A stretch of 63,952 bases of DNA from Alphaproteobacteria bacterium (lineage in GTDB: Bacteria > Pseudomonadota > Alphaproteobacteria > CADEGL01), in the NCBI GenBank assembly GCA_026400755.1, contig JAPLOM010000002.1, forward strand, positions 1-63,952, in the 5' to 3' direction. Below are positions 1 through 63,952 of this stretch, piece after piece (positions within the stretch are counted from its first letter, which is position 1; every line of letters starts with the position of its first letter). The position numbers and the translations under genes are program-made. The notes beneath the pieces were generated by a model. That model was not told the origin of the DNA. It made no database searches and was given only the letters and a program-made list of their open reading frames with translations.

Positions 1-34
1 GCCGGTAGTATTGCAAAAGTTTCGCCGCGACATA

Positions 35-60
35 CAAAGGGGCCCGATCGGGCCCCTTTG
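35..60. terminator. Perfect 26-base palindrome, probable transcription terminator
   Basis: The two 13-base arms are exact reverse complements, GC-rich inside and flanked by A and T triplets, so RNA from either strand would fold into a strong hairpin ending in a short U run. It lies upstream of the phasin promoter and probably ends transcription of a gene left of the window. Only three U residues follow the stem, so termination strength is uncertain. Confidence 0.6.
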
Positions 61-129
61 CATGTCGGCGCTTCCCCTCGCTACTGGCCTGCTTTTGCTC
101 CGCCACACTGGCCGGTTTTTACTCCGCCG

Positions 130-159
130 TTGACAAGCCGGCGCCACGCCGCCTCTGAT
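130..159 (+). promoter_or_regulatory. Candidate sigma70-type promoter of the phasin gene
   Basis: A consensus -35 box TTGACA at 130-135 is followed after 18 bases by TCTGAT at 154-159, which matches four of six bases of the -10 consensus. Transcription would begin near 166, giving a leader of about 75 bases before the phasin start. The rest of 61-241 holds nothing else I can support. Confidence 0.4.
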
Positions 160-224
160 GAACGACCGCAACGCCGCTGCCGGGAACGCGAATCTCGCCC
201 GGCCGTTTGGCTTTCGGATTTCTT

Positions 225-233
225 GGGAAGGAG
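225..233 (+). promoter_or_regulatory. Shine-Dalgarno site fixing the phasin start
   Basis: GGGAAGGAG ends eight bases before the ATG at 242. An in-frame ATG at 158 has no such site, so 242 is preferred. Confidence 0.75.
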
Positions 234-241
234 CGAGTGAA

Positions 242-685
242 ATGACCGACACCACCGGCAAAAAGAATTCGGACAAGACCGCCCACGAGGCCGCCTGGGC
301 AGAACTGCCGTTCCGCGCACCCGCCGATATCGGCGACGTGATGGCGCTGGCGAAGACCAATCTGGAGCACTTCACCCGCGCGACCGACGCCATGCTGTCA
401 GGCATGAAGGAGTTGAACGAGGAGCTGGTGCGCTTCACGGGCAGCCAGTTGGATGCCAGTGCCGAGGCCGCGCGCTCGATCCTGTCCGCCGGCACGCCGA
501 CCGAAGCGCTGGGTCGTCATGTCGATTACGCACGCTCGGCGACGCAAGCCTATCTGAGCCAGGCCACCAAACTGTTCGAGGTCGCCGCGCGCGTCTCGCA
601 GACCGGCATGGAGGCCGCGCATGATGCGGCGCACCGCACCGTGAACGCGACCAAGGCGGCGGCCGAGAAGGCGGCCAAGAAGTAA
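242..685 (+). CDS. Phasin family protein
   Basis: This 147-residue protein is predicted to coat polyhydroxyalkanoate granules in the cytoplasm or act as a related granule-associated or stress protein. The sequence is almost entirely helix-forming, without signal peptide or membrane segment. A central amphipathic region (about residues 35-115) shows the Phasin_2 pattern, including LTKANLEH-like and SQATKLFEVAARV segments. The C-terminus is a lysine/alanine-rich tail (AAAEKAAKK), often seen in phasins and DNA-contacting granule proteins. The start at 242 is set by a strong ribosome-binding site. No PHA synthase is in the window, so the granule role comes from family knowledge only. Confidence 0.85.
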   Translation: MTDTTGKKNSDKTAHEAAWAELPFRAPADIGDVMALAKTNLEHFTRATDAMLSGMKELNEELVRFTGSQLDASAEAARSILSAGTPTEALGRHVDYARSATQAYLSQATKLFEVAARVSQTGMEAAHDAAHRTVNATKAAAEKAAKK

Positions 686-785
686 AGGTTTCGAGGCCGC
701 ACGACGCCTGAAACCCATCCTTGTCAAGCTTGCCACGCGGCTCCAAACGGCTAGCCTGCGCGCGTGACGTGATCGCGGAGGCGAA

Positions 786-3700
786 ATGCCGGCCCAACCT
801 GCCAAGCTCAAGGCCGAACTGATCGACCAAGTCGCCGCGCGCGCGCGGGCGGCTGCACCCAAAGGCGAAGCCGCTGCCGCCGAGCGGTTCGCGCGCTTCT
901 ACTACCAGGGCGTGGCGCCCGATCTTCTGTTGGAGCAGGAGGTCGACACCTTGGCCGCCGCGGCGCTCTCGCTCTGGCGCTTCGCGCAGAAACGCGGCGC
1001 CGGTGCGCCCAAGCTGCGCGTCTACAATCCCAACCAAGACGAACATGGCTGGAGCTCGACCCACACGGTCGTCGAGATCATCAACGACGACATGCCATTC
1101 ATCGTCGATTCGGTGGTGGCCTCTCTCAATCGCCAAGACCTGATCGTCCACCTTCTGATTCATCCCGTCATCCGCGTGTGCCGTGACAAGGATGGCAAGC
1201 TGGCCGAGGTGCTGGAGCGCGCGGCGAAGGATGGGTCCGACGAATCCGTCATCCATGTCGAGGTCAACCAGCGCGCGGGCCAGGCCGCGCTCGACGCCAT
1301 CCGGGACAATCTGCTCAAGGTCCTGGCCGAGGTGCGCGCCTCGGTCGAGGATTGGACGGCCATGCAGACGCGGATGAAGGCGGTGCTAAAGGATCTGGAC
1401 CGCACCCCGCCGCCGAGCGGCAAGGAATACCTGCGCATCGTGCCGGACTCGGGCTTGGGTCTATTGCGCAACGTGTCGGCCGAATCGAACGCGCGCCACG
1501 ACGTGCCGCTGACGCCAGAGGAATCCAGCAAGGCGCACGCCAAATCGCTTCTCATCATCACCAAGGCGGCCTCGCGCTCGACCGTCCACCGCGCGGTCTA
1601 CATGGATTACATCGGTATCCGCCAGTTTGACGCCAAGGGGGAGGTCGTGGGCGAGCGCCGCTTCGTCGGCCTCTTCACGTCGTCGGCCTACAGCCACATC
1701 CCGCGCGAAATTCCGCTGCTGCGCCGCAAGGTGCAGCAGGTGCTGGATCGCACCGGCTTCGCGCCCAACAGCCACAACGCCAAGGCTATCCTGCACATTC
1801 TGGAAAGCTATCCGCGCGACGAGCTGTTCCAGATCGGCGTCGGCGAGCTGTACGACACGGCCATGGGCATCCTCCATCTGGAGGAGCGCCAGCGCTTGCG
1901 CCTGTTCGTGCGCAAGGACGAATACGCGCGCTTCTATTCGTGCCTGGTCTATGTCCCGCGCGAGGCCTATTCGACTGAGTTGCGCCAGCGCATGGAACGC
2001 ATCCTGCGCGAGGAGTTGAAGGGCGAAAGCGTCGATTTCAACACCCACATTTCCGACGCGCCCATGGCGCGGGTGCACTACATCGTCCGCTCGGCCCACG
2101 GCGTGGCCGAGGATGTCGACGTGGCGGCCGTCGAGGCGCGGTTGGAATCCGCCGCGCGCCGCTGGTCCGACGACCTGGTCGATCATTTGGTCCAGCGGGT
2201 GGGCGAAGCGCGCGCGCACGAATTGTTCGACCGCTATCGCGACGCCTTTCCGCCCGGATACCAATACCGGTTCGACGCCGAGACGGGCGTGGCCGACATC
2301 GAGCGGGTCGAAGCGGTGCGCGCGGGTGCGCCCATCGCCATGAATCTCTATCGCCGGCCGGGCGCGGCCGAGGGCGAGCTGTTCTTCAAGATCTTCCACG
2401 CCGAATCGCCGCTCGCACTATCAGACGTGCTTCCCATGCTGGAGCATATGGGCTTGAGGGTCGTGGCTGAGCGCCCCTTCGAGATCATGGCCGGCGGTAC
2501 GGGTTCCATCTTCGCCCACGACTTCGAGATGACGGCGGCGGGCGCCGAGGTCGATCTGGGTGCCGTGCGCGCCAAGTTCCAGGATGCGTTCCAGCGCGTC
2601 TGGAGCGGGGAGGCCGAAAGCGACGGGCTCAACCGCCTGATCATGCGGGCGGGCTTCGACTGGCGCGAGGTCGTCATCCTTCGCACATATGTGCGCTATC
2701 TGCGCCAGGTGCGCGCGCCCTACAGCCAGGCGCTGGTCGAGGACACCTTGGCCAAGCACGCGTCCATCGGGCGGCTTCTGGTCAATCTGTTCGAGGCGCG
2801 GCTCGATCCCGATCGGGTCGATTCCAAGCGCGGCGACGGCATCGTGAAGGAGATCGAGGCGGCGCTGGACGGGGTGACCAGCCTGGAAGAGGACGGCATC
2901 CTCCGCCGCCTGCTCAACCTCATCTGCTGCACCCTGCGCACCAATTATTTCCAGCGCGATGGCAAGGGCGCACCCAAGCCCTATCTCTCGGTCAAGCTGG
3001 ATAGCCACAAGATCGACGATCTGCCGTTGCCGCGCCCGCTGGTGGAGATCTTCGTTTATTCCGCCCACATGGAAGGCGTGCATCTGCGCGGCGGCAAGGT
3101 GGCGCGCGGCGGCATTCGCTGGTCCGACCGTCGCGAGGATTTCCGCACCGAGATCTTGGGCCTGATGAAGGCCCAGATGGTGAAGAACGCGGTCATTGTG
3201 CCCGTGGGATCGAAGGGCGGCTTCGTCCTCAAGCGTCCGCCCGTAGAGGGTGGCCGCGAGGCGCTCCAAGCCGAGGTCGTGCGCTGCTATCAGACGCTGA
3301 TTCGCGGCATGCTGGATTTGACCGACAACCGCAAGGGCAAGGAGATCGTGCCGCCCGCGCGCGTCATGCGCCACGACGACGATGATCCCTATCTGGTCGT
3401 GGCCGCCGACAAGGGCACGGCCACCTTTTCCGACATCGCCAACGCGCTGGCGCGCGAATACGGCTTCTGGCTGGACGACGCCTTCGCCTCTGGCGGCTCC
3501 GCCGGCTACGACCACAAGGAAATGGCCATCACCGCGCGGGGCGGTTGGGTCTCGGTCGAGCGCCATTTCCGCGAGATGGGCGTCAACGTCCAGAAGCAGG
3601 AATTCACCGCCGTCGGCGTGGGCGACATGTCGGGCGACGTCTTCGGCAATGGTGCCCTGCGCTCGGATCGCATGAAGCTGATGGCCGCCTTCAACCACCT

Positions 3701-5498
3701 GCATATCTTCGTCGATCCCGATCCCGATCCGGTCAAGAGCTTCGCCGAGCGCACGCGGCTGTTCGCCCTGCCGCGTTCGAGCTGGAACGACTACGACGCC
3801 AAGCTTCTGTCCAAGGGCGGCGCGGTCTACGGCCGCGATCTGAAATCGATCAAGCTGTCGCCCGAGGCCAAGGCTTGTCTCGGCATCACCAAGGATGCCG
3901 TCACCCCCAATGAATTGATGTCCGCCATCCTCAAGGCCCAGGTCGACCTGATCTGGTTCGGCGGCATCGGGACCTATGTGAAGGCGGCGGGCGAATCGCA
4001 TCTGGAGGTCGGCGACCGCGCCAACGACGGTCTCCGCGTGGACGGCAGACAGATCCGCGCCAAGGTGATCGGCGAGGGCGCCAATCTGGGCTGTACCCAG
4101 CGCGGCCGCATCGAATACGCGCTGACGGGCGGCAAGCTCAACACCGATGCCATCGACAATTCCGGCGGCGTCGACTGCTCGGACCACGAGGTCAACATCA
4201 AGATCCTCATGGGCCCGGTCGTCTCCGAAGGCGACATGACCATGAAGCAGCGCGACGCGTTGCTGGTGAAGATGACCGACGAGGTCGCCGACCTGGTGCT
4301 GAAGGACAACTATCAGCAGACCCAGGCCATCTCGATCATGGAATCGCGCGCGCAGGAAATTTTGGATCAACAGGCACGCATGATGACCAGCCTGGAGCGC
4401 GAAGGTCGCCTCGACCGCGCTATCGAATTTCTGCCTGACGAGGAAACCATTGGCCGCCGCCGCGCCGTAAACCTCGGCCTGACACGGCCCGAGATCGCGG
4501 TGATGCTGGCCTACGGCAAGATCGCGCTCTACGGCGATCTGCTCGAATCGAACCTACCCGACGATCCGTTGTTGTTCGACGATTTGGTGGCCTATTTCCC
4601 CAAGCCGCTGCACGAGCTGCGTGAGGCGCTGGAAAAACACGGGCTGCGCCGCGAGATCGTCGCCGAGGTGGTGACCAACAGTGTGATCAACCGCGTGGGT
4701 GCGTCGTTCGTTCACGACGCGCAGGAACGCACGGGGCTGAGCGCCGCGGACGTTGCGCGCGCCTACACCATCACCCGCGACGCCTTTGATATTCGCGGCC
4801 TATGGCGGCCGATCGAGAAGCTGGACGACAAGGTGCCGGCCTCGTTGCAGATCGAGATGATGCGCGACGTGGGCCGGCTGATGGAGCGCTCGATCTACTG
4901 GTTCCTGCGCAACGGCACCCATCCGCTCGACGTGGCGGCGACCGCGGCTGCCTTCCGCCCGGGCATCACCGCGCTCGCGCGCGGATTAGACGGCGTGCTG
5001 ACGCCCGAGCGCGATGCGCGTTACCACGCCCACGCCCAACGGTTGGTGAAGGCCGGCGTGCTCGAAGACTTGGCGCGCCGCGTGGCGTGCCTGGAGGAGA
5101 TGGGCTCGGCTTGCGACATGGTGCGGATCGCGCGTCTGACGCAGCAGCGCATCGAGACGGCGGCCGAGGTTTATTTCGCCCTCGGTGCGCGCATCGGCTT
5201 CGAATGGCTACGCGATGCGGCCCGCGCCATGAAGACCGAAACGGCCTGGCAGAAAAGCGCGGTCGATGCGGTGATCGACGACCTGCGCGGCCAGCAGGCC
5301 GATCTGACCGTGAAGGCGCTGGGCGAGGGTGGCACTGACGCCAGCGCCAAGGCCTCCGTCGAGGCGATGCTGGCCAATCGTGCCCATGCGCTGAAGCGCG
5401 TGGACGCGCTGCTGGCGGAATTCAAGGCGGCGCCTGCGGTGGACATGGCCATGCTGGCGGTTGCCAGCCGCCGCCTGCGCACCTTGGCGGGCGGCTGA
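786..5498 (+). CDS. gdhB: NAD-specific glutamate dehydrogenase, 180-kDa class
   Basis: This cytoplasmic enzyme oxidatively deaminates L-glutamate to 2-oxoglutarate and ammonia with NAD, usually catabolically. Its 1570 residues match the large bacterial class (about 1600). The first 700 or so residues hold the ACT-like regulatory region. The catalytic core is visible as GGIRWSDRREDFRTEI (near residue 775), VGSKGGFVLK (near 810, with the substrate-binding lysine) and GVGDMSGDVFGNG (near 945, dinucleotide-binding region). The C-terminal helical domain follows, including KDNYQQTQAISIMES. The ATG at 786 has GGAG about seven bases upstream. It lies 100 bases after the phasin gene and 10 bases before the MFS gene, probably co-transcribed with the latter. 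The symbol follows Pseudomonas use; Caulobacter calls the homologue gdhZ. Confidence 0.95.
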   Translation: MPAQPAKLKAELIDQVAARARAAAPKGEAAAAERFARFYYQGVAPDLLLEQEVDTLAAAALSLWRFAQKRGAGAPKLRVYNPNQDEHGWSSTHTVVEIINDDMPFIVDSVVASLNRQDLIVHLLIHPVIRVCRDKDGKLAEVLERAAKDGSDESVIHVEVNQRAGQAALDAIRDNLLKVLAEVRASVEDWTAMQTRMKAVLKDLDRTPPPSGKEYLRIVPDSGLGLLRNVSAESNARHDVPLTPEESSKAHAKSLLIITKAASRSTVHRAVYMDYIGIRQFDAKGEVVGERRFVGLFTSSAYSHIPREIPLLRRKVQQVLDRTGFAPNSHNAKAILHILESYPRDELFQIGVGELYDTAMGILHLEERQRLRLFVRKDEYARFYSCLVYVPREAYSTELRQRMERILREELKGESVDFNTHISDAPMARVHYIVRSAHGVAEDVDVAAVEARLESAARRWSDDLVDHLVQRVGEARAHELFDRYRDAFPPGYQYRFDAETGVADIERVEAVRAGAPIAMNLYRRPGAAEGELFFKIFHAESPLALSDVLPMLEHMGLRVVAERPFEIMAGGTGSIFAHDFEMTAAGAEVDLGAVRAKFQDAFQRVWSGEAESDGLNRLIMRAGFDWREVVILRTYVRYLRQVRAPYSQALVEDTLAKHASIGRLLVNLFEARLDPDRVDSKRGDGIVKEIEAALDGVTSLEEDGILRRLLNLICCTLRTNYFQRDGKGAPKPYLSVKLDSHKIDDLPLPRPLVEIFVYSAHMEGVHLRGGKVARGGIRWSDRREDFRTEILGLMKAQMVKNAVIVPVGSKGGFVLKRPPVEGGREALQAEVVRCYQTLIRGMLDLTDNRKGKEIVPPARVMRHDDDDPYLVVAADKGTATFSDIANALAREYGFWLDDAFASGGSAGYDHKEMAITARGGWVSVERHFREMGVNVQKQEFTAVGVGDMSGDVFGNGALRSDRMKLMAAFNHLHIFVDPDPDPVKSFAERTRLFALPRSSWNDYDAKLLSKGGAVYGRDLKSIKLSPEAKACLGITKDAVTPNELMSAILKAQVDLIWFGGIGTYVKAAGESHLEVGDRANDGLRVDGRQIRAKVIGEGANLGCTQRGRIEYALTGGKLNTDAIDNSGGVDCSDHEVNIKILMGPVVSEGDMTMKQRDALLVKMTDEVADLVLKDNYQQTQAISIMESRAQEILDQQARMMTSLEREGRLDRAIEFLPDEETIGRRRAVNLGLTRPEIAVMLAYGKIALYGDLLESNLPDDPLLFDDLVAYFPKPLHELREALEKHGLRREIVAEVVTNSVINRVGASFVHDAQERTGLSAADVARAYTITRDAFDIRGLWRPIEKLDDKVPASLQIEMMRDVGRLMERSIYWFLRNGTHPLDVAATAAAFRPGITALARGLDGVLTPERDARYHAHAQRLVKAGVLEDLARRVACLEEMGSACDMVRIARLTQQRIETAAEVYFALGARIGFEWLRDAARAMKTETAWQKSAVDAVIDDLRGQQADLTVKALGEGGTDASAKASVEAMLANRAHALKRVDALLAEFKAAPAVDMAMLAVASRRLRTLAGG

Positions 5499-5508
5499 GG
5501 CATTCTCG

Positions 5509-6789
5509 ATGACCCACGCCGTCGGCGCCGGGCGCGCCTCGCCCAAGGCGCTGGTCGGCTGGTGCTTCTATGACTGGGCCAACTCGGCCTTCCCAACCAT
5601 CGTCGAGACCTTCGTGTTCTCGACCTATTTTGCCAAGGCCGTGGCGCCCGACATCGAGACCGGGACGGCGCTGTGGGGCTACGCACTCGCCCTAGCCGGC
5701 ATCACGGTCGCCCTGGCCGCGCCCTTCGTCGGTGCCATCGCGGATCGCTGTGGCGGACGAAAACCGTTTCTGGCCGTGTTCACCGTGATCCTGTCGCTGT
5801 GCGCGGCGGGCCTGTGGTTCGCCAAACCATCGCCGGACTACGTCTTGTGGACCTTGGCTTGCTTCGCCATCGGCACGGTGGCGTTCGAATTCGGCATGAC
5901 CTTCTACAACGCCATGCTGCCGGGCTTGGCCGATTCCAAGCGTCTGGGCCGGCTGTCGGGCTGGGGTTGGGGCACGGGCTATGCCGGCGGCCTGCTCGCG
6001 CTGGCCACCGTTTTGCTGCTGATCAAGACCGATCCGCCACTCTTCGGTTTGGATGCGGCATCGCAGGAACCGGTGCGCGCGGCCGGGTTGATCGTGGCCG
6101 TCTGGGTCGTAGTCTTCGCACTCCCGTTATTCCTGTGGACACCCGACCGGCGCGCCACGGGCGAGCCCTTTGGCCGCGCCATGCGGGACGGCGTGCGTCA
6201 CCTCTTTTCCACGCTGCGCGGCATCCGCCAGCACAAGCAGATCGCACGCTTCCTGTTCGCGCGCATGATCTACATGGATGGGCTCAACACCGTGTTCGCC
6301 TTCGGCAGCATCTATGCCGCCGGCAGCTTTAGCATGAGCTTCGAGGAAATCCTAGCTTTCGGCATCGCGATCAACGTGACCGCGGGCCTGGGCGCCGCGG
6401 GCTTCGCCTGGATCGACGATTGGATCGGGCCCAAGCGCACTATCGTCCTGGCCTTGCTCGGGCTGATAGGCTTTGGCGCCGCGCTTCTCGTGGTCGAGAG
6501 CAAGCTCGCGTTCTTCATCCTGGGTACCGGGCTTGGGTTGTTCTTCGGCCCAGCCCAGGCCGCCAGCCGCTCGCTGATGGCGCATATGAGCCCGCCGGGC
6601 CAAGAGGCCGAGATGTTCGGCCTCTACGCCTTCACCGGCCGCGCCACAGCCTTTATCGGCCCGCTGTTGTTTGGCTGGGCCACCATCGCGCTGGAAAGCC
6701 AGCGCGCCGGCATGGCGACCGCGCTCGGCCTCGTGATCCTAGGCTTACTGTTGTTTCTGCCGGTGCGCGCGCCAAAACGCGTGCGCTGA
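5509..6789 (+). CDS. UMF1 (Atg22-like) MFS transporter
   Basis: A 426-residue inner-membrane transporter with about 12 hydrophobic segments. The N-terminal GWCFYDWANSAFPT motif (about residues 16-29) is the hallmark of the UMF1/Atg22 branch. The loop after the second segment carries the MFS signature as GAIADRCGGRKPF. The substrate cannot be read from sequence; yeast Atg22 exports amino acids from the vacuole, which would fit the adjacent glutamate dehydrogenase, but that link is inference. An in-frame TTG at 5461 would overlap the preceding gene, so the ATG at 5509 is preferred. It converges on purH with only six bases between the two stop codons and no visible hairpin. Confidence 0.85.
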   Translation: MTHAVGAGRASPKALVGWCFYDWANSAFPTIVETFVFSTYFAKAVAPDIETGTALWGYALALAGITVALAAPFVGAIADRCGGRKPFLAVFTVILSLCAAGLWFAKPSPDYVLWTLACFAIGTVAFEFGMTFYNAMLPGLADSKRLGRLSGWGWGTGYAGGLLALATVLLLIKTDPPLFGLDAASQEPVRAAGLIVAVWVVVFALPLFLWTPDRRATGEPFGRAMRDGVRHLFSTLRGIRQHKQIARFLFARMIYMDGLNTVFAFGSIYAAGSFSMSFEEILAFGIAINVTAGLGAAGFAWIDDWIGPKRTIVLALLGLIGFGAALLVVESKLAFFILGTGLGLFFGPAQAASRSLMAHMSPPGQEAEMFGLYAFTGRATAFIGPLLFGWATIALESQRAGMATALGLVILGLLLFLPVRAPKRVR

Positions 6790-6795
6790 GCCTGC

Positions 6796-8376
6796 TTAAT
6801 GCCGGAAGTGCCGCACGCCGGTGAACACCATGGCCAGGCCGCGTTCGTCGGCGGCGGCGATCACTTCGTTGTCGCGCACCGAGCCTCCGGGCTGGATCAC
6901 GGCGGTGACACCCGCTTCCGCCGCGGCGATCAAACCATCGGGGAAGGGGAAGAACGCGTCGGACGCGACCACCGAGTTCTTCGCGCGACTTTCCTTTTCG
7001 CCCGCGGCTTCCGACGCCAGACGCGCTTTCTCCGCCGCCATGCGGCTCGAATCCACCCGGCTCATCTGGCCCGCGCCGATGCCGACCGTGGCGCCGTCCT
7101 TGGCATAGACGATGGCGTTCGACTTGACGTGCTTGCAGATCGAGAAGGCGAACAGAAGATCGTCCAGCTCTTTCGCGCTCGGCGCGCGCTTGGTCACGGT
7201 CTTAAGGCTTTCGCGCGTTACACGCCCATTGTCGCGTACCTGGACTAGATAGCCGCCGGCCAAGGTGCGCACCGTGCGCGACGGTGCCGCCGGATCGGGC
7301 ATCGTGCCGGTCTCGAGCAAGCGCAGGTTCTTCTTGTCCGTCAGGACAGCGCGTGCGCCCTCGTCATAGGCGGGAGCGATCACCACCTCGGCGAACAATT
7401 TCGCAATAGCTTCGGCCGTCTCGCGGTCGAGCGTGCAGTTAACCGCGACAATGCCGCCGAAAGCGCTGACCGGATCGCACGCTAGCGCGCGCGCATAGGC
7501 GGGTGGCAGGGTGTCGCCGATGGCCACGCCGCACGGGTTGGCGTGCTTCACGATCACCACGGCGGGGCGCGCGAACTCGGCCACCAACTCGAAGGCAGCG
7601 TCGGCGTCGTTCAGATTGTTGTAGCTCAGCTCCTTACCTTGAAGCTGCTTGGCCGTGCCCACGCCGGGCCGTGCATCGCCGCCCAGATAGAAGGCGGCGC
7701 CCTGGTGCGGGTTCTCGCCGTAGCGCATGAGCTGGGCGCGGGTGCCGGACAGGACCAGGCGCTCGGGGAACGCCTCGCCCTCTTGTTTGGCGAACCAATC
7801 CGAAATGGCGGCGTCATAGGCGCCCGTACGCGCATAGGCCTTGGCGGCCAGCTTGCGCCGCAACGCCAGCGTTGTGGCGCCGTCATGGGCGTCCATCTCG
7901 GCGCGCACGGTGGCCAGATCCGCGGGCTCGACGACGACCGCGACGAAATCGTGGTTCTTGGAGGCGCCGCGGATAAGCGCCGGGCCGCCGATGTCGATAT
8001 TCTCGATGCAATCCTCGAAGGATGCGCCACGCGCGACCGTGGCTTCGAACGGATAAAGATTCACGACCAAGAGGTCGATCGGCGCGATCTTGTGCTTGGC
8101 CAGGGCGTCGGTGTGCGCGGCGAGGTCGCGTCGCGCCAGCAAACCGCCGTGAATGGTCGGATGCAGTGTTTTCACGCGGCCGTCCAGCATCTCGGGGAAG
8201 CCCGTATGGTCCGAGACGTCCTTCACGGGCACGCCGGCCTCGGCCAACGCCTTGGCGGTGCCGCCGGTCGACAGAAGCTCCACGCCCTTGCCGGCCAGAT
8301 AGCGGCCGAACTCGACCAGGCCGGTCTTGTCGGAAACGGAGAGAAGGGCACGGCGAATCGGAACCAGGTTCGTCAT
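6796..8376 (-). CDS. purH: Bifunctional AICAR transformylase / IMP cyclohydrolase
   Basis: PurH catalyses the last two steps of de novo purine synthesis: formylation of AICAR with 10-formyltetrahydrofolate, then ring closure to IMP. The 526 residues match the family. The N-terminal MGS-like cyclohydrolase domain (about 1-200) contains [14 protein letters not shown] and [15 protein letters not shown]. The transformylase domain contains [14 protein letters not shown] with the catalytic Lys-His pair, and later [10 protein letters not shown]. It ends with the family-typical GVRHFRH. The gene lies 49 bases downstream of the WbpM-like gene on the same strand and marks the housekeeping edge of the glycan locus. 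Whether it has its own promoter is not clear. Confidence 0.97.
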
Positions 8377-8425
8377 GGAAATCGTCGCTCTTTCGGATAG
8401 ACGGACATGGACGTGAAGTTGGAAA

Positions 8426-10348
8426 TCACCGCGCCGCTGCCGCAGGAGGCGAGGAGGAATTGGTCAGCCGTCCTTCCGGCACCAGTCGCGTCAGGATCGC
8501 GACAGCCTGTGCCGTGCGGCCTTGCGATGCGGCCTCGGCCAATTCATCCATGGCGCGCGAGAGGAAGGCGTGGTCCACCGCGCGCGGCGCAGCCAGAAGG
8601 ATGCCGTTGCGGTCGGTCGGGATCGGCCGTTCGGCGTCGTGCAAAAGCTCTTCGTACAGTTTCTCACCCGGACGCAGGCCGGTGAAGCGGACCTGAATAT
8701 CGTGATCGGGGCGCAGGCCCGACAGGCGGATCATCTGGCGCGCCAGATCGGCGATCTTCACCGGCTCGCCCATGTCGAGGACGTAGATTTTACCGGAATC
8801 CGTGATCGCGCCGAGGCCCAGCGCGGTGGCTTGCAAGACCAACTCGACAGCCTCGTGGGTGGTCATGAAATAGCGCGTGATCTCCGGATGGGTCACGGTC
8901 ACCGGCCCGCCTGTCGCAATCTGGCGCTGGAACAGCGGCACGACCGAGCCCGTCGAACCCAGCACGTTGCCGAAGCGCACGGTCAGGAAGCGCGTGCCAC
9001 CCTCGCGTTGGGCGTCGACCAAGTCGAGGGCCTGACAATAGCTTTCGGCCACACGCTTAGTCGCACCCATCACGTTGGTCGGATTCACGGCCTTGTCGGT
9101 CGAAATCAACATCATGGCGCGTACGCCTGCCGCGCGGCAGGCATCGGCCACGTTGCGCGTGCCGACGGCGTTGGTCATCACGCCTTCGACTGCATTGGTC
9201 TCGACCAGCGGCACGTGCTTCAGCGCGGCGGCGTGGAAGACCAACTCGGGTTTGGCCTCGGCCATGGCGCGTGCGGTGGCTTCACGGTCGCGCACGTCGC
9301 ACAAAACGGCCGCTCGCGGCACATTCGGCGCACGCTCGCTCGTTTCCTGGTCGATCAGATAAAGATTGTATTCGCCGTTATCGAGCAGGGTCAGGTGCGA
9401 AGGGCAGAAATCGGCGATCTGGCGCACCAGTTGGCTGCCGATCGTGCCGCCCGCGCCGGTCACCATGACGCGCCGGCCGGCGATCAGCGCGCGCATGCCG
9501 TCGCGGTCCAGCGCGGCCTGCGGCCGGCCCAGCAGGTCTTCGATCGCGACGGGCCGGATTTCGACGTCGTCGGCTGTGCCGGATTTCAAATCGGTCAGGC
9601 GCGGCAGGCGCGCCAGCGTCATGCCGTTGGCCGAGGCCGCTTCCAGCAACGCCCGCATGCGCGCGCCGTCGAAACCGTCCGCGGTCACGACCAGCCGCTG
9701 TGGCCGCGTACCGTTGCGCGCCAAATGCTGCACGCTGTCGGCCAGTGCCTCCAGCCCGCCCATCACGGGCACGCCGTGGATGCGGCGGCCGATGCGCGTA
9801 CCCTTGTCGTCGATGATGCCGACGACGCGGTAGCCGGCGCCGGGCCGATGGCGCGTCGCGCGGATGAACAACTCGGTTCCATCGCCCGCGCCCACCATCA
9901 GCACGGGCACGCGCCGGTGGCCGTCGCGCACCAGGACTGCCTCGACGCTGCGGTCCTTGAAGATGCGGTAGAGAATGCGCGGCCCGCCGAGGAGCGCCAG
10001 CAGCACGAACCAGTTGATGACGAGCAACGAGCGTGGCAGGTCCTGCAGCCGGGTCAGCAGGAACATGAGCGGCAGGAAAACCAGGCTGGCCAGGGTAACG
10101 GCTTTGGCGATGCCCAGGATGTCGTCGAGCGAGGCATAGCGCCAAATGCCGCGATAGAGGCCCATGGAGGCGAAGACCGCGCCGCAGACGGCGGTAAACA
10201 GGGCGGTCCAGAGCAGGATCGAATCGGTGGGATATGTCTCGACGTTTTCGCCCAGGCGCAGATACAGCGCCACGACGAAGGACAGCGCGGCCATGACCAC
10301 GTCGTGGAAAAAGGCGATACGGGCGCGGCTGATGCGGATCGGCTTCAT
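8426..10348 (-). CDS. Membrane-bound nucleotide-sugar dehydratase (WbpM/PglF/CapD type)
   Basis: Predicted UDP-GlcNAc 4,6-dehydratase providing a UDP-4-keto-6-deoxy sugar, usually precursor of the first, lipid-linked residue. Of 640 residues, the first 130 or so form four membrane segments, followed by a Rossmann-like domain and then the SDR domain from about 290 ([17 protein letters not shown]). The usual YxxxK is replaced by VMGATK near 426, with Met for Tyr, as is normal for the long membrane-anchored members. The ATG at 10348 is chosen because it directly precedes the first membrane helix; a start at 10414 would add an arginine-rich leader. It pairs logically with the WecA-like transferase just upstream, like WbpM with WbpL. 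An alternative is a C-3/C-5 epimerase relative. Confidence 0.9.
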
Positions 10349-10444
10349 CCGTTCTTCAGGGCTGCTGCGAACAGGGTGGCGGCGCGGGCGCGCGGACCAT
10401 GGCGACCATAGCATAGGGGCCGGAAAACCATAATCCGCGGTGGT

Positions 10445-11446
10445 TCAGGCCGGGCCCGGCGTATGGGCAAAGGCCAGGCGGTAGAGAAGGATCGCGGCCA
10501 CCGTGAAGGCCATGACCAGGGCCAGGGAACCCAGCCCCGTCTCGGCTCCCAAGGCCAGGCCGGCCAACGCCAGATTGCCGGCCAGAATGGCCTTCACGAC
10601 CGCGGCGTGGCTCATGCCGCCCTGGACTGCGCGCTGGTAGTAATGCTCGCGGTGCGCGCGCCAAATCTTTTCGCCGCGCTTGAGGCGTCGCAACAGCGTG
10701 ATGGTGGCATCGGCCAGATAATAAAGCGGCAGGATCAGCGCGGCCTTCCACGCGCCCGCCGCCGCCAACGACAAAAGCAGCCAGCCGGCCAGATAGCCGA
10801 TCGGCACGCTGCCGACATCGCCCAGAAACAGCTTGGCGCGCTGCCAGTTCCACGGCAGGAAGCCGAGCGCCGCGGCGGCGAGGGCGATGCCCCAGGCCGC
10901 GGCTCCTACTGGGCCGGTCGCGGCGCCGAACGCCACCAGCGCCACGCCGCCGCCGATGGATGCCGTCTCGACCGCGGCGATGCCGTCGATACCGTCCATG
11001 AAATTGTAGAGGTTCACGAACCACAGCCACAGGAAGCCCGTGGCCAGCGCATCGAGCCAGGCGGGTAGAAGCCCGTGGAACACGGGGCCGCCCAGCGAGG
11101 TCAAGCCCCCGGCCACGGCCAGGATTTGCGCGCCCAGGCGCCAGAGGATGCCGAGGCTCTTCACATCGTCGCGCCACGACACGGCGGCCAGCAGCAAGGC
11201 GCCGCCCAATGCGGGCCACGGCACATAGGCGCCCGCGATCAGCGCGGCCGCGATCCAGGCCGGGATCAAAACGGCGACGACCGCGATGCCGCCGCCGCGC
11301 GGTGTCGGGGTGTCGTGGCTTGAGCGTTCGTTCGGCCGGTCCAGGATCGCGCGTCGGACGAGAAGCGCCAGCACGGCGCGCGTTGCGAGCCAGGTCAGTC
11401 CGGCGATCGAGAGAGCGAGAAGCGCGAGGGCGAAACTCTCCGTCAT
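10445..11446 (-). CDS. Polyprenyl-phosphate sugar-1-phosphate transferase (WecA/WbpL-like)
   Basis: A 333-residue integral membrane enzyme of the MraY/WecA family that would load the first N-acetylated sugar-1-phosphate onto undecaprenyl phosphate, starting glycan assembly on the cytoplasmic face. Diagnostic motifs are RSSHDTPTPRGGG (first cytoplasmic loop), NFMDGIDG (near 145, Mg-binding aspartates), FLGDVGS (near 206) and the HREHYYQR loop near the C-terminus. About ten hydrophobic segments are visible. The ATG at 11446 overlaps the stop of the O-antigen ligase gene as ATGA. The sugar is not determined; D-QuiNAc or D-FucNAc would suit the WbpM-like neighbour. Confidence 0.9.
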   Translation of the reverse strand: MTESFALALLALSIAGLTWLATRAVLALLVRRAILDRPNERSSHDTPTPRGGGIAVVAVLIPAWIAAALIAGAYVPWPALGGALLLAAVSWRDDVKSLGILWRLGAQILAVAGGLTSLGGPVFHGLLPAWLDALATGFLWLWFVNLYNFMDGIDGIAAVETASIGGGVALVAFGAATGPVGAAAWGIALAAAALGFLPWNWQRAKLFLGDVGSVPIGYLAGWLLLSLAAAGAWKAALILPLYYLADATITLLRRLKRGEKIWRAHREHYYQRAVQGGMSHAAVVKAILAGNLALAGLALGAETGLGSLALVMAFTVAAILLYRLAFAHTPGPA

Positions 11447-12774
11447 GGCCGTGCCCGTCCGGGCGCAGGCGCGGCGGCTGTCAGAAGCATGACGGCCAGC
11501 CAGACCACGGCCATCCACCAGCTTTGCCACATGCTGAAGCTCATGGCCGCGATGGCGATGACGCCGGTGATCGTGGCCAGGCTAGCCGCGCGCGCCATGG
11601 GGCCCGCGGGATGGCGCGCGGCGGCGAGCAGCAGGCCCGCGATCAGGATCGCGGCCAGGAGGACACCGGGCGCGCCCAACTCGAGCCAAAGCTGCAGCGG
11701 GGTATTGTGGGGATGGAGCGGCATCAGCTCGACCGGCGCGTCTCCGGTGCCGCGCGTGCGCCCCGGAATATCCGTCGGCGCGGTGTCCTTCCCACCCGGC
11801 ATGACGCGCGCGCTGTTCATGCCCCAGCCGAAGACCGGCCGTTCGGCGATGCGCTTGGCGGCGAAGTCCCAGATGAGGATGCGGTGATATTCGGAAAAGG
11901 CGATACCCGGGTAGGCGCGCACCACGGCGTCCGGCGCCAGCACGGTGCGCGGCAGGATAGGGGCGGCAAATAAAAGAAGCGCGACGAAGGCGGCGAGGAC
12001 GCGCGCGGTCGTGCGCGCCGACAGAAGCGCCGCGCCGAAGACCACGGCCCCCGACAGAAGCGCGATCAAGGACGCCCATTTCTGTAAATCCTGAACCAAG
12101 AACGCGCCGGTTATAAGCGCGATGGCCGCGACCAGAGGCGCTTTGCGTTGCAAGAAGAATAGGGCGGCCGGCCAGGCCAGCACGCCGATCACCGAGGTGG
12201 CCCGGTTGTAGGTAACGGAAAAGATGAAGCGCTTGTCCAAACCGATCACCCACCAGGCCGAGCGCAGCAGCAGGCCTTCGGTCGCGATCTCGAAGGCCAG
12301 GAGCGCCAGCCCCACAACGAAGCCGGCCATGAACCAGTTGCCGACCGCCTGGCGTCCGCGCACATCCAACGCGCGCGCGGCGGCGATCAGGATGAGCCCG
12401 CCCAAGGCCATCAGCCCGAAGCGCGCCGTTTCGATCAGGGTGAAGCCGACATCGATGGTCCATAGCGCGCTGGCCGCCATCCAGGCGATCAGGAGCAGGA
12501 GCGGAAGAAAAAGCGCATGTGGCGCATGGGCGCTTTCACGCACGGCGCCCCACCCGAGGATGGCGCACAGGACCGCGGCCGCCGAGACAAGGGTTGCAAG
12601 CTGCATCGGCGCCAGCACGCCCAGCGGCAGGGCCAGGAACGCGGCGCCGGCCAGGATCGGGATCAGTCGGTGTGTGGCGGCCACCGGTGCTGTATCCCCG
12701 AACCCCGCGGGACGGTCAACCGGAGAAACCGGACGGTTGCCCGATGCGGGCGATGCGTGCTTCATGGCGCCCAT
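11443..12774 (-). CDS. O-antigen ligase / polymerase (Wzy_C family)
   Basis: A 443-residue protein with about 12 membrane segments. The periplasmic Wzy_C hallmark is present: a loop with FGWGMNSARV followed by PLHPHNTPLQLWLELG near residue 350. Proteins of this family either ligate polymerised glycan to lipid A core or protein, or polymerise repeat units; sequence alone does not separate WaaL, Wzy and PglL. The ATG at 12774 is chosen for its ribosome-binding site; a GTG at 12786 and an ATG at 12765 are alternatives. The start region overlaps, in opposite orientation, the start of the FkbM gene. It is coupled to the WecA-like gene by a four-base overlap. Confidence 0.85.
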   Translation of the reverse strand: MGAMKHASPASGNRPVSPVDRPAGFGDTAPVAATHRLIPILAGAAFLALPLGVLAPMQLATLVSAAAVLCAILGWGAVRESAHAPHALFLPLLLLIAWMAASALWTIDVGFTLIETARFGLMALGGLILIAAARALDVRGRQAVGNWFMAGFVVGLALLAFEIATEGLLLRSAWWVIGLDKRFIFSVTYNRATSVIGVLAWPAALFFLQRKAPLVAAIALITGAFLVQDLQKWASLIALLSGAVVFGAALLSARTTARVLAAFVALLLFAAPILPRTVLAPDAVVRAYPGIAFSEYHRILIWDFAAKRIAERPVFGWGMNSARVMPGGKDTAPTDIPGRTRGTGDAPVELMPLHPHNTPLQLWLELGAPGVLLAAILIAGLLLAAARHPAGPMARAASLATITGVIAIAAMSFSMWQSWWMAVVWLAVMLLTAAAPAPGRARP

Positions 12775-13531
12775 GCCGCCGTTCACCCCGTCCCTCGATG
12801 GTCCGTTCGATTGGCGTGAACTGGCTTGGCCTGGCCGGGTGCGCTACGCCGCCCATTTGTGGAAGGCGTGTGCCTACGACCATCATCGCGAAATCCTGCC
12901 GATGCTGCACCCTCTCATCCCGGCGGACGGCGTCGTGCTCGACGTTGGCGCCCATGCGGGCCAGTTCGCCAAGCTGTTCGCGAGCCTCGCGACGCGGGGC
13001 CGGGTCTATGCCTTCGAGCCCGGCAGCTATGCGCGCTCGATCCTGACACGGGTCGTGCGCTGGCGGCGTTTGGCGAACGTGGAGATCGTGGCTACGGGCC
13101 TCGGCGATGCACCCGGGCAGGCGCGTCTTGCCATGCCGATCAAGCGCAGCGGCGCCTACGGCTTCGGTCTCAGCCATCTGGGCGGAGCGGACCGTACCGG
13201 TCCGATGCGCACCGAGACCGTCGAGATCGGAACGATCGACGCGTTCGTCCGCGCGCGCGCGCTGCGCCGCGTGGATTTCATCAAGGCCGACGTGGAGGGT
13301 TGGGAGGGGCGGATGCTCGCGGGCGCCCAAGAGACGCTGGAGCGGTTCCGGCCGGCGCTGATGCTGGAGCTGATCGGCTCCCATCTGGCGCGGGCGGGTG
13401 ATGAGCTCGAGGCGGTCTGGACCTCGCTCGAGCGGTTCGGCTACCGGCCTTATCTGGTCGGCGCCAAGGACGGGCCCCATGCGATCTCGGCGCCGCAGGA
13501 CGGCGAGATTCTCTGGCGGCCGGACCGCTGA
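12764..13531 (+). CDS. FkbM family SAM-dependent methyltransferase
   Basis: A 255-residue soluble protein predicted to O-methylate a sugar. The SAM site is seen as VVLDVGAHAGQFAKLF (about residues 55-70) and VYAFEPGSYA. The FkbM signature FIKADVEGWEGRML lies near 180. It is the only gene of the left and central glycan locus on the plus strand, head to head with the ligase and convergent with the next gene at a four-base gap. The start at 12764 (or ATG at 12773) has no convincing ribosome-binding site and overlaps the divergent ligase start by about 11 bases, so either start could be mis-set. Confidence 0.8.
   Translation: MAPMPPFTPSLDGPFDWRELAWPGRVRYAAHLWKACAYDHHREILPMLHPLIPADGVVLDVGAHAGQFAKLFASLATRGRVYAFEPGSYARSILTRVVRWRRLANVEIVATGLGDAPGQARLAMPIKRSGAYGFGLSHLGGADRTGPMRTETVEIGTIDAFVRARALRRVDFIKADVEGWEGRMLAGAQETLERFRPALMLELIGSHLARAGDELEAVWTSLERFGYRPYLVGAKDGPHAISAPQDGEILWRPDR
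12783..12789 (-). promoter_or_regulatory. Shine-Dalgarno site deciding the O-antigen ligase start
   Basis: On the minus strand this reads GGGGTGA, eight bases before the ATG at 12774. It is the best-spaced site among three candidate starts. Confidence 0.5.
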
Positions 13532-13534
13532 CGG

Positions 13535-14401
13535 CTAAGTGCGGCGGGCCAACTTAAGCCGCAGTCCTTCCGCGAACGGGCGCGGTACGACGCCCAAGCG
13601 ATGCGCCAGCATTTCGCCGCCCTGACATTTGTCTTCCCCCGCGCGGGCAAGGGCGGACGCACCGAAAGGAAACGGCAAACCGACGCGCTGCGCCACATGC
13701 GCGGTTGCGGATAAGATGTTTGCCGGCGCGGACAGAACATGCAGGCGACGGTCGAGCGATGCGGCACAGAGCCGCATCATCTCCGCATAGGATAGAGCGG
13801 GCCCGGGCGCAACGATGGGCAACCCCGGCGCTTCGGGCCGTGCCACAGCGGCGGCCAGAGCCTCCACCACGTCGTCGATGAAGATGGGCTGCACCAGGTG
13901 CCTTCCACCATCGGGCAGGGGCAGCACCAACGGCAGGCCAGCTGGCCAACGCTGCATCAGAGCCAGGACGCGTTCCACATTCTGGTCGTCATCATGGCCA
14001 TAGATGAGGCCAGGATGGATCACCAGTGCGGGCACGCCGCAGCGTGCCAGTGTTTCCTCCGCCCGTGCGGCGAAGTGGCCGGGCTCGTCGCGGTCGGGTA
14101 GAAAGCGCCTCATGGTGCCCATCTGGATGATGCGCCGGCATGATGCGGGCAAAGCCACCAGCAGCGCGTCGACGAAGCGCGCTTCCGCCGCGTTGACGAC
14201 GATCTCGGCGTCCGCCAGCGCCGCGCGCATCAGGGCGCCGTCCTCAAATGTGGCCACGCGCCGCTCGGCGCGCGGATCGGCGAACCGGGCTAGCCGATCG
14301 GCGGAGCGGCCTACCGCGATGACCCGGCCGCCATCCTTCGCAAGGCGTGCCACAAGGTGCCGTCCGGTTTTGCCGGCCGCGCCGATAACCGTGACGGTCA
14401 T
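13535..14401 (-). CDS. Atypical SDR, NAD(P)-binding sugar epimerase/dehydratase-like protein
   Basis: A 288-residue cytoplasmic protein with an N-terminal Rossmann motif (VTVIGAAGKTGRHLV) and the NmrA/NAD(P)-binding layout of extended or atypical SDRs. The expected catalytic YxxxK is not obvious; the region around IQMGTMRRF replaces it. This suggests either a divergent nucleotide-sugar epimerase/reductase or a redox-sensing NmrA-like protein. FIDDVVEALAAAV corresponds to the typical SDR substrate-domain segment. It is the most downstream gene of the long minus-strand array and is coupled by ATGA to the glycosyltransferase before it, which favours a role in sugar metabolism. Confidence 0.65.
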   Translation of the reverse strand: MTVTVIGAAGKTGRHLVARLAKDGGRVIAVGRSADRLARFADPRAERRVATFEDGALMRAALADAEIVVNAAEARFVDALLVALPASCRRIIQMGTMRRFLPDRDEPGHFAARAEETLARCGVPALVIHPGLIYGHDDDQNVERVLALMQRWPAGLPLVLPLPDGGRHLVQPIFIDDVVEALAAAVARPEAPGLPIVAPGPALSYAEMMRLCAASLDRRLHVLSAPANILSATAHVAQRVGLPFPFGASALARAGEDKCQGGEMLAHRLGVVPRPFAEGLRLKLARRT

Positions 14402-15528
14402 GGCCCTAGGCTGGCGATCAGGTCCACTTCGCGCCGCACCACTTTGACTTCATCGTAGAGATCGAGCGCGCGCTCACGCCCCGCTGCGCCCATACGCGCG
14501 CGCAGGGCTGGGTCGGCCGCGAGCGTGGCCAGCGCCGTGCCCAGCGCGGCCGGGTCGCGCACTGGCACCAGGAAGCCGGTTTCACCTTCGACCACCTCTT
14601 CCCGCGCGCCGCGGATGTCGGTCGCCACGACGGGAAGACCGGTCATCATGGCTTCGATGATCGAGCGCGGCATGCCCTCGCGATGCGACGGCAAGGTGAA
14701 GATGTCGGACGCGGCCAAGATGTCCGGCACGTCTTGCCGGTACCCCAAGAAGCGGATGCGTGGCCCCAGCGACAGGTCGCGTTTAACCGCGTCGATCATG
14801 GCGTCGACGCCGGAGGCATGATCGCTCTTCAGCCGATCACCCACCACCCACAAGACTGCGTCGTTGCCGCGCATGGCTTCGAACAGCTCGGGATAGCCTT
14901 TCTCGGCCACCAGCCGGCCGATCATCGCGATGACGACGGCGCCATCCGGCGTCCGCAATTGCGCGCGCACACGCGCGCGAGCGGCGGGGTCGGCGGGTTT
15001 GAAGCGCGCCACATCGACGCCGTTACCGATGGCGTGGATGCGGCTCGTGCGGCACAGGGCAAGGTGGCGCGCCGTCTTGGCGTCCTCCTCGGCCTGGGTG
15101 AACAGCATGTCGGTCACACGTCCGCCCAGCCATTCCAACCCAACATGGGCTGCGCGCAGCGGCAACTTCATGTGCTCGTGAAAATAGAACCCGTGCGCGG
15201 TGTAGACGATTTTCGGGACGCCCGCGCGCCAGGCCGCATAGCGTCCCACCAGAGCCGCGACCGGCGTGTGGACATGAACCAGATCGAAGCGCTCGCGACG
15301 GAACAGGGTCTGCAACGCTTTGGCCGTGCGCGCGTGCCGCGCCAGATCGTAGCTGCGCGCGATGGAGACGTTCTCGACCCGGAAGCCCTCCGCACGCACC
15401 TTGCCGGCCAGTGTGCCGTCGGCGCACACGCCGATCACCTCGTGGCCCGCGCCGCGCAACCCCTCCATCAATGGCAAAAGAAAGTGATAGAGCGTGAAAT
15501 CGACCGCGCAGAGCTGGCAGATCTTCAC
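14398..15528 (-). CDS. Glycosyltransferase, GT4-like
   Basis: A 376-residue GT-B glycosyltransferase predicted to act on the cytoplasmic face. The N-terminal acceptor domain has VHTPVAALVGRYAA and YTAHGFYFH, typical of PglA/WbpT-like enzymes. The donor domain has IGRLVAEKGYPELFEA and the E-x7-E motif EGMPRSIIE near residue 300. The GTG at 15528 is chosen because it starts KICQLCAVDFTLYHF, the usual N-terminus, and forms a GTGA overlap with the asparagine synthetase stop; an upstream start would add 20 arginine-rich residues. Donor and acceptor sugars are unknown. Confidence 0.88.
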   Translation of the reverse strand: MKICQLCAVDFTLYHFLLPLMEGLRGAGHEVIGVCADGTLAGKVRAEGFRVENVSIARSYDLARHARTAKALQTLFRRERFDLVHVHTPVAALVGRYAAWRAGVPKIVYTAHGFYFHEHMKLPLRAAHVGLEWLGGRVTDMLFTQAEEDAKTARHLALCRTSRIHAIGNGVDVARFKPADPAARARVRAQLRTPDGAVVIAMIGRLVAEKGYPELFEAMRGNDAVLWVVGDRLKSDHASGVDAMIDAVKRDLSLGPRIRFLGYRQDVPDILAASDIFTLPSHREGMPRSIIEAMMTGLPVVATDIRGAREEVVEGETGFLVPVRDPAALGTALATLAADPALRARMGAAGRERALDLYDEVKVVRREVDLIASLGP

Positions 15529-17426
15529 GCCAACGCCCCGCTGCGGCCGCGCGTCTCGCACCAGGATTGGAACACCAGCATGGTCCACAATTGCCAGGAC
15601 GTGTCCCGCTTACCCGCACGCAGATCGGCGAACCAGCGTGCCGGCAGATCAGGCCGGAACAGACCTTGGCGCGTCAGGTGCGCGGGATCAATCGCGGCGC
15701 GCACCCGTTCGGCCAGGGGACCCGCCAGCCACGACGCGATGGGCATCTCGAAGCCCTTCTTCGGGCGCCGGAAGACATCCTCCGGCAATCGGTCGGCGAA
15801 GGCGCGGCGTAAGATGCGCTTTCCCGCGCCGGGCGCCAGTTTGAACTCGCCTGGCATGGCGGCCGCGCATTCGACCACGCGGGGGTCCAGGAACGGACAG
15901 CGCACTTCGAGGCCGTTGGCCATGCTCATCCGGTCGACCTTCACCAGCATGTCGCCCACGAGGCCGATGGCGATCTCGGCTGCCAGCATCTCGTTGATGG
16001 GATCGGTTTCGCGTGCGTCCGACCGCGCGGCGTCGACCAAAGTCTCGACAGTCGGCGCGTTGGAATAGGGGATCAGCAACGCATTCAATTCGCTCTCGGA
16101 CAGAAGCCGCGCCCAGCCCGCCTGCCGCTCGGCCGGCGCCCCGCCCGCGTGGGCGACGAAGCGGCGCAGGCGGCGCAGGCGCTCCAGCACCGCATTGTCC
16201 TTGCCTTCCGGCAGCAGGGCGGCCAGAGGTTCGATCACACCGCGCCGCAGCGGTATCGGGATGGCGCGGTAACGCTCGGCCAGCAATTCACCTTGGTACT
16301 TGCGGTAGCCGCCGAACACTTCGTCCGCGCCGTCGCCCGAGAGCGCAACGGTCACATGCCGGCGTGTCACGGCGCTCAGAAGATAAGTCGGCAGGGCGGA
16401 ACTGTCGGCGAAGGGTTCGTCCAGCCCGTCGATCACATTGTCCAGCGCGCCCCGCGCCTCGCTGGGCCCGATATCGACTTCGGTGTGGTCGCACCCCAGG
16501 AAGCGCGCGACGGAGGCTGCACCCGGCCGTTCTTCGTAATAGTCCGAGGCGCCGGGGAATCCGACCGTAAAGGTGCGCGGCGTGCCGGCCTGGCGCGCGA
16601 GCGACGCCACGACCAGCGCCGAATCGATGCCGCTGGAGAGAAATGCGCCGATCGGCACGTCGGCCACTGTGCGGTCCATCACGGCCGCATCGAACGCCAC
16701 GCGCAAGGCCGCGCTGGCGTTGGCTTCGCTGGTGAAACGGGTGGGTCGCTGAGCGGCCAGATCGTACCAGCGTTCGACCCCAACGCCGGATGCGGTCACG
16801 CGCGCCAAATGCCCGGCCGGCAGTTTGCGTACGCCGTCCGCGATGGTCCAAGGATCGGGCACATAGCGCAGCGCGAACAGAAGCCGCAAAGCGGCCTGAT
16901 CGATGGGTCGCTTCCGGCCCTCGACTTCCTCCAGTGCCGTCAGTTCGGAGGAAAAGGCCAGGCGCGCACCCTCATGGGCGTAGAGAAGCGGCTTCTTGCC
17001 GAAGCGGTCGCGCGCGAGGATCAGCTCGCCCTTGGCCGCGTCCCACAAGGCCAAGGCGAACATGCCGGAGAGGCGCGGCAGCATGCCGGCGCCCCAGGCG
17101 CGCCAGCCCGCCAGCAGGACTTCGGTGTCCGAGTTGGTGACAAAGACATGCCCCAGCGCGCGCAGTTCGTCGCGCACCTCCCGGTAATTATAGATTTCGC
17201 CGTTGAAGGTGATGGTCAGGCCGTGACCGGTCATGGGCTGGTTGGCCGATGCCGACAGGTCGATGATGGCCAGGCGCGTATGGCCGAAGGCGCAGCGTTC
17301 GTCGCGCCACACGCCGCTGCCATCGGGCCCGCGCTTGCCCAGACGCTCGACCGCGCGCGCGAGGCGCGGCATCAGCGCGTCCGCCTTGAGCCCCACCAGA
17401 TCCAGATACCCGACGATCCCGCACAT
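15525..17426 (-). CDS. asnB: Glutamine-hydrolysing asparagine synthetase (AsnB type)
   Basis: A 633-residue cytoplasmic amidotransferase. The N-terminal glutaminase domain keeps the nucleophile in MCGIVGYLD (Cys2) plus FNGEIYNYREVR and GPDGSG. The synthetase domain has the ATP-binding SSGIDSALV (near 260) and LSGDGADEVFGGYRKY. This is the full set for ATP-dependent amidation of a carboxylate. AsnB-like enzymes sitting in O-antigen loci are often suspected to amidate uronic acids (family context), so either asparagine or a sugar amide may be the product. Its start overlaps the preceding glycosyltransferase stop by one base (TGATG), so it is firmly part of the glycan operon. Confidence 0.92.
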   Translation of the reverse strand: MCGIVGYLDLVGLKADALMPRLARAVERLGKRGPDGSGVWRDERCAFGHTRLAIIDLSASANQPMTGHGLTITFNGEIYNYREVRDELRALGHVFVTNSDTEVLLAGWRAWGAGMLPRLSGMFALALWDAAKGELILARDRFGKKPLLYAHEGARLAFSSELTALEEVEGRKRPIDQAALRLLFALRYVPDPWTIADGVRKLPAGHLARVTASGVGVERWYDLAAQRPTRFTSEANASAALRVAFDAAVMDRTVADVPIGAFLSSGIDSALVVASLARQAGTPRTFTVGFPGASDYYEERPGAASVARFLGCDHTEVDIGPSEARGALDNVIDGLDEPFADSSALPTYLLSAVTRRHVTVALSGDGADEVFGGYRKYQGELLAERYRAIPIPLRRGVIEPLAALLPEGKDNAVLERLRRLRRFVAHAGGAPAERQAGWARLLSESELNALLIPYSNAPTVETLVDAARSDARETDPINEMLAAEIAIGLVGDMLVKVDRMSMANGLEVRCPFLDPRVVECAAAMPGEFKLAPGAGKRILRRAFADRLPEDVFRRPKKGFEMPIASWLAGPLAERVRAAIDPAHLTRQGLFRPDLPARWFADLRAGKRDTSWQLWTMLVFQSWCETRGRSGALA

Positions 17427-18529
17427 CAGGCTAAGCTGCGATAAAGAGCGGCGTAGGCTTGCGCCGAGCGCGCCAGGGGATAGGCGTTTTCAATGCGGGT
17501 CCGTGCACGTTCGCGCCGCGCGGCGCGGGCGGCGGCGTCTTCGCCGGCCAGGGCGGCGATCGCGCGGGCCAGCGCCTCCGCATCGCGCGGTTTCACGATG
17601 CGGCCCGTGTCGCCCACGATACGCGCCGCGTCGCCCACGTCGGTCGCGACGGCCGGCGCACCTGTGGCCATGCCTTCGGCCAGCACGTTGGGAAAGCCTT
17701 CACCAAAGGCCGAACTGGATATGACGAAGTCGGCAGCGGCCAGCAACCGCGGCACGTCGGTACGCGGGCCCAGGCGGCGCAGGTTGGGCCGCGCCGGCAG
17801 GCGCTCGGTATCCAAGCCGATGGCCAGGCCCGTGACGTGGGGCAGGCGGTCGAGCGCGGCCAGATAGGATTCGTGGTCCTTCATCGGATCGCGCCGTGCC
17901 ACGTGGGCCAGCACGATGGCGTCCGGTGCCAGGCCAAGGGCGCGCCGCATCTCTGCCCGCGCAGCGGGATCGGGCCGGAACCGCTCCGTATCAACGCCAT
18001 TCTCGAGCACTTCGAAGCGGCGCGGGTGATAGCCGAGCTTCTCATGCACCGTGCGCCCGGCATGGGAGTTGACTAGTACGGCGTCTGGCCGTGCGGACAG
18101 GCGCGCGCAGGCCGCGATGATCAAACGAAGGGCTGGTCCGTAGCGGCTGACATCCATGTCCGAACACCGTACGCCCCAGACCAGCCGGGGCCGTTCCGCG
18201 CGCGCGAGGGTGACGCGCGCGGCCAGCGCCATGAGATCGGCGTGATACATCCAGCTTTGGATCACATGGGGGCGGGCGGCGCGAATGGACAGCGCCAGCC
18301 TTCGCACGGCACGGGGATCGGGCAAGCCGCGCTGCATCCCCAAGTCCGAGATCGGCACGCCCGCCGTGTGGATCCGCGCGGCATTTTCTCCGCCGGGCAC
18401 CAGCGAGACGACCGAAGGGATCATGCCCGTATCCGCGCTGCGCAGGACCAGCGAGGTCAGCATGTTCTCTGCGCCACCCAGGCCCAGGCCGGTGATGACG
18501 TGAAGGATGCGCAAGGGTTCCGTGCTCAT
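17426..18529 (-). CDS. Glycosyltransferase, GT4-like
   Basis: A 367-residue GT-B protein. It starts with the nucleotide-sugar-type motif RILHVITGLGLGGAENML, found in enzymes extending lipid-linked glycans. The donor domain carries VLAHVARRDPMKDHESYLAA and the E-x7-E motif EGFPNVLAE, followed by ATDVGDAARIVGDTG. The ATG at 18529 gives an ATGA overlap with the next glycosyltransferase; a longer reading would add a poorly conserved arginine-rich leader. Substrates are unknown. Confidence 0.88.
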   Translation of the reverse strand: MSTEPLRILHVITGLGLGGAENMLTSLVLRSADTGMIPSVVSLVPGGENAARIHTAGVPISDLGMQRGLPDPRAVRRLALSIRAARPHVIQSWMYHADLMALAARVTLARAERPRLVWGVRCSDMDVSRYGPALRLIIAACARLSARPDAVLVNSHAGRTVHEKLGYHPRRFEVLENGVDTERFRPDPAARAEMRRALGLAPDAIVLAHVARRDPMKDHESYLAALDRLPHVTGLAIGLDTERLPARPNLRRLGPRTDVPRLLAAADFVISSSAFGEGFPNVLAEGMATGAPAVATDVGDAARIVGDTGRIVKPRDAEALARAIAALAGEDAAARAARRERARTRIENAYPLARSAQAYAALYRSLA

Positions 18530-19662
18530 GATGCCAGGACGCGCGCGAGGGATTCCGTCGCGCGGGCCAGGGTGAAGCGTTCGGGCATGAGGCTTTCGCG
18601 CGGCGCGTTTGCGGGCTGAGCACGCACTGCGCGCAGAGCCGCGGCAAAGCCTTCGCCCCACGGGGCGACGGTGACGGCGCCAGGTACGGAGGCCGCGGCC
18701 ACCTCGCCGATGCCGCCCGCTTCCGGCGTGGCAATCACGGGTGTGCCGCAGGCCAAGGCTTCCAGCGCCGCATTCGGCATGCCTTCCCAACGCGACGGCA
18801 GAAGAAACGCATCGGCCCCAGCATAGAAAGGCCAAGGATCCCCCTGAAAACCGGCAAAGAAAACGTGCTCCGCCATACCGCGTTGCGTCGCGCGGCTCTC
18901 GAGCGAAGCGCGGTCCGGACCTTCCCCCAGGATGGTCAGATGTGCGCCTGGGCTCAGGGTGGCGAACAGGTCGATCAGGCGGTCGAAACCTTTCTGATGG
19001 GTCAGCCGCCCGGCCGCGACGAAGCGCGGCCCTGTGCCATCCGCGCGGATTGTCGGCGATGCCGTGGCGCGGATGCGGGCGACGTCGATGGGGTTGTCAA
19101 TCAGATGGATGCGCGCGGGCGCCACGCCGCAGTCGCGCGCCAGAGCCTCGGCCACGACCTTGGCGTTGCACAAGACGCCGTCGGCGAGCGGATAGAGAAA
19201 CTTGTACGCGGCACGGCCCAGCGCCGCGTTCGGCAGCGCATCGATGCTCACGGACGGAAGGTTCGCCTCGCGGGGGAAGCATCGGGTGCCTGCGGGCAAC
19301 AGCGGACGCGCCGCGAGAAGCGCCAGATTCAGGTAGCCGAGCGTCGGAACCACGGCGCGGGGCCGCAGGCGGCGCAACGTCGCGACCAGCGCGGGCATGG
19401 CCTGACGAAGCCTTGGGTGGCAGAGGTCATGGATGGGAATGTTGCTCGGCGCGGATGCGGCCAGGGGGCCACGCCCATCCAGCACGACGATCTCAGGCGC
19501 AAAGCGCGCACGATCGAGCGCGCCTGCGAGGTTCAACACGACGCGCTCGGCCCCGCCGCCCGCGAAGGACGGCAGAACGAAGACGGTTCGGATTTGAACG
19601 GAGAAGGTGATCGGCTTTGTCGCCGCGGTGGTCAGGCGTCCGCCCGCCGCTCCAGAAGGCAA
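18526..19662 (-). CDS. Glycosyltransferase, GT4-like
   Basis: A 378-residue GT-B protein with the acceptor-side motif VLPSFAGGGAERVVLNLA and the donor-side VAAGRLTHQKGFDRLID plus EGMPNAALEAL (E-x7-E), typical of PglJ/PglH-like enzymes. The only in-frame initiation codon near the domain start is TTG at 19662, which overlaps the ketoacyl-synthase gene by 31 bases. No strong ribosome-binding site is visible, so translation may depend on the upstream gene. Sugar specificity is unknown. Confidence 0.85.
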   Translation of the reverse strand: MPSGAAGGRLTTAATKPITFSVQIRTVFVLPSFAGGGAERVVLNLAGALDRARFAPEIVVLDGRGPLAASAPSNIPIHDLCHPRLRQAMPALVATLRRLRPRAVVPTLGYLNLALLAARPLLPAGTRCFPREANLPSVSIDALPNAALGRAAYKFLYPLADGVLCNAKVVAEALARDCGVAPARIHLIDNPIDVARIRATASPTIRADGTGPRFVAAGRLTHQKGFDRLIDLFATLSPGAHLTILGEGPDRASLESRATQRGMAEHVFFAGFQGDPWPFYAGADAFLLPSRWEGMPNAALEALACGTPVIATPEAGGIGEVAAASVPGAVTVAPWGEGFAAALRAVRAQPANAPRESLMPERFTLARATESLARVLAS

Positions 19663-20576
19663 GTCGCCGTGGACAGGCCGACACCGAAACCGCAGGCCAG
19701 GATGCGCTGCGCACGCGGATCGTGCACCAGCGGTTCCAGCAGGATGGGAATCGTCGATGAAACGGTGTTGCCGTGATCGGTCATGTTGCGCGCCACCTTG
19801 TCAGCGGGTAGCTCCAGCCGCTTGGCCACGGCGTCGACGATGTACTTGCTGCCCTGGTGGAACAGGAAAAAATCGACCGCCTGGGTGCCGAGGCCGGCCG
19901 TGTCGAGCAAGCGCCGGATCGATTCAGGCACGGCCGTGGCCGAGTACGTGAAAACCTGACGGCCGTTCATATGCAGTTTGCCGTTGATATTGATCAACGC
20001 AGAGGACTGGGCGCCGTGCGAATCGACATCGAAAGCCACCGGGGTGAGGAGCGGTCGACTATCCGTGCCGCGCGTCAGAAGCGTCACGGCGGCGCCGTCG
20101 CCGAACAGGAGGGCCGTGTTCTTGTCGTCCGGGTCGACGATCTTGGAGTAGGGATCGGCGGTGAACAAAAGGCCCGTGCGGAAACCGTTTGCCTCCATGA
20201 AAGCCTTCAGGATCGACAGCGAATAGACGAAGCCGGAACAACCCAGCGAAATGTCGAAGCTGGCGCAACGGCGGGGAAGGCCGAGCTTTCCATGAAGCAG
20301 AGCTGAGACATGTGGCAGCCCGCGGCCATCCGGGTTCTGGGTGCAGACGACGATACAGTCCACGTCGCCCGGCTCGATCCCGGTCTTTTCACGCAGGCGC
20401 GCGAAGCTGGCGACGCAAAGATCCGAGGTGTCCTCATGCGGCCCTTTGCGCGCGACGCTGTAGACGCCGATCTTGTCGTCGATGAAGTCCTTAGTAATGC
20501 CGAACTTCGACAGCTTATCGAGGTTCGACTCGCGCCCGGCCGGGATGTAGGTCGCGATCTCGGAGATGCCGATCAT
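19632..20576 (-). CDS. 3-oxoacyl-ACP synthase III-like (FabH family)
   Basis: A 314-residue thiolase-fold condensing enzyme. It retains the Cys-His-Asn triad: SLGCSGFVYSL (Cys near 112), FFLFHQGSKY (His near 239) and DHGNTVSSTIP (Asn near 269), and ends with the typical GFGVGLSTATCLL. FabH condenses acetyl-CoA with malonyl-ACP to start fatty acids. Located between glycosyltransferases, this copy more likely makes or transfers a special acyl group for a sugar or lipid anchor, as inferred from context. The ATG at 20576 starts IGISEIATYIPAG, the family N-terminus. The 96-base gap upstream (20577-20672) has only a weak promoter-like pair (TTGCTC, 17 bases, TATGGA, minus strand). Confidence 0.88.
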   Translation of the reverse strand: MIGISEIATYIPAGRESNLDKLSKFGITKDFIDDKIGVYSVARKGPHEDTSDLCVASFARLREKTGIEPGDVDCIVVCTQNPDGRGLPHVSALLHGKLGLPRRCASFDISLGCSGFVYSLSILKAFMEANGFRTGLLFTADPYSKIVDPDDKNTALLFGDGAAVTLLTRGTDSRPLLTPVAFDVDSHGAQSSALININGKLHMNGRQVFTYSATAVPESIRRLLDTAGLGTQAVDFFLFHQGSKYIVDAVAKRLELPADKVARNMTDHGNTVSSTIPILLEPLVHDPRAQRILACGFGVGLSTATCLLERRADA

Positions 20577-20672
20577 ATCGTGCGGACGCGGGAAGCCGAG
20601 CAAGAGGTTGCGCCGACGCGGCGGGGCGGCAAATCCATAGGAGTTTGGTGGGAAAAGAGCAAGGAGGGCCTC

Positions 20673-22046
20673 TCAATGGGTTCGGCGGCGCACGATTCCG
20701 TCCAGCCCCAGGGCGGCCAGGACGATCAGGACCGGCTCGGCGGGTAGGCGGTATTTGGGCGAGACGACTGGCCCCGTGACTAGCAATACATACAGGATGA
20801 GAAGCGCCGCAAAGACAGCGGCCCAGGGCAGGCGGCGGCAAAGTCGGAAAAACCCGTAGGCTTGCAGAATCAGCGATATCGCACTGAGCGCAAGCGCGCC
20901 CATAACCCAGGGTCGTACGGCCGGTGCGGAGGTGGCCAAATAGGCTTCCAATCGTCCCTCTAGGCCGGGATTACCGTCGTTGTAGAAGCTGCCTTCGCGG
21001 GCTCGGCGGACCCGCGGGTCGACCGTGATGGCCGGCGCCAGCAAGTTCACTGCCGCTCCCTTCAGCCAAGCTCTGGCAATAGCCGAGAATGGCTGGGCGG
21101 AAAGCTCCTCCATTGCAAGCGCGGTAAAGACTTTGCTGCGTTCGAAAGGCGGCAAGGCCTGTGGTTCGATCCCCTGCGCCCGCAAGCGCGCGAAGAAGCG
21201 GCCTTCGATCTCGCGCGCCGCGGCTTCGTGAGGCGTGCCGTCCTGGGCTTGGCGGACCAGCGGTAGCACCCAATTGGTTAAATGGCTGCCCTTCTGGGTG
21301 GTCAAGGCCCATGCGTCGAAAAGGATCACGTTGCGCATCAGCCAAGGTGTCACCGGGATCGCCGAGCCGATTCCCACGAGTACCAACGAGAGGAACGCGA
21401 TGTGGGCACCTTTGCGATGATAAAGCGCGACCGCCGGCGCCGCTACCATCAACGCGAAAGGCAGAAATTGGGTGACCATACGGGTCATGATCGAAAGCCC
21501 GCACAAAAGTCCCGCCCATCCGGCGCGCGCTGGCTGGGCATCCCGCAAATAACGTCCCGCGACCACCAGCATGGCGGTAAAGATCAGCAGGAACAGGGTA
21601 TCGGAGAGCAGCGAGGTGCTATTCACCACTAGATTGGGCCAAACGGCGGCCAGCATTCCGGAGAAAAGGCCGATCCGCCGCGAGATCATGCCGCCCAAGA
21701 CGGCGATCAGGGCACAGGTGCCCGCGTCGACCAGCACGTTGGCGGCGACCGCGGCCAACGGCGCATCACCGAACAAAAGGCGGATGAAAGCAAGGAAGAA
21801 GAGGTAGATCGGGACGCGCTCGCTGCCAGGCGCGCCGCTGTTCTCGGCCAAGCCTGCGGGTGCATCGAACCGTCCGGTCGCGGCCAGGTAACCGGCGCCT
21901 GGCCAATAGAGATGCGCGTCTTCGTAAAAGAAATTGTCGAGATCGCCTGAGAGGGTCAGAAGGTTGACGACACGGATCGCGAGCGCACCCAAGAAGATCG
22001 CGATCAGCACGCGCCGCTCGAGCGGTGCCGGTGCGGGCACGCTCAC
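20673..22046 (-). CDS. GT39/ArnT-like integral membrane glycosyltransferase
   Basis: A 457-residue protein with about 11 hydrophobic segments. The first extracytoplasmic loop has acidic residues in DLDNFFYEDAHLYW, where the PMT/ArnT family keeps its catalytic aspartates. Such enzymes use polyprenyl-phosphate sugars as donors on the periplasmic side. The GTG at 22046 is preferred because it forms a GTGA overlap with the upstream glycosyltransferase stop; a GTG at 22058 would add four residues. The family assignment is by topology and the loop motif, so the exact family (GT39, GT83 or related) is uncertain. Confidence 0.75.
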   Translation of the reverse strand: MSVPAPAPLERRVLIAIFLGALAIRVVNLLTLSGDLDNFFYEDAHLYWPGAGYLAATGRFDAPAGLAENSGAPGSERVPIYLFFLAFIRLLFGDAPLAAVAANVLVDAGTCALIAVLGGMISRRIGLFSGMLAAVWPNLVVNSTSLLSDTLFLLIFTAMLVVAGRYLRDAQPARAGWAGLLCGLSIMTRMVTQFLPFALMVAAPAVALYHRKGAHIAFLSLVLVGIGSAIPVTPWLMRNVILFDAWALTTQKGSHLTNWVLPLVRQAQDGTPHEAAAREIEGRFFARLRAQGIEPQALPPFERSKVFTALAMEELSAQPFSAIARAWLKGAAVNLLAPAITVDPRVRRAREGSFYNDGNPGLEGRLEAYLATSAPAVRPWVMGALALSAISLILQAYGFFRLCRRLPWAAVFAALLILYVLLVTGPVVSPKYRLPAEPVLIVLAALGLDGIVRRRTH

Positions 22047-23221
22047 GCGGCCCTCCACGTGCTGCGCCAGATCCTTAGCAAATCGGCGGCTCGTCCGGTG
22101 CCGTCGCAGAGCGTGGCGATCCGTTCACGACCGGCTTGTCCGAGAATCCGTGCGCTGTCGCGATCGCCGGCGAGTTCGGCGATACGTTGTGCCAACGTGT
22201 CAACGTCAAATGCGGGCTGTAGTACCCCGGTGACGCCGTCTTCGACGAAGCGGTCATATTGGCCGCACGTCAACACCGGCAGGCCCGCGGCGAGCGCTTC
22301 GATGATATCACGGCCCCACGGGTTGTCTTCACGTGTCGGTTTGGACAGGGCGTGGCAAGCCGCCAGCACCGTTTCCGGCTGGGCAACATGGCCGAGGAAT
22401 AGGAAATAATCCGACACGCCGCGCGAGGCGGCGAAATCGGCCAGATCACCGCCCTGCCTTGCGGTCCGGCCTAAGGCGCCGGGTAAAGACCGTGTCAGAT
22501 GCATGGTTCCGGCCATGACGAACAGCACATCCTTGCGCCCCATCGCTTTCAAACACTCAGCCACGGTGACCAGCCGGTCGAGACCGCGATACCACGAATA
22601 ATTTGCGAGGCAGGCAATCCTGAAGCGGGCGTCCAAAGGAACGGCGGGGTGCGGTGCAGTGTCTAGAGGCGGCGGTGCGATATTGTAGATGACTGTTTCC
22701 GCACGACCTTGCCCGCCGCGGCGATGAAACGTCACCTGCTCGTTTTCGGTGATGAAGACTAAATGGTCAGAGGCCGCGGCGCACAGCCGCACTTGAGCCG
22801 TGGCAAATGGCGTTTCGTAAAGGTTGGTGCGGATATGCATGGTCAACGGCGTTCGCGTGCGAGGTCGCAGCCACGCGGCCAGGGGCCCCAGGCCCTCGTG
22901 GTTGAAATGGATGAGATCGAACCGACGTTCGGCTGCCGCACGCAATTCTTCCCGGAATGCGCGCGCGCGCGCGAAATCGCGTGCATATCCCACCAGCGCA
23001 AGAAGATTGCGCGAAAGGCTCGGTAACGCGCTGATATTGGGCATTGCAGGCACGACACGGCATGGCACACCGAGCAGGGCATAGCGTGGAACGATCGGAC
23101 CGTCGCGCCGGCACCATACTTCGAGCGCGACCTCTGTGCGGTCCATGAAACGAATCGATTCATAGAGGCTGCGCGATGATCCGCCGTAGCCCCCTTCGAT
23201 GTCGAGGCAAAGGACGCGCAA
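22043..23221 (-). CDS. Glycosyltransferase, GT4-like
   Basis: A 392-residue GT-B protein. The N-terminus LCLDIEGGYGGSSRSLYES is the acceptor-domain glycine loop. The donor domain contains RFRIACLANYSWYRGLDRL and GRDIIEALAAGLPVLT, a variant of the E-x7-E region. The start is TTG at 23221, immediately after the WbqC stop; no ATG precedes the domain. Relaxed base composition and several rare-looking codons compared with its neighbours hint at a different history. The sugar is unknown. Confidence 0.82.
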   Translation of the reverse strand: MRVLCLDIEGGYGGSSRSLYESIRFMDRTEVALEVWCRRDGPIVPRYALLGVPCRVVPAMPNISALPSLSRNLLALVGYARDFARARAFREELRAAAERRFDLIHFNHEGLGPLAAWLRPRTRTPLTMHIRTNLYETPFATAQVRLCAAASDHLVFITENEQVTFHRRGGQGRAETVIYNIAPPPLDTAPHPAVPLDARFRIACLANYSWYRGLDRLVTVAECLKAMGRKDVLFVMAGTMHLTRSLPGALGRTARQGGDLADFAASRGVSDYFLFLGHVAQPETVLAACHALSKPTREDNPWGRDIIEALAAGLPVLTCGQYDRFVEDGVTGVLQPAFDVDTLAQRIAELAGDRDSARILGQAGRERIATLCDGTGRAADLLRIWRSTWRAA

Positions 23222-23917
23222 TCAGGTCGCGGTTGCGAGAAGCGAGCGCGTGCCCGTGGCGCCGCAATTAAGGATGGCGTCGACGATGGACAGGTTGGGC
23301 AGGAAGGAACCATGACGTTGCGGATATTCGGGATAAACTTTCGGCAGGTACTGAACCGCAATGCCATCTGCCGCCAACGCTGCCGGGTCGATCGTGCGTT
23401 CCGTGCCCGCGCCCATCCCCGTGACATATGTCTTGGCCCCGAGCAGCTTCAAAATCTCATGCGCTGTTTCGGCGCCCTCGTTTCGTAGTCCCATCTCGGT
23501 CGCGCGTAGGAACCGGACATCGCCATAGCCGAGATGCTCGGCCAAAGCCGCAATGACGCGCACGTTCAAGTCGGCGATCGAACCATGACCTTCGCCGATC
23601 GCCGCGCCGAGCAACGCCAGCACCGGCTTCAATTCGGCTGCGCCGGCGTAGGCGGTTTCGAGCGACTTCACATGCTTGCGCGGCCAGTTGCCTGGCACGA
23701 TCTGGGTTTCGGCGATAGGCTTGCCGTCGCTATCGCGCGCGGTCGGCACGGTGAGCCACATTTCGCCACTGTTCGTCTTGATGCGGTTCCGTGAGACGAA
23801 ACTTTTGCCGATCGGCATCTGCACGTTGTCGAAAAACACAAACGTGTCCACGGCCGCGATCTTGTGGAAATAACCGAGCCAGGGAATGTAGTTGGGCTGG
23901 TGAATGCCAACGCGCAT
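23222..23917 (-). CDS. WbqC family protein
   Basis: A 231-residue cytoplasmic protein that begins MRVGIHQPNYIPWLGYFHK and continues FVFFDNVQMPIGKSF, the conserved N-terminal block of WbqC/WbqC-like proteins in O-antigen loci. Their biochemical role is not firmly established; proposals include aminoacyl or acyl transfer to amino sugars. Conserved His/Gln/Asn residues near the start could form an active site. The ATG at 23917 excludes about 57 upstream residues that look like non-coding translation. The next gene upstream, a FemAB/GNAT-like protein, ends seven bases away, suggesting that the two work in one modification. Confidence 0.85.
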   Translation of the reverse strand: MRVGIHQPNYIPWLGYFHKIAAVDTFVFFDNVQMPIGKSFVSRNRIKTNSGEMWLTVPTARDSDGKPIAETQIVPGNWPRKHVKSLETAYAGAAELKPVLALLGAAIGEGHGSIADLNVRVIAALAEHLGYGDVRFLRATEMGLRNEGAETAHEILKLLGAKTYVTGMGAGTERTIDPAALAADGIAVQYLPKVYPEYPQRHGSFLPNLSIVDAILNCGATGTRSLLATAT

Positions 23918-23924
23918 GGGGAGG

Positions 23925-24920
23925 TTAGGCGCTCCTGCAGAAATCGCGACCGTAAAGGCGGATCCGCTCGTCATCGGGCAAATCGGCCGGGGGTGTGATG
24001 CACCAGTCCGCATCGTGGACAAGGGCATAGGCCGGCCGGGGGGCGAAGCCGTAACGAGGCTTGAGGCCGAAGGCGCCGCGTAAGCCATCTAGCCCGATGG
24101 CGCGGCTACAGGCATAGCGCACGACTCCGTTCAAAACCGCCGCCGAAACATCGTTGATGGAAGGGTCGTAGAGATTCAAAAGATAGAGTCCGGGATCTAA
24201 ACCGTCGTCAACGATGGCCGCCAAGCCGACCAACGCGGCGCGGTAGCGCACGCTGATCCAGATAAGTTGCCCTTGCGCCGCGAAATGCCTCAAGGTGAGA
24301 AGAATTGCCGCGCGATCGACGTCGGTTTTATAAATTGAGGCCCTACCGCGGGCGGCGAAAGCCTGGTCGGTGCGTAACATGAGGTTTTCCGCATCCGACA
24401 GGAATGTTTGTCCGTCGGCCGTTGCATGCGTGACGATCTCAAACCGGCGCACCGCATATGCGAAATCTTTGCGGAATCCCTTGTTACGAGTGGATAGATA
24501 AGTGTCGAGATCGGCAAAGGTGGGAAACTCCCAATATTGGTTGTAGGGCACGTCCCAAGCGCGCTGCGCGCTGGCGAGGACAGGAAGCGGATCGTTCTGC
24601 CAGCTCAACAAGCGGATCGGCCGAGATTCGTTTGCAAGCTGCGCCAAAATCAAGTCGGCGCCTGCTTTGGAGCCGCAGAATCCGTTGCGCTCGGCGTAAA
24701 TTCGGCCGCCGTAGAAAACGACCGTCTCGCCGCGCAAACCGGCTGGCAAAATCGCTCCGCCGCTGGGTGCGCATAAGAATAGAGGTGTGATGCCGTAATG
24801 GGTGGCCAAGGCGTGTCGGAGTGGCCAAACGTCTAGCAGCCGTGCATCCGGCCTGTGCGCCTGCCAGAGAGCAGCGCATGCTTCGGGCGCACTGATGCGG
24901 GTAATCACGGCGTCACGCAC
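23925..24920 (-). CDS. FemAB/GNAT-like acyltransferase domain protein
   Basis: A 331-residue soluble protein. A motif YLSTRNKGFRKDFAYAVRRFE near residue 150 resembles the segment of CelD/FemAB-type GNAT proteins (KSRKNIRRR-like). The strand after it, LIWISVRYRAALVGLAAIVDDG, resembles the GNAT core. FemAB relatives transfer amino acids from tRNA or acyl groups to amines. Start is GTG at 24920, with another GTG four codons downstream. Next to WbqC and a sugar aminotransferase, it could acylate an amino sugar. The family call is by pattern and remains tentative. Confidence 0.55.
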   Translation of the reverse strand: MRDAVITRISAPEACAALWQAHRPDARLLDVWPLRHALATHYGITPLFLCAPSGGAILPAGLRGETVVFYGGRIYAERNGFCGSKAGADLILAQLANESRPIRLLSWQNDPLPVLASAQRAWDVPYNQYWEFPTFADLDTYLSTRNKGFRKDFAYAVRRFEIVTHATADGQTFLSDAENLMLRTDQAFAARGRASIYKTDVDRAAILLTLRHFAAQGQLIWISVRYRAALVGLAAIVDDGLDPGLYLLNLYDPSINDVSAAVLNGVVRYACSRAIGLDGLRGAFGLKPRYGFAPRPAYALVHDADWCITPPADLPDDERIRLYGRDFCRSA

Positions 24921-24940
24921 GCTGCCGGCGGCCAGCCGTG

Positions 24941-26071
24941 CTACTGCACGGCAGCCGCGACGGAGGTGCAGACATAATCGGTCTGTTCGACGGTGAGGTA
25001 AGGATTCATTGGCAGAGCTAAGATGCGCTGGCTAAGCCGCTCGCTGATCGGCAGCGAGCCCGGCCCTTGGCCGAAGCGTGCATAGGCCGTCTGGAGATGC
25101 ATTGGCAAAGGGTAGTAGACAGCGGTCGGCACGCCGGCTTCTTTCAGCCGCTTGGCCACTGTATCGCGGTCGTCGACCAGAATGCAGTATTGCGCCCAAG
25201 CGCTGACCGAATCGGGCACGCGGTGCGGGATTTCGACCTTATCTTTAAGGCGCGCGTCATAGGCGCGGGCTAATTTTTCTCGCGCTGCCAGCTCGTCGTC
25301 GAAGACGTCCAGTTTGGCCAAGAGAATGGCCGCTTGCAGCGTGTCGAGGCGCGCATTCAGACCTAGACGCACGATATCATATTTGTCCGTGCCCTTGCCG
25401 TGCGCGCGGATCGACTTGTAGTGCGCCGTGCGTTCGTCGTCGTCGGTGAACAGCGCGCCGCCGTCGCCGTAGGCACCGAGCGGCTTGGCGGGGAAGAAGC
25501 TGGCCGCCGTGGTGTGTGCCAGGGCACCGACCGCGCGGTTGCCAAGCTTTGCGCCATAGCTTTGTGCCGCGTCGGCGATCAGGTAAAGCGCATGGCGACG
25601 GCACAGATTCTCCAGCACGCCATAATCTGCAGGCTGGCCGAATAGATCGACGGCGATCACCGCGCGCGGCAGAAGCTTGCCCTCGCGCGCCACCTCGCTC
25701 ACGCGGCGATCCAGATCGTTCGTGTCGATGTTGAAGTTGTGCGGATCGACATCGACGAAGACCGGCGTTGCGCCCAGCAGCAGTACGACCTCTGCGGAAG
25801 CGGTGAAGGTGAAGGATGGCACGAACACCGCATCCCCTGTCCCGATCCCCTCAGCCATCAAGGCCATCACGAGCGCGTCCGTGCCGCTTGACACACCGAT
25901 CGCGTGTTTCGTGCCAGCGCGTTTGGCCAATGCGGTCTCTAGTTCGGACACTTCCGGGCCCAGGATGAACTGGCCGTGGTCGAGCACGGTTTGGATGCGA
26001 CGCGCAATCTCCGGTTTGATGCGTGCGTATTGGGCTTTCAACCCGGCGAAGTCGATTTTCGGTGTGCTCAT
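24941..26071 (-). CDS. DegT/DnrJ/EryC1/StrS aminotransferase, WlbC/WbpE-like
   Basis: A 376-residue PLP enzyme predicted to transaminate the 3-keto group of UDP-2-acetamido-3-keto-glucuronate. The opening [17 protein letters not shown] and [16 protein letters not shown] match the WbpE/WlbC branch. [17 protein letters not shown] is the phosphate-binding region, [13 protein letters not shown] follows, and [19 protein letters not shown] carries the PLP lysine near 194. It overlaps the acetyltransferase gene as ATGA, and with the oxidoreductase before that forms the classical order for making a 2,3-diacetamido uronic acid. Confidence 0.88.
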
Positions 26072-26634
26072 GGCTGCACGGCGATCAAGCCGCCCTCTGC
26101 TTCTTCGTAACGCTCGCCTGTGCGCGGGCAGATCAAATCGGAACCCAAGACCTCGCCTGTGCGGCTGACCCAGCCGCGCGGCCGGGCCGGATTGCCGACC
26201 ACAAGGGCATGATCCTTAACGTTCTTGGTCACCACGGCACCCGCGCCGATCATGGCATAGCGGCCGACGGTGACGCCGCAAATAATGGTCGCATTGGCAC
26301 CGATCGAGGCACCGCGCTTGACCAGGGTCGGTACAAACTCTTGCTTGCGCTCGACGAAGGCGCGCGGCGTCAACACGTTGGTGAAGACGCAACTCGGGCC
26401 GCAAAACACCTCGTCCTCGAGCGTCACGCCGGCATAGATCGAAACGTTGTTCTGCACCTTTACGCCGTCCCCGACTGTGACGTTGGGGCCGATCATGACG
26501 TTCTGCCCGACGACGCAACCGCTCCCCAGTCTCGTGCCGGGCAGAATATGGGTGAAGTGCCAGATCTTGCTGCCCGCGCCGACTTCGGCGCCGGCATCGA
26601 CGATGGCGGTCGGATGGATATAAAGCTGGCTCAT
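26068..26634 (-). CDS. Sugar N-acetyltransferase, WlbB/WbpD-like (left-handed beta helix)
   Basis: A 188-residue protein of hexapeptide repeats ([22 protein letters not shown] and others), so it should form a trimeric left-handed beta helix using acetyl-CoA. [22 protein letters not shown] and [17 protein letters not shown] match UDP-2-acetamido-3-amino-2,3-dideoxyglucuronate N-acetyltransferases. The C-terminus has a short CxxTGxxY-like segment (ICPRTGERY). ATG at 26634 overlaps the oxidoreductase stop as ATGA; a start at 26769 would add 45 non-family residues. Confidence 0.88.
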
Positions 26635-27614
26635 GGCGTCAGCAGAATGGGCTGTCCGGAGGTGAGAGAACGTTGACAGGCGTCTAACACGGAAAGCACG
26701 CGGATGCTTTCGGAGGCATCCGAGCGCGGCCGCTGCTTGCCTTGCACGCAGTCGAGGAAATGCCGGCATTCGATCGCCAAGGGCTCGCCGCCCTCGAACG
26801 GAATGCGTTTCGCCTGGGCCTTGGTGACAGTAGGCAAGTCGCCTTCCCAGCCGACCGCGTGGGGATAGAAGAGTAGCTTCTCGCTCTCGGGTGCCGAATC
26901 GTGAAACGTCGCCATGCCTTCCGAGCCGACCACCACTAAGCGGTGGTCTTTATAAGGATGCAGCCAGGAGACGAAGATATGAGCCTGCACGCCGCCAGGA
27001 AACGACAGATGAGAGAGTGTAGTGTCGGCGACGTCCGGGGAGAGATAGGTGCCGCCGCTGGTCACAGCCTTCTCCGGCATCGCGCCAGTAAGAGCCAAGA
27101 TCATCGAGATGTCGTGGGGCGCGAAAGACCAGAGCGCGTTCTCCTCGCGGCGGATTTTTCCGAGCGACAGCCGGTTCGAATAGACATAGCGCAAGGCACC
27201 GATCCGTCCCGATGCCACCACTGCCTGCAGCGCGAGGAAGGCCGGGTGGTAAAGCAGGAGATGGCCGACCATCAAAATGCGGTTCTTGTCCTGCGCATGG
27301 CGCTCGAGCGCACGCGCTTCATCGAGATCGAGGCAAAGCGGTTTTTCTACAAAGACGTGCTTGCCGGCGTCGAGCGCCTGGCGTACGAGACCATAATGGC
27401 TGGCGGCTGGCGTCACAATGGCGACGGCGTCAAGCGTGGGGTCGGCGAACAGGGCTTCTGCCGAGCCGTGAAGCGTCGCATCAGGATAGGCTGCGCCGAC
27501 CCGTGCGCGCACTGCATCGCGGCTGTCCGCCAGCGCGCCTAAGATTCCGAGTGCGGCGAAATTGCGCGCCAGATTGGGCCCCCAATGGCCGAGGCCGACG
27601 ACACCGACTTTCAT
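26631..27614 (-). CDS. Gfo/Idh/MocA-family NAD-dependent sugar dehydrogenase, WlbA-like
   Basis: A 327-residue oxidoreductase with the Rossmann motif [17 protein letters not shown] and the family motif HVFVEKPL near residue 95 (EKP lysine). It also has [11 protein letters not shown] and [14 protein letters not shown], features of the branch beside WlbB/WlbC-type genes rather than of WbpB itself. It probably oxidises position 3 of a UDP-N-acetyl uronic acid before transamination. ATG at 27614 is fixed by AAGGAAG nine bases upstream. No UDP-GlcNAc 6-dehydrogenase (WbpA/WlbX role) is seen in the window, so the uronic acid must come from elsewhere. Confidence 0.85.
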
Positions 27615-27623
27615 CGTGTAACG

Positions 27624-27630
27624 CTTCCTT
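27624..27630 (-). promoter_or_regulatory. Shine-Dalgarno site fixing the oxidoreductase start
   Basis: Reads AAGGAAG on the minus strand, nine bases before ATG 27614, directly abutting the stop of the upstream deacetylase gene. Confidence 0.7.
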
Positions 27631-28353
27631 TCATCGGACGAGGCGTGCCCGGCCCGGTGTGTGGACCTTGCAATTGGCGGCCAGTGCCGCGTCCAGGCGT
27701 GCGACTTCATCTGCCAGATGCGCATCGAGGGCGGCTTGCGGCGTCGTGCCGCGCCACCAGATCGGATGGGTCAAAAGCTGCAAAGCCCGTCCGGCGCTGA
27801 TCGCCGGATGATCGAGCGGCCGGCCGCGGTGCCAACCGCCCGCCGAGTCGGAACAATAGCCTATCTCGGTGACGAAGCGCGCTTCGTAGGTGTTGTCCCG
27901 GCCGGCGATCGGACCAGTCCGGCCGACCAGACGCGCGACCGGGCGGTGAAAGCTGATTGTGCGAACGGCGACGCCGGCCAGCACTTCTAAGGCAGCGCAT
28001 TCCGCCGCCGCGCCGGCCGCGATCGCGGCATCATCGTCAGCATAGAGCGAGGCGTCGAGGTGGAGGCCAATTTCATGGCCAAGCGTCTTTAGGGCGGCGA
28101 TAGCCTGGGCCTGCGGCGTGGCGAAGGCGTTGTAAAGCTCGCCGCGCACCAGAACGAAGTAGCTGGCGCGCATACTGAACTCCGCCTCGATCTGCGCCAG
28201 CGGCAGCGCGGCTTCGGGTGTAATGTCGAGGTCGTGGCGCAGAATGAGATGGCGTTGGCTGGGCTCGGCATCGGCGAAGCCGCGCACCTCATAGCCGCGG
28301 ACACGAAAGGCCTCCAGCAAGGCGCGGTAGCCGCCGGGCGAAAAATCGTTCAT
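27631..28353 (-). CDS. Polysaccharide deacetylase family protein (NodB-like)
   Basis: A 240-residue protein with the NodB homology pattern. LRHDLDIT (about residues 33-40) gives the catalytic base and metal aspartate, ASYFVLVRGELYN the second strand, HEIGLHLDASLY the metal histidines, and RTISFHRP the later motif. It has no signal peptide, so it probably deacetylates a cytoplasmic nucleotide-linked or lipid-linked amino sugar. The carbohydrate-esterase catalytic set looks complete. ATG 28353 overlaps the next deacetylase stop as ATGA. Confidence 0.82.
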   Translation of the reverse strand: MNDFSPGGYRALLEAFRVRGYEVRGFADAEPSQRHLILRHDLDITPEAALPLAQIEAEFSMRASYFVLVRGELYNAFATPQAQAIAALKTLGHEIGLHLDASLYADDDAAIAAGAAAECAALEVLAGVAVRTISFHRPVARLVGRTGPIAGRDNTYEARFVTEIGYCSDSAGGWHRGRPLDHPAISAGRALQLLTHPIWWRGTTPQAALDAHLADEVARLDAALAANCKVHTPGRARLVR

Positions 28354-29654
28354 GCCGCCAAATCCAGCAAGTGTTCGTAGAATACGGTCTCGGGTGGGCG
28401 GCGCTGATGGGTGTGCATGAGCACGACGAAGTTGCCGCCGAAGCGGCGGCAGGCGGCGAGCGCGGGTCGGCAATCGTCGAGCGCCGCCTCGATACTGAGG
28501 CTGCGATACTTGCCGCCGAAGAGGCCGAACTCCATGACGGCAGTCGAGATCTGCTCCAACGCCAAAGTGCGTCGTGCCCGCAGGCTATAGGCCGGATGGG
28601 AGCGGCAACTGCCGCTGCGGAAGCCAGTCACCTCAGGCCAGGCCAGGGTAACGTCACAGACCATGCCGGCTTCCGCCCAAATCTCCGGTGTAAGCGTTGC
28701 GTCGTAGCGCAGCACATGTTGACGCCCTTCACGCACCGGCTGGCCAGCGATCGCTTCAAGCCCGTGATGCTGCCTTTGCCACTCTGTCCCGTCGGTCGCC
28801 GTCATGAAGCCGGGATGAAAGCCCAAGATATGACCACGTGCCGCGATGCGGTCGGTCACCCGGCGCATCAGCGCCGCGTCGATCGCGGCATAGGGGCTGT
28901 CCATCGAATGCCGGCTCGGGCCCATCATATAAAAGCGGCTGGTCAGGCCGCGTGTCTCCGAAGCAGCCATCAGATATTCGACCGACCGCCAGGGTTCGTT
29001 GGTCGTATAGCTGTCGCTGAGACGGCGCAGAGCACGGCCGGGGCGGCCGCGTTTCAGCGCGTCGCCGGCCGCATAGCGCAGCGGTTCCCACCAGCGGTGA
29101 TAGCTGCGCAGCATATCGACGTCATGGGTCGGCATCAGCCTGTAGTCCGTCGCGGACGTCGGCCGTTCGGTCTCGAGCAGCGCGCCGGCCAGCGCATCGA
29201 GCGCTTCGTCGGCCCAAGGCGGTGCGCCGCCGGTACGACGAACCGTCAGTGCTTCGCTGTGGGGAAAGCGCGCATAGCGGTCTTTTAGCGGGGCATCGCG
29301 CTCCTCCAGGCGCGCGAGCAGCAGGAAGGCCAGGCCGATCACATCATACGAGAAGATACGACCGTTGCGTTGCTTATAGGCGGGTGGCACTAACGCATCT
29401 TCCAGCGCGGCGAAGCGAGTGCGCGCCAGCCGAATGCCGTCCGGCGCAAGGGCCACGCCGCCGGGAAACAGGATCGCCGGAACATGCACTGCGCCCGGCG
29501 GCGGTGCGTCGCCGTAATGGAGAACCCGTGCCGCCGAGGGCATGCGCACCAAACCATACCAGCGCTCAAGGCACGTCAGGACGTGGAGAATCTCGGGCCG
29601 AAACGGCTCCACCGAGGACGCTAGCGAGAGCGCATACGGGCGCGCTTCCGTCAT
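28350..29654 (-). CDS. Polysaccharide deacetylase-like protein with N-terminal DUF7033-like region
   Basis: A 434-residue protein. The first 190 residues (FPGGVALAPDG, FSYDVIGLAFLLLARLEE, YARFPHSEAL) resemble the N-terminal domain found in front of deacetylases in glycan loci. The second half begins with LMPTHDVDMLRSY, the metal-binding HDVD motif, and later has GFHPGF, FRSGSCRSHPAY and VLMHTHQRR. No signal peptide is visible. A GTG at 29663 is an alternative start. It is adjacent to and coupled with the smaller deacetylase, so the two may deacetylate different sites or form a pair. Confidence 0.75.
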   Translation of the reverse strand: MTEARPYALSLASSVEPFRPEILHVLTCLERWYGLVRMPSAARVLHYGDAPPPGAVHVPAILFPGGVALAPDGIRLARTRFAALEDALVPPAYKQRNGRIFSYDVIGLAFLLLARLEERDAPLKDRYARFPHSEALTVRRTGGAPPWADEALDALAGALLETERPTSATDYRLMPTHDVDMLRSYHRWWEPLRYAAGDALKRGRPGRALRRLSDSYTTNEPWRSVEYLMAASETRGLTSRFYMMGPSRHSMDSPYAAIDAALMRRVTDRIAARGHILGFHPGFMTATDGTEWQRQHHGLEAIAGQPVREGRQHVLRYDATLTPEIWAEAGMVCDVTLAWPEVTGFRSGSCRSHPAYSLRARRTLALEQISTAVMEFGLFGGKYRSLSIEAALDDCRPALAACRRFGGNFVVLMHTHQRRPPETVFYEHLLDLAA

Positions 29655-29655
29655 G

Positions 29656-31509
29656 TTAGGCACTGCCCGCGATGCGAAAATTGCGTACCCACGAATCGTG
29701 CGTCAGAAGCTGGCGCATCAGTTTGGCATGGGAAGCGCGGCCATCCAGATGTTCGTCGATGCAAGCCGCCAGTCCATCGATGTCGAGAACGCCAAAGCTG
29801 AGCGCATCGAGGCGCTGACGGATTTCCTGAAAGCGACGCCGATGGCCGGGGTCTTCGCGGTAAAGTGCGGCGGCATCATGCCACGAGCCTGCTGAATGGG
29901 TGCGATCGACGAGCACGGGCCGGCGCGCTAGCCCCAGGCGGCGGAGAGCGGCCCGGCCGAGCAGGGCGCTGACTTCGAGCCAGGGATCAAGGTCGGTGCG
30001 GAAGCCCGTATTGGCGTACGTCATGCGCGCGGCGTCGGTCGAGAGATGACGAATCGCGTGTTTCACCATCTTGCCGTTGCAGCGCCAGGCCGGAGGCATG
30101 CGCAGATAGACGTCGAAGACCTCTGCATCGAACGATGGCATGCGCAGATTGCCGACGGCGCGTGTCGCCATCATGCCGGTAAAAGCATAGTGCTTGGACA
30201 GCGCATGCAGGATGAAGGCGTCCCAGGCGTTATAGGGTTCGTCCGAGTCCAGCCAAGGCGCTAGGACCTCTTGCAGGGTTTCGGCTTGGCCGGCCCACCA
30301 ATGCGTTCGCCAAGACGGGGCGACGATGCGCGCCACGGTCGCGCGCGGCGGACCTTGACGCAAAGAGTTCAAGATGTCGGCGCCGGTCGGCCGTGCCGGA
30401 ATCGGCCGCAAAGCAGGTAGACGGGTACGCGAACCAGCGATCTCGGCAAACCGCGCGGGCAGATAATAGCCGCGCAAGGTGAAGTCGAGGCCATGGCCGG
30501 TCAGAATCGTATGGCAGACGCGGCCGACATCAGGCAAGAAAGCCGACATGGCGGTCGAGGCCGGATACAGGCCGTTCGCATCGATCACGGTCTGATCCAA
30601 GACCGCGAGCGTGCCCGCCGGTTCGACGATGAGCTGATGATGTTCGGCGCCAAACATCGAGGCCGTCGCGCGCGCGATGGCCAACTCCGGATTGTCCGGA
30701 TAGCTGGCCGTCGTCCAGCATGACAGGGTGCCGTGCGGCGCCGCCGCCAGCACCAGGCGGCTGTCCAATCCGCCCGAGAGCAGAAGCCCAACGTTGGTGT
30801 CCGAAGTTTGGCGCGTGCCCGCACGGCGCAGCGCCTCGGCCAAAAGCCGCGCGCCGTCTTCGAGATCGAAATCGCGCCGCCGCCACGCTAGGCGCCAATA
30901 GCGTTCGGTACGCACGCCTTGCGCATCGGCCTCCCACACACAGCCGGCGGGCAGCGCTTCGACCCCGGCGACGGGCGTGCCGCTGCCGAAGGTGCGTTGG
31001 GTGGTGAAAAGCTGGGGCAGGACCGCGGCATCGGCTTTGCGCGGAATGGCCGCATGGCCCAGAAGGGTGAAGATCTGTCCGGCGAAGGCGATCGTCCCGC
31101 CTCCTTGCCAGACATGAAGCGGAAAGCTCGCATGATGGTCAGTCACCAATGTGAGCCGGTGGGTCGTGCGGTCATAAACCGCGAACGAAAACAGGCCGTT
31201 GGCACGAGCCAGCGCATGCCATTTGCGCGCTTGCGCGAGGTGGAGCGCGAATTCGGCCAGGTTGCCTGGCGATGGCGTCTCCGCTATCTCCGCCAGATTG
31301 AAAATTTCGCCGATCGCGACGGCAATGCGTTGGCCATCGCGCGACACGGCTAGGCCAGTGCCATCATGCTGGTGGGCCGCCCGGCCGAACGACGCGCCGG
31401 CGCCGTCATGGCGTGCGACCGCATAACCTGGCGCCAGCGTGGCCGCCATCGGTGCCGACGAAACCGGTTCGTCGGGCCGCGCGCCGATAAGTCCGAACAG
31501 TCCGATCAC
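29656..31509 (-). CDS. Asparagine-synthetase-like protein lacking the glutaminase cysteine
   Basis: A 617-residue AsnB paralogue. The synthetase half has the PP-loop LLSGGLDSRLVLA (near 245) and LTGHGLDFTLRGYY. The glutaminase half is recognisable (AVAIGEIFNLAEIA, NGLFSFAVYD), but the protein begins VIGLFGLIG where active enzymes have MCGI, so the nucleophile Cys2 is missing. Such proteins cannot use glutamine this way; they may use another nucleophile (ammonia, an amino sugar, an amino acid) to form an amide, as beta-lactam synthetase does. GTG 31509 overlaps the FkbM stop as GTGA; a start at 31563 would not restore the cysteine. Confidence 0.82.
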   Translation of the reverse strand: MIGLFGLIGARPDEPVSSAPMAATLAPGYAVARHDGAGASFGRAAHQHDGTGLAVSRDGQRIAVAIGEIFNLAEIAETPSPGNLAEFALHLAQARKWHALARANGLFSFAVYDRTTHRLTLVTDHHASFPLHVWQGGGTIAFAGQIFTLLGHAAIPRKADAAVLPQLFTTQRTFGSGTPVAGVEALPAGCVWEADAQGVRTERYWRLAWRRRDFDLEDGARLLAEALRRAGTRQTSDTNVGLLLSGGLDSRLVLAAAPHGTLSCWTTASYPDNPELAIARATASMFGAEHHQLIVEPAGTLAVLDQTVIDANGLYPASTAMSAFLPDVGRVCHTILTGHGLDFTLRGYYLPARFAEIAGSRTRLPALRPIPARPTGADILNSLRQGPPRATVARIVAPSWRTHWWAGQAETLQEVLAPWLDSDEPYNAWDAFILHALSKHYAFTGMMATRAVGNLRMPSFDAEVFDVYLRMPPAWRCNGKMVKHAIRHLSTDAARMTYANTGFRTDLDPWLEVSALLGRAALRRLGLARRPVLVDRTHSAGSWHDAAALYREDPGHRRRFQEIRQRLDALSFGVLDIDGLAACIDEHLDGRASHAKLMRQLLTHDSWVRNFRIAGSA

Positions 31510-32495
31510 GTCCGCTCCCGCGGCAACGCCATCACGTTCCCTCTGGGGCCGACGAAGACCCAATAATTCAACGCTTCCAATTGGTCTTTGGTGATCTGCC
31601 AGATCTTGCGGCCGTCGCGTTCGTACCAGCCAGCAAGGCGAATACGCGGCCGCAAGCGCCCAAGCAAAGTCTGCCCGCCGCGGATAGCTTCGACCTCGGC
31701 GCCGTTCAATGTCAGGCTCAGCATGTCGAGCCGGTCGAGTTCGAAATGCGTCATGGCATCGTCGAGCGAAATCGTGCGCACAGTTTCGGTGCGCATGCCG
31801 ACATGGATCGCACGCACCAAGCTATTGGCCTGGGCATAGCTGGCCTCGAGGTGAAGCTCGGTGTCTTCGTTCCACACAGCGCGGTGAATCGCACGCGCGC
31901 CTTCGATCTTGTTATGCTGCAGGTTGCGTTCGAGCAATTCGTGGCAGGCGTGGCTGGCCTCGATCGCGTAATAGCGCCCGCCAGAAATCGCCTGGGCTAA
32001 ATGCACCTCGCCCATGCCGATAAACGCGCCGCAATCGAGAAAGACTTCGCCGTTCTTGGGCCGGAACGCTTCGGTCAGCAGGGCCCGCTCAGACGCATCG
32101 GGCAGGTCAGCGATGGCGTCCTTATGCTGGCCATGAAAGCCGAACATGGCGTCGGCTAAGTAGCCAACGGGTTTCAAATCCGGCCGCATATGCGGATAGA
32201 GGAACCGCGTCAGTACGTCCTTGACGAGACGGAAGTGGGAGAGCGGCAATGCGTGCGGCAGATTGGGACGTAGGATCGCGAACAGCTCGCGGTTTTCTAG
32301 CTCAGTCTCAAAGCCGTAAAATCGCGTCTGCGCATCGATCTCGATCCACGGCGTGCGGTCGTCCCAGCCATAGCGCAGGCGCGGCGCCAACGCCGCAGTC
32401 TCGGCCAAAAAACACGCCGTTCGCGCGCGCCAGCCGGCGCGATAGCCGGGAACTAGGACTTTGAGTCCGACCGGGATCTGCTCTCTCAGCGTCAT
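31506..32495 (-). CDS. FkbM family methyltransferase
   Basis: A 329-residue protein with an N-terminal extension of about 140 residues before the SAM domain. Motif I is VFLDCGAFIGMGEVHLA, followed by YYAIEASHACHELLERNL. Later, TVRTISLDDAM and LDMLSLTLNGAEVEAIRGG correspond to the FkbM signature, with Asn replacing the usual acidic residue before GAE. It is predicted to O-methylate a sugar or a modifying group. It is coupled by four-base overlaps on both sides, to the asparagine-synthetase-like protein and the sulfotransferase. Confidence 0.8.
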   Translation of the reverse strand: MTLREQIPVGLKVLVPGYRAGWRARTACFLAETAALAPRLRYGWDDRTPWIEIDAQTRFYGFETELENRELFAILRPNLPHALPLSHFRLVKDVLTRFLYPHMRPDLKPVGYLADAMFGFHGQHKDAIADLPDASERALLTEAFRPKNGEVFLDCGAFIGMGEVHLAQAISGGRYYAIEASHACHELLERNLQHNKIEGARAIHRAVWNEDTELHLEASYAQANSLVRAIHVGMRTETVRTISLDDAMTHFELDRLDMLSLTLNGAEVEAIRGGQTLLGRLRPRIRLAGWYERDGRKIWQITKDQLEALNYWVFVGPRGNVMALPRERT

Positions 32496-33358
32496 ACCGC
32501 GCTCCCATGGCCGCTGGTATGCACGGCACGCGCGTCATAGCTATCGAAATAGGCCAAGCGGCGCCGAATCTCCGCCGGTAGCCTGTCGCGGAACTTGTCG
32601 AAAGTGGCGATGTCTTCGCGCGAAACTACAGTCGCGCCGAAGCCCTGGGCGACGTTGTCGTTCATCGATCCCTGCGTCGAGAGGGGGGTATGGGCGAGAT
32701 TCAACGCCTTCAAGTGACGAGTCATCGAGACGACGTCCGTAAGCTCTTCGGTGCGGATATCGACGAGCGAGACCACATCGCCGCTTTCAAGCAACGCCTG
32801 CGCACGCAGATAGACTTCGCACCACGCCCAGAGATAGAACTCGCCGCGCGAGAGCGCCCCGGGGTCGAGCTGCAGGCAATTGACCGCAGCGTCCGGCCGA
32901 TTGTTGTCCAAATAGATGTTCTTTCCACGGTTGAGGAAGCTGCGCATGTTGCGGATGGGATCGCGCAGCAGCCGGATCAATGTCGTGCCGGGCAGCATTT
33001 TTGTGAGCGGCAGATGCAGGCCGCGGATAAAGTATTTGCTGACATCGATATAGCAATCGGCGCCCGCGCGCGCGATTTGCCGCTCGATCCAGGCCAGGCG
33101 GCGCGCCGCCATGCGCGCGAGCGCGGCGCCATCTTGCGCCACGAAAGCCTCGAGCACTTTGCCGCGACCCAAAAGTTCGTGAGTTTCGACAAAGCGGCGG
33201 CGAAAGCGCCGTTCATAGGAATCCAGCGGGCGGGGCAAGATCGGCCGCACCTGAGGTTCCTCGAAACATACAAGGCTGCCCGGAACGTGTCGGCGCAGCA
33301 GGTCGGAGAAATAATTCTGCCCGCTGCGGCCGGCGGTTGCGGTGAAGATATAACGCAT
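32492..33358 (-). CDS. PAPS-dependent sulfotransferase family protein
   Basis: A 288-residue soluble protein. The 5'-phosphosulfate loop is FTATAGRSGQNYFSDLL at the N-terminus. The 3'-phosphate site is LIRLLRDPIRNMRSFL near residue 130, with the expected Arg and Ser. It should transfer sulfate from PAPS to a glycan hydroxyl or amine. ATG 33358 starts directly at the first strand of the fold; the upstream reading adds 70 arginine-rich residues and is unlikely. No PAPS synthesis genes are in the window. Confidence 0.75.
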   Translation of the reverse strand: MRYIFTATAGRSGQNYFSDLLRRHVPGSLVCFEEPQVRPILPRPLDSYERRFRRRFVETHELLGRGKVLEAFVAQDGAALARMAARRLAWIERQIARAGADCYIDVSKYFIRGLHLPLTKMLPGTTLIRLLRDPIRNMRSFLNRGKNIYLDNNRPDAAVNCLQLDPGALSRGEFYLWAWCEVYLRAQALLESGDVVSLVDIRTEELTDVVSMTRHLKALNLAHTPLSTQGSMNDNVAQGFGATVVSREDIATFDKFRDRLPAEIRRRLAYFDSYDARAVHTSGHGSAV

Positions 33359-33365
33359 CGGTCGG

Positions 33366-34952
33366 TCAGCCGCCGGCGAGCAGGCGGCGAAACTCCGCTG
33401 GGTCCGGCCTCGTGCGCGCGGCGTCGGAGATCGCCTGTCCCAGGCTCTCGCGCGTGACGCGCGGGATATTGTCCGTGCCCCACTGCGCGGGGACAATGCG
33501 GCAGCGCCTCTCCAGCGCGGCGCGAATGGTCGGATCGAAAGGCGCCAAACCGAGATCGAGAAAGACAATCGGCCGGTCCGAACAAACTGCAGTCCAGAAC
33601 GCCGTGCTCAGCGCAAAATCGAAGACGAAGACGTCGTGATCTGCCATCACCGTCTCGAAACGGGCGGTGGTGCTGGGGCCGACATCGGCGAGCGGATGGC
33701 GTTTGCCGCGAAAGATGCCTTCGGGATGCGGCTTCAGAAGCAGCATAATCGGCAGGCTATTCAGCGTTTCGGCCACGCGCAATTGCCAGTCCAGGTAGAC
33801 GGGATCGCGCAGGACGGGCGGGATCAGTTGGCGAAAGCCGTAGAGTGCACCGGTGGCGTAAACAACCTTGGGTCGCGCGCCGGAGGCGCGGGGCGGTAGG
33901 GCGACGGCGCTGCGCAAATGCGGCTCTCCGGCGCCGGCGAGAATTGCCGCCTGGCGGAGGCCCCGCACGGGCTGTGCGGCATCCTGAGCGCGGCAGAGCG
34001 CGGCGACGGCATCGCTCGCGACGACGAATTCTGTGCTCACAGACGTTTCGCGCAGCGTGAGCGGGTCGGGCGTAGCGATCATCCCGGTCGAGCCACCATG
34101 GTCGAAGCGCAAAACCTGGCCGCCGCGCCGCATCACCTCAAGCCCGATCGCGCGCGCCATGTAGTTGCCGCCGCTGCCGGACCACAGTGTCTTCGGCAGG
34201 CGATGGACGCTGGCCATCGCGGCGAGGTCGGTCGCCGCTTGGTCTAGATATTCGGTGAGCTTGGGCTGTGCGAGCGCCCGCAAGCGCAGTCGCATCGCGT
34301 CGGTAAGCGCCGGTTCGTCGCACAGCGCTTGCGTCACCGCGGCGACCAAATCCTCAGGCGCGCTCCGGACCGGCGCGCGCGCGCCATGGAACAGCGCGTC
34401 ACCATGACGGAAGGCGACTCGCTGGAAACCTCGCGCTGCCACCTCACGCAGCATGGCGTTATGGGTGACCGCGACTGCTTCTGGCATCAGCAATGTCGCG
34501 ACCAGGCGCCACCATGGCGTCCAGCTAGCGGTGCGCGCCACCCGCCGTAGCGTCATGGCGTTGCGGGCGCCATCCGGCTGGCCTTGGCGCTGCGGCGTCG
34601 CTGGTGGCGTTGTGCCGGCCCCACGCAACCATTCCAGTTCCGGCGGTCCGCCGGCCAGGCGCAGACCGGTCGCGTCCTCAGCCTGAACCAGAAGCGCCAC
34701 TTCGATCAAGGCGCTGACCGAGCTGAGGCAGCGCCCTGCGGCGAGCAGCGCGACGCGGCGCGCGGTGTCGTCCGGCCAGGCGCCGATCATTGCCAAGAGG
34801 ACACGCTGACGACCCAAGAGGGCGGTTTGCAGAGGCGCCAGCCCCAACGGCCATGCAAGCGTATTGCGCCAATCGGCCATCGTTTGCGCCGCGGCCATGT
34901 CGAACGGCACCGGACGTGCCGCGTCCGTCCGCCGGGCTAAATTCTCACGCAC
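33366..34952 (-). CDS. Uncharacterised GT-B-like surface carbohydrate protein
   Basis: A 528-residue protein I cannot place precisely. The C-terminal half (PKVVYATGALYG, MLLLKPHPEGIF, then DVFVFDFALSTAFWTAV and RPIVFLDLG) follows the pattern of CDP-glycerol-transferase-like or capsule GT-B proteins: a KPHP loop and a conserved aspartate before the donor helix. The first 200 residues are helical and unassigned. GTG 34952 overlaps the cytidylyltransferase by eight bases. Sitting immediately after PseF and PseI, it is a candidate pseudaminic acid transferase; this is inference from position and fold. Confidence 0.6.
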   Translation of the reverse strand: MRENLARRTDAARPVPFDMAAAQTMADWRNTLAWPLGLAPLQTALLGRQRVLLAMIGAWPDDTARRVALLAAGRCLSSVSALIEVALLVQAEDATGLRLAGGPPELEWLRGAGTTPPATPQRQGQPDGARNAMTLRRVARTASWTPWWRLVATLLMPEAVAVTHNAMLREVAARGFQRVAFRHGDALFHGARAPVRSAPEDLVAAVTQALCDEPALTDAMRLRLRALAQPKLTEYLDQAATDLAAMASVHRLPKTLWSGSGGNYMARAIGLEVMRRGGQVLRFDHGGSTGMIATPDPLTLRETSVSTEFVVASDAVAALCRAQDAAQPVRGLRQAAILAGAGEPHLRSAVALPPRASGARPKVVYATGALYGFRQLIPPVLRDPVYLDWQLRVAETLNSLPIMLLLKPHPEGIFRGKRHPLADVGPSTTARFETVMADHDVFVFDFALSTAFWTAVCSDRPIVFLDLGLAPFDPTIRAALERRCRIVPAQWGTDNIPRVTRESLGQAISDAARTRPDPAEFRRLLAGG

Positions 34953-35688
34953 GAGGCAGTCCTTCGTAGGGCGTTTGCGGAACTGCTTGGTTCATGGTCA
35001 GAAGTTGAGGCCGTTCCCGGAACAGGCGGCGCAGGGCAGCCAAGTCGAAAAGCGGTTCGCTCGGGGCCAGCGCGTCATAAACTGCGCAGGCCATCGCATA
35101 ATCTTCCGGCGTGTCGACGACGAGACGCCAGGCACGCAAATTCGGACGGTGATCGAGATACAAGGCTGGATAGCGATCCGGACGGCGCCAGAGAAACGGC
35201 ATGACATGCTCGCGTTCATAGGCGTCGCTTGCTTTGGCGTCTGCTTCGCGCAGAGCGTTCATGTGGGTGACTTGAGTGTCGAAACCGAGCGGATAACCCG
35301 ATTCCATAGCATTAGATGCATACGCCACGCCTGTCCTGCGGAAGCCCGCCAAAACGGCAGCGCTAACGGCGGGATCGAGGAAGGGACAATCGGACGTCAG
35401 GCGCATGATGATTGTCGCGCCGACTGATTCGGCCGCCAAGAGGGTGCGACTCAAGACATCGTACTCGGAGCCGCGCACGACGGGGACATTCAGCGTTGCG
35501 CACAGCGTCGCGATCGGCGTATGCGCGTCGCCTTCAGGCATCGCGACGACGACCCGATCGACTCCCTCGATCGCACGGGCGCGTTCGATCACGCGTGCGA
35601 GAATCGGTCTGCCGGCGAGCGGCAGCAGAATTTTGCCCGGCAAACGCGTCGATGTCATACGCGCCTGGATGACCGCGACGATGGTCAT
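34945..35688 (-). CDS. pseF: CMP-sugar synthetase, SpsF/PseF-like
   Basis: A 247-residue nucleotidyltransferase predicted to activate pseudaminic acid as the CMP sugar. The pyrophosphorylase-type loop VAVIQARMTSTRLPGKIL lies at the very N-terminus, RGSEYDVLSRTL follows, and IMRLTSDCPFLDP carries the metal-binding aspartate near 100. The SpsF family is commonly linked to PseI/SpsE and PseG/SpsG in the same order as here. ATG 35688 overlaps pseI as ATGA. The symbol is assigned from gene order; substrate specificity is not readable from sequence. Confidence 0.8.
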   Translation of the reverse strand: MTIVAVIQARMTSTRLPGKILLPLAGRPILARVIERARAIEGVDRVVVAMPEGDAHTPIATLCATLNVPVVRGSEYDVLSRTLLAAESVGATIIMRLTSDCPFLDPAVSAAVLAGFRRTGVAYASNAMESGYPLGFDTQVTHMNALREADAKASDAYEREHVMPFLWRRPDRYPALYLDHRPNLRAWRLVVDTPEDYAMACAVYDALAPSEPLFDLAALRRLFRERPQLLTMNQAVPQTPYEGLPRA

Positions 35689-36743
35689 GATTGCGGTGCC
35701 ACCAAGTCCCATGCGAGCGGCGTGCCGCACTTGATCGCGCACGCCGCCGTCCTACCCAGCACGTCCGGCAGATGCTTAGGCGGCAGGCCCAGACCAGGAC
35801 GGATCGAGCGGATATTCTCTTCGGTGAATGTTTCGCCTGCCGCCACATCGCGCACGATGTAAAGCGAGCGGCGGAACAGTGCGTTGCCGCTTTCGCTTGG
35901 CGCGCGTGCATCGTGCCCGGTGCCGAGCGCAGCGAAAGCCGTGCGGCTTTCCTCGACCAGTGCGCGCATCTCTTTTGGTTCGAGCGAAAAAGCGCCGTCG
36001 GGCCCGCCGTCGGCGCGCCGCAGGGTTAAATGTTTCTCGATCGCAACCGCGCCCAACGCCACGGCGGCGATGGCGACAGCCGTGCCCATAGTGTGATCCG
36101 ACAGGCCGACCAGCACATCGAAGCGTTTGGCCAGCGTGCGCAGACGCAGAAGGTTGCTGTCCTCGGGCGGCGTCGGATAACCGCTGACGCAATGAAGCAA
36201 GATGATACCGCCGTCTCCCGCGCCGCGCGCGGCGGCCACGGCCTCTTCAATCTCAACCATGCTCGCCATGCCGGTGGAGATGACCAGCGGCTTGCCGGTC
36301 GCGGCCGCGCGCTGGATCAACGGGATATCCACGATTTCGAACGATGCGATCTTGAAAGCCGGCGCGCCCAGGCTCTGCAACAGGTCGATGGCGGTGGCAT
36401 CGAAGGGGCTGGAGAACAGGGTGATGCCCAGCTTGCGCGCATGTTCGAACAGGCGCGGATGCCAATCCCATGGCGTGTGCGCCTCGCGATACAGGTCGTA
36501 CAAGGTACGTCCGTCCCACAGCCCGCCCTTGATGCGGAACTCCGGCCCATCATGGTCGATGGTGATCGTGTCGGCCGTGTAGGTCTGCATCTTGACCGCG
36601 TCGGCGCCGGCGTCCTTCGCAGCGCTGATGATGGCCAGAGCCCGGTCGAGCTGGCCTAGATGGTTAGCGGACATCTCCGCGATCACATAAGGCGGATGGC
36701 CGGGGCCGATCTTGTGGTCGGCGATGACGACGTCGGGAATCAT
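35685..36743 (-). CDS. pseI: Pseudaminic acid synthase
   Basis: A 352-residue enzyme that condenses 2,4-diacetamido-2,4,6-trideoxy-L-altrose with phosphoenolpyruvate. The TIM barrel carries YVIAEMSANHLGQLDRAL, DAVKMQTYTADT and GLWDGRTLYDLYREAHTPW. The last is a signature of PseI that sets it apart from NeuB/LegI, where it is absent. LSDHTMG and AIEKHLTL complete the active site. The C-terminal 70 residues form the SAF (antifreeze-like) domain: RRSLYIVRDVAAGETFT. It lies seven bases downstream of the PseG fusion gene. Confidence 0.92.
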   Translation of the reverse strand: MIPDVVIADHKIGPGHPPYVIAEMSANHLGQLDRALAIISAAKDAGADAVKMQTYTADTITIDHDGPEFRIKGGLWDGRTLYDLYREAHTPWDWHPRLFEHARKLGITLFSSPFDATAIDLLQSLGAPAFKIASFEIVDIPLIQRAAATGKPLVISTGMASMVEIEEAVAAARGAGDGGIILLHCVSGYPTPPEDSNLLRLRTLAKRFDVLVGLSDHTMGTAVAIAAVALGAVAIEKHLTLRRADGGPDGAFSLEPKEMRALVEESRTAFAALGTGHDARAPSESGNALFRRSLYIVRDVAAGETFTEENIRSIRPGLGLPPKHLPDVLGRTAACAIKCGTPLAWDLVAPQS

Positions 36744-36750
36744 GGGCGCC

Positions 36751-38214
36751 TCAATGGGGCCGGCTCACGTACCACGGCCCGTTCTGGACATAGCCCGCGC
36801 GTGCAAACAGCGCATGCGAGGCTTCATTACCGGGCAGGATTTGGGCCAGGAGCGGCGCCTCGGGCACCAGCCGCCGTGCGAGCGCTAGCGCCGCGCGTCC
36901 GATGCCGGCGCCGTGGCGTGCTGCGTCGATCGCAATCGAAACCTCCCAGCCGCCGTCGCGTCGGTCGAGGCGCACGGTGCCGGCGGGCTGGCCGCCATGA
37001 AGGACGATGTTGAACAGGCAATCGGTCTCGGCGCGCTTGGCCGCAAACCAGGCACGATGCTCGTCCGCCATCGGAATGCGCGCGTCGCGTGCGAAACGGC
37101 GCGTCTCGGGCTGTTGCTGCCACACCAGCGTGATGGCTTCGTCGGTGGCTGCGGCAGGGCGTAAACGTACCGGCCTGCCGTCCTTGGCATCTTCGGGGTC
37201 GACCCACATCGCGATGCGCGCGGCGCCGCGTCCGTCACACAGTGATGCGGCGGTGGTCGACATGGCCTGCCGCGCCACGCGGTTGTCGAGCAGCGCCATC
37301 GCCTGTGTTGCCGCGTCTTTGCTGTCGCGGGCCAAGCGCGCAGCACCTTCCTTTGCCAGGGACGAGGCGACCAGACGCTGATTGTCCGCGATCACGATGA
37401 GGATGGACGGCACGCCGAGGCAGCAGCGCTCCAGCGCGCTGACGCCGCCGGCGCCGATCGCGATGTCCGCTTCGGCCAGAAGCAACGCCATGTCCGGTGC
37501 GTCCAGATGAAGGCGGAAACGGTCGGGCATGGCGGCAAGCTGTTTCGTGACGCGGGCCGCATGGCGCGCGCCATGGCCCAGTACGACGTCGATGTGCAGA
37601 TCGTCGGGTAGGCGCATTGCCGATAAAGCCGTGAGGACGCCACCGGTCGCATCGTCCGGGTCGGTGCCGCCGAAATTGATCAGCATCCTTCGGTGATCGC
37701 GTGGATGGGTGACACGGCGCGCGCGCAAGACGGCAAAGGCAGGCTGCAGCGGCGCATAGGAGGGTCCGAGCAGAAGGTCGGCGCCGGCCGCGCGGACCGC
37801 GTAGTCGTCCACATGCCGGCCTGCGGTCGCGTCAACCAGAACGTCGCAGTCATGATCGCGGTCGGCCAGATCGTCGATCACCAGCACGCGCCGCGCGAAG
37901 CCGGGCAAGGATGATTCATAAGTGCGGTCGAGCCCGTAATGATCCACGACGACCAGATCGCAGCCTTCGGGCGCCGAGCGCGCCAGGTTTCCCACGTCGC
38001 GCAAAGCTGCGGGTTCCAGTGCGCGCGTCTCGAACTCACCCGCGATCAATTCCGGCACCACCGTCAGGCTTTCTTCGGTGACCGCGAAACGGCAGACCCA
38101 GCCGTCGCGTTTCAGCGCGGCGGCCACTGACAAGCAGCGCCGGACGTGGCCGCTGCCGATCGCGGCTGAGGCATCCGCGCGGAACAGCGCTAGTTTGGGG
38201 CGTGTGGATTTCAA
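36751..38214 (-). CDS. pseG: Bifunctional PseG hydrolase fused to a PseH-like acetyltransferase
   Basis: A 487-residue fusion. Residues 1-330 are PseG, a GT-B-fold hydrolase that removes UDP: FRADASAAIGSGHVRRCLS, VVVDHYGLD, LINFGGTDP and IGAGGVSALERCCLGVPS. Residues 345-487 are a GNAT domain (VRLRPAAATDEA, ARHGAGIGRAALALARRL acetyl-CoA loop) resembling PseH, the N4-acetyltransferase acting just before PseG. The fusion would hand UDP-diacetamido-trideoxy-altrose directly between active sites. The start is TTG at 38214 because no other codon precedes the first strand. No separate pseH was found in the window, which supports the assignment. Confidence 0.88.
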   Translation of the reverse strand: MKSTRPKLALFRADASAAIGSGHVRRCLSVAAALKRDGWVCRFAVTEESLTVVPELIAGEFETRALEPAALRDVGNLARSAPEGCDLVVVDHYGLDRTYESSLPGFARRVLVIDDLADRDHDCDVLVDATAGRHVDDYAVRAAGADLLLGPSYAPLQPAFAVLRARRVTHPRDHRRMLINFGGTDPDDATGGVLTALSAMRLPDDLHIDVVLGHGARHAARVTKQLAAMPDRFRLHLDAPDMALLLAEADIAIGAGGVSALERCCLGVPSILIVIADNQRLVASSLAKEGAARLARDSKDAATQAMALLDNRVARQAMSTTAASLCDGRGAARIAMWVDPEDAKDGRPVRLRPAAATDEAITLVWQQQPETRRFARDARIPMADEHRAWFAAKRAETDCLFNIVLHGGQPAGTVRLDRRDGGWEVSIAIDAARHGAGIGRAALALARRLVPEAPLLAQILPGNEASHALFARAGYVQNGPWYVSRPH

Positions 38215-38223
38215 TCCGCGTTC

Positions 38224-39669
38224 TCAGGGCTTGGCCGCGGGCAGCATGCCGCACCGCTCCAGCGAGGCCACGATCTTGTCGGCCATGATCGTGTTGCCAG
38301 CGCCCAGCAGATGCGAGGTGTCCTCATAGACTCGCTGGGACACGCCCGTGAAGGCGCCCGTCAGGTCGGCAAAGCAGGTCATCTTGTGGTCTGGGAATTT
38401 CTTGCCGAGCGAGTCGAGCATGGCGCCGGCCTTGGCGAAATAGGTTAAACGCGCATCAATTTCGCGCTTGCTCATACGCTTATACATGCGGGTCTCGGTG
38501 CCAGGGGCCAGCGGCTTGTCCGGCGAGGCCATCATGGGCGGCATGACGAACAACACCGGGATGCCGAACTCCTTCGCCGTCGAGGCCATCAAGCGCGCAC
38601 CCAGATGATAAGTGTTGATGGCTGCGTCGATGTAGGACTCGTCGTGGGGGTCATCGGTGACCGTCGCCTCTCCGATCTTGCGTTCTCGGCCCAACAGGAG
38701 GCGGACTAACTCATCAGCCTTCTCGTACCCCTTCTCAAAAACATAGCTGATCGCTAACTCGTCGATAAAAAACCGCACTTGATTGACCAGGCTATTGGCG
38801 AATTGGATTGCCGAGCCCAGAACCTCGAAGCTGTCATTAAGGCGGTGCTGATATTCGCGGTGCTTGTCCACGCGGAACGTGGTCAACAGGCGGCCTTGCT
38901 GATCGTAGATCTGCTTGGCCCGACGAAAATCGACGGCACCGCCATAGGAAATGACCAAGTCTGGCTCATACGCCAACAGATCGGTGATGAGATAGAGATA
39001 CTCCTGTGCCGACCCGTAAGCTCCGACGCCGGCATTGATCACCTCCAGCTTGTCGTGGCCGGGTGGCAGCGCGCTCTTCAGGCGTGCGTCGAGCGCGTAG
39101 AACAGCTTAGATGGAAGATTGTCCAACGGTGTCTCGGCGCCGTCGCCCTCGACCGTGGAGCCGCCCGTAACGATCACGCGATAGACGTTGGCGGGCTTGG
39201 GCTTCTCGTAGAAATATTCGAGCGAGCCGGCGGCCGCGAAACCCTGCTTGTTGGTCATGCGCCACCCGACCAGGTCCCACACCTCGTTGGGTTGCTTCAG
39301 CATCGAGGTGTTGGGCCGTAGCCGCCAGCCCAGGATGGGATCGGCGATGTGCCAATGGGCCGAGGCCCACAGCGCATCCTTGGTGCCGATATAGTCGATA
39401 CCGGGCACGTTACGCGCGGGATTGTCGAACAGGATCGGTGACAGGGTGTAGCGGGTCAGCAGAAACTTATCGAGGAACTGGGCCGATTGGACGCCGCGCG
39501 CGCCATACCAGACGAAGACGATGCCCAGGCTCACGATCTCGAGCACCAGGAAGGCGGCCAGGGCGCGCAGGACGATCCGTCGCCAGCTACGCGGTTTCCG
39601 CTTGCCGCGCCAATTCTGGAACATGGCTTCGAACCGGTTACCTTCCAGTTCGGGGCGATGGTTGCTCAT
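38224..39669 (-). CDS. Membrane-anchored SGNH/GDSL-like protein (O-acylation partner)
   Basis: A 481-residue protein with a basic N-terminus and one membrane helix (about residues 33-55), leaving the rest periplasmic. SGNH blocks are VTGGSTVEGDGAE (Ser nucleophile, GGS instead of GDS), NAGVGAYGSAQEYLYL (Asn) and EDTSHLLGAGN (Asp and His near the C-terminus). It lies seven bases after an MBOAT acyltransferase, as AlgJ/AlgX-type proteins do with AlgI, so it may complete transfer of acyl groups to the glycan outside the membrane. ATG 39669 is chosen over a start at 39750 because it precedes the membrane helix at a normal distance. Confidence 0.8.
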   Translation of the reverse strand: MSNHRPELEGNRFEAMFQNWRGKRKPRSWRRIVLRALAAFLVLEIVSLGIVFVWYGARGVQSAQFLDKFLLTRYTLSPILFDNPARNVPGIDYIGTKDALWASAHWHIADPILGWRLRPNTSMLKQPNEVWDLVGWRMTNKQGFAAAGSLEYFYEKPKPANVYRVIVTGGSTVEGDGAETPLDNLPSKLFYALDARLKSALPPGHDKLEVINAGVGAYGSAQEYLYLITDLLAYEPDLVISYGGAVDFRRAKQIYDQQGRLLTTFRVDKHREYQHRLNDSFEVLGSAIQFANSLVNQVRFFIDELAISYVFEKGYEKADELVRLLLGRERKIGEATVTDDPHDESYIDAAINTYHLGARLMASTAKEFGIPVLFVMPPMMASPDKPLAPGTETRMYKRMSKREIDARLTYFAKAGAMLDSLGKKFPDHKMTCFADLTGAFTGVSQRVYEDTSHLLGAGNTIMADKIVASLERCGMLPAAKP

Positions 39670-39676
39670 GGCCGGG

Positions 39677-41062
39677 TCAGAACTCAAAATAGATGAAGGC
39701 GGCGGAAGAACCGGTACTGATCGTGATGGCCAGCGCCCACATCGCCGCAATGGCGGGCCAGATCACGGGCTTGGGCAGGCGGCGCGCCGCGACCTTGACC
39801 AGGCGGTTGTCGTCGTAGCGGCACAGGGCTGCGAAGACGGCGAACAACAACAGCGGGTAGGCCTGCGTGGCGGCGAAGCTGTTCACGTCGCCCCAGCTCT
39901 GGACGAAAGGGGCGGCCAGCATCTTGGTCGCGGTCGCGAAATCGGGTGAGCGGAAAAAGACCCAGGCCAGCGTCACGAAGTGGAAGGTCAGAAGCATACC
40001 AAGCCAGCCCGGCAGGCGGAAGCCCGGCATGACGCGGCGGGTCGCATGGCCGACGGCCACGCCTACGCTGTGCAGGGCACCCCAGACCACGAAGGTCCAG
40101 TTGGCCCCGTGCCACAGGCCGCCCAGCACCATCGTCACCAGAATGGCGCCGATCTGGCGCGGAAAGCCATTACGATTGCCGCCGAGCGGAATGTAGAGAT
40201 AGTCGCGCAGCCAATGGGACAGGGTGATGTGCCAGCGATGCCAGAACTCGACGATGGATCGGGCTAGATAAGGGCGCGAAAAGTTGGCGGGCAGATAGAC
40301 GCCGAGTAGAAGCGCCGAGCCGATGGCCATGTCGGTATAACCGCTGAAGTCGCAATAGATCTGCAGCGAGAAGCCATACATGGCGAACAGGTTCTCGAGC
40401 CCGCTGTGTGCGGCGGGATCGGCATAGACCGGCGAGATTGCATGCGAGATCGGGTCGGCGAAGACCAGTTTCTTGATCAGCCCGACGGAAAAGATGGCCA
40501 GCGCCGGCAGGATCCGGCGGCGGGCGAAGCCGCCCAGCCGTTCGAGCTGGGGGATCAACTCTTGCGGACGCAGGATTGGGCCCGCGATCAGGTGCGGGAA
40601 AAAGATCACGTAGGCCGCCAGCATCCGCACCCGCTCCTCGATGCGGAAGCGGCGGGCGAAGACGTCCACCACATAGGCGATCAGGGTAAAGGTGACGAAA
40701 GAAATGCCGAGTGGCAGCGGCAGGTTCAGGACCTTGACCGACGAATCGCTCTCGCCGATGGCCAGGCGATAGAGAAAGTCGGTGTACTTGAAGAAGATCA
40801 AGGGCAGAAGAAGCGCAACGACGGTCGCGATCATGCGCCGCTTGCGACCGGCCTCGCCCGCCGCGCGATCCATCCACAAAGCGCCGCCATAAGCCATTAG
40901 CATCAGCAAATGGGGCACCGGGGTATAGATCGGTTCCCAATAGCTGTAGAAGATCGTGCCGCCGACGATGACGACGAGCAGCCGGAACCGCCGCGGGACC
41001 AGGAAATGGACCAGCAGGTAGACGGCGAAAAAGCCGAAATAGACGGGTGAGCTGAACAGCAC
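39677..41062 (-). CDS. MBOAT family O-acyltransferase (AlgI/DltB-like)
   Basis: A 461-residue membrane protein with about 11 hydrophobic segments. RWHITLSHWLRDYLYIPLGG is the MBOAT cytoplasmic motif, and LGGLWHGANWTFVVWG near 315 has the essential histidine. It moves acyl groups (usually acetyl) across the inner membrane for O-acylation of polysaccharide. The start is GTG 41062, beginning LFSSPVYFGFF, the usual N-terminus. It is flanked by two SGNH proteins and is followed by a 36-base gap containing no clear signal. Confidence 0.9.
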   Translation of the reverse strand: MLFSSPVYFGFFAVYLLVHFLVPRRFRLLVVIVGGTIFYSYWEPIYTPVPHLLMLMAYGGALWMDRAAGEAGRKRRMIATVVALLLPLIFFKYTDFLYRLAIGESDSSVKVLNLPLPLGISFVTFTLIAYVVDVFARRFRIEERVRMLAAYVIFFPHLIAGPILRPQELIPQLERLGGFARRRILPALAIFSVGLIKKLVFADPISHAISPVYADPAAHSGLENLFAMYGFSLQIYCDFSGYTDMAIGSALLLGVYLPANFSRPYLARSIVEFWHRWHITLSHWLRDYLYIPLGGNRNGFPRQIGAILVTMVLGGLWHGANWTFVVWGALHSVGVAVGHATRRVMPGFRLPGWLGMLLTFHFVTLAWVFFRSPDFATATKMLAAPFVQSWGDVNSFAATQAYPLLLFAVFAALCRYDDNRLVKVAARRLPKPVIWPAIAAMWALAITISTGSSAAFIYFEF

Positions 41063-41098
41063 GGTGGTTTGCGCGCGAAGCGGGAACTCCGCTTCGGA

Positions 41099-42067
41099 TC
41101 AGGGGCCTTTCAGCACTGGGTAAAGCGTGTCGGCCATCAGTTGGTGGCCGCGCGCGTTGGGATGGGGGTCGCCCGGCATGGCCCAGATATTCTCGGGTTT
41201 CTCATGCTCAAAGGGCGGATAGAGATCGACGAACGTGAAACCTTCCTTTGCCGCGACGCCCGCCATCCGCTCGTGGATATAGCGGAAGGGATAGTTGGTT
41301 AGCTGGTGCACGTCGGGCGTGATGGCCAAGTAGACTCGGACATGGTGCGCGTCGGCATAAGCTTTGATGCGGTCGAGCCCAGCCAGCATCTCCTTATAGC
41401 CTTCGGATTGCGGGTCGTAGGCGGCCCGGTAGTGCGATTCCAAATTGCCCATACCGGTCTGGCCGAACAGGCGGTTGGCCGCGATCCACAGGGTGACGGC
41501 CAACTGGCTGTGGCGCAGGATCCAGTTGCCGCCGCCGGCTGGCAGGATTTCTGCGTCGTTGATGAAATAGTTGATGACGATGTCGGTCGGCTCTAGCATC
41601 GTCAGGCGTTTCAGGAGCAATTCGCTGTAACGCGTGGTGTTATAGTTGCCGATGCCGGCGTTCAGCACCTGCACATCCGCCCCGTCCTTGTTGAATTTTT
41701 CCTGGATCAACGCGGTCACGGTCTGATCCTCGGGCACGCCCCAGCCGAGTGTGATCGAGCTGCCGAGAAACAGGATGCGCCGTTCGCCGGGCTTCAGCGG
41801 CGGCACCGGCCCGCCCCGTAGCCCATATTCGTTGGTGCGGATATCGACGTTCTGCAGATGCGCTTCCTTGTTGGGCCGGTGTTCATGGCCCATCAGCGGG
41901 TCGTCGCTCGGCTTCTTCAGCGTGTTGGCGTATTTCCACATTTCGATGTCGTAGTTCGTACCCGCCGAGTTCTTCACGCGCAGGATCATCTCTGCTGCCG
42001 CCAAAGAAACGATCAGCGAAACGATCACCGCGATCGCGGAGAACAGGACGGTGCGACCTTTGGTCAT
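41099..42067 (-). CDS. Membrane-anchored SGNH/GDSL hydrolase-like protein
   Basis: A 322-residue protein with one N-terminal membrane helix (about residues 7-27). SGNH blocks are LFLGSSITLGWGV (Ser), NAGIGNYNTTRYSELLL (Asn) and PGDPHPNARGHQLMAD (Asp/His). It is likely a periplasmic acyl transferase or esterase acting with the MBOAT protein. ATG 42067 overlaps the pseC stop as ATGA, so the O-acylation set is embedded inside the pseudaminic acid genes, hinting that this sugar is what becomes acylated. Confidence 0.82.
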   Translation of the reverse strand: MTKGRTVLFSAIAVIVSLIVSLAAAEMILRVKNSAGTNYDIEMWKYANTLKKPSDDPLMGHEHRPNKEAHLQNVDIRTNEYGLRGGPVPPLKPGERRILFLGSSITLGWGVPEDQTVTALIQEKFNKDGADVQVLNAGIGNYNTTRYSELLLKRLTMLEPTDIVINYFINDAEILPAGGGNWILRHSQLAVTLWIAANRLFGQTGMGNLESHYRAAYDPQSEGYKEMLAGLDRIKAYADAHHVRVYLAITPDVHQLTNYPFRYIHERMAGVAAKEGFTFVDLYPPFEHEKPENIWAMPGDPHPNARGHQLMADTLYPVLKGP

Positions 42068-43299
42068 CGACGTCCCTTGTCGGTCTTGTTGTCGAGGCCC
42101 AGCGCGGCGGTGAGCGCGCGCGTCACGCGGCCGACATCGTCCTCGGTCATCTGGGCGGAAAGGGGCAGGCTGAGGGCCTCGGCATAGTAACGCTCGGCGC
42201 CGGGCAGGCTCATGGCGCCGTAGCGGCGGCGATAATAAGGCTGGCGGTGCAGGGGAAGATAGTGGACCTGGCTGCCGATTCCGGCCGCAACCAGCCTGCG
42301 CATGCAGGCGCCGCGGTCGATACCGGCGCGTTCGAAATCGATCAGCGCTACATAAAGATGCCAGCCCGGCGCGTCGTACGCCGTGCGTCCGAGCGGACAC
42401 AGCACCGGCGCATAGGGGCTAAGCGCGCGGTCATAGGCGGCCACCAGTTTGCCCCGCCGTGCCGCGAAGCGGTCCAGCTTCTTGAGTTGGCTCAGGCCCA
42501 GTGCCGCGTGGATGTCGCTCAGCCGGTAATTGAAGCCTGGCTCCGGCATCTCGTAGTACCAGGGGTTCGAGCTGCCGTCGGGGCCGAAGGCCTGCGCCTT
42601 GTCCTCGAACTGTCCTGGCTCGCGTACCATGCCGTGGCTGCGCTGGCGGCGCATCGCGGCGGCCAGCGTGTCGTCGTTGGTCGTCACCATGCCGCCTTCG
42701 CCGCAGGCGATGATTTTCACCGGATGGAACGAGAAGATCGCCATATCGGAATGGCGGCAGGCACCGACCTTGGCCTCCACACCATCCGCGACGCGATAGG
42801 CGCCGCCCAGCGCATGGCAGGCATCCTCGACGACGGCTAGTCCGCGCGCGCGGGCGCGCTTGGAGATCGCTGCCATGTCCGCCGTCTGACCGTTCATGTG
42901 AACCGGATAGACGGATTTCGCGGCCGCCCCAGCGCGCCCCAGCGCATCTTCGAAGGTGGCGTCGGTCATAAGCGCGGTCGCGGGATCGACATCGGCGAAG
43001 GTCACGTCCGCGCCGACATAGCGGGCGCAATTGGCAGTTGCCAGAAACGTGATGGCTGGCACGATGGAGCGGTCGCCCGGCTTCAGACCCAGCGCCAAGG
43101 CGGTCAGATGCAACGCAGCGGTGCCGTTGGCGCAGGAAACCGCATGGCGCGCCCCGACGCGCGCGGCGAAAGCGTCCTCAAAGGCCGCCACGGACGGTCC
43201 CGTGGTCAGGAAATCGCCGCGCAACGCCTCGGCGACGGCCGCCACGTCATCATCCTCGATGACCTGCTTGCCATAGGGCAGGAAGGGCGCGTCCGCCAC
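42064..43299 (-). CDS. pseC: UDP-4-amino-4,6-dideoxy-N-acetyl-L-altrosamine transaminase
   Basis: A 411-residue DegT-family PLP aminotransferase acting on the 4-keto product of PseB. LPYGKQVIEDDDVAAV and GDFLTTGPSVAAFE are the family N-terminus, AVSCANGTAALHL the phosphate region, and IFSFHPVKIIACGEGG the PLP lysine (near 195); GFNYRLSDIHAALGLSQL follows. The GTG at 43299, two bases after the pseB stop, gives the usual PseC length. The ATG at 43347 would overlap pseB by 46 bases and add 16 residues. Confidence 0.9.
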   Translation of the reverse strand: MADAPFLPYGKQVIEDDDVAAVAEALRGDFLTTGPSVAAFEDAFAARVGARHAVSCANGTAALHLTALALGLKPGDRSIVPAITFLATANCARYVGADVTFADVDPATALMTDATFEDALGRAGAAAKSVYPVHMNGQTADMAAISKRARARGLAVVEDACHALGGAYRVADGVEAKVGACRHSDMAIFSFHPVKIIACGEGGMVTTNDDTLAAAMRRQRSHGMVREPGQFEDKAQAFGPDGSSNPWYYEMPEPGFNYRLSDIHAALGLSQLKKLDRFAARRGKLVAAYDRALSPYAPVLCPLGRTAYDAPGWHLYVALIDFERAGIDRGACMRRLVAAGIGSQVHYLPLHRQPYYRRRYGAMSLPGAERYYAEALSLPLSAQMTEDDVGRVTRALTAALGLDNKTDKGRR

Positions 43300-43301
43300 G
43301 G

Positions 43302-44321
43302 TCAGAGTTCCGTCAGGACCTTCTTGAAGGTGGTTTCGTCGAGCCATTCTGAATTGTTGTCGCTGGTGTAGCGGAAACCCTCGGGCAGCGATTCGATATC
43401 CGCCGCGTCGTAGCGCTCGCGCTTCCAGAAGGCGAATTGCGGCTCGACCACGAAGCGGTCCTTGAGCGCGAAGCTGGTGCGCGCATCGTCTTCGGTCAAA
43501 AGCGCCTCGTGCAGCTTTTCGCCGGGGCGGATACCGATGACCTCCTGCTTAAGCGACGGCGCCATCAGACGCGCTAGTTCGACGATCGTCATGCTGGGCA
43601 GCTTGGGCACGAAGATCTCGCCGCCATGCATCATGGCCAGGCTGGCCAGCACGAAATCAACGCCTTGCTGCAGCGTGACCCAGAACCGCGTCATGCGCGC
43701 GTCGGTGACGGGCAGGCTTTTGGCGCCCTCTGCGATCAGGCGTTTGTAGAGCGGCACGACGCTGCCACGCGAACCCACCACGTTGCCGTAGCGCACGACT
43801 GAGAAGCGCGTGGGAAGAGAGCCCGCCAGGTTGTTGGCGGCGACGAAGATCTTGTCGGCGGCCAGCTTGCTGGCGCCATAGAGGTTGACCGGATTGACGG
43901 CTTTGTCGGTCGAGAGCGCCACCACGCGCTTGACGCCGCAGCGGAGCGCTGCGCCGACCACGTTTTCGGCCCCGTGGACATTGGTACGGATGCATTCGAA
44001 GGGATTGTATTCGGCAGCTGGCACATGCTTCAGCGCGGCGGCATGTACGACGAAGTCGATCTCGCGCATGGCCATTTCCAGCCGGTCCTTGTCCCGCACG
44101 TCGCCGATGAAGAAGCGCAGGCTGGGGTGGTCGGCGGCCTTGAAGGTCTGAGCCATGTCGTAGTGCTTCTGCTCATCTCGCGAGAACACGATGATGCGCT
44201 TGGGGTTGTGGCGGGCCAACAAGGTGGCCACGAGCTTCTGTCCAAACGAGCCGGTACCGCCGGTGACCAGGATGGACGCGCCGTCGAGAAGCGGTGCAGG
44301 GTGGGCGAAAGATCTCAACAT
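43302..44321 (-). CDS. pseB: UDP-N-acetylglucosamine 4,6-dehydratase (inverting)
   Basis: A 339-residue soluble SDR that converts UDP-GlcNAc to UDP-2-acetamido-2,6-dideoxy-L-arabino-4-hexulose, first step of pseudaminic acid synthesis. The Rossmann loop is SILVTGGTGSFGQKLV, and the catalytic segment NPVNLYGASKLAADK keeps Tyr and Lys, unlike the long WbpM-type enzyme elsewhere in the window. HVPAAEYNPFECIRTNV and IRPGEKLHEAL are family blocks. ATG 44321 is preceded by AGAGGAAG about five bases upstream, among the strongest ribosome-binding sites here. Confidence 0.94.
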   Translation of the reverse strand: MLRSFAHPAPLLDGASILVTGGTGSFGQKLVATLLARHNPKRIIVFSRDEQKHYDMAQTFKAADHPSLRFFIGDVRDKDRLEMAMREIDFVVHAAALKHVPAAEYNPFECIRTNVHGAENVVGAALRCGVKRVVALSTDKAVNPVNLYGASKLAADKIFVAANNLAGSLPTRFSVVRYGNVVGSRGSVVPLYKRLIAEGAKSLPVTDARMTRFWVTLQQGVDFVLASLAMMHGGEIFVPKLPSMTIVELARLMAPSLKQEVIGIRPGEKLHEALLTEDDARTSFALKDRFVVEPQFAFWKRERYDAADIESLPEGFRYTSDNNSEWLDETTFKKVLTEL

Positions 44322-44330
44322 CGCTTCCTC

Positions 44331-46166
44331 TCAGACGCCGCTCGCCAAGGCGCGCGGCGGGGGCGTAGGGCTGGCATGGGCTTGCTTCGCATAGGCCTGG
44401 GCGTACCACCCACCGCGTTGAATCAACTGTTCGTGGGTACCCCAATCCTCGACCTTACCCTCTCGTAGGACGATGATTCGGTCGGCCCGAACGATCGTCG
44501 ACAGGCGATGGGCGATGACAACGATCGTCTTGTTGGTCGCCTCGCGTATGTGGAACATCGCCGCGCGGAAATTTTCCTCAGCTTCAGCGTCTAGATTGCT
44601 TGTCGGCTCATCAAGAATCAAAACCGGCGCGTCACGGACAAGCGCGCGGGCCAAGTCCAGACGATGACGCTGGCCGCCCGACAGTCGAATGCCATCCTCG
44701 CCGACATACGTGTCGTAACCTTCGGGAAGTAACGATATGAAGTCGTGCGCCCCCGCCAGGCGAGCTGCGGCCTCAACCTCTGCATTGGTCGCATCAGGTT
44801 TGCCATAGCCGATATGTTCGCGCACGGTCACGTCGAAGATTTGCGCGCGCTGGGGTGCATAACTGACACTTTGGCGCAGGCTGTGACGATCAAAAGCCAC
44901 AATGGGAACATCATCAAACGTGATCTGTCCTGAATCCGATTCGCGCAGGCGCAATAGCATGTCGACCAATGTCGACTTGCCTGCGCCGGATGGGCCGACA
45001 AGCGCCACCAGTTGCCGCGCGGGTATTTCGGTGTCGACGCCGTTCAATGCCGGCGCCGTGCCAGTGGGATAGCGGAAGATGACGTTTTCGAACCGGATGC
45101 CCTGTTCCAGGCTTTCGAGTTTGCCGTCACCGCCGCGCGGTTCACGGGCGTCTTGCATGGCCTGCAAACGCTGATAAAACGCGGCGAGATGCGGCAGCAT
45201 ACCCACCATACCCTGGTATTGCTTCAACGCCTCTTTGACGGTCGGAAGCAGCCGTATAGCCACCACCAGCAATACACCGAACTCGCCCAAAGTAACGTTT
45301 AGAATAGTGTAGCCCACATAGACCATGATCAACATGATGCCGATCGCGATCGGTTCATAGAGTACATCGCCGCGCGCCAGCAATGTGCGAGTTCTGATGG
45401 TGCTGTCGCACTGGCTGCTCGATAACTTTCGCTCCAACTCGATTTCCGCATTCTCGATTCCTGCGAGCCGAATCAAGCGCGGCGAATCCAGGCGCTGCAC
45501 TAGGAACGTGGACAGAGTGCGATTGTCCTTCATCAATTGAGTGCCGCTCTGCACAGTCTTGCGGAAGACGCCGGCTAAAACCACGCCAGAAAGCGCCATG
45601 ATAAGCAGCGCAAGAACCACAGCGGGGCCAGAGACGACCATAAGCAGTGCGAGCAGAACGCAGACAACGACGCCATAGCAAGCGATCTGCGGACCGCCGA
45701 ACATGGCGTCGACACCGTACTTCATTTCGTTGAGAAGACTGTTGACCATCGCGCCAACAGAGATCCCATCCTGGTAGTTCGCGTCGGCGAAGAGATAGCG
45801 GCGAAAGCCTTCATCTCTCGCGTTGCGGCCGATTCTTTCGCGGTGACCAATTATATAGATCTGACGAATGTAGAAGACGATTTGCCGCATCAGGAAGGCG
45901 GCGAACATAAGAAACAGAAGCGATTCGAAGCCGAGAGGTAGGCCCAGCGCGCTGTAGCCTTGAACCAGATAACCCCAAAACCGATTTGTAGACGTCAACT
46001 GAGCGATGTCGCCACCGGCCTGCATGTATTGAAAAACCGGCAAGAACATCCCGATACCGATACTCTCGAACACTGCGCTCAAGCCCTGGAGCGCGATGAC
46101 GCCGGCCCAGATGGGCCACTTCAAACCCATCCGCCGGGAAATATTTAAGTACTCGCTGAATGTCAT
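44331..46166 (-). CDS. ABC transporter, fused permease-ATPase (PglK/MsbA-like flippase)
   Basis: A 611-residue half-transporter with six membrane segments (about residues 20-320) and a nucleotide-binding domain. Walker A is GPSGAGKSTLV near 393, the signature LSGGQRHRLDLARAL near 490, and Walker B APVLILDEPTSNLD near 512. It most resembles lipid-linked oligosaccharide flippases such as PglK. No Wzx or Wzm/Wzt is seen in this window, so it is the likely exporter of the assembled glycolipid. ATG 46166 overlaps the nucleotidyltransferase gene as ATGA. The region is noticeably more AT-rich than its neighbours. Confidence 0.88.
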   Translation of the reverse strand: MTFSEYLNISRRMGLKWPIWAGVIALQGLSAVFESIGIGMFLPVFQYMQAGGDIAQLTSTNRFWGYLVQGYSALGLPLGFESLLFLMFAAFLMRQIVFYIRQIYIIGHRERIGRNARDEGFRRYLFADANYQDGISVGAMVNSLLNEMKYGVDAMFGGPQIACYGVVVCVLLALLMVVSGPAVVLALLIMALSGVVLAGVFRKTVQSGTQLMKDNRTLSTFLVQRLDSPRLIRLAGIENAEIELERKLSSSQCDSTIRTRTLLARGDVLYEPIAIGIMLIMVYVGYTILNVTLGEFGVLLVVAIRLLPTVKEALKQYQGMVGMLPHLAAFYQRLQAMQDAREPRGGDGKLESLEQGIRFENVIFRYPTGTAPALNGVDTEIPARQLVALVGPSGAGKSTLVDMLLRLRESDSGQITFDDVPIVAFDRHSLRQSVSYAPQRAQIFDVTVREHIGYGKPDATNAEVEAAARLAGAHDFISLLPEGYDTYVGEDGIRLSGGQRHRLDLARALVRDAPVLILDEPTSNLDAEAEENFRAAMFHIREATNKTIVVIAHRLSTIVRADRIIVLREGKVEDWGTHEQLIQRGGWYAQAYAKQAHASPTPPPRALASGV

Positions 46167-47209
46167 GGTTTGTGGTCTTGTTCGGCCGCAGCCAAGTCGT
46201 GGGGTCGACCAATATCCCGCCAATACTCATGAATCGGGAAAAGCCCAATGGAAAGACCGAGAGCGCGGCCTTCGTTAAGGAGTTCCGGCATATCCATAGG
46301 CCGGTCATTGGGCACCAGCGCCGCGAATCCGGGACCTAAGAGGTAAATACCGCCAGCCACGAAATGGCCGATGCGTGGTTTCTCGTCAATGCGTTCGAAC
46401 AATCCATCCGAGGTATGTCGAATGACGCCGAAGGGGATGTCTATCTCGTGGCGCGCGACACCGATGGTCGCGTCGTAGCTGTGGCGAGTGTGGAACGCGG
46501 CCATGGCGTTGAAATCAACCGCACTGAGAACATCACCGTTTACCACCAGCACGACGTCACGCTGCGGCCGCGGTAGTAGCCCCAATGCGCCGATCGTGCC
46601 GCGTTGTTCGCCTTCATGGACGGTGTGAACGCGGGCCCGGCCCGCACGCGAGCGAATGAATGCCTCGATCTGGTCGGCCAGATAGTGAACCGAGACGAAG
46701 ATCTCAGGCACGCCTGCATCTTCCAGTGCTATCAACACGTGCTCCAGGATCGGTTTCTCACCCACGTCCAGGAGCGGCTTGGGAGTGGTTTTCGTGCGCT
46801 CGCCGAGGCGCGTGCCGCGCCCTCCTGCCATAACCAATGCTGTCTTGATTGCGGCCTTATCGCGTGCGCCGGCAACTAAAACTTCGTACACGCGACCGTC
46901 CGCGTCGAGAACCGGCAGAAAGGCTTTATAGCCACCGATCTTGCGCAGTTTCTCCGCATTGGCGGCATCCTCGTTTATGTGCCCCACCAGAGGATTGCGG
47001 TGTAAGCATCGGCCGACCGGCTCGTCGAGGCTAGCGCCGTCCAATATCGCGCGGCGAACATCGCCATCGGTCACGGTGCCATAAAGCCGGCCGTCGTCGT
47101 CGGTGACGAGCTGGAAAAGATGGTCGGTCGCATTGAGCCGTGCCAACGCCTCGCGGGTAGTCGCATCAACGCGGCAAAGATAAGGCGCGATGTCGATAAG
47201 GCGTATCAC
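46163..47209 (-). CDS. CBS-domain sugar nucleotidyltransferase (PtmE-like)
   Basis: A 348-residue protein. Residues 1-115 are two CBS domains (LVTDDDGRLYGTVTDGDVRRAIL, FLPVLDADGRVYEVLV) that probably sense nucleotides. Residues 120-348 are an NTP-transferase domain beginning ALVMAGGRGTRLGERT and containing VVNGDVLSAVDF. This arrangement matches Campylobacter PtmE, which makes GDP-glucosamine for legionaminic acid. Start is GTG 47209; the adjacent gene ends four bases away. Alternatively it could activate a hexose or heptose phosphate for another branch. Confidence 0.82.
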   Translation of the reverse strand: MIRLIDIAPYLCRVDATTREALARLNATDHLFQLVTDDDGRLYGTVTDGDVRRAILDGASLDEPVGRCLHRNPLVGHINEDAANAEKLRKIGGYKAFLPVLDADGRVYEVLVAGARDKAAIKTALVMAGGRGTRLGERTKTTPKPLLDVGEKPILEHVLIALEDAGVPEIFVSVHYLADQIEAFIRSRAGRARVHTVHEGEQRGTIGALGLLPRPQRDVVLVVNGDVLSAVDFNAMAAFHTRHSYDATIGVARHEIDIPFGVIRHTSDGLFERIDEKPRIGHFVAGGIYLLGPGFAALVPNDRPMDMPELLNEGRALGLSIGLFPIHEYWRDIGRPHDLAAAEQDHKP

Positions 47210-47212
47210 GCG

Positions 47213-47914
47213 TTATCCGATTACGGTTCCAGTCAGCCCACGCGCTGCGACGGCCTCGGCTAAGTGCCAATCGTCATCATCGTCAATATCGATGGCGGCA
47301 ATGCAATTCATCACTAACGGCAAAGTGCGAGGCGGAAACAGAGAGCCAGTTTGCCGCAGTGCATGTGTCCGGACGAGATAGAGGGCGCCGTTGGGTGTCA
47401 GAACGGGACTTGGTACGTCTTCGGAGGACAAAGGCGCGACATAGCCGTCGTCACCAGTCGAGAACAATTGGCGAGGCGTTCGATCAATGCGCGTCACGGC
47501 CACCACTGCGTCGGCATCTGGCTTCGCATCGAGCCGAGCGAGCGCCTCTGTGATGCACGCGCTGCCACGAAAAGGTGAAGTAACCTGCAAAACCATTACG
47601 AGTGCGGGATCGTGGCCGTGAGTATCCGCAAACCAATCGACCGCGTGAATGACGACGGGAACTGTCGCGGCATCGTCGGTGGCGAGCGACGTGGGACGCC
47701 GGAACGGCACCTGCCAGCCCAAGACTTTTCCGGCAGTTGCAATCGCGTCATCGTCGGTCGACAAAACGCATGTCGCCTGTACATTCGAGGCCCGCAGAGC
47801 ATCCGCGGCGCGTTCTAACAGACTGTGTCCCTCCAGTGCCCGAAGGTTCTTGCCTGGCAAGCGTTTCGACCCGCCGCGCGCGGGCACCACAACGAGAAGA
47901 CCGGTTTCGTTCAT
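47213..47914 (-). CDS. CMP-nonulosonate cytidylyltransferase (PtmB/LegF/NeuA-like)
   Basis: A 233-residue enzyme activating a nonulosonic acid as CMP sugar. The nucleotide-binding loop VVVPARGGSKRLPGKNLRAL is the acylneuraminate cytidylyltransferase signature, and VLQVTSPFRGSACITEAL gives the next motif. Placed beside the PtmE-like gene, it probably serves legionaminic acid, while the SpsF-type enzyme at 34945 serves pseudaminic acid. ATG 47914 forms ATGA with the amidotransferase stop. Which of the two synthetases handles which acid is inference. Confidence 0.85.
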   Translation of the reverse strand: MNETGLLVVVPARGGSKRLPGKNLRALEGHSLLERAADALRASNVQATCVLSTDDDAIATAGKVLGWQVPFRRPTSLATDDAATVPVVIHAVDWFADTHGHDPALVMVLQVTSPFRGSACITEALARLDAKPDADAVVAVTRIDRTPRQLFSTGDDGYVAPLSSEDVPSPVLTPNGALYLVRTHALRQTGSLFPPRTLPLVMNCIAAIDIDDDDDWHLAEAVAARGLTGTVIG

Positions 47915-49173
47915 TGCACGCGGTGCCGCAGCTCCCATCCGTTGCTCGTCTTGCGCCACAGATGGGGTGAGCGGAAGCGGTCCGCGATCTCAAAGAACTC
48001 GGCTTCGTTCATGTCCAGATAAGTCAGAAACTCTTTGAGGAATTTGCGCGGCACCTCGCCGTCATAGCGCCGCACCAACGCCACGCCCTCCTCTCGTGTG
48101 ATGTGATGATTGCGGATTTCCTGGCTGGCGTCGTAGGTCGAACGACCCAGACCGAATTTTATGAACGTCGTCCAGTAGTGATAGCCGTCGGTCTTGTCGT
48201 CGATCGAATTGTATTTGGAATAGGTGCCTTCGGTGCGTTCGGTGTTGGCCTGGAACCCGGCATGCTCGACGGAATAGTAGTAGCACTCCTGCGGCGTCCA
48301 CTTGAGGTAGTAGCCGAGGTAGTGCACCGCAATCCCGGCCTTGGCCAGCTCCTCGGCATCGGCGGGCATATAGGGCTCCATGCGGCCGACTTCGATGCCG
48401 TGCGCGGGCAGTTCCTGCAGAGGCACGCCGCCGAAATACATCTGTGCATTGGCCGCGCGTGCGCGGGCGTAATAGGACGCATCACGCCGCGCCTGCTTGT
48501 TCTCCGAGATTGGGTTGCCGTACTCGGCCTCGTTCTCGCCGTAGAAGACCAGCGGGATGTTCATGCGTAGCGCCATCTTGGGCGCATAGTTCTTCTGGCC
48601 CAAGATGAAGGGTTGGAAGGGATGCAGCAGGTTCTTATAAGCCAGCGCGGTCAGCTTGCGGTGCATCAGACCATCGGGGTGGAACAGGAAATTGTCGAAA
48701 CCGGCCTTGTGCACCCAGCCCTGAAAATTATGCCAACCCACATCGGTGTAGAGGTGGGGTGCCCAAGTGACCGTCAACGGGTGCATACTGTACTTGGTCT
48801 TGAGGACGTGCGAGGCGTAGATGGAATCCTTGCCACCCGAGCCGGGCACGAGGCAGTCATAGGATCCGTTGCGCGAGCGATAGCGGTCGCAGACCTCCTG
48901 CAACTCGCGCTCGCGCGCGGCCCAATCGACCATCGTGTCTTTCATGCGCGCGTAGAGGCAGGCGTCGCAAATACCTTCGTCGTTGAAGGCCAGCGTCGTC
49001 TTCTTGGAGCCAGCATGATGCTCGAATTCCACAGCTGACGCTGGTCGCTGGTTCGACATCACGCAGCTTTTGCAGAATTTCACTTCGCCCGGCAGCCCGT
49101 ACTTGACCTCCAGCAGCCCCTCCGCCGGGTCCATCAGGTAGATCTTGCCGTCCTTCTCGATCGTATCGGCCAT
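47911..49173 (-). CDS. N-acetyl sugar amidotransferase (WbpG/PseA/LegA-like)
   Basis: A 420-residue PP-loop enzyme that replaces the oxygen of an N-acetyl group with nitrogen, giving an acetamidino group. The ATP loop is PGSGGKDS at residues 110-117. Two cysteine pairs (CKSC at 34-37, CDAC at 69-72) form a likely zinc knuckle. ENEAEYGNPISENK and GYYLKWTPQECYYYSVEHAGF are family blocks. Ammonia would be supplied by the HisH- and HisF-like proteins encoded next. ATG 49173 has GAGAG upstream. Targets could be legionaminic or pseudaminic acid; PseA and WbpG are both close relatives. Confidence 0.92.
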   Translation of the reverse strand: MADTIEKDGKIYLMDPAEGLLEVKYGLPGEVKFCKSCVMSNQRPASAVEFEHHAGSKKTTLAFNDEGICDACLYARMKDTMVDWAARERELQEVCDRYRSRNGSYDCLVPGSGGKDSIYASHVLKTKYSMHPLTVTWAPHLYTDVGWHNFQGWVHKAGFDNFLFHPDGLMHRKLTALAYKNLLHPFQPFILGQKNYAPKMALRMNIPLVFYGENEAEYGNPISENKQARRDASYYARARAANAQMYFGGVPLQELPAHGIEVGRMEPYMPADAEELAKAGIAVHYLGYYLKWTPQECYYYSVEHAGFQANTERTEGTYSKYNSIDDKTDGYHYWTTFIKFGLGRSTYDASQEIRNHHITREEGVALVRRYDGEVPRKFLKEFLTYLDMNEAEFFEIADRFRSPHLWRKTSNGWELRHRVQ

Positions 49174-49183
49174 TGCTCTCTCG

Positions 49184-49804
49184 TCAGGGCGCGAAGTGGA
49201 CGAAGCGTTCGATCAGGCCAAGGCCGACCGGACCGCTCTTCTCCGGGTGAAATTGAAAACCGACGACGTTGCCACGCCGGAAGGCGACCGGAACATCCAT
49301 ACCGTTGACCGCAATGGTCGCGGCGACGTCCTCGTCTCGCGCAACGAAGGGGGCGTAAGAATGGACGAAATAGACCATGGCGCTTTCCGGCGCGCCTTCG
49401 AAGAATCCGCCGCGCGCCTGCAATGCGCGCCAGCCCACATTGGGAATGCGGATCGAATCGGGGCTACCGTTGCCTTCAGGCAGCCGGCGCACCGTCCCTG
49501 CGACAAGGCCAAGCCCGTCGTGCCGGCCAAACTCCTCGCCTGCCTCCAACATGACCTGCGCGCCAACGCAGATGCCCAGTATGGGCACGCCGCGCGCCGC
49601 CGCGCGTTTCAAAGGCTCAACCAGGTCGCGTGTCCGCAGGCCGTCCATGCAGTCGCCGAACGCGCCCACGCCCGGCAAGACGATGCGCTCGGCACGTTCG
49701 ACCGCGCCTGCGTCGTTGGTGATCTCATAAGGCGCACCCAAATGGCGCAGTGCCTGGCCGGTGCTGAACAGATTGCCGCGCCCGTAATCGACGACGGTGA
49801 TCAC
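49184..49804 (-). CDS. hisH: HisH-like glutamine amidotransferase of the acetamidino module
   Basis: A 206-residue class I glutamine amidotransferase that should release ammonia for the WbpG-like enzyme. It begins ITVVDYGRGNLFSTGQAL. The nucleophile lies in ILGICVGAQVML (Cys near 78), and FQFHPEKSG gives the catalytic His-x-Glu. GVGAFGDCM is the oxyanion region. GTG 49804 overlaps the hisF stop as GTGA. Being linked to wbpG and a divergent hisF rather than to other histidine genes, it is probably not the histidine-biosynthesis copy. Confidence 0.9.
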   Translation of the reverse strand: MITVVDYGRGNLFSTGQALRHLGAPYEITNDAGAVERAERIVLPGVGAFGDCMDGLRTRDLVEPLKRAAARGVPILGICVGAQVMLEAGEEFGRHDGLGLVAGTVRRLPEGNGSPDSIRIPNVGWRALQARGGFFEGAPESAMVYFVHSYAPFVARDEDVAATIAVNGMDVPVAFRRGNVVGFQFHPEKSGPVGLGLIERFVHFAP

Positions 49805-50562
49805 GTCCGCACCGCAATACCATGCTGGACCAGATGATTCTTCAAGGTCGGGACCGGGCAGGTGCCATAGTGGAACATGCTGGCGCAAGCGACTGCGTCA
49901 ATCGTTCCGGTCTCGACGAGCGCGCTCACATGTCCGGGCGTACCCGCGCCACCGCAGGCGATGACCGGAACGCGCACCCGCCCATGAACCGCATCGATGA
50001 GCTCGGCGTCGAAACCGGCCTTGGTGCCTTCCTGGTCGACCGAAGTGATCAGGACCTCGCCCGCGCCCAACCGCTCCGCTTCGACGACCCAGTCCAATAC
50101 GTCGACGCCCGTTGTCTCGCGCCCGTTGTCGGTCAGCGCTTCCCACTTGCCAGGCGCGCGCCGCTTGGCCTCGACCGACAGCACGATGCATTGGGATCCC
50201 AAAGTTTCGGCCGCTTCCTTGAGAAATGAAGGGCGGGCGATGGCCGCGGTATTGATGGCCACCTTGTCTGCTCCGCTGCGCAGGGCTGCCACGATATCGT
50301 CCAACGAACGAATACCACCACCAACGGTCAGCGGCACGAAAACATCGCGCGCGGCTTCCTCCACGACGGTCAGTATGTTGTTGCGTCCATACAACGAGGC
50401 AACGATGTCCATGTAGATGATCTCGTCGATGCCCTCTTCATAATAGCGACGCGCCAACTCGCCGGGTTTGCCGACGATGCGCAGCCCTTCCAGGTGCACC
50501 CCCTTCACGACGTTCGAGCCCTTGATGTCGAGCCGGGCGATGATCCGGACCGGTGGCTTCAT
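49801..50562 (-). CDS. hisF: HisF2/AglZ-like cyclase subunit of the acetamidino module
   Basis: A 253-residue TIM barrel forming an ammonia channel with HisH. ARLDIKGSNVVKGVHLEGLR and MDIVASLYGRNNI are the form found next to WbpG genes, not the classical LDVKDGRVVKG. The first catalytic aspartate of HisF (Asp11 in Thermotoga) is kept in RLDIK. The second (Asp130) is Glu here, in LSVEAKR near residue 130. TSVDQEGTK is conserved. The enzyme is therefore probably specialised to pass ammonia to WbpG rather than to make imidazole glycerol phosphate. Confidence 0.9.
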   Translation of the reverse strand: MKPPVRIIARLDIKGSNVVKGVHLEGLRIVGKPGELARRYYEEGIDEIIYMDIVASLYGRNNILTVVEEAARDVFVPLTVGGGIRSLDDIVAALRSGADKVAINTAAIARPSFLKEAAETLGSQCIVLSVEAKRRAPGKWEALTDNGRETTGVDVLDWVVEAERLGAGEVLITSVDQEGTKAGFDAELIDAVHGRVRVPVIACGGAGTPGHVSALVETGTIDAVACASMFHYGTCPVPTLKNHLVQHGIAVRT

Positions 50563-50571
50563 GGCTTGGAG

Positions 50572-51381
50572 TCAGGCCGCCGACCGGCTGCGCCGACGCA
50601 CATCCAGCGTCGCATAACCCTGCATGATGCGGCTGGCGATGAACAGCAGCGCGGCGACGCCGTAGAGGAAGGCCAATAGGACGAGATAAAGGTCAAGCCG
50701 ATCCCAACAAAGAGCGGCGGCTAAGCCCGCATAGCGCAGGTCGAAAACGGAGTTCATGCCACGTGCATCGAACGTCAATACGGCCCGCCCTGCCGGCGAT
50801 GCCAGAAAAGCGTTCAACCAAGGATGGTTCGCGGGGCCAGCCGGCAGACCGGATCGCCTCTGCTCTTTTTCGAGGAGCAGTTCGAACATCGAAAACCGGT
50901 GAATCAGCAAGAATACGAACGAGAGCGCCAGGGTCGCGGCCGCGCCGACCAAAACCGGGGCCGGGCTTGCTTCCTTCGACAGCCAGAGATGAATCCCGAG
51001 TGCCAGCGGAAACAGGAGGTCTGCCATCATGTCGACCAGGCCATCGAAATATTTGCCAAAATAAGACGCGCTGTCTTGCAGCCGACTGAGATTGCCGTCG
51101 ATGCTGTCGGCGATCACAGCTAGCACGTAGAGAATTAACCCCATGATCAGCCCGGCCGCGCTGGGGTTCGCGATACAGACTGCTCCGGCCAATATCAGCG
51201 CGACGCGCAATGCCGTCACCTGGTTGGGCGACGCCCCGATGCGCGCCGCAACGACGGTGAGCGGCCAAGCCGCCGGGACGAAGACGAAACGCATGACCAA
51301 TGGCAAGGAAACCCGCGCGAGATTTTGGGACGCGCGTACTGCGGCTATGCTGATTCGCGCGCTTGGTCCTTCGGCGTTCAC
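50572..51381 (-). CDS. CDP-alcohol phosphatidyltransferase family protein
   Basis: A 269-residue membrane protein with about six hydrophobic segments. It carries the family motif as ADSIDGNLSRLQDSA followed by GKYFDGLVDMMAD, that is D-x2-DG...G-x3-D-x3-D with Ser in place of the usual Ala. These enzymes transfer a phospho-alcohol from a CDP donor (or CDP-diacylglycerol) to an acceptor alcohol. In a glycan operon it could add a phosphoalcohol or build a special lipid, but neither donor nor acceptor is evident. The GTG 51381 overlaps the next gene as GTGA; longer readings add 48 unlikely residues. Confidence 0.78.
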   Translation of the reverse strand: MNAEGPSARISIAAVRASQNLARVSLPLVMRFVFVPAAWPLTVVAARIGASPNQVTALRVALILAGAVCIANPSAAGLIMGLILYVLAVIADSIDGNLSRLQDSASYFGKYFDGLVDMMADLLFPLALGIHLWLSKEASPAPVLVGAAATLALSFVFLLIHRFSMFELLLEKEQRRSGLPAGPANHPWLNAFLASPAGRAVLTFDARGMNSVFDLRYAGLAAALCWDRLDLYLVLLAFLYGVAALLFIASRIMQGYATLDVRRRSRSAA

Positions 51382-52901
51382 ACGCGTTCCGGCTGGCTTG
51401 CGGGCCGTTGCCCCAAGTTCACATCCTTCAGACCGCGCAAAAGCGCATCGCACGCGTCCTGGACAGCCCGTGGCTCGAAATTCGTCAGGACGCGGTAACT
51501 GTAGCCACAAAGATCGAATGAGCACGCCTTCACCGCGGCCAGGAACCGGGCGCCGTCCGTGCGGGCGCGTTCGCTGGGCGCGGAGTGTCCGAAAGCCTCG
51601 TGGAGATAGCTCGCGAGCTTGGATTCGTCTGTGACCACCCGCACATGGGGCAGGAAGCCGTAAATGTTATGGCGACCAAAGGCGATCACCGGTTTGCCCA
51701 GCACCGCAGCCTCGAATCCCGCGGTACCGCAAATGGTTACGGTCACGTCGGCGGCCCGAACGCAATCCAGCCCGAACTCGGTCGGATCGAGCAGCACGAC
51801 ATTCTTGAACTCCGCGATCTGGCCGTAGAAGTCCTTTGGGCGTCGGCCGATCGCGGTCATATGCTCCTTCACCACGAGAATTGTGCCTGCGGGCAAATCT
51901 CGCGACACCGCCGCGATCAGCGACAGTTGATAGAAATACTCCGGCGACAGGCCTTGGAGCGAGGTTTCCGGTTCCAGGTGAAGCGGATAGAAAGCAAAGC
52001 GCCGCCCCGTCAGATTTGAAAGCCGTGTTCGCGCCAGGCGCGCCAAGCGCCGACTATCCGCCCAAATCCGATAGAAGTATTTGAGATTCTCGCGCAGGTA
52101 GTAGCCGCGTGCCTTCTGGTATCTGCGCAAGTGCCAATAGGCGTACTTCGCGACTTCGCGTGCGCTGCGCTTGATGAGCGCCAGCGCATTGCGTTGGCTG
52201 ATAAACCAATTGCGAAATTGAAGGTGGCTCGCATACGGCGTTTCTAGTTCCGCGCCGCCGCTCGTTCCGCCGAGCGACCGATAGGCATGTTCGATTTCGC
52301 CGTTCTCGTAGAATTCGTCCCATGCCCAGTTGTGGAAGTTTTGGTAACGGGATCCGTTGATGACGCGATATGGAATGCCTCGCGCGCGCGCGATCAGCGC
52401 CATCTCCTTGTTGCCGTTAATGATCAGGTCGAACCCGCGCGCGGATATCTCATCGCCCCAATAGCTCAAGCTAGCGCAGTAGTGGCGCAGCACGTCGTCG
52501 TAGCTGCTGTTCTCAGACATTCGGGAGCGCGGATGATAATAGCCGCCAAGGGCGTAACCGCGCCCCAAGTGGCGATTGGTGATGACAAGCGTGTTGAGTG
52601 TGGCGCCCAGCCGATCTTCCCACCTCCTCGCCGACGCGACGAGTGCGTCTCCCGACGGCAAGGCGTCGAGTCGCCCGCGAAATGGCGGATCGAAATCCAC
52701 GATCTCGGAAAAAACACCGTCCTTGTTCACGCCGGCGTAGAACGCGACTTCCTGGCGGTTGCTGCAGTAGAGAATGATTGAGGCTCCGGTCCGGCGCTTC
52801 ACTTCGGTCGCGATCGCGGTCATTAAGAAGCGCGTCTCGGAACGTGCATAGAGAGCGATCTGCTTGGGCACGAACGGGCTATGCGGCGTAATGGGGTTCA
52901 A
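51378..52901 (-). CDS. Capsule-biosynthesis-like GT-B protein
   Basis: A 507-residue protein. An N-terminal strand-helix unit (IALYARSETRFLMTAIATEVKRR, ASIILYCSN) and a C-terminal domain (GTILVVKEHMTAIGRR, CVRAADVTVTICGTAGFEAAVLGKPVIAFG) fit the capsule polysaccharide/KDO-transferase GT-B pattern, in which the Glu of GFEA contacts the donor. The middle, about residues 110-330, is rich in Tyr, Arg and Trp and unassigned. The start is TTG 52901, two bases after the stop of the next gene upstream. It could transfer one of the nonulosonic acids; confidence in that is low. Confidence 0.6.
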   Translation of the reverse strand: MNPITPHSPFVPKQIALYARSETRFLMTAIATEVKRRTGASIILYCSNRQEVAFYAGVNKDGVFSEIVDFDPPFRGRLDALPSGDALVASARRWEDRLGATLNTLVITNRHLGRGYALGGYYHPRSRMSENSSYDDVLRHYCASLSYWGDEISARGFDLIINGNKEMALIARARGIPYRVINGSRYQNFHNWAWDEFYENGEIEHAYRSLGGTSGGAELETPYASHLQFRNWFISQRNALALIKRSAREVAKYAYWHLRRYQKARGYYLRENLKYFYRIWADSRRLARLARTRLSNLTGRRFAFYPLHLEPETSLQGLSPEYFYQLSLIAAVSRDLPAGTILVVKEHMTAIGRRPKDFYGQIAEFKNVVLLDPTEFGLDCVRAADVTVTICGTAGFEAAVLGKPVIAFGRHNIYGFLPHVRVVTDESKLASYLHEAFGHSAPSERARTDGARFLAAVKACSFDLCGYSYRVLTNFEPRAVQDACDALLRGLKDVNLGQRPASQPERV

Positions 52902-52903
52902 GG

Positions 52904-53731
52904 CTACGACCGGCGGATTTCGATATATTTGCCGATGCGCTGTCGAAAAGCCTGGAACGCGGGCAAGTGCGTAGGGTCTGCTCGGAAAGGATCCAAGTGT
53001 TCGTGGTCTGAGATCAACGCCGGATCGTGCAACGAATGCTTGACATTGTAGGTCACTAGACGATTGGACGCGGTGAGTTGGATTTGTCCGAACCAGCTCC
53101 GCTCATCCGGCCGCAGCAATTCGATAAGGGCCGCGCTGCGCACGCTGAGTGGCGGAATCTTGATATTGCCGGACGTGCGTCCGTCCTGCGTCAAAATCTT
53201 AGCTAAAACCGGCCGCTTGTAGGGGTTGATCAGCGTGATGCTTTCGGCGAGGTCGCGGTCACGATCCAAGTGTACGACCGGGTAGCCGTCCACGAATCGG
53301 CCAAACATCGCGATCTGGCTGATGACCGGCGGCGCCCCGTATTTATACGCATTATCGGAAAAGAAGGATTTCTTTCCAGGTGCGGTGTAGATCGTATAGA
53401 AACCGATGGCGGCCTTGTTCGCGAAAATCTCGCGCTCGTCCGCATCGTGGAAGCTCAACTCCAGAAAGCCATTCCGCTTTTTCCATGCGTCGCCCACATC
53501 GCGCCACACCAACGGCGCTGGAGCGTGGGTAGGACGCTTGTCCCCTCTGAAATCGATGCGTTGCTCGCCTTCGTGGACGATCCGGCCTTCGTGATAGATG
53601 TAAAAGTGCGCGACGACCGTGCAGGAGGTCGCGTTTATCCGACGGGCAATCGCGTCGACCGGAATGGGAACCGTGCAGTCGTAGCCGACTGGCAACGAGC
53701 TGATGGTGGGAAGAACATAATTCCAGGCCAT
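52904..53731 (-). CDS. Uncharacterised beta-rich protein
   Basis: A 275-residue protein I do not recognise. It lacks signal peptide, membrane segments and cysteine clusters. Predicted strands alternate with short loops. Around residue 180, ITLINPYKRPVLAKILTQDGR, then IKIPPLSVRSAALIELL and LTASNRLVTYNVKHSL, look like successive strands of an immunoglobulin-like sandwich, ending in LISDHEHLDPF. The C-terminal half of the [2Fe-2S] protein encoded just upstream has a similar order of strands and ends in LSIDHL, so the two may be paralogues. It sits between a GT-B-like gene and that protein, spaced by two bases on each side. Confidence 0.55.
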   Translation of the reverse strand: MAWNYVLPTISSLPVGYDCTVPIPVDAIARRINATSCTVVAHFYIYHEGRIVHEGEQRIDFRGDKRPTHAPAPLVWRDVGDAWKKRNGFLELSFHDADEREIFANKAAIGFYTIYTAPGKKSFFSDNAYKYGAPPVISQIAMFGRFVDGYPVVHLDRDRDLAESITLINPYKRPVLAKILTQDGRTSGNIKIPPLSVRSAALIELLRPDERSWFGQIQLTASNRLVTYNVKHSLHDPALISDHEHLDPFRADPTHLPAFQAFRQRIGKYIEIRRS

Positions 53732-53733
53732 TG

Positions 53734-54744
53734 TCAGAGATGATCTATGGAAAGTCGGTCAAGATCGGGGGTTGCGCAGAACAGGTGCATCTTGCCGAGC
53801 CCGTCAGTGCGGAACCGCACGCCGAAAAGCGTCCCCTTCAAAACGCGCGATGCTGGATCTGACAGGATGATTTCGTGGAGCGCCGCACCATAAGCTGGAA
53901 TAGACAGCCGGTGAGAAGAAGATGCGGCGCCATCGGCGAACGGATAGGCGATCTCGACACCCAAAGGTGAGGCAGACGCGTTGACGGCACTCACGAAAAG
54001 CCGTTCGTCTGTGGGGCGATGATAGACGCTGAGCCATCGATCTCGCAGCCGTCCCGGTGCTTGGCTGTGGACGGCGCAAGCGCCGCCTGCGCTGACGATC
54101 TGAACCTGCGGCCGCGTCGTGCCTCTTACGCCTGGGGCGCGGAACCGGCGCGAGATACGAACCGAGCCGATGCCGATTTCCCCGGATGGCGTACCCAGAT
54201 GGTGAGATACGGAAATCCGCTGAGCGGTACCGGCATTGGTCGAGTGGGTTTCGTGATGGACCTCGTGTCCCGCCTCGTCGCGAACAACGAGCGTCAAATC
54301 CATGTCTGTCGCGCAGACGTCGGATTCATACAGCAGAGACTGGTTGGCGACACACACACATTCCTCGAAGCCGGATCCATAAAGCACCGGCATATAATCG
54401 GCCAGCGGCATCGGAGTCTGTGGCGACAAACTGTCGAGAAGACGATAGAGCCGCTGCTTGAGCGAAACCGTTTCACGGCGACGTTGTGCTCTGCCCGATG
54501 CCGCGGAAGCCCCGCCACCCCGCGGAAGCGTGGTGTAGTGGTATTCGAGGTCCAGCAGGCAGGCCGTACAAGTGCCGCCGGCACCCGTCTTCTGAAGCAG
54601 GGCATCGAAGGAGATATTGGGCTGTTCATTCAAGATGCGCTGAAGATCGGTCAGGCGGAATTCCTTGCATGGACACAGCATGCCATCTCCGCTGTCCGGC
54701 CCGGCATCCGGCTTCGCGATCATCGAACTTTCAGATGCCGCCAT
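53734..54744 (-). CDS. BFD-like [2Fe-2S] domain fused to an unknown beta-rich domain
   Basis: A 336-residue protein. Residues 22-65 have the cysteine pattern C24-x-C26-x32-C59-x2-C62, with CPCKEFRLTDLQRIL and LLQKTGAGGTCTACLLDL, the layout of the bacterioferritin-associated ferredoxin (BFD) fold that binds one [2Fe-2S] cluster. After a basic linker, residues 110-336 form a beta-rich domain of unknown function, with further cysteines at ECVCV and VCATD. No signal peptide is visible, so it is likely cytoplasmic. ATG 54744 overlaps the NeuC-like gene by 14 bases; ATG 54723 is possible. A role in electron transfer to, or regulation of, sugar modification is conceivable, but nothing in the sequence proves it. 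Confidence 0.65.
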   Translation of the reverse strand: MAASESSMIAKPDAGPDSGDGMLCPCKEFRLTDLQRILNEQPNISFDALLQKTGAGGTCTACLLDLEYHYTTLPRGGGASAASGRAQRRRETVSLKQRLYRLLDSLSPQTPMPLADYMPVLYGSGFEECVCVANQSLLYESDVCATDMDLTLVVRDEAGHEVHHETHSTNAGTAQRISVSHHLGTPSGEIGIGSVRISRRFRAPGVRGTTRPQVQIVSAGGACAVHSQAPGRLRDRWLSVYHRPTDERLFVSAVNASASPLGVEIAYPFADGAASSSHRLSIPAYGAALHEIILSDPASRVLKGTLFGVRFRTDGLGKMHLFCATPDLDRLSIDHL

Positions 54745-55918
54745 GTGGGCCTGCGCTGTCCGCTTCACCCGGCGATCCCCACGGCGCAATGAAGTGCTGG
54801 GTTTCTGCAGCGAAGCGCTTATAAAGAAGCCGCGCCGTGCCGTGCATCTCGGTCACGGCTTCGGCTACGCGAGCCGCCGCGTGTCCGTCGCCGTACGGCG
54901 TTGTGTGCGGTAATCGCGGCAGTACGCCGCGCAGCATCCGCGCCACCTCGTCCGCGTGGGCAGCGCAGTCGCGTACATTGGCGCCGCGTTGCCGTCCACC
55001 TTGCCGTTCGCCGACATTGATCACGGGCAGACCGAACAGCCCGGCCTCGATCACGCCGCTGGAGGAATTGCCCACCATGACGGCGGCGTGGCGCAACGCG
55101 TTGGCGTAGAGCGTGGCGCCTAGCGTTTCGCGGAAGACGGCGCGACCGTGCTTGCTCACGAAGGCATCGATACGCGCCCGCGCTTCGGCGCCGCCGGGGT
55201 CGGCGTTAGGCGCTGTGATCAGCGATGGACCCGGCGTGGCTTCGAGCGCGGTCAAGGTGGCATCCACTGCGGCTAAGGGTGCCGTCACGTTCGTCTCGGG
55301 ATGGACGGTCACGAGGCGCAGGCCCTCGATCGAGGCCAGACCCAATTCCCGCGCGAAGGCCGCGCCGTCCAGTACAGGTGCCTCGACCAGGGAATCGAGG
55401 CCAGGCGCGCCAGTCACCCGGATGCGCCAGGCTTCCTCGCCCATGCGCGCAATCCGCTCGGCGGCTTCAACGTTCGCGGTGCAGTGGAGGTGGGATAGTT
55501 TGGTAATGGCGTGCCGTACGCGATCGTCGGCGGCACCATAGGTCAATTCGCCGCCATGCAGATGCACCAGCGGAACGTTCAGCGGCACGAAGCCCATGAC
55601 GGCGGGCAACATGTCCAACCGATCGCCCATAACGAGGGCGCGGTCCGGCGCGATGCGCGCGCCCAGGCGGCCCGCGGCGGCGGCGATGCGCGCCATGGCG
55701 TCGGAGGCGGCTAGCCCATCGCGGCCGCCCATGTCGGCGCCCTCAGTGTGCCCGGTCGCGCCGTGCGGCAGAGCCGCACGCACGGTCGAGTCGTCTGAAA
55801 CATGGGCGCCGGTCAACATCACGTGCAACTCAACATCCGCACGGTAGGCCAAGGCGCGCCACACCGGCGCCAGGATGCCCACGTCAGCGCGTCCACTGGA
55901 AACGCTCAGCACCTTCAT
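54731..55918 (-). CDS. legG: UDP-sugar 2-epimerase, hydrolysing (NeuC/LegG-like)
   Basis: A 395-residue GT-B-fold enzyme that releases UDP while epimerising C2, giving the free 6-carbon precursor of a sialic-acid-like sugar. It begins VLSVSSGRADVGILAPVW (canonical TGTRADYG), keeps LVMGDRLDMLPAV, VHLHGGELTYGAADDRVRHAI and VGNSSSGVIEAGLFGLPVINVGERQGGR. Being followed by NeuB- and NeuD-like genes and LegC, the substrate is likely UDP-2,4-diacetamido-2,4,6-trideoxyglucose. ATG 55918 shares one base with the neuB stop; GTG 55921 is equally possible. Confidence 0.88.
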   Translation of the reverse strand: MKVLSVSSGRADVGILAPVWRALAYRADVELHVMLTGAHVSDDSTVRAALPHGATGHTEGADMGGRDGLAASDAMARIAAAAGRLGARIAPDRALVMGDRLDMLPAVMGFVPLNVPLVHLHGGELTYGAADDRVRHAITKLSHLHCTANVEAAERIARMGEEAWRIRVTGAPGLDSLVEAPVLDGAAFARELGLASIEGLRLVTVHPETNVTAPLAAVDATLTALEATPGPSLITAPNADPGGAEARARIDAFVSKHGRAVFRETLGATLYANALRHAAVMVGNSSSGVIEAGLFGLPVINVGERQGGRQRGANVRDCAAHADEVARMLRGVLPRLPHTTPYGDGHAAARVAEAVTEMHGTARLLYKRFAAETQHFIAPWGSPGEADSAGPHGGI

Positions 55919-56919
55919 CACACCAGATCGCCTGAGCGGATCGCCGTGTCCGCGCGCCGCGCGCGCTTCAGACGGCGCCCAAAGGGCGCGTTGCTCGGAG
56001 ACAAACCGTCGGCGGGGCGTTTCAGCACTAAGTCGTCCTTGGCCAGCGTCGTGCCGGCCGAAAGATCGCGCCGTGCATGCCAGCTCCGGCGCACCAGGTG
56101 CGCGACGGCCGTCTCGCCGCGCGCAGGTCGCTTGATGCCGTCGCCCAGCGCGGCTGCGGTCTCACGCAGGCGGACGATCATGTCTTTCAGCTCGGCGGGT
56201 TCCAGCGATGCCTTGTGATCAGGGCCGGGCAATGTGCGGTCGAGGGTGAAATGTTTTTCTATCGCGACAGCGCCCAGCGCCACGGCGGCGACGGAAACGT
56301 GATCGCCCATCGAATGGTCGGAATAGCCCACATCCACGTCGAACGCGCGCCGCATGGTTTCGATCGCTCGTAGATTGATTGCGCTGACGGGTGCGGGATA
56401 GAGCGAGGTGCAGTGAAGCAGCGTGACGTCCTTCGCACCCGCGCGGCGCAGAACAGCCAACGCGCGGCCAACCTCGGCTTTGGTCGCCATGCCCGTGGAC
56501 AGGATGACGGGCAAGCGGAAGCGGGCTAACTCGCGCAGCATGGGCTCGTTGGTCAGCTCGCCCGACGGAATCTTAATCCGATCCATTCCCATGGCGATCA
56601 GGGGTGCCGCCATCGCGGTGTCGAATGGCGTGACCAGGAAGCCGATTCGCGCGCGGCGGCATTCCTTGGCCAGCGTGGCGAAGTCGGACAACGACAGTTC
56701 GAGTTTCCGCAACAACGAAAGCTGGTTGCGCACGCCCGCGTTCTTCTTCTGATAGGCTGCCGTCGCCGCGCGATGCGAGACTAGTGCTTCGGCGCGGAAA
56801 GCCTGGAACTTCACGTAATCGGCGCCTGCACTGGCGGCTACGCGCACCATCTTCTTGGCGCGCGCCAGGCTGCCGTTGTGGTTCACGCCGGCCTCGGCGA
56901 TCACAAGCGGCGCTGTCAC
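55918..56919 (-). CDS. legI: N-acetylneuraminate/legionaminate synthase (NeuB/LegI-like)
   Basis: A 333-residue TIM-barrel enzyme condensing the NeuC product with phosphoenolpyruvate. LVIAEAGVNHNGSLARAKKM, DYVKFQAFRAEAL, YQKKNAGVRNQL, KIPSGELTNEPML and GYSDHSMGDHVS are hallmarks of the NeuB branch. The PseI-specific GLWDGRTLYDLY block is absent, so it differs from the synthase at 35685. The C-terminal SAF domain (RRSWHARRDLSAGTTL) is present. GTG 56919 gives GTGA overlap with the acetyltransferase gene; the longer reading adds 37 arginine-rich residues. Confidence 0.92.
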   Translation of the reverse strand: MTAPLVIAEAGVNHNGSLARAKKMVRVAASAGADYVKFQAFRAEALVSHRAATAAYQKKNAGVRNQLSLLRKLELSLSDFATLAKECRRARIGFLVTPFDTAMAAPLIAMGMDRIKIPSGELTNEPMLRELARFRLPVILSTGMATKAEVGRALAVLRRAGAKDVTLLHCTSLYPAPVSAINLRAIETMRRAFDVDVGYSDHSMGDHVSVAAVALGAVAIEKHFTLDRTLPGPDHKASLEPAELKDMIVRLRETAAALGDGIKRPARGETAVAHLVRRSWHARRDLSAGTTLAKDDLVLKRPADGLSPSNAPFGRRLKRARRADTAIRSGDLV

Positions 56920-57491
56920 GGCTTGCCGCCATGGCGCGTCAGCGCCGGTACCAGCGCTTCGTCGGCAACCATCGAACTCGACAGCACCACGGCGCTCGCG
57001 CCGATCATGACGCAGCGCCCTACGCAGCAACTGCCAAGGACCATAGCGCCCGGAGCTACATGGCTGCCTTCGCCAATCATGCTGTCATGCTCGACCACGG
57101 CGCGTGTGTTGACGATGGCACCGCGTCCGATCACCGCGCCCGGTTGCACCACGGCACCGGCCAGCACGATGGCGCCCGCTTCGAGCGTCGCGGCGGGACT
57201 GACATGGGCTTGTGGGTGGACGATGGAGGGTGCGGGATGGCCACGGCCGATATAAGCATCGAGCAGAGCGAGGCGTGCCTTGAGCTGTGTGGCTGTTACA
57301 CCGCCCATGCCGAGGACGATTGGGATGCCGTTGGTTTTCACGTCCGTGTCCGCCGTCAATTGCGCGGCGTGCAGCCAATTGGACGGGCGCGGATCGACAT
57401 AGGCCACAATGGGGCCTATGGAAGCGGTCGCCGCTTCCGCCACCGCTTTCGCGTGACCACCCGCGCCGATTAGGATGCAGGCGATCGGCAT
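56916..57491 (-). CDS. NeuD/PglD/LegH-like sugar N-acetyltransferase
   Basis: A 191-residue protein. Residues 1-80 have the UDP-sugar-binding Rossmann-like half (ACILIGAGGHAKAVAEA, VAYVDPRP). Residues 85-185 have hexapeptide repeats (AHVSPAATLEAGAIVLAGAV) and the family His in AVVEHDSMIGEG. It is predicted to acetylate the 4-amino group made by LegC. It lies between LegC (two bases away) and the LegI-like synthase, exactly where a LegH would be expected. A NeuD-type O-acetyltransferase is the alternative. Confidence 0.85.
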   Translation of the reverse strand: MPIACILIGAGGHAKAVAEAATASIGPIVAYVDPRPSNWLHAAQLTADTDVKTNGIPIVLGMGGVTATQLKARLALLDAYIGRGHPAPSIVHPQAHVSPAATLEAGAIVLAGAVVQPGAVIGRGAIVNTRAVVEHDSMIGEGSHVAPGAMVLGSCCVGRCVMIGASAVVLSSSMVADEALVPALTRHGGKP

Positions 57492-57492
57492 C

Positions 57493-58611
57493 TCAGCCGC
57501 CCGCGCGCCGCGGCCATTTGGCCAGCACCGCGATGACGCGCGCCTGCTGTTCGTCGGTCAGCGACGAGCTGCAGGGCAGGGAGACCACGGTACCGGACAG
57601 TTTCGCGGCCACACCGGTCAGGCGGTGCGGTGCGTGGGCATAGAGCGCCTGATCAGACAGGGTGCGCCAGAAAGTGCGCGCCTCGATGTCGTGCTCGGCC
57701 ATGTGCTGGACGAGGTCACGCGCCTCGGCCTCGCCGCGGCAGCGCACCGAATAGAGCCAGCACGCGCTTTCGCCCCACGGCGTGCGTGGCATGGGCTGCA
57801 TGTCGTTGCGTCCGGCGACGGCGCGATCGTACGTTGCCGCAATGCGCCGCTTGGCCGCGACCATTTCTTCCATCCGCTCGATCTGTGCCAACAGGACACC
57901 TGCGTTCAGGTTGGTCATGCGGTAGTTGAAGCCAATCTCATCATAACGATACTCGGCACCGCTGCGCGCCTGGGCCGAGATGGCGCGAAGGCGCTTGGCC
58001 TGGCTCTCGTCGTCGGTCACCACCATGCCGCCGCCGCCGGCCGTGACCGTCTTGTTGCCGTTGAAGCTAAAGATGGCCATGTCGCCGAGCCCGCCGACGG
58101 GCCGGCCTTTGTAGCGCGCGCCGATGGCGCCCGCGGCGTCCTCGATTAGGGGTATGCCCGCTGTCCGGCACAGGGACAGAAGCGGATCGACATCGGCCGG
58201 GTGGCCCAGTACATGGACCACGAGAACAGCGGTGATGCGGCCGGGCGGATCGCGCAGAATGGCTTCTAGCACGGCGGGATCGAGCGACCAGCTTTCCTCG
58301 GTTACGTCGGCGAAGATCGGAATCGCGCCCGCGTGGTGCGCGGCGTTGGCCGTAGCAGCGAAGGTCCAGTCCGGTACCACGACATGATCGCCTGGCTTCA
58401 CGCCCGCGGCCGTCATGGCTAGCTGCAGCGCCGTCGTGCCGTTTACCGACGCCACGGCATAGGCGCGCCCGGCCAGGGCCGCGATCTGCTTTTCGCACTC
58501 GGTCACGAACGGGCCGGCCGAGGAAACCCAGTTATCCTGCACGCAGCGCGCGAGATAGGCGCTCTCGTTGCCGCGCAGGTCGGGAATCGCGAGGGGGATG
58601 CGTTCGCTCAT
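57493..58611 (-). CDS. legC: UDP-4-amino sugar transaminase, LegC-like
   Basis: A 372-residue DegT-family PLP aminotransferase adding the 4-amino group to the LegB product. RIPLAIPDLRGNESAYL, VQDNWVSSAGPFV and SVNGTTALQLAM are typical of LegC/PglE. IFSFNGNKTVTAGGGGMV holds the PLP lysine near 188. ATG 58611 has no good ribosome-binding site; a TTG at 58638 would add nine residues. This is the first gene of the long minus-strand array after the AT-rich gap at 58612-58810, which contains a candidate promoter. Confidence 0.9.
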   Translation of the reverse strand: MSERIPLAIPDLRGNESAYLARCVQDNWVSSAGPFVTECEKQIAALAGRAYAVASVNGTTALQLAMTAAGVKPGDHVVVPDWTFAATANAAHHAGAIPIFADVTEESWSLDPAVLEAILRDPPGRITAVLVVHVLGHPADVDPLLSLCRTAGIPLIEDAAGAIGARYKGRPVGGLGDMAIFSFNGNKTVTAGGGGMVVTDDESQAKRLRAISAQARSGAEYRYDEIGFNYRMTNLNAGVLLAQIERMEEMVAAKRRIAATYDRAVAGRNDMQPMPRTPWGESACWLYSVRCRGEAEARDLVQHMAEHDIEARTFWRTLSDQALYAHAPHRLTGVAAKLSGTVVSLPCSSSLTDEQQARVIAVLAKWPRRAGG

Positions 58612-58733
58612 GGCTGGGGTCGGGCAAGACGGAGACAAGGCTACCGCACGGCGGGTGAAGCGCTCTCCCGCATCAAGTCGGAATCAAGCGCGCCTATTAG
58701 ACCAAAAGCATTTGAAAAATAAAGAATTTTTTG

Positions 58734-58773
58734 CGTTCAGCGCGCGAACACCCTATTGTTCACGATCTGAACG
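58734..58773. promoter_or_regulatory. Nested inverted repeats overlapping the legC promoter
   Basis: An outer pair CGTTCAG (58734-58740) and CTGAACG (58767-58773) encloses an inner pair GAACA (58746-58750) and TGTTC (58757-58761). The dyads cover the spacer and -10 region of the candidate promoter. They could be an operator, or a hairpin ending the sulfatase transcript, since an AT-rich run follows on the minus strand (58700-58733). Confidence 0.45.
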
Positions 58774-58783
58774 ACGCTGTCAA
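58755..58783 (-). promoter_or_regulatory. Candidate promoter of the legC-led minus-strand array
   Basis: On the minus strand a perfect -35 box TTGACA (58783-58778) is followed after 17 bases by AACAAT (58760-58755), four of six matches to the -10 consensus. The leader to legC would be about 135 bases. It is the best-spaced promoter-like element in the glycan locus. Confidence is limited because no transcript data exist. Confidence 0.5.
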
Positions 58784-58810
58784 GGAAGATGGAAGAGGGC
58801 CGCAAATGGG

Positions 58811-60418
58811 CTAGGCGGCGGCGTTATTACGCGCTTCGCGGAGAGCAAAAATCTCGGCGCGTTCGGCGCGCAAAAGTTTCACCATCTCGTCCATGATCGC
58901 GCGTTGATCGGGGTCGGCGACAATGTTGCGTATTTCGCGCGGATCGGCCAGCCGGTCGTAGAATTGTTTCACATCCAAGGTCGCGCCCTTCAGCACAGCC
59001 ATCATCTTGTGGCGCGGCGTTGTCATCGTGAAAAAAATATCGCGGCGGGCAAGGTCGGCATTGCCGTGGCCGCAATTCTCGGAGATCACGAAAGCCCGAC
59101 CGCTGCGCAGGCCGCTCACGCCCTTAAAGCTTTGATGCGGGGGAACGTCGAGCGCGTCCAGGAAAGTGGCCGTCACCCCCATGCTGTCGATCATCCCGGC
59201 GTCGGCTGGGGCGCGCCGCGAATTAGCCAGTAAAAGCGGAACCTCAATATCCTCGTAATGGGTACGGTAGCCGATTTCCGATTTCTTCCGTGGACTTTCG
59301 GCGTAATAGAGACCGTGGTCGCCGGTGACGAGGACGACGGTATGTTCCATCTGCCCGGTGCGTTCCAGACTATCGATCACTTGGCCCAGCAGATGATCGA
59401 CGTACATGACCGCCGTGTCATAGAGCCAACGCCGCTTGGTGCGGCCTGTAAGGCGGCCTACCAACCAACGTGGCCAAAATCGGGCGCGCGCCAGGATGTT
59501 GCCCGGCCGGTTTAAAGCTCGGCAATCATGCACATCCATGGCATGCATATGGATGAACCATCGCGTCTGCGCACGCGATTCGATGAGGCGGCACAAAGGC
59601 GCGACGATGTCGCCAAACACCACCGGGAAATGGGACATCATCAGGAAAGGCCAAGTGGTCTGGGCGGCAATCCAGCCGCGTGTGCGCCAGCGCATGGCTT
59701 CCATTGCCCGATGCCAAAAGAGCCTGACGCCGCCAGGCGCGTGCTCACCCAGGAAACGCCAGTAGATGCCGGGCGCGATGCCAGTCAGTTTTGCCATCAC
59801 TGCATCGGGTTCGCGCTCGAGCAGCGCACGTTCGGCTGCGCATCCTTTCGCCACTCGATCATTGATGCGCATCAGCTTGGGTGGCCACAAAGATTTGTCG
59901 TGATGAACGATCAGTTCTTCGATGCCGTCCAGAAGAAGGGTGACCTCTTTGATGATCTTCTCTCTTTGATCGGCAGTCCGCTCCAGCGTCAGTTCGTAGC
60001 GCAGGGTTCGACCGATGCGCTGCTCCAAGAGTACCCGGAAATCGGATGTTGTACGGATAGTGTCGAACCCGCGCCCGTATCCCGTTGCCACGCCCAGCTG
60101 GTTGCAACTGGCCAGAAGATGCGTCTCGAAGCCTGCGTCCTTAATCGATTCCGCAAAACTCTTGGGCCGCTCGCGGATACCGTTGTTATAGCCGCCGTAG
60201 TCGAGTGGATAGGTCAGCGAGAACAGCGCCGGCATTACGAATTGCGTAGACTGGGCGTTGGTCACCACTTGGCGGACGAACCCGCGATCGACGAGCCGCG
60301 CCAAGTTAGGCACTAAGTAGCGACGCGCCGTCGGGTCGGCCAGAACGTCATAGCGCAAGGCATCAATGAGCAGAAAAAGCGCGTTCTTCTGCGGTGCCTT
60401 TGGTACGCGGTCATTCAT
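58811..60418 (-). CDS. Alkaline phosphatase/sulfatase superfamily protein
   Basis: A 535-residue protein with the metal-binding start LFLLIDALRYDV, a candidate Ser/Thr nucleophile in NAQSTQFVMPALFS, and LVTGDHGLYY with the Asp-His metal ligands. The formylglycine motif CxPxR is absent, so it is not a classical type I sulfatase. It resembles phospho-alcohol transferases or phosphatases. No membrane segment is obvious except a weak hydrophobic stretch near 250, so it is probably cytoplasmic. It could transfer or remove phosphate or a phospho-alcohol on the glycan, which would fit the CDP-alcohol enzyme at 50572. It is followed by an AT-rich 192-base gap. Confidence 0.7.
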   Translation of the reverse strand: MNDRVPKAPQKNALFLLIDALRYDVLADPTARRYLVPNLARLVDRGFVRQVVTNAQSTQFVMPALFSLTYPLDYGGYNNGIRERPKSFAESIKDAGFETHLLASCNQLGVATGYGRGFDTIRTTSDFRVLLEQRIGRTLRYELTLERTADQREKIIKEVTLLLDGIEELIVHHDKSLWPPKLMRINDRVAKGCAAERALLEREPDAVMAKLTGIAPGIYWRFLGEHAPGGVRLFWHRAMEAMRWRTRGWIAAQTTWPFLMMSHFPVVFGDIVAPLCRLIESRAQTRWFIHMHAMDVHDCRALNRPGNILARARFWPRWLVGRLTGRTKRRWLYDTAVMYVDHLLGQVIDSLERTGQMEHTVVLVTGDHGLYYAESPRKKSEIGYRTHYEDIEVPLLLANSRRAPADAGMIDSMGVTATFLDALDVPPHQSFKGVSGLRSGRAFVISENCGHGNADLARRDIFFTMTTPRHKMMAVLKGATLDVKQFYDRLADPREIRNIVADPDQRAIMDEMVKLLRAERAEIFALREARNNAAA

Positions 60419-60484
60419 GTTTTCAATTTACCAGAACAGCACGTGCCTTGCCACCGGCGAGAGCAGGACCGATTGGCGGTAACC

Positions 60485-61648
60485 CTAAGGAGCGAGTGTC
60501 GGCCGATTTCGGAGAAACCCTTGGAAAATCGGAGTTTCTTCGATTTTCCGCGTGGCCAACTCGTGACCCAAGCCGTTCCAATGTCCATCGTGCGGAAATT
60601 CGAAATGCCGGTGTTCGCGCGCGTAATTCTCGGCGAAGACTAGCTGTAGATCGACCGTCTCGATTCCCCGCGCCCGCGCTTGTTCCATGACATAGGCGCG
60701 CATCACGCCCCATGTGCCTCGCTGCGCATCTGGTAACAAGGCGGGGTCGTACATATCTGGCCGCATCCCGTCGAACACCAGGACAATTTTGCTGGCGCCA
60801 ACGCCCGTTGCTTCCGGTAGAGCGTCCAAAAACCTGTCGACCGCCCAGCGATAGTCCGCGAAGGCCGCCTCGCTTGATTCATAGGGAACGTTCGACGACC
60901 AGCGCTTGTCGTTCGCGCCGAGCGATTGAACGGAGAAGTTGAGAGCCTGCTGAACCTTCATATTGGTGACGAGATACATGACCAGGGCCGAACGGCGGAA
61001 CAGAAGCCGCCAAAAGCTGGGCTGGTAATCGACCCGCCGCATCACCGCCGTGCCGTCGGGCATGCGCTGGAAATGGTGAAAGCCCGGGCTTTGTCCGCGG
61101 TGCCAGAGTGACTCGTCGAAATCGTTGGCGATGATGTTGATGATGAACGCATCGGGGCGATACCGGCGGCGTGCAAAGTCGGCCCAGACGAGATACTGGG
61201 TCAAACCCGCGCCAGACGCCGCGAAGGTATAGACGCGCGCGCGGCTGCGTAGGTCCGCCTGCAGGCGCCCGCCGACGGTTTCCGTAAATGGCACCATACC
61301 GGCTTCGATATAGCTGTCTCCCACGATGGCCAGCAGCGGTGTGGTGGCGTTCGGATCGTAGTCCTGGTCGTTGACGAAGCCGTCATTGTTGACGTGCACA
61401 TGATTCACGACTTCGAAGTTCCAGCCTTCGGACCAGATGAGCGTGCGGTTCGGCTGGAAGCGGAACACAGGGTTGTCTGCGTCGACCGGTTGCGCGCGCA
61501 ACCCTTCGTTGACGGGCAGGAATCGAAGAACGATCTCGGCTGCGACCAGCGTTCCGACGATGGAAAGAAGAACGGCCGTCAGCGCCAGAAGAAACTGGCG
61601 GGCTTTGCCATGCATGCGAAACCCTATGCCACGAAGAGAGCGGATCAT
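60485..61648 (-). CDS. Membrane-anchored SGNH hydrolase-like protein
   Basis: A 387-residue protein with one N-terminal membrane helix (about residues 17-42). SGNH blocks are LLAIVGDSYIEAGMV (Ser), AASGAGLTQYLVW and PHDGHWNGLGHELA (Asp/His, in the AlgX-like DxHWN form). It is likely a periplasmic O-acyl transferase or esterase, the third such protein in the locus. ATG 61648 is used; an ATG at 61615 would put only a few residues before the helix. It is divergent from the LegB gene, with a shared 127-base control region (61649-61775). Confidence 0.78.
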   Translation of the reverse strand: MIRSLRGIGFRMHGKARQFLLALTAVLLSIVGTLVAAEIVLRFLPVNEGLRAQPVDADNPVFRFQPNRTLIWSEGWNFEVVNHVHVNNDGFVNDQDYDPNATTPLLAIVGDSYIEAGMVPFTETVGGRLQADLRSRARVYTFAASGAGLTQYLVWADFARRRYRPDAFIINIIANDFDESLWHRGQSPGFHHFQRMPDGTAVMRRVDYQPSFWRLLFRRSALVMYLVTNMKVQQALNFSVQSLGANDKRWSSNVPYESSEAAFADYRWAVDRFLDALPEATGVGASKIVLVFDGMRPDMYDPALLPDAQRGTWGVMRAYVMEQARARGIETVDLQLVFAENYAREHRHFEFPHDGHWNGLGHELATRKIEETPIFQGFLRNRPTLAP

Positions 61649-61759
61649 TGCAAAATTGGCTGTGGGGCACCAGTCCGGCGGCCACCGTCTCGCGCGGGCG
61701 AGCGGGACGGCCTATAGTGCCGATATGCGCCTTTTTTGTGGCGCGACCAAATCCACTTC

Positions 61760-61766
61760 GGGGAGA
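61760..61766 (+). promoter_or_regulatory. Shine-Dalgarno site favouring a TTG start of legB
   Basis: GGGGAGA is nine bases before TTG 61776. The upstream ATG at 61725 lacks a site at good distance. Confidence 0.5.
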
Positions 61767-61775
61767 CTACCGGTC

Positions 61776-62795
61776 TTGGTCGAATCCGATCGCTATAAAG
61801 GGCGCCGCATCGTCGTCACGGGTGCCGACGGTTTTATCGGCTCCCACTTGGTCGAATCCTTGGTGGCCGCGGGCGCCCAGGTCACCGCGCTCGCGTTCTA
61901 CAACGCCTTCGACCGCAACGGCTGGCTCGACGAGCTGGCGGACGATGTCTTGACCTCGGTGCGGATCGTGCGCGGCGATGTGCGCGACTTCTCGTTCATT
62001 AACCGGCTGGTCGCGGGCCACGACATTATCTTCCACCTGGCCGCGCTGATCGGGATTCCCCATTCCTACGCGGCGCCGCAATCCTATGTGGACACAAACG
62101 TCACCGGCACGCTGAACGTGTTGGAAGCGGCGCGGGTGAACGGCGTCGGCCGCGTCGTCCACACATCGACCAGCGAAGTATACGGCACGGCGTTGACGCT
62201 CCCCATCGTGGAAAGCCATCCGTTGCAGGGCCAATCGCCCTATTCAGCCAGCAAGATCGCGGCCGACAAGATGGCCGAGGCCTATGCCTTGTCCTTCGAC
62301 TTGCCCGTGGTCGTGCTACGGCCCTTCAACACCTATGGTCCGCGGCAAAGCGAGCGCGCCGTGATCCCGACTATCGTGCGTCAGGCGCTGGATTCTGCCT
62401 GCACTGCCATCAAGCTCGGCGATCTCACGACCACGCGCGACTTCAACTATGTTTCGGACACGGTGGCCGCGTTCCTGACCATCGGTCGCGCGCCCGAAAT
62501 CGAATTCGGCACGCCCTACAACACCGGCACGGGCCACGCGGTCAGCGTGGCCGAGGTGCTGGAGCGGGTGCGTGAGCTGACCGGCACCAACAAACCCGTC
62601 GAAAGCGAAGCTCTGCGCGTCCGGCCCGAACGCTCCGAGGTGCGCACGCTTCTGGCCGATCCGGCGCGCCTCGTGGCCGCGACCGGCTGGCGTGCGGAAG
62701 TGTCGCTGGATGAAGGGCTGGATCAGGTCGTTGCCTGGTGGCGCGACCGTCTGGCCGGCGGCTCCGTGCGGCGTTCGGCCGACTACGCGACCTGA
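61776..62795 (+). CDS. legB: NAD-dependent UDP-sugar 4,6-dehydratase, LegB-like SDR
   Basis: A 339-residue extended SDR expected to catalyse the first legionaminic acid step (4-keto-6-deoxy formation). RRIVVTGADGFIGSHLVESL is the NAD loop, HLAALIGIPHSYAAPQSYVDTN the substrate region, and SPYSASKIAADKMAE has the catalytic Tyr-Lys pair, followed by RPFNTYGPRQSERAVIPTI. This GADGFIGSHL and SYAAPQ form marks the LegB branch. TTG 61776 is chosen for its ribosome-binding site and because the family N-terminus begins here; ATG 61725 would add 17 residues. It is the only legionaminic gene on the plus strand. Confidence 0.87.
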   Translation: MVESDRYKGRRIVVTGADGFIGSHLVESLVAAGAQVTALAFYNAFDRNGWLDELADDVLTSVRIVRGDVRDFSFINRLVAGHDIIFHLAALIGIPHSYAAPQSYVDTNVTGTLNVLEAARVNGVGRVVHTSTSEVYGTALTLPIVESHPLQGQSPYSASKIAADKMAEAYALSFDLPVVVLRPFNTYGPRQSERAVIPTIVRQALDSACTAIKLGDLTTTRDFNYVSDTVAAFLTIGRAPEIEFGTPYNTGTGHAVSVAEVLERVRELTGTNKPVESEALRVRPERSEVRTLLADPARLVAATGWRAEVSLDEGLDQVVAWWRDRLAGGSVRRSADYAT

Positions 62796-62806
62796 TCCGG
62801 ACGCCC

Positions 62807-63952
62807 GTGCGCTCCCTCGCAACGGTTTACCGGATCGCCCTTCGCCGCCGTCTCGCTCTCTTGATCAAGGGCGAGTTCGATCCGCATCCCGCCCCCCCCG
62901 CCGATGCCGAGTTGAGCCCGAGCCTGGCTCATGCGCGCGCCCTCGACGCGGTGCCTTTGCGCCTTTCTTGGTCGCGCGCGGGAATCGCCGACCCCCGTGC
63001 ATGGCAGCTGCAGGCGCGTGAGAAGCTTCGCGCCTTGACCGGCTATCCCGCAAGCCGCGCGGCACCCGTCGCGCGCAACCGGACGGACCATCCACTGCCG
63101 GGCGGACTCAAGCGCCGCCGGGTCTATCTCCGTCTTTGGAACGGCGCGGATGCGCCAGTCGACGCGGTCTGGCGCAAGGGCGACGGTCGGCGCCCTGTGA
63201 TGATCTGCCTGCAAGGCACCAACTCGGGCTCCCATCTTTCATGGGGCGAGGCCCGGATGCCGCCGGACCCGGTCAAGATCGCGGGCGGTGGTGACTATGC
63301 GCGCCAAGCGGTTGCGCGCGGCTACGTCGCGATCTGCCTCGAGCAATCTTGTTTCGGCGAACGCGCCGAGCGGCATATCGTGCCCCGGTCGGCCAGCGCC
63401 ACGATCGACGCGGCGAACCACGCGTTCCTGCTGGGTCGCTCTCTGCTCGGCGAGCGGGCAGCGGATGTTTCTTCGCTGGTGGATTGGCTGGCCGCCGACG
63501 GCGCTGGGCGCGGTTTGGATCTCGCCGTGGATCCCGCTCGTATCTTCGTCATGGGAAATTCGGCAGGCGGCTCGGTAGCGCTCCACGCTGCTTCTCTCGA
63601 CGTACGCATCGCGGGCGTCTTGGCCAGCGGATGCGTCGGTTTCGTCCGTGACACGATCGCGCGCCGACGCGACGATTCGGCCCAGAACGTCGTGCCCGGC
63701 CTTCTGAACTGGCTGGAGACGGACGACGTGGTCGCGCTCGTGGCCCCCCGCCCCCTTCTGGTGATCTCGGGTATCCGTGATCACATCTTTCCCTACGCGG
63801 GCGCGGCCTCCGTCGTCGAGTCGGCGCGGCGCGTCTACCAGGCGATGGGTGCGGGCGGCAATCTCACGGCCGTGCCCGCGGACGGTCCCCATCGTTTCTA
63901 TCCCAAGGTGGCCTGGCCCGCCTTCGAGAGGCTGGTGGGCGGCACAAGCTCC
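62807..63952 (+). CDS. Alpha/beta-hydrolase esterase, incomplete at the window end
   Basis: An open reading frame of 382 codons from GTG 62807 to the last base, with no stop, so the C-terminus is missing. It encodes a serine hydrolase of the dienelactone hydrolase/acetyl xylan esterase type: the nucleophile is in VMGNSAGGSVAL (about residues 247-258), the acid probably in SGIRDHIFPY, and the histidine in DGPHRFYP near the end. The whole triad is therefore present and little is likely missing. No signal peptide is seen. It starts 11 bases after legB and is probably co-transcribed, so it may deacylate a sugar or a donor for the glycan. Confidence 0.82.
   Translation, partial: MRSLATVYRIALRRRLALLIKGEFDPHPAPPADAELSPSLAHARALDAVPLRLSWSRAGIADPRAWQLQAREKLRALTGYPASRAAPVARNRTDHPLPGGLKRRRVYLRLWNGADAPVDAVWRKGDGRRPVMICLQGTNSGSHLSWGEARMPPDPVKIAGGGDYARQAVARGYVAICLEQSCFGERAERHIVPRSASATIDAANHAFLLGRSLLGERAADVSSLVDWLAADGAGRGLDLAVDPARIFVMGNSAGGSVALHAASLDVRIAGVLASGCVGFVRDTIARRRDDSAQNVVPGLLNWLETDDVVALVAPRPLLVISGIRDHIFPYAGAASVVESARRVYQAMGAGGNLTAVPADGPHRFYPKVAWPAFERLVGGTSS

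Follow-up and report, generated by a model that had tools for sequence, protein, structure and literature searches.

A strictly paired iron-sulfur and beta-sandwich protein family of predicted ASRAH-like fold in alphaproteobacterial nonulosonic acid loci

The window analysed here, a stretch of 63,952 nucleotides of alphaproteobacterial DNA, raises the question of what three closely spaced genes, designated FES, BETA and GTB, contribute to a nonulosonic acid locus, and whether they act as one unit. A sequence-only reading of this DNA had proposed that all three form a self-contained device for recognising or modifying a nonulosonic acid-containing chain. Here we present an analysis of the three genes, of the predicted folds of their products and of their distribution among genomes, together with a proposal for the role of FES and BETA.

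The genes follow each other in the order FES, BETA, GTB with intergenic gaps of two bases each (CA and CC), and coordinates and neighbours agree with the earlier description of a tightly spaced trio among sugar-pathway genes (Table 1). FES starts inside the 3' end of the NeuC/LegG-type epimerase gene, with an overlap of about 14 bp; the genes upstream of FES are of the NeuC, LegI, PglD and LegC types. Downstream of GTB lie genes for a CDP-alcohol phosphotransferase, HisF, HisH, the WbuX amidotransferase, LegF (CMP-sugar synthetase), a PtmE-like nucleotidyltransferase and an ABC transporter. Judged by these gene assignments, the trio is embedded in a legionaminic/pseudaminic (nonulosonic acid) locus. 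The start of the CDP-alcohol phosphotransferase gene is uncertain, the longest open reading frame beginning at 51525; the gene adjoins GTB in the same position in genome G002, too.

Table 1. Genes of the trio and their neighbours in the window
Feature	Position	Strand	Length	Assignment
NeuC/LegG-type hydrolysing epimerase	54731..55921	-		TIGR03568 280 bits, cut-off 236; upstream neighbour of FES
FES	53734..54744	-	336 aa	predicted BFD-like [2Fe-2S] domain and two beta-sandwich domains
BETA	52904..53731	-	275 aa	two predicted beta-sandwich domains and C-terminal basic helix
GTB	51378..52901	-	507 aa	TTG start; Capsule_synth/KpsC-like GT-B glycosyltransferase
CDP-alcohol phosphotransferase	50572..51300	-		PF01066 E 7e-12; downstream neighbour of GTB
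HisF-, HisH- and WbuX-type genes (acetamidino module)	47911..50562	-		WbuX: TIGR03573 360 bits

Starting from three seed loci, 15 loci with FES and BETA were gathered, all of them from Alphaproteobacteria; the named records are environmental MAGs. In each of the 15 loci the two genes are adjacent and in constant order; they either overlap or lie from a few to about 20 bases apart. Among 385 alphaproteobacterial genomes, full-length FES and full-length BETA are found in exactly the same 10; the remaining FES matches in this set are short and cover the Fe-S domain alone. Pairwise distances in the two families correlate with r=0.90 over the 15 loci. Seven other genes of the locus (GTB, WbuX, ABC, LegI, HisF, PtmE and LegF) reach r values of -0.02 to 0.68 with FES or BETA, and on the loci of those same genes the FES-BETA correlation is 0.79-0.95. 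This pattern suggests two subunits of one complex, which as a whole reassorts among loci. As to occurrence outside the Alphaproteobacteria, the window's own genome was the only match in a phylum sample of 299 genomes. Searches for carriage of the pair by phages or plasmids delivered no matches, and PADLOC indicated no defence system.

The pair is accessory to the locus and GTB belongs to the core pathway, because G002, a member of the same family as the window's genome, has a matching locus from GTB onward that lacks FES and BETA. Its genes for GTB, CDP-alcohol phosphotransferase, HisF, HisH, WbuX, LegF, PtmE and ABC transporter are arranged in the order of the window.

The earlier label of a capsule-like GT-B protein for GTB is supported by 24.0 bits against the Pfam family Capsule_synth (PF05159, cut-off 20) and a weak similarity to KpsC (6mgd, E 2e-4); PF05159 is matched by four of six GTB family members. 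Of the 385 genomes, 29 have a GTB homologue, and the ten carriers of FES and BETA are nested within these; in eight of the ten, GTB shares a contig with the pair and lies no more than about 30 kb from it. The corresponding enrichment (hypergeometric P ~1e-12) assumes independent genomes and is hence overstated, although the ten carriers come from seven families. The trio is thus found together in other genomes, as the sequence-only reading had anticipated, but the self-contained unit consists of FES and BETA without GTB: 19 of the 385 genomes have GTB and lack FES and BETA, and the distances of GTB correlate with r -0.02 with those of FES and 0.29 with those of BETA (6 loci). With GTB not co-evolving with the pair, a physical link between them is unlikely. 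Because the pseudaminic acid (Pse) transferase KpsS1 of A. baumannii is a KpsC homologue (PMC12887879), GTB is regarded as a candidate transferase of a CMP-activated ulosonic or nonulosonic acid.

The N-terminus of FES consists of a BFD-like [2Fe-2S] domain (residues ~20-70) with the cysteines C24, C26, C59 and C62. The FES protein of the window alone scores 18.0 bits against Fer2_BFD (PF04324), under the Pfam cut-off of 26; the profile is matched by all eight FES members of the first family alignment (best 2e-10), and the cysteine pattern CxC-x32-CxxC is invariant in the 15 loci. FES is predicted to carry a BFD-type [2Fe-2S] cluster, in line with its earlier labelling. In the AlphaFold model of FES (mean pLDDT 77.9, 8-row alignment) the Fe-S domain is followed by a linker helix and the two beta-sandwiches D1 (~107-228) and D2 (229-336). 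The model of BETA (mean pLDDT 73.3, pTM 0.47, 8-row alignment) comprises D1 (1-~128), D2 (145-248) and a basic helix at the C-terminus. Both models are of medium confidence. No signal peptide is visible in the sequences. Sequence searches against solved structures found no relative of BETA and one chance-level match of FES (E 0.6), and searches of Pfam, NCBIfam and PADLOC brought up no family for BETA or for the beta-sandwiches of FES.

A common beta-domain with the same strand order had been suspected in the two proteins, and the structure comparison set beforehand as its test returned the same predicted fold for the D2 domains of both. The best PDB match is TM1070 (1nc7) in either case, with VIA-align Z 11.0 and 3.2 A over 101 aa for the FES D2 model and Z 10.8 and 2.9 A over 99 aa for the BETA D2 model. 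For BETA D2, ranks 1-5 are taken by TM1070 and four entries of the Anabaena sensory rhodopsin transducer (ASRT), the latter with Z 9.3-9.6, and the next unrelated fold follows at Z 6.3. The two D2 queries, different in sequence, thus lead to one and the same small family. The strand order E-E-E-E-E-H-E-E-E is found in both D2 models alike, in keeping with a sandwich of eight strands in the topology of TM1070. In profile comparisons FES D2 scores 28.4 against ASRT (shuffle maximum 18.1; 0/150 as good) and 19.9 against BETA D2 (shuffle maximum 18.5; 0/150 column shuffles as good), and the alignment of the two D2 domains places the Asn of strand 2 and the strands after it in register. The kinship of BETA D2 to ASRT is visible in structure only, as 108 of 150 shuffles were as good in the sequence profile comparison. 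Likewise, comparison of the whole-protein profiles of FES and BETA gave no signal (probability 0.3%), the relation being visible only by domain or structure.

The resemblance of the C-termini pointed out before (LISDHEHL and LSIDHL) falls on equivalent last strands, where FES H335 and BETA H245 are each conserved in 15/15 loci. The motifs are S-I-D-H-L in FES and D/E-H-L in BETA, and they are near-identical in the two most divergent loci (SMDHF / NIDHL in L039, SQNHF / SLDHL in L038). Two further candidates for kinship among the beta-sandwiches were rejected: a profile relation of FES D1 to D2, whose score was reached by 33 of 150 shuffles, and a relation of BETA D1 to viral jelly-rolls, with best structural rows at Z about 6 being too weak. 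BETA D1 is, unlike BETA D2, not assigned to the TM1070 fold, which counts against the model proposed below.

ASRT and TM1070 belong to the ASRAH superfamily, for whose domain sugar binding is predicted and whose hallmarks are a nearly invariant Asn ending strand 2 and a Trp starting strand 1 (PMC2739507). The strand-2 Asn is present in 15/15 loci in FES D1 (N134), FES D2 (N255) and BETA D2 (N169). The Trp of strand 1 occurs in 8/15 FES D2 domains and in none of the BETA D2 alignment; moreover, eight FES and eight BETA members gave no match to PF07100, and both proteins lack the SHEshChhN signature of the ASRT ligand site, the H and C positions being different. By their modelled fold the D2 domains of FES and BETA are placed in the ASRAH superfamily, but outside the ASRT family proper because the PF07100 match and the signature are missing.

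Is the pair bound to one kind of glycan? NeuB is found in nine of the ten FES-BETA genomes versus 46% of the class (P 0.005), G187 being the carrier with no NeuB match. WbuX-like genes are present in 10/15 loci and HisF-like genes in 7/15, and a Methyltransf_12 methyltransferase directly adjoins the pair in 7/15 loci, more often than GTB does. Two loci have no visible nonulosonic genes, one of them (L036) containing phosphonate-type genes (PEP mutase, TPP enzyme) and the other (L008) a carbamoyltransferase. Because of these differing contexts, including that of G187, the ligand range may be wider than nonulosonic acids, or variable. The earlier proposal of a nonulosonic acid-containing chain as the target agrees with a fold whose superfamily is predicted to bind sugars, but may be too narrow as to the ligand. 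Flagellin glycosylation as a general target was rejected, since three of the ten carriers, including the window's own genome, have no Flagellin_N match; G000, at 100% completeness, is among the three. Wzt_C (PF14524) was matched in none of the ten FES-BETA genomes at E 0.001, and in no FES or BETA member in the Pfam scan.

The reading that we tentatively prefer, giving it slightly less than an even chance, is that FES and BETA together read an intermediate, or the end of a chain, that contains nonulosonic acid, and that they aid a late step of glycan assembly. The two proteins would form an obligate cytoplasmic heteromer holding at least two, and probably three or four, ASRAH-like domains in a pseudo-tetramer resembling TM1070 and ASRT. 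The KpsC-like GTB would take part in assembling the glycan intermediate or chain end that this complex binds. As an accessory reader the complex might license or direct capping, methylation or hand-over to the ABC flippase. Its [2Fe-2S] cluster would be structural, or else would tune it according to the redox or iron state. Recognition is argued from the ASRAH fold, from the sugar binding proposed for it and from the dyads or tetrads of domains found in non-ASRT ASRAH families (PMC2739507). A methyltransferase often lies beside the pair, and the pair itself is optional; both observations suggest a part in finishing or licensing more than in core synthesis. Genomes with GTB and nonulosonic genes that lack the pair are counted against this model, as is the variety of clusters (L036, L008), which points to no single ligand. 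A redox- or iron-gated variant, in which the pseudo-tetramer would bind the nonulosonic-acid end of a surface glycan in the cytoplasm and the state of the cluster would decide on its release or licensing for export, appears improbable; it would couple the display of surface sugars to cellular redox or iron.

The iron-sulfur domain could also point to catalysis, with electrons fed from the cluster into a redox modification of the nonulosonic acid or of an acyl group while the ASRAH-like domains hold the substrate. BFD-type domains are found in redox enzymes, the FES family has weak NCBIfam matches to NirB, GlpA and NifU, the pair sits among sugar-modifying genes, and invariant polar residues are numerous (R211, H226, Q228 and H335 in FES besides the cysteines; D156, R224, H232 and H245 in BETA). 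The standing of a catalytic role is lowered, however, because no oxidoreductase recurs beside the pair among the neighbours checked; as no flavin or second metal domain was found either, we consider it unlikely. Much the same low probability is given to an intracellular sugar or iron sensor that regulates the enzymes of the cluster. Such a sensor or regulatory role has been proposed for stand-alone cytoplasmic ASRT/ASRAH proteins (PMC2739507); the [2Fe-2S] cluster could add redox or iron sensing, and loci that are otherwise alike occur with and without the pair. Yet neither a DNA-binding nor an output domain was found, no recurrent regulator was noticed next to the pair, and the presence of the pair tracks GTB in all ten genomes. 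The association with GTB and the basic C-terminal helix of BETA would also fit a chaperone or assembly scaffold for membrane-associated glycosyltransferases with a purely structural cluster; it is contradicted by the low GTB correlations and the 19 genomes with GTB alone given above, and we hold it to be the least probable of the roles considered.

No paper joining these domains was found in the literature search, and FES-BETA, apparently undescribed so far, is taken as a new combination of families inside a known domain superfamily. An unnamed gene pair of alphaproteobacterial nonulosonic acid loci thereby gains a testable partner and fold, and the predicted sugar-binding ASRAH superfamily is extended to an obligate iron-sulfur-bearing pair. 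The preferred reading suggests a means by which glycan loci without a Wzt-type domain could recognise chains that are finished or modified. Should the cluster turn out to be functional, surface glycan assembly would be connected in a new way with the redox or iron state.

Compared with known systems, the pair resembles the ASRAH superfamily (ASRT, TM1070; PF07100) in the fold, strand order and strand-2 Asn of the D2 domains, in the strand-1 Trp of part of the FES D2 domains, in its domain dyads and in its sugar-gene context. It differs in lacking the PF07100 match and the ligand signature, in the fusion of FES to a BFD [2Fe-2S] domain and in always consisting of two distinct proteins from side-by-side genes. 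With BFD-like domains (PF04324) FES shares the arrangement of four invariant cysteines, whereas it is accompanied by neither a ferritin partner nor NirB or GlpA and is fused to two beta-sandwiches. GTB is like the KpsC/KpsS GT-B family, including KpsS1, in its PF05159 score and its occurrence in nonulosonic acid loci, but it is a distant relative with a putative donor and acceptor. FES-BETA is not a member of the Wzt C-terminal carbohydrate-binding domains of Wzm/Wzt O-antigen exporters, being encoded apart from the ABC protein, bearing an Fe-S domain and lacking a Wzt_C match; it may nevertheless work like these cytoplasmic beta-sandwiches by reading a modified chain end before export, and a methyltransferase often adjoins the pair.

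A methyltransferase of the Methyltransf_12 family directly adjoins the pair formed by the [2Fe-2S]-domain protein (FES) and the beta-sandwich protein (BETA) in seven of the 15 FES-BETA loci (L004, L005, L006, L034, L035, L036 and L038) and is possibly a fourth member of the system; it was not found in the window. The CDP-alcohol phosphotransferase of the window has an intact DxxDG..(S)R...G...D...D motif, is kept as a neighbour of the KpsC-like glycosyltransferase GTB in G002, a genome from the same family as that of the window, with GTB but without FES-BETA, and lies near FES in locus L008. The sulfatase-family protein recurs in the GTB/FES-BETA loci L007 and L033 with 53-58% identity and may modify the same glycan.

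The window carries apparently full pseudaminic and legionaminic pathways in one locus, together with an acetamidino module; outside the scanned genes, assignments are based on the sequences as read. The neighbours of the pair in L036 suggest that the glycan of that genome is decorated with phosphonate. The genomes represented by L038 (12057-16116), L039, G260 and G151 each have six or seven homologues of NeuB and also contain the most divergent FES-BETA pairs.

Features of the window and of locus L036
Feature	Position	Remarks
Putative pseudaminic set	window, within 34945-44321 and 46163-58638	PseB, PseC, PseG-PseH fusion, PseI, PseF-like
Putative legionaminic set	window, within 34945-44321 and 46163-58638	LegC, PglD, LegI, NeuC, LegF, PtmE
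CDP-alcohol phosphotransferase	window, 50572-51525	between GTB and HisF
Sulfatase-family protein	window, 58811-60418	
FES-BETA pair, PEP mutase-nucleotidyltransferase fusion, TPP enzyme	L036, 5979-11650	fusion and TPP enzyme beside the pair

Follow-up and report, generated by a model that had tools for sequence, protein, structure and literature searches.

Two adjoining genes in a nonulosonic acid locus

The window (the whole stretch of 63,952 nucleotides that was analysed) contains an open frame for a protein that we call P0001 and, on the same strand, a second gene, P0002, that starts 2 bases past the P0001 stop codon (Table 1). An earlier note on this DNA had placed P0001 inside a nonulosonic acid locus, and the neighbouring genes bear this out. 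They encode PseB, an ABC exporter (from a reading of the sequence), a CBS-nucleotidyltransferase, a CMP-sugar synthase, WbuX/WbpG, HisH, HisF/WbuZ, a CDP-alcohol phosphatidyltransferase, a Capsule_synth-like protein, NeuC, NeuB, and a LegC-like aminotransferase. The earlier note had treated P0001 as a single-protein unit. The protein stands as described but the unit is a two-gene module with P0002, which that note did not mention.

The locus apparently holds two nonulosonic acid gene sets, at positions 34945-44321 and 46163-58638 of the window. The first is pseudaminic-type, with PseB at 43302 (NCBIfam), an aminotransferase, and synthase-like genes; the second is legionaminic-like and includes the acetamidino genes. 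The CDP-alcohol phosphatidyltransferase gene (50572-51525) lies within the nonulosonic acid operon, which suggests alcohol-phosphate decoration. At 26068-33568 there is a cassette, one gene of which is asparagine-synthase-like, that the window shares with the left ends of two phosphonate-type loci with the pair (L052 and L053) described below.

Table 1. Positions of the features in the window and of methyltransferase genes in other loci with the pair
Feature	Position	Strand	Basis
P0001, BFD + tandem beta-sandwich protein, 336 aa	53734..54744	-	Open frame; homologues in 18 further loci; AF2
Predicted BFD-like [2Fe-2S] domain of P0001, residues 23-67; Cys24, Cys26, Cys59, Cys62	54544..54678	-	Pfam PF04324; PDB Bfd matches; cysteines in 19/19 loci
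First beta-sandwich of P0001, residues 110-226; invariant Asn134 in strand 126-135	54067..54417	-	AF2; invariant alignment column
Second beta-sandwich of P0001, residues 229-336, eight strands, ASRT/TM1070-like; invariant Asn255 ending strand 2	53737..54060	-	AF2; VIA-align; hhalign
P0002, 275 aa; two beta-sandwiches (about 1-128 and 130-246) and C-terminal helix	52904..53731	-	AF2; adjoins P0001 in 19/19 loci
WbuX/WbpG N-acetyl sugar amidotransferase	47911..49173	-	NCBIfam TIGR03573, E 1.4e-107
HisH-like and HisF/WbuZ-like genes, acetamidino modification	49184..50562	-	NCBIfam
NeuC and NeuB genes	54731..57030	-	TIGR03568, TIGR03569
CBS-nucleotidyltransferase and CMP-nonulosonate synthase-like genes	46163..47959	-	
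SAM methyltransferase beside pair	L040:9136-9927, L044:4215-4988, L045:658-1434, L056:8376-9152		
SAM methyltransferase beside pair	L058:8357-9163, L043:8765-9700, L052:11854-12681, L053:11583-12629		

The BFD-like domain of P0001

The four cysteines of P0001 form the motif C-x-C-x32-C-x2-C, as the earlier note had read it in this frame. When the whole protein was compared with Fer2_BFD (PF04324), residues 23-67 matched with 18 bits (E 0.0037), and the N-terminal 57 residues taken separately gave 22.5 bits (E 1.5e-4). Because the curated cut-off of this family is 26 bits, the single sequence by itself is borderline. The score of 18 bits also explains why a search of the source genome with Fer2_BFD at E 0.001 missed P0001; this search returned five other BFD domains, one of which is a stand-alone 67-aa frame (L001).

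All 15 members of the alignment of P0001 homologues (26-43% identity to P0001) match PF04324, with a best E of 2.1e-10, which argues that the match in P0001 is not due to chance. The homologues bear out the BFD assignment of the earlier note. A search of PDB sequences with the family profile placed four bacterioferritin-associated ferredoxins at the top, although their E-values (0.017-0.12) are weak. Conservation of the four cysteines had been named in the note as a check on the assignment; they are kept in 19 of 19 homologues, with a middle spacing of 29-33 residues, so the assignment survives on this count as well. On the sequence grounds of homology and invariant cysteines, we place the N-terminus of P0001 with the BFD domains.

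Other BFD domains are [2Fe-2S] proteins. P0001 resembles Bfd in its CxC-x(about 31)-CxxC arrangement, its profile match, and its short helices, but differs in that the domain is fused to two beta-sandwiches and lies in glycan loci. A further difference is that the third Cys is followed by Thr in 19 of 19 P0001 homologues, whereas 32 of 37 other BFD-type motifs have a Gly there; this Gly is common in Fer2_BFD rather than defining. With Thr in place of the usual Gly, the environment of the cluster may differ. BFD domains also occur within the larger polypeptides of NirB/NasB/NifU-type proteins, which are redox enzymes or Fe-S scaffolds; unlike these, P0001 has no recognised enzyme domain.

Beta-sandwich domains of P0001 and P0002

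The AF2 model of P0001 (mean pLDDT 79.9) has the BFD helices followed by a helix at residues 95-106 and then two beta-sandwiches. What the earlier note had called an unknown beta-rich domain is all-beta in this model, but it is not one unknown domain, since it comprises two sandwiches of which the C-terminal one resembles ASRT, the Anabaena sensory rhodopsin transducer. With VIA-align, residues 229-336 aligned with TM1070 (1nc7) at a Z of 10.3 and an rmsd of 3.2 over 102 aligned residues, which is 2 Z units over the next row. The TM1070 structure was used to define the ASRT/ASRAH superfamily (PMC2739507). Comparison of this domain with five ASRT sequences by hhalign gave a probability of 70% and a P of 4.1e-5, with reversed-profile controls at 0.03 or above. 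The corresponding values for the first sandwich of P0001 (P 0.013) and for the first (P 0.14) and second (P 0.012) sandwiches of P0002 were not significant. A plain HMM search gave 1095 hits outside the family; the top eight of these include four ASRT-family sequences and one P0002 homologue, all with weak E-values.

The strand at residues 248-255 of P0001 ends on Asn255, which corresponds to the hallmark Asn of the superfamily; by inspection, this hallmark is also found as Asn134 in P0001 and Asn169 in P0002. The Trp expected at the start of ASRT strand 1 is present as Trp237 in P0001 and in many, although not all, homologues. The eight-stranded sandwich with an Asn ending strand 2 is thus common to P0001 and the ASRT/ASRAH proteins (TM1070, PF07100, Anabaena ASRT), and the pair shares with them an intracellular setting, multiple domains, and sugar-metabolism neighbourhoods. 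By contrast, PF07100 (ASRT) had no match in the source genome or in the P0001 homologue alignment, and the SHExxC ligand signature is not kept in the P0001 family, where the signature residues differ, including the ligand-contacting His and Cys. Fusion to a BFD domain and pairing with a second gene also set P0001 apart. Among the sandwiches, only the last one of P0001 reaches a significant P in the profile comparison, at the probability of 70% given above; for the others, the predicted fold and one conserved Asn are suggestive of the relationship.

P0002 was modelled by AF2 with a pLDDT of 89.2. It has no Pfam family, and its closest VIA structure match (Z 6.7) is not above the stated background of the tool, leaving no clear solved relative. 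A comparison of P0001 and P0002 profiles over their whole lengths revealed no homology (P 0.044); only comparison at the domain level gave any, between the two second sandwiches (P 9e-4). P0002 homologues have a conserved loop, HSLxDPxxISDHEHLDPFRxDPTH, and His232, Glu244, His245, Arg250, Thr254, and His255 are invariant in their alignment. Residues 248-256 have a pLDDT below 50 in the AF2 monomer.

Several structural matches were not used. Foldseek matches to the whole model (GH2 galactosidases and IBDV VP2) had TM-scores below 0.25, matches of SIDT extracellular domains to the first sandwich of P0001 (Z about 8) were taken to reflect a common sandwich arrangement, and a PDB cytochrome P460 match to P0002 (E 0.11) was treated as chance.

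Distribution and gene neighbourhood of the pair

In each of the 19 loci, the gene directly after the P0001 homologue on the same strand is a P0002 homologue, and the two genes either overlap or lie a few bases apart. Eight of 372 genomes have P0002 and all eight have P0001, so that P0002 without P0001 was found in none of the 372. A ninth, borderline P0002 match (G125) was discarded, being antisense to a long ATPase-like frame. Pairwise distances within the P0001 and P0002 families correlate (Spearman 0.84), which shared ancestry alone may account for.

In a first pass, P0001 homologues were found in three of 96 relatives, the source genome not being counted. Within the class, 10 of 385 genomes have a homologue, including the source genome and two distant ones. 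Scanning contigs with the single P0001 sequence gave no matches and an alignment query was needed; this returned 14 named contigs, nearly all of them alphaproteobacterial MAGs. One of the 14 is labelled Gammaproteobacteria yet resembles a Rhodospirillaceae locus. A tblastn search of plasmids with P0001 gave no match. Of 349 genomes drawn evenly from the phylum, the source genome alone had a full-length P0001 match. These low frequencies in the class and the phylum indicate that the pair is sporadic. P0001 and P0002 are an undescribed, always-paired protein set, sporadic in Alphaproteobacteria and located in surface-glycan loci in nearly all cases.

The earlier note had proposed a survey for co-occurrence with NeuB and WbpG genes. 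One or the other has a homologue on the examined stretch in 16 of the 19 loci; within 10 kb of the pair, homologues of WbpG and of NeuB are each found in 13 of 19 loci. WbuX scored over the cut-off in nine of 10 genomes with the pair versus 69 of 375 without it, for a Fisher P of 3e-6 that overstates independence because the genomes are related by descent. This supports the glycan-pathway setting that the note had claimed, but not the specificity for nonulosonic acids. From a reading of the sequence, L052 and L053 instead have phosphonate genes (PEP-mutase and phosphonopyruvate-decarboxylase-like) with no WbpG nearby, which indicates that the role of the pair is not specific to nonulosonic acids.

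The 117 neighbours fall into 86 families. The 25 most frequent families are led by methyltransferases, together with NAD-type epimerases, nucleotidyltransferases, and ABC exporters, and none of these 25 is a conserved redox partner or an oxidoreductase shared by the loci. Two other gene arrangements were observed. A SAM methyltransferase family with a start motif like LRGxxxSxRxRF adjoins the pair in eight of 19 loci (Table 1) and was not found in the window. In three glycan loci with the pair, a PhyH-like dioxygenase gene is followed by an FkbM-like methyltransferase gene, as read from the sequence (L049:4529-6453, L051:4367-6306, and L041:3-1282).

Possible roles of the pair

We know of no iron-sulfur protein in the established nonulosonic acid pathways, and our search of a collection of open-access papers found none joining legionaminic acid, acetamidino modification, and iron-sulfur. 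For the ASRT/ASRAH superfamily, sugar binding has been proposed on genomic and structural grounds, and its members have been proposed to act as intracellular metabolite sensors in dyads or tetrads; BFD and ferredoxin are absent from the main text of that paper (PMC2739507).

Our leading explanation, which we hold tentatively, is that P0001 and P0002 form one cytoplasmic sugar-binding complex that is gated or docked via the [2Fe-2S] BFD domain. The two sandwiches of each protein would together give four ASRT-like sandwiches, as many as the TM1070 tetramer has. The complex would bind a product of the locus, either a sugar nucleotide or a glycan intermediate, and would dock on the assembly or export machinery. 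The BFD domain would carry a [2Fe-2S] cluster, the loss or reduction of which could gate binding or docking, so that the cell would produce decorated surface glycan only when iron or redox conditions are suitable. The analysis shows the homology to BFD, the invariant cysteines, the obligate pairing, the predicted sandwich folds with the ASRT-like C-terminal domain, and the linkage to glycan loci; from these we infer an occupied cluster, assembly of a complex, binding of a sugar, and gating. A more specific idea is a two-protein device that ties the decoration of surface glycans to the iron or redox state of the cell, with the BFD domain as the gate of a four-sandwich sugar-binding complex; this is possible but rather doubtful.

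The strongest rival, although we consider it unlikely, is that the BFD domain is mainly structural. In this case a metal, either 2Fe-2S or even zinc, would hold a helical interaction domain that scaffolds the glycan enzymes, with neither sensing nor electron transfer. The lack of a conserved redox partner among the 25 most frequent of 86 neighbour families is in keeping with this, as is the Thr that follows the third Cys. Counting against it are the four strictly kept cysteines in the exact BFD order and the [2Fe-2S] nature of other BFD domains.

The earlier note had suggested that the protein could supply electrons to a sugar modification. As a ferredoxin-like donor to a sugar-modifying enzyme, P0001 would make use of its BFD domain, and the PhyH-type genes of L041, L049, and L051 offer a candidate partner. 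Fe/2-oxoglutarate enzymes need no ferredoxin, which weakens this case, and no oxidoreductase is common to the loci among the 25 most frequent of 86 neighbour families. This claim is therefore left without a conserved partner and we regard it as improbable. Sensing of iron or redox, which the note had also suggested, is possible. Slightly less probable than electron supply is a catalytic heterodimer, whose active site would combine the conserved P0002 loop with the DH at the C-terminus of P0001 and would catalyse a glycan step that is so far unrecognised. The invariant P0002 residues lie partly in the low-pLDDT stretch, as those of an interface or active site might, but the fold resembles binding domains and not enzymes. 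Supply of a cluster or iron to WbpG would fit the strong co-occurrence of the pair with WbuX/WbpG, but L052 and L053 have no WbpG near the pair, and in the WbpG homologue of Legionella the tetracysteine motif holds zinc (PMC10607449), so we set this aside as very improbable.

If the pair is a sugar-binding complex as we propose, a conserved pair in which a BFD domain is joined to sugar-sensor-like folds would connect the assembly of surface glycans with iron or redox status. Sugar ligands of ASRT proteins have so far been proposed from context and structure (PMC2739507), and the pair would give this superfamily a setting in which a guess at the ligand can be put to the test. The joining of a ferredoxin-type domain to sugar-sensor-like folds in this pair suggests that the synthesis of certain bacterial surface sugars may be tied to the iron or redox state.
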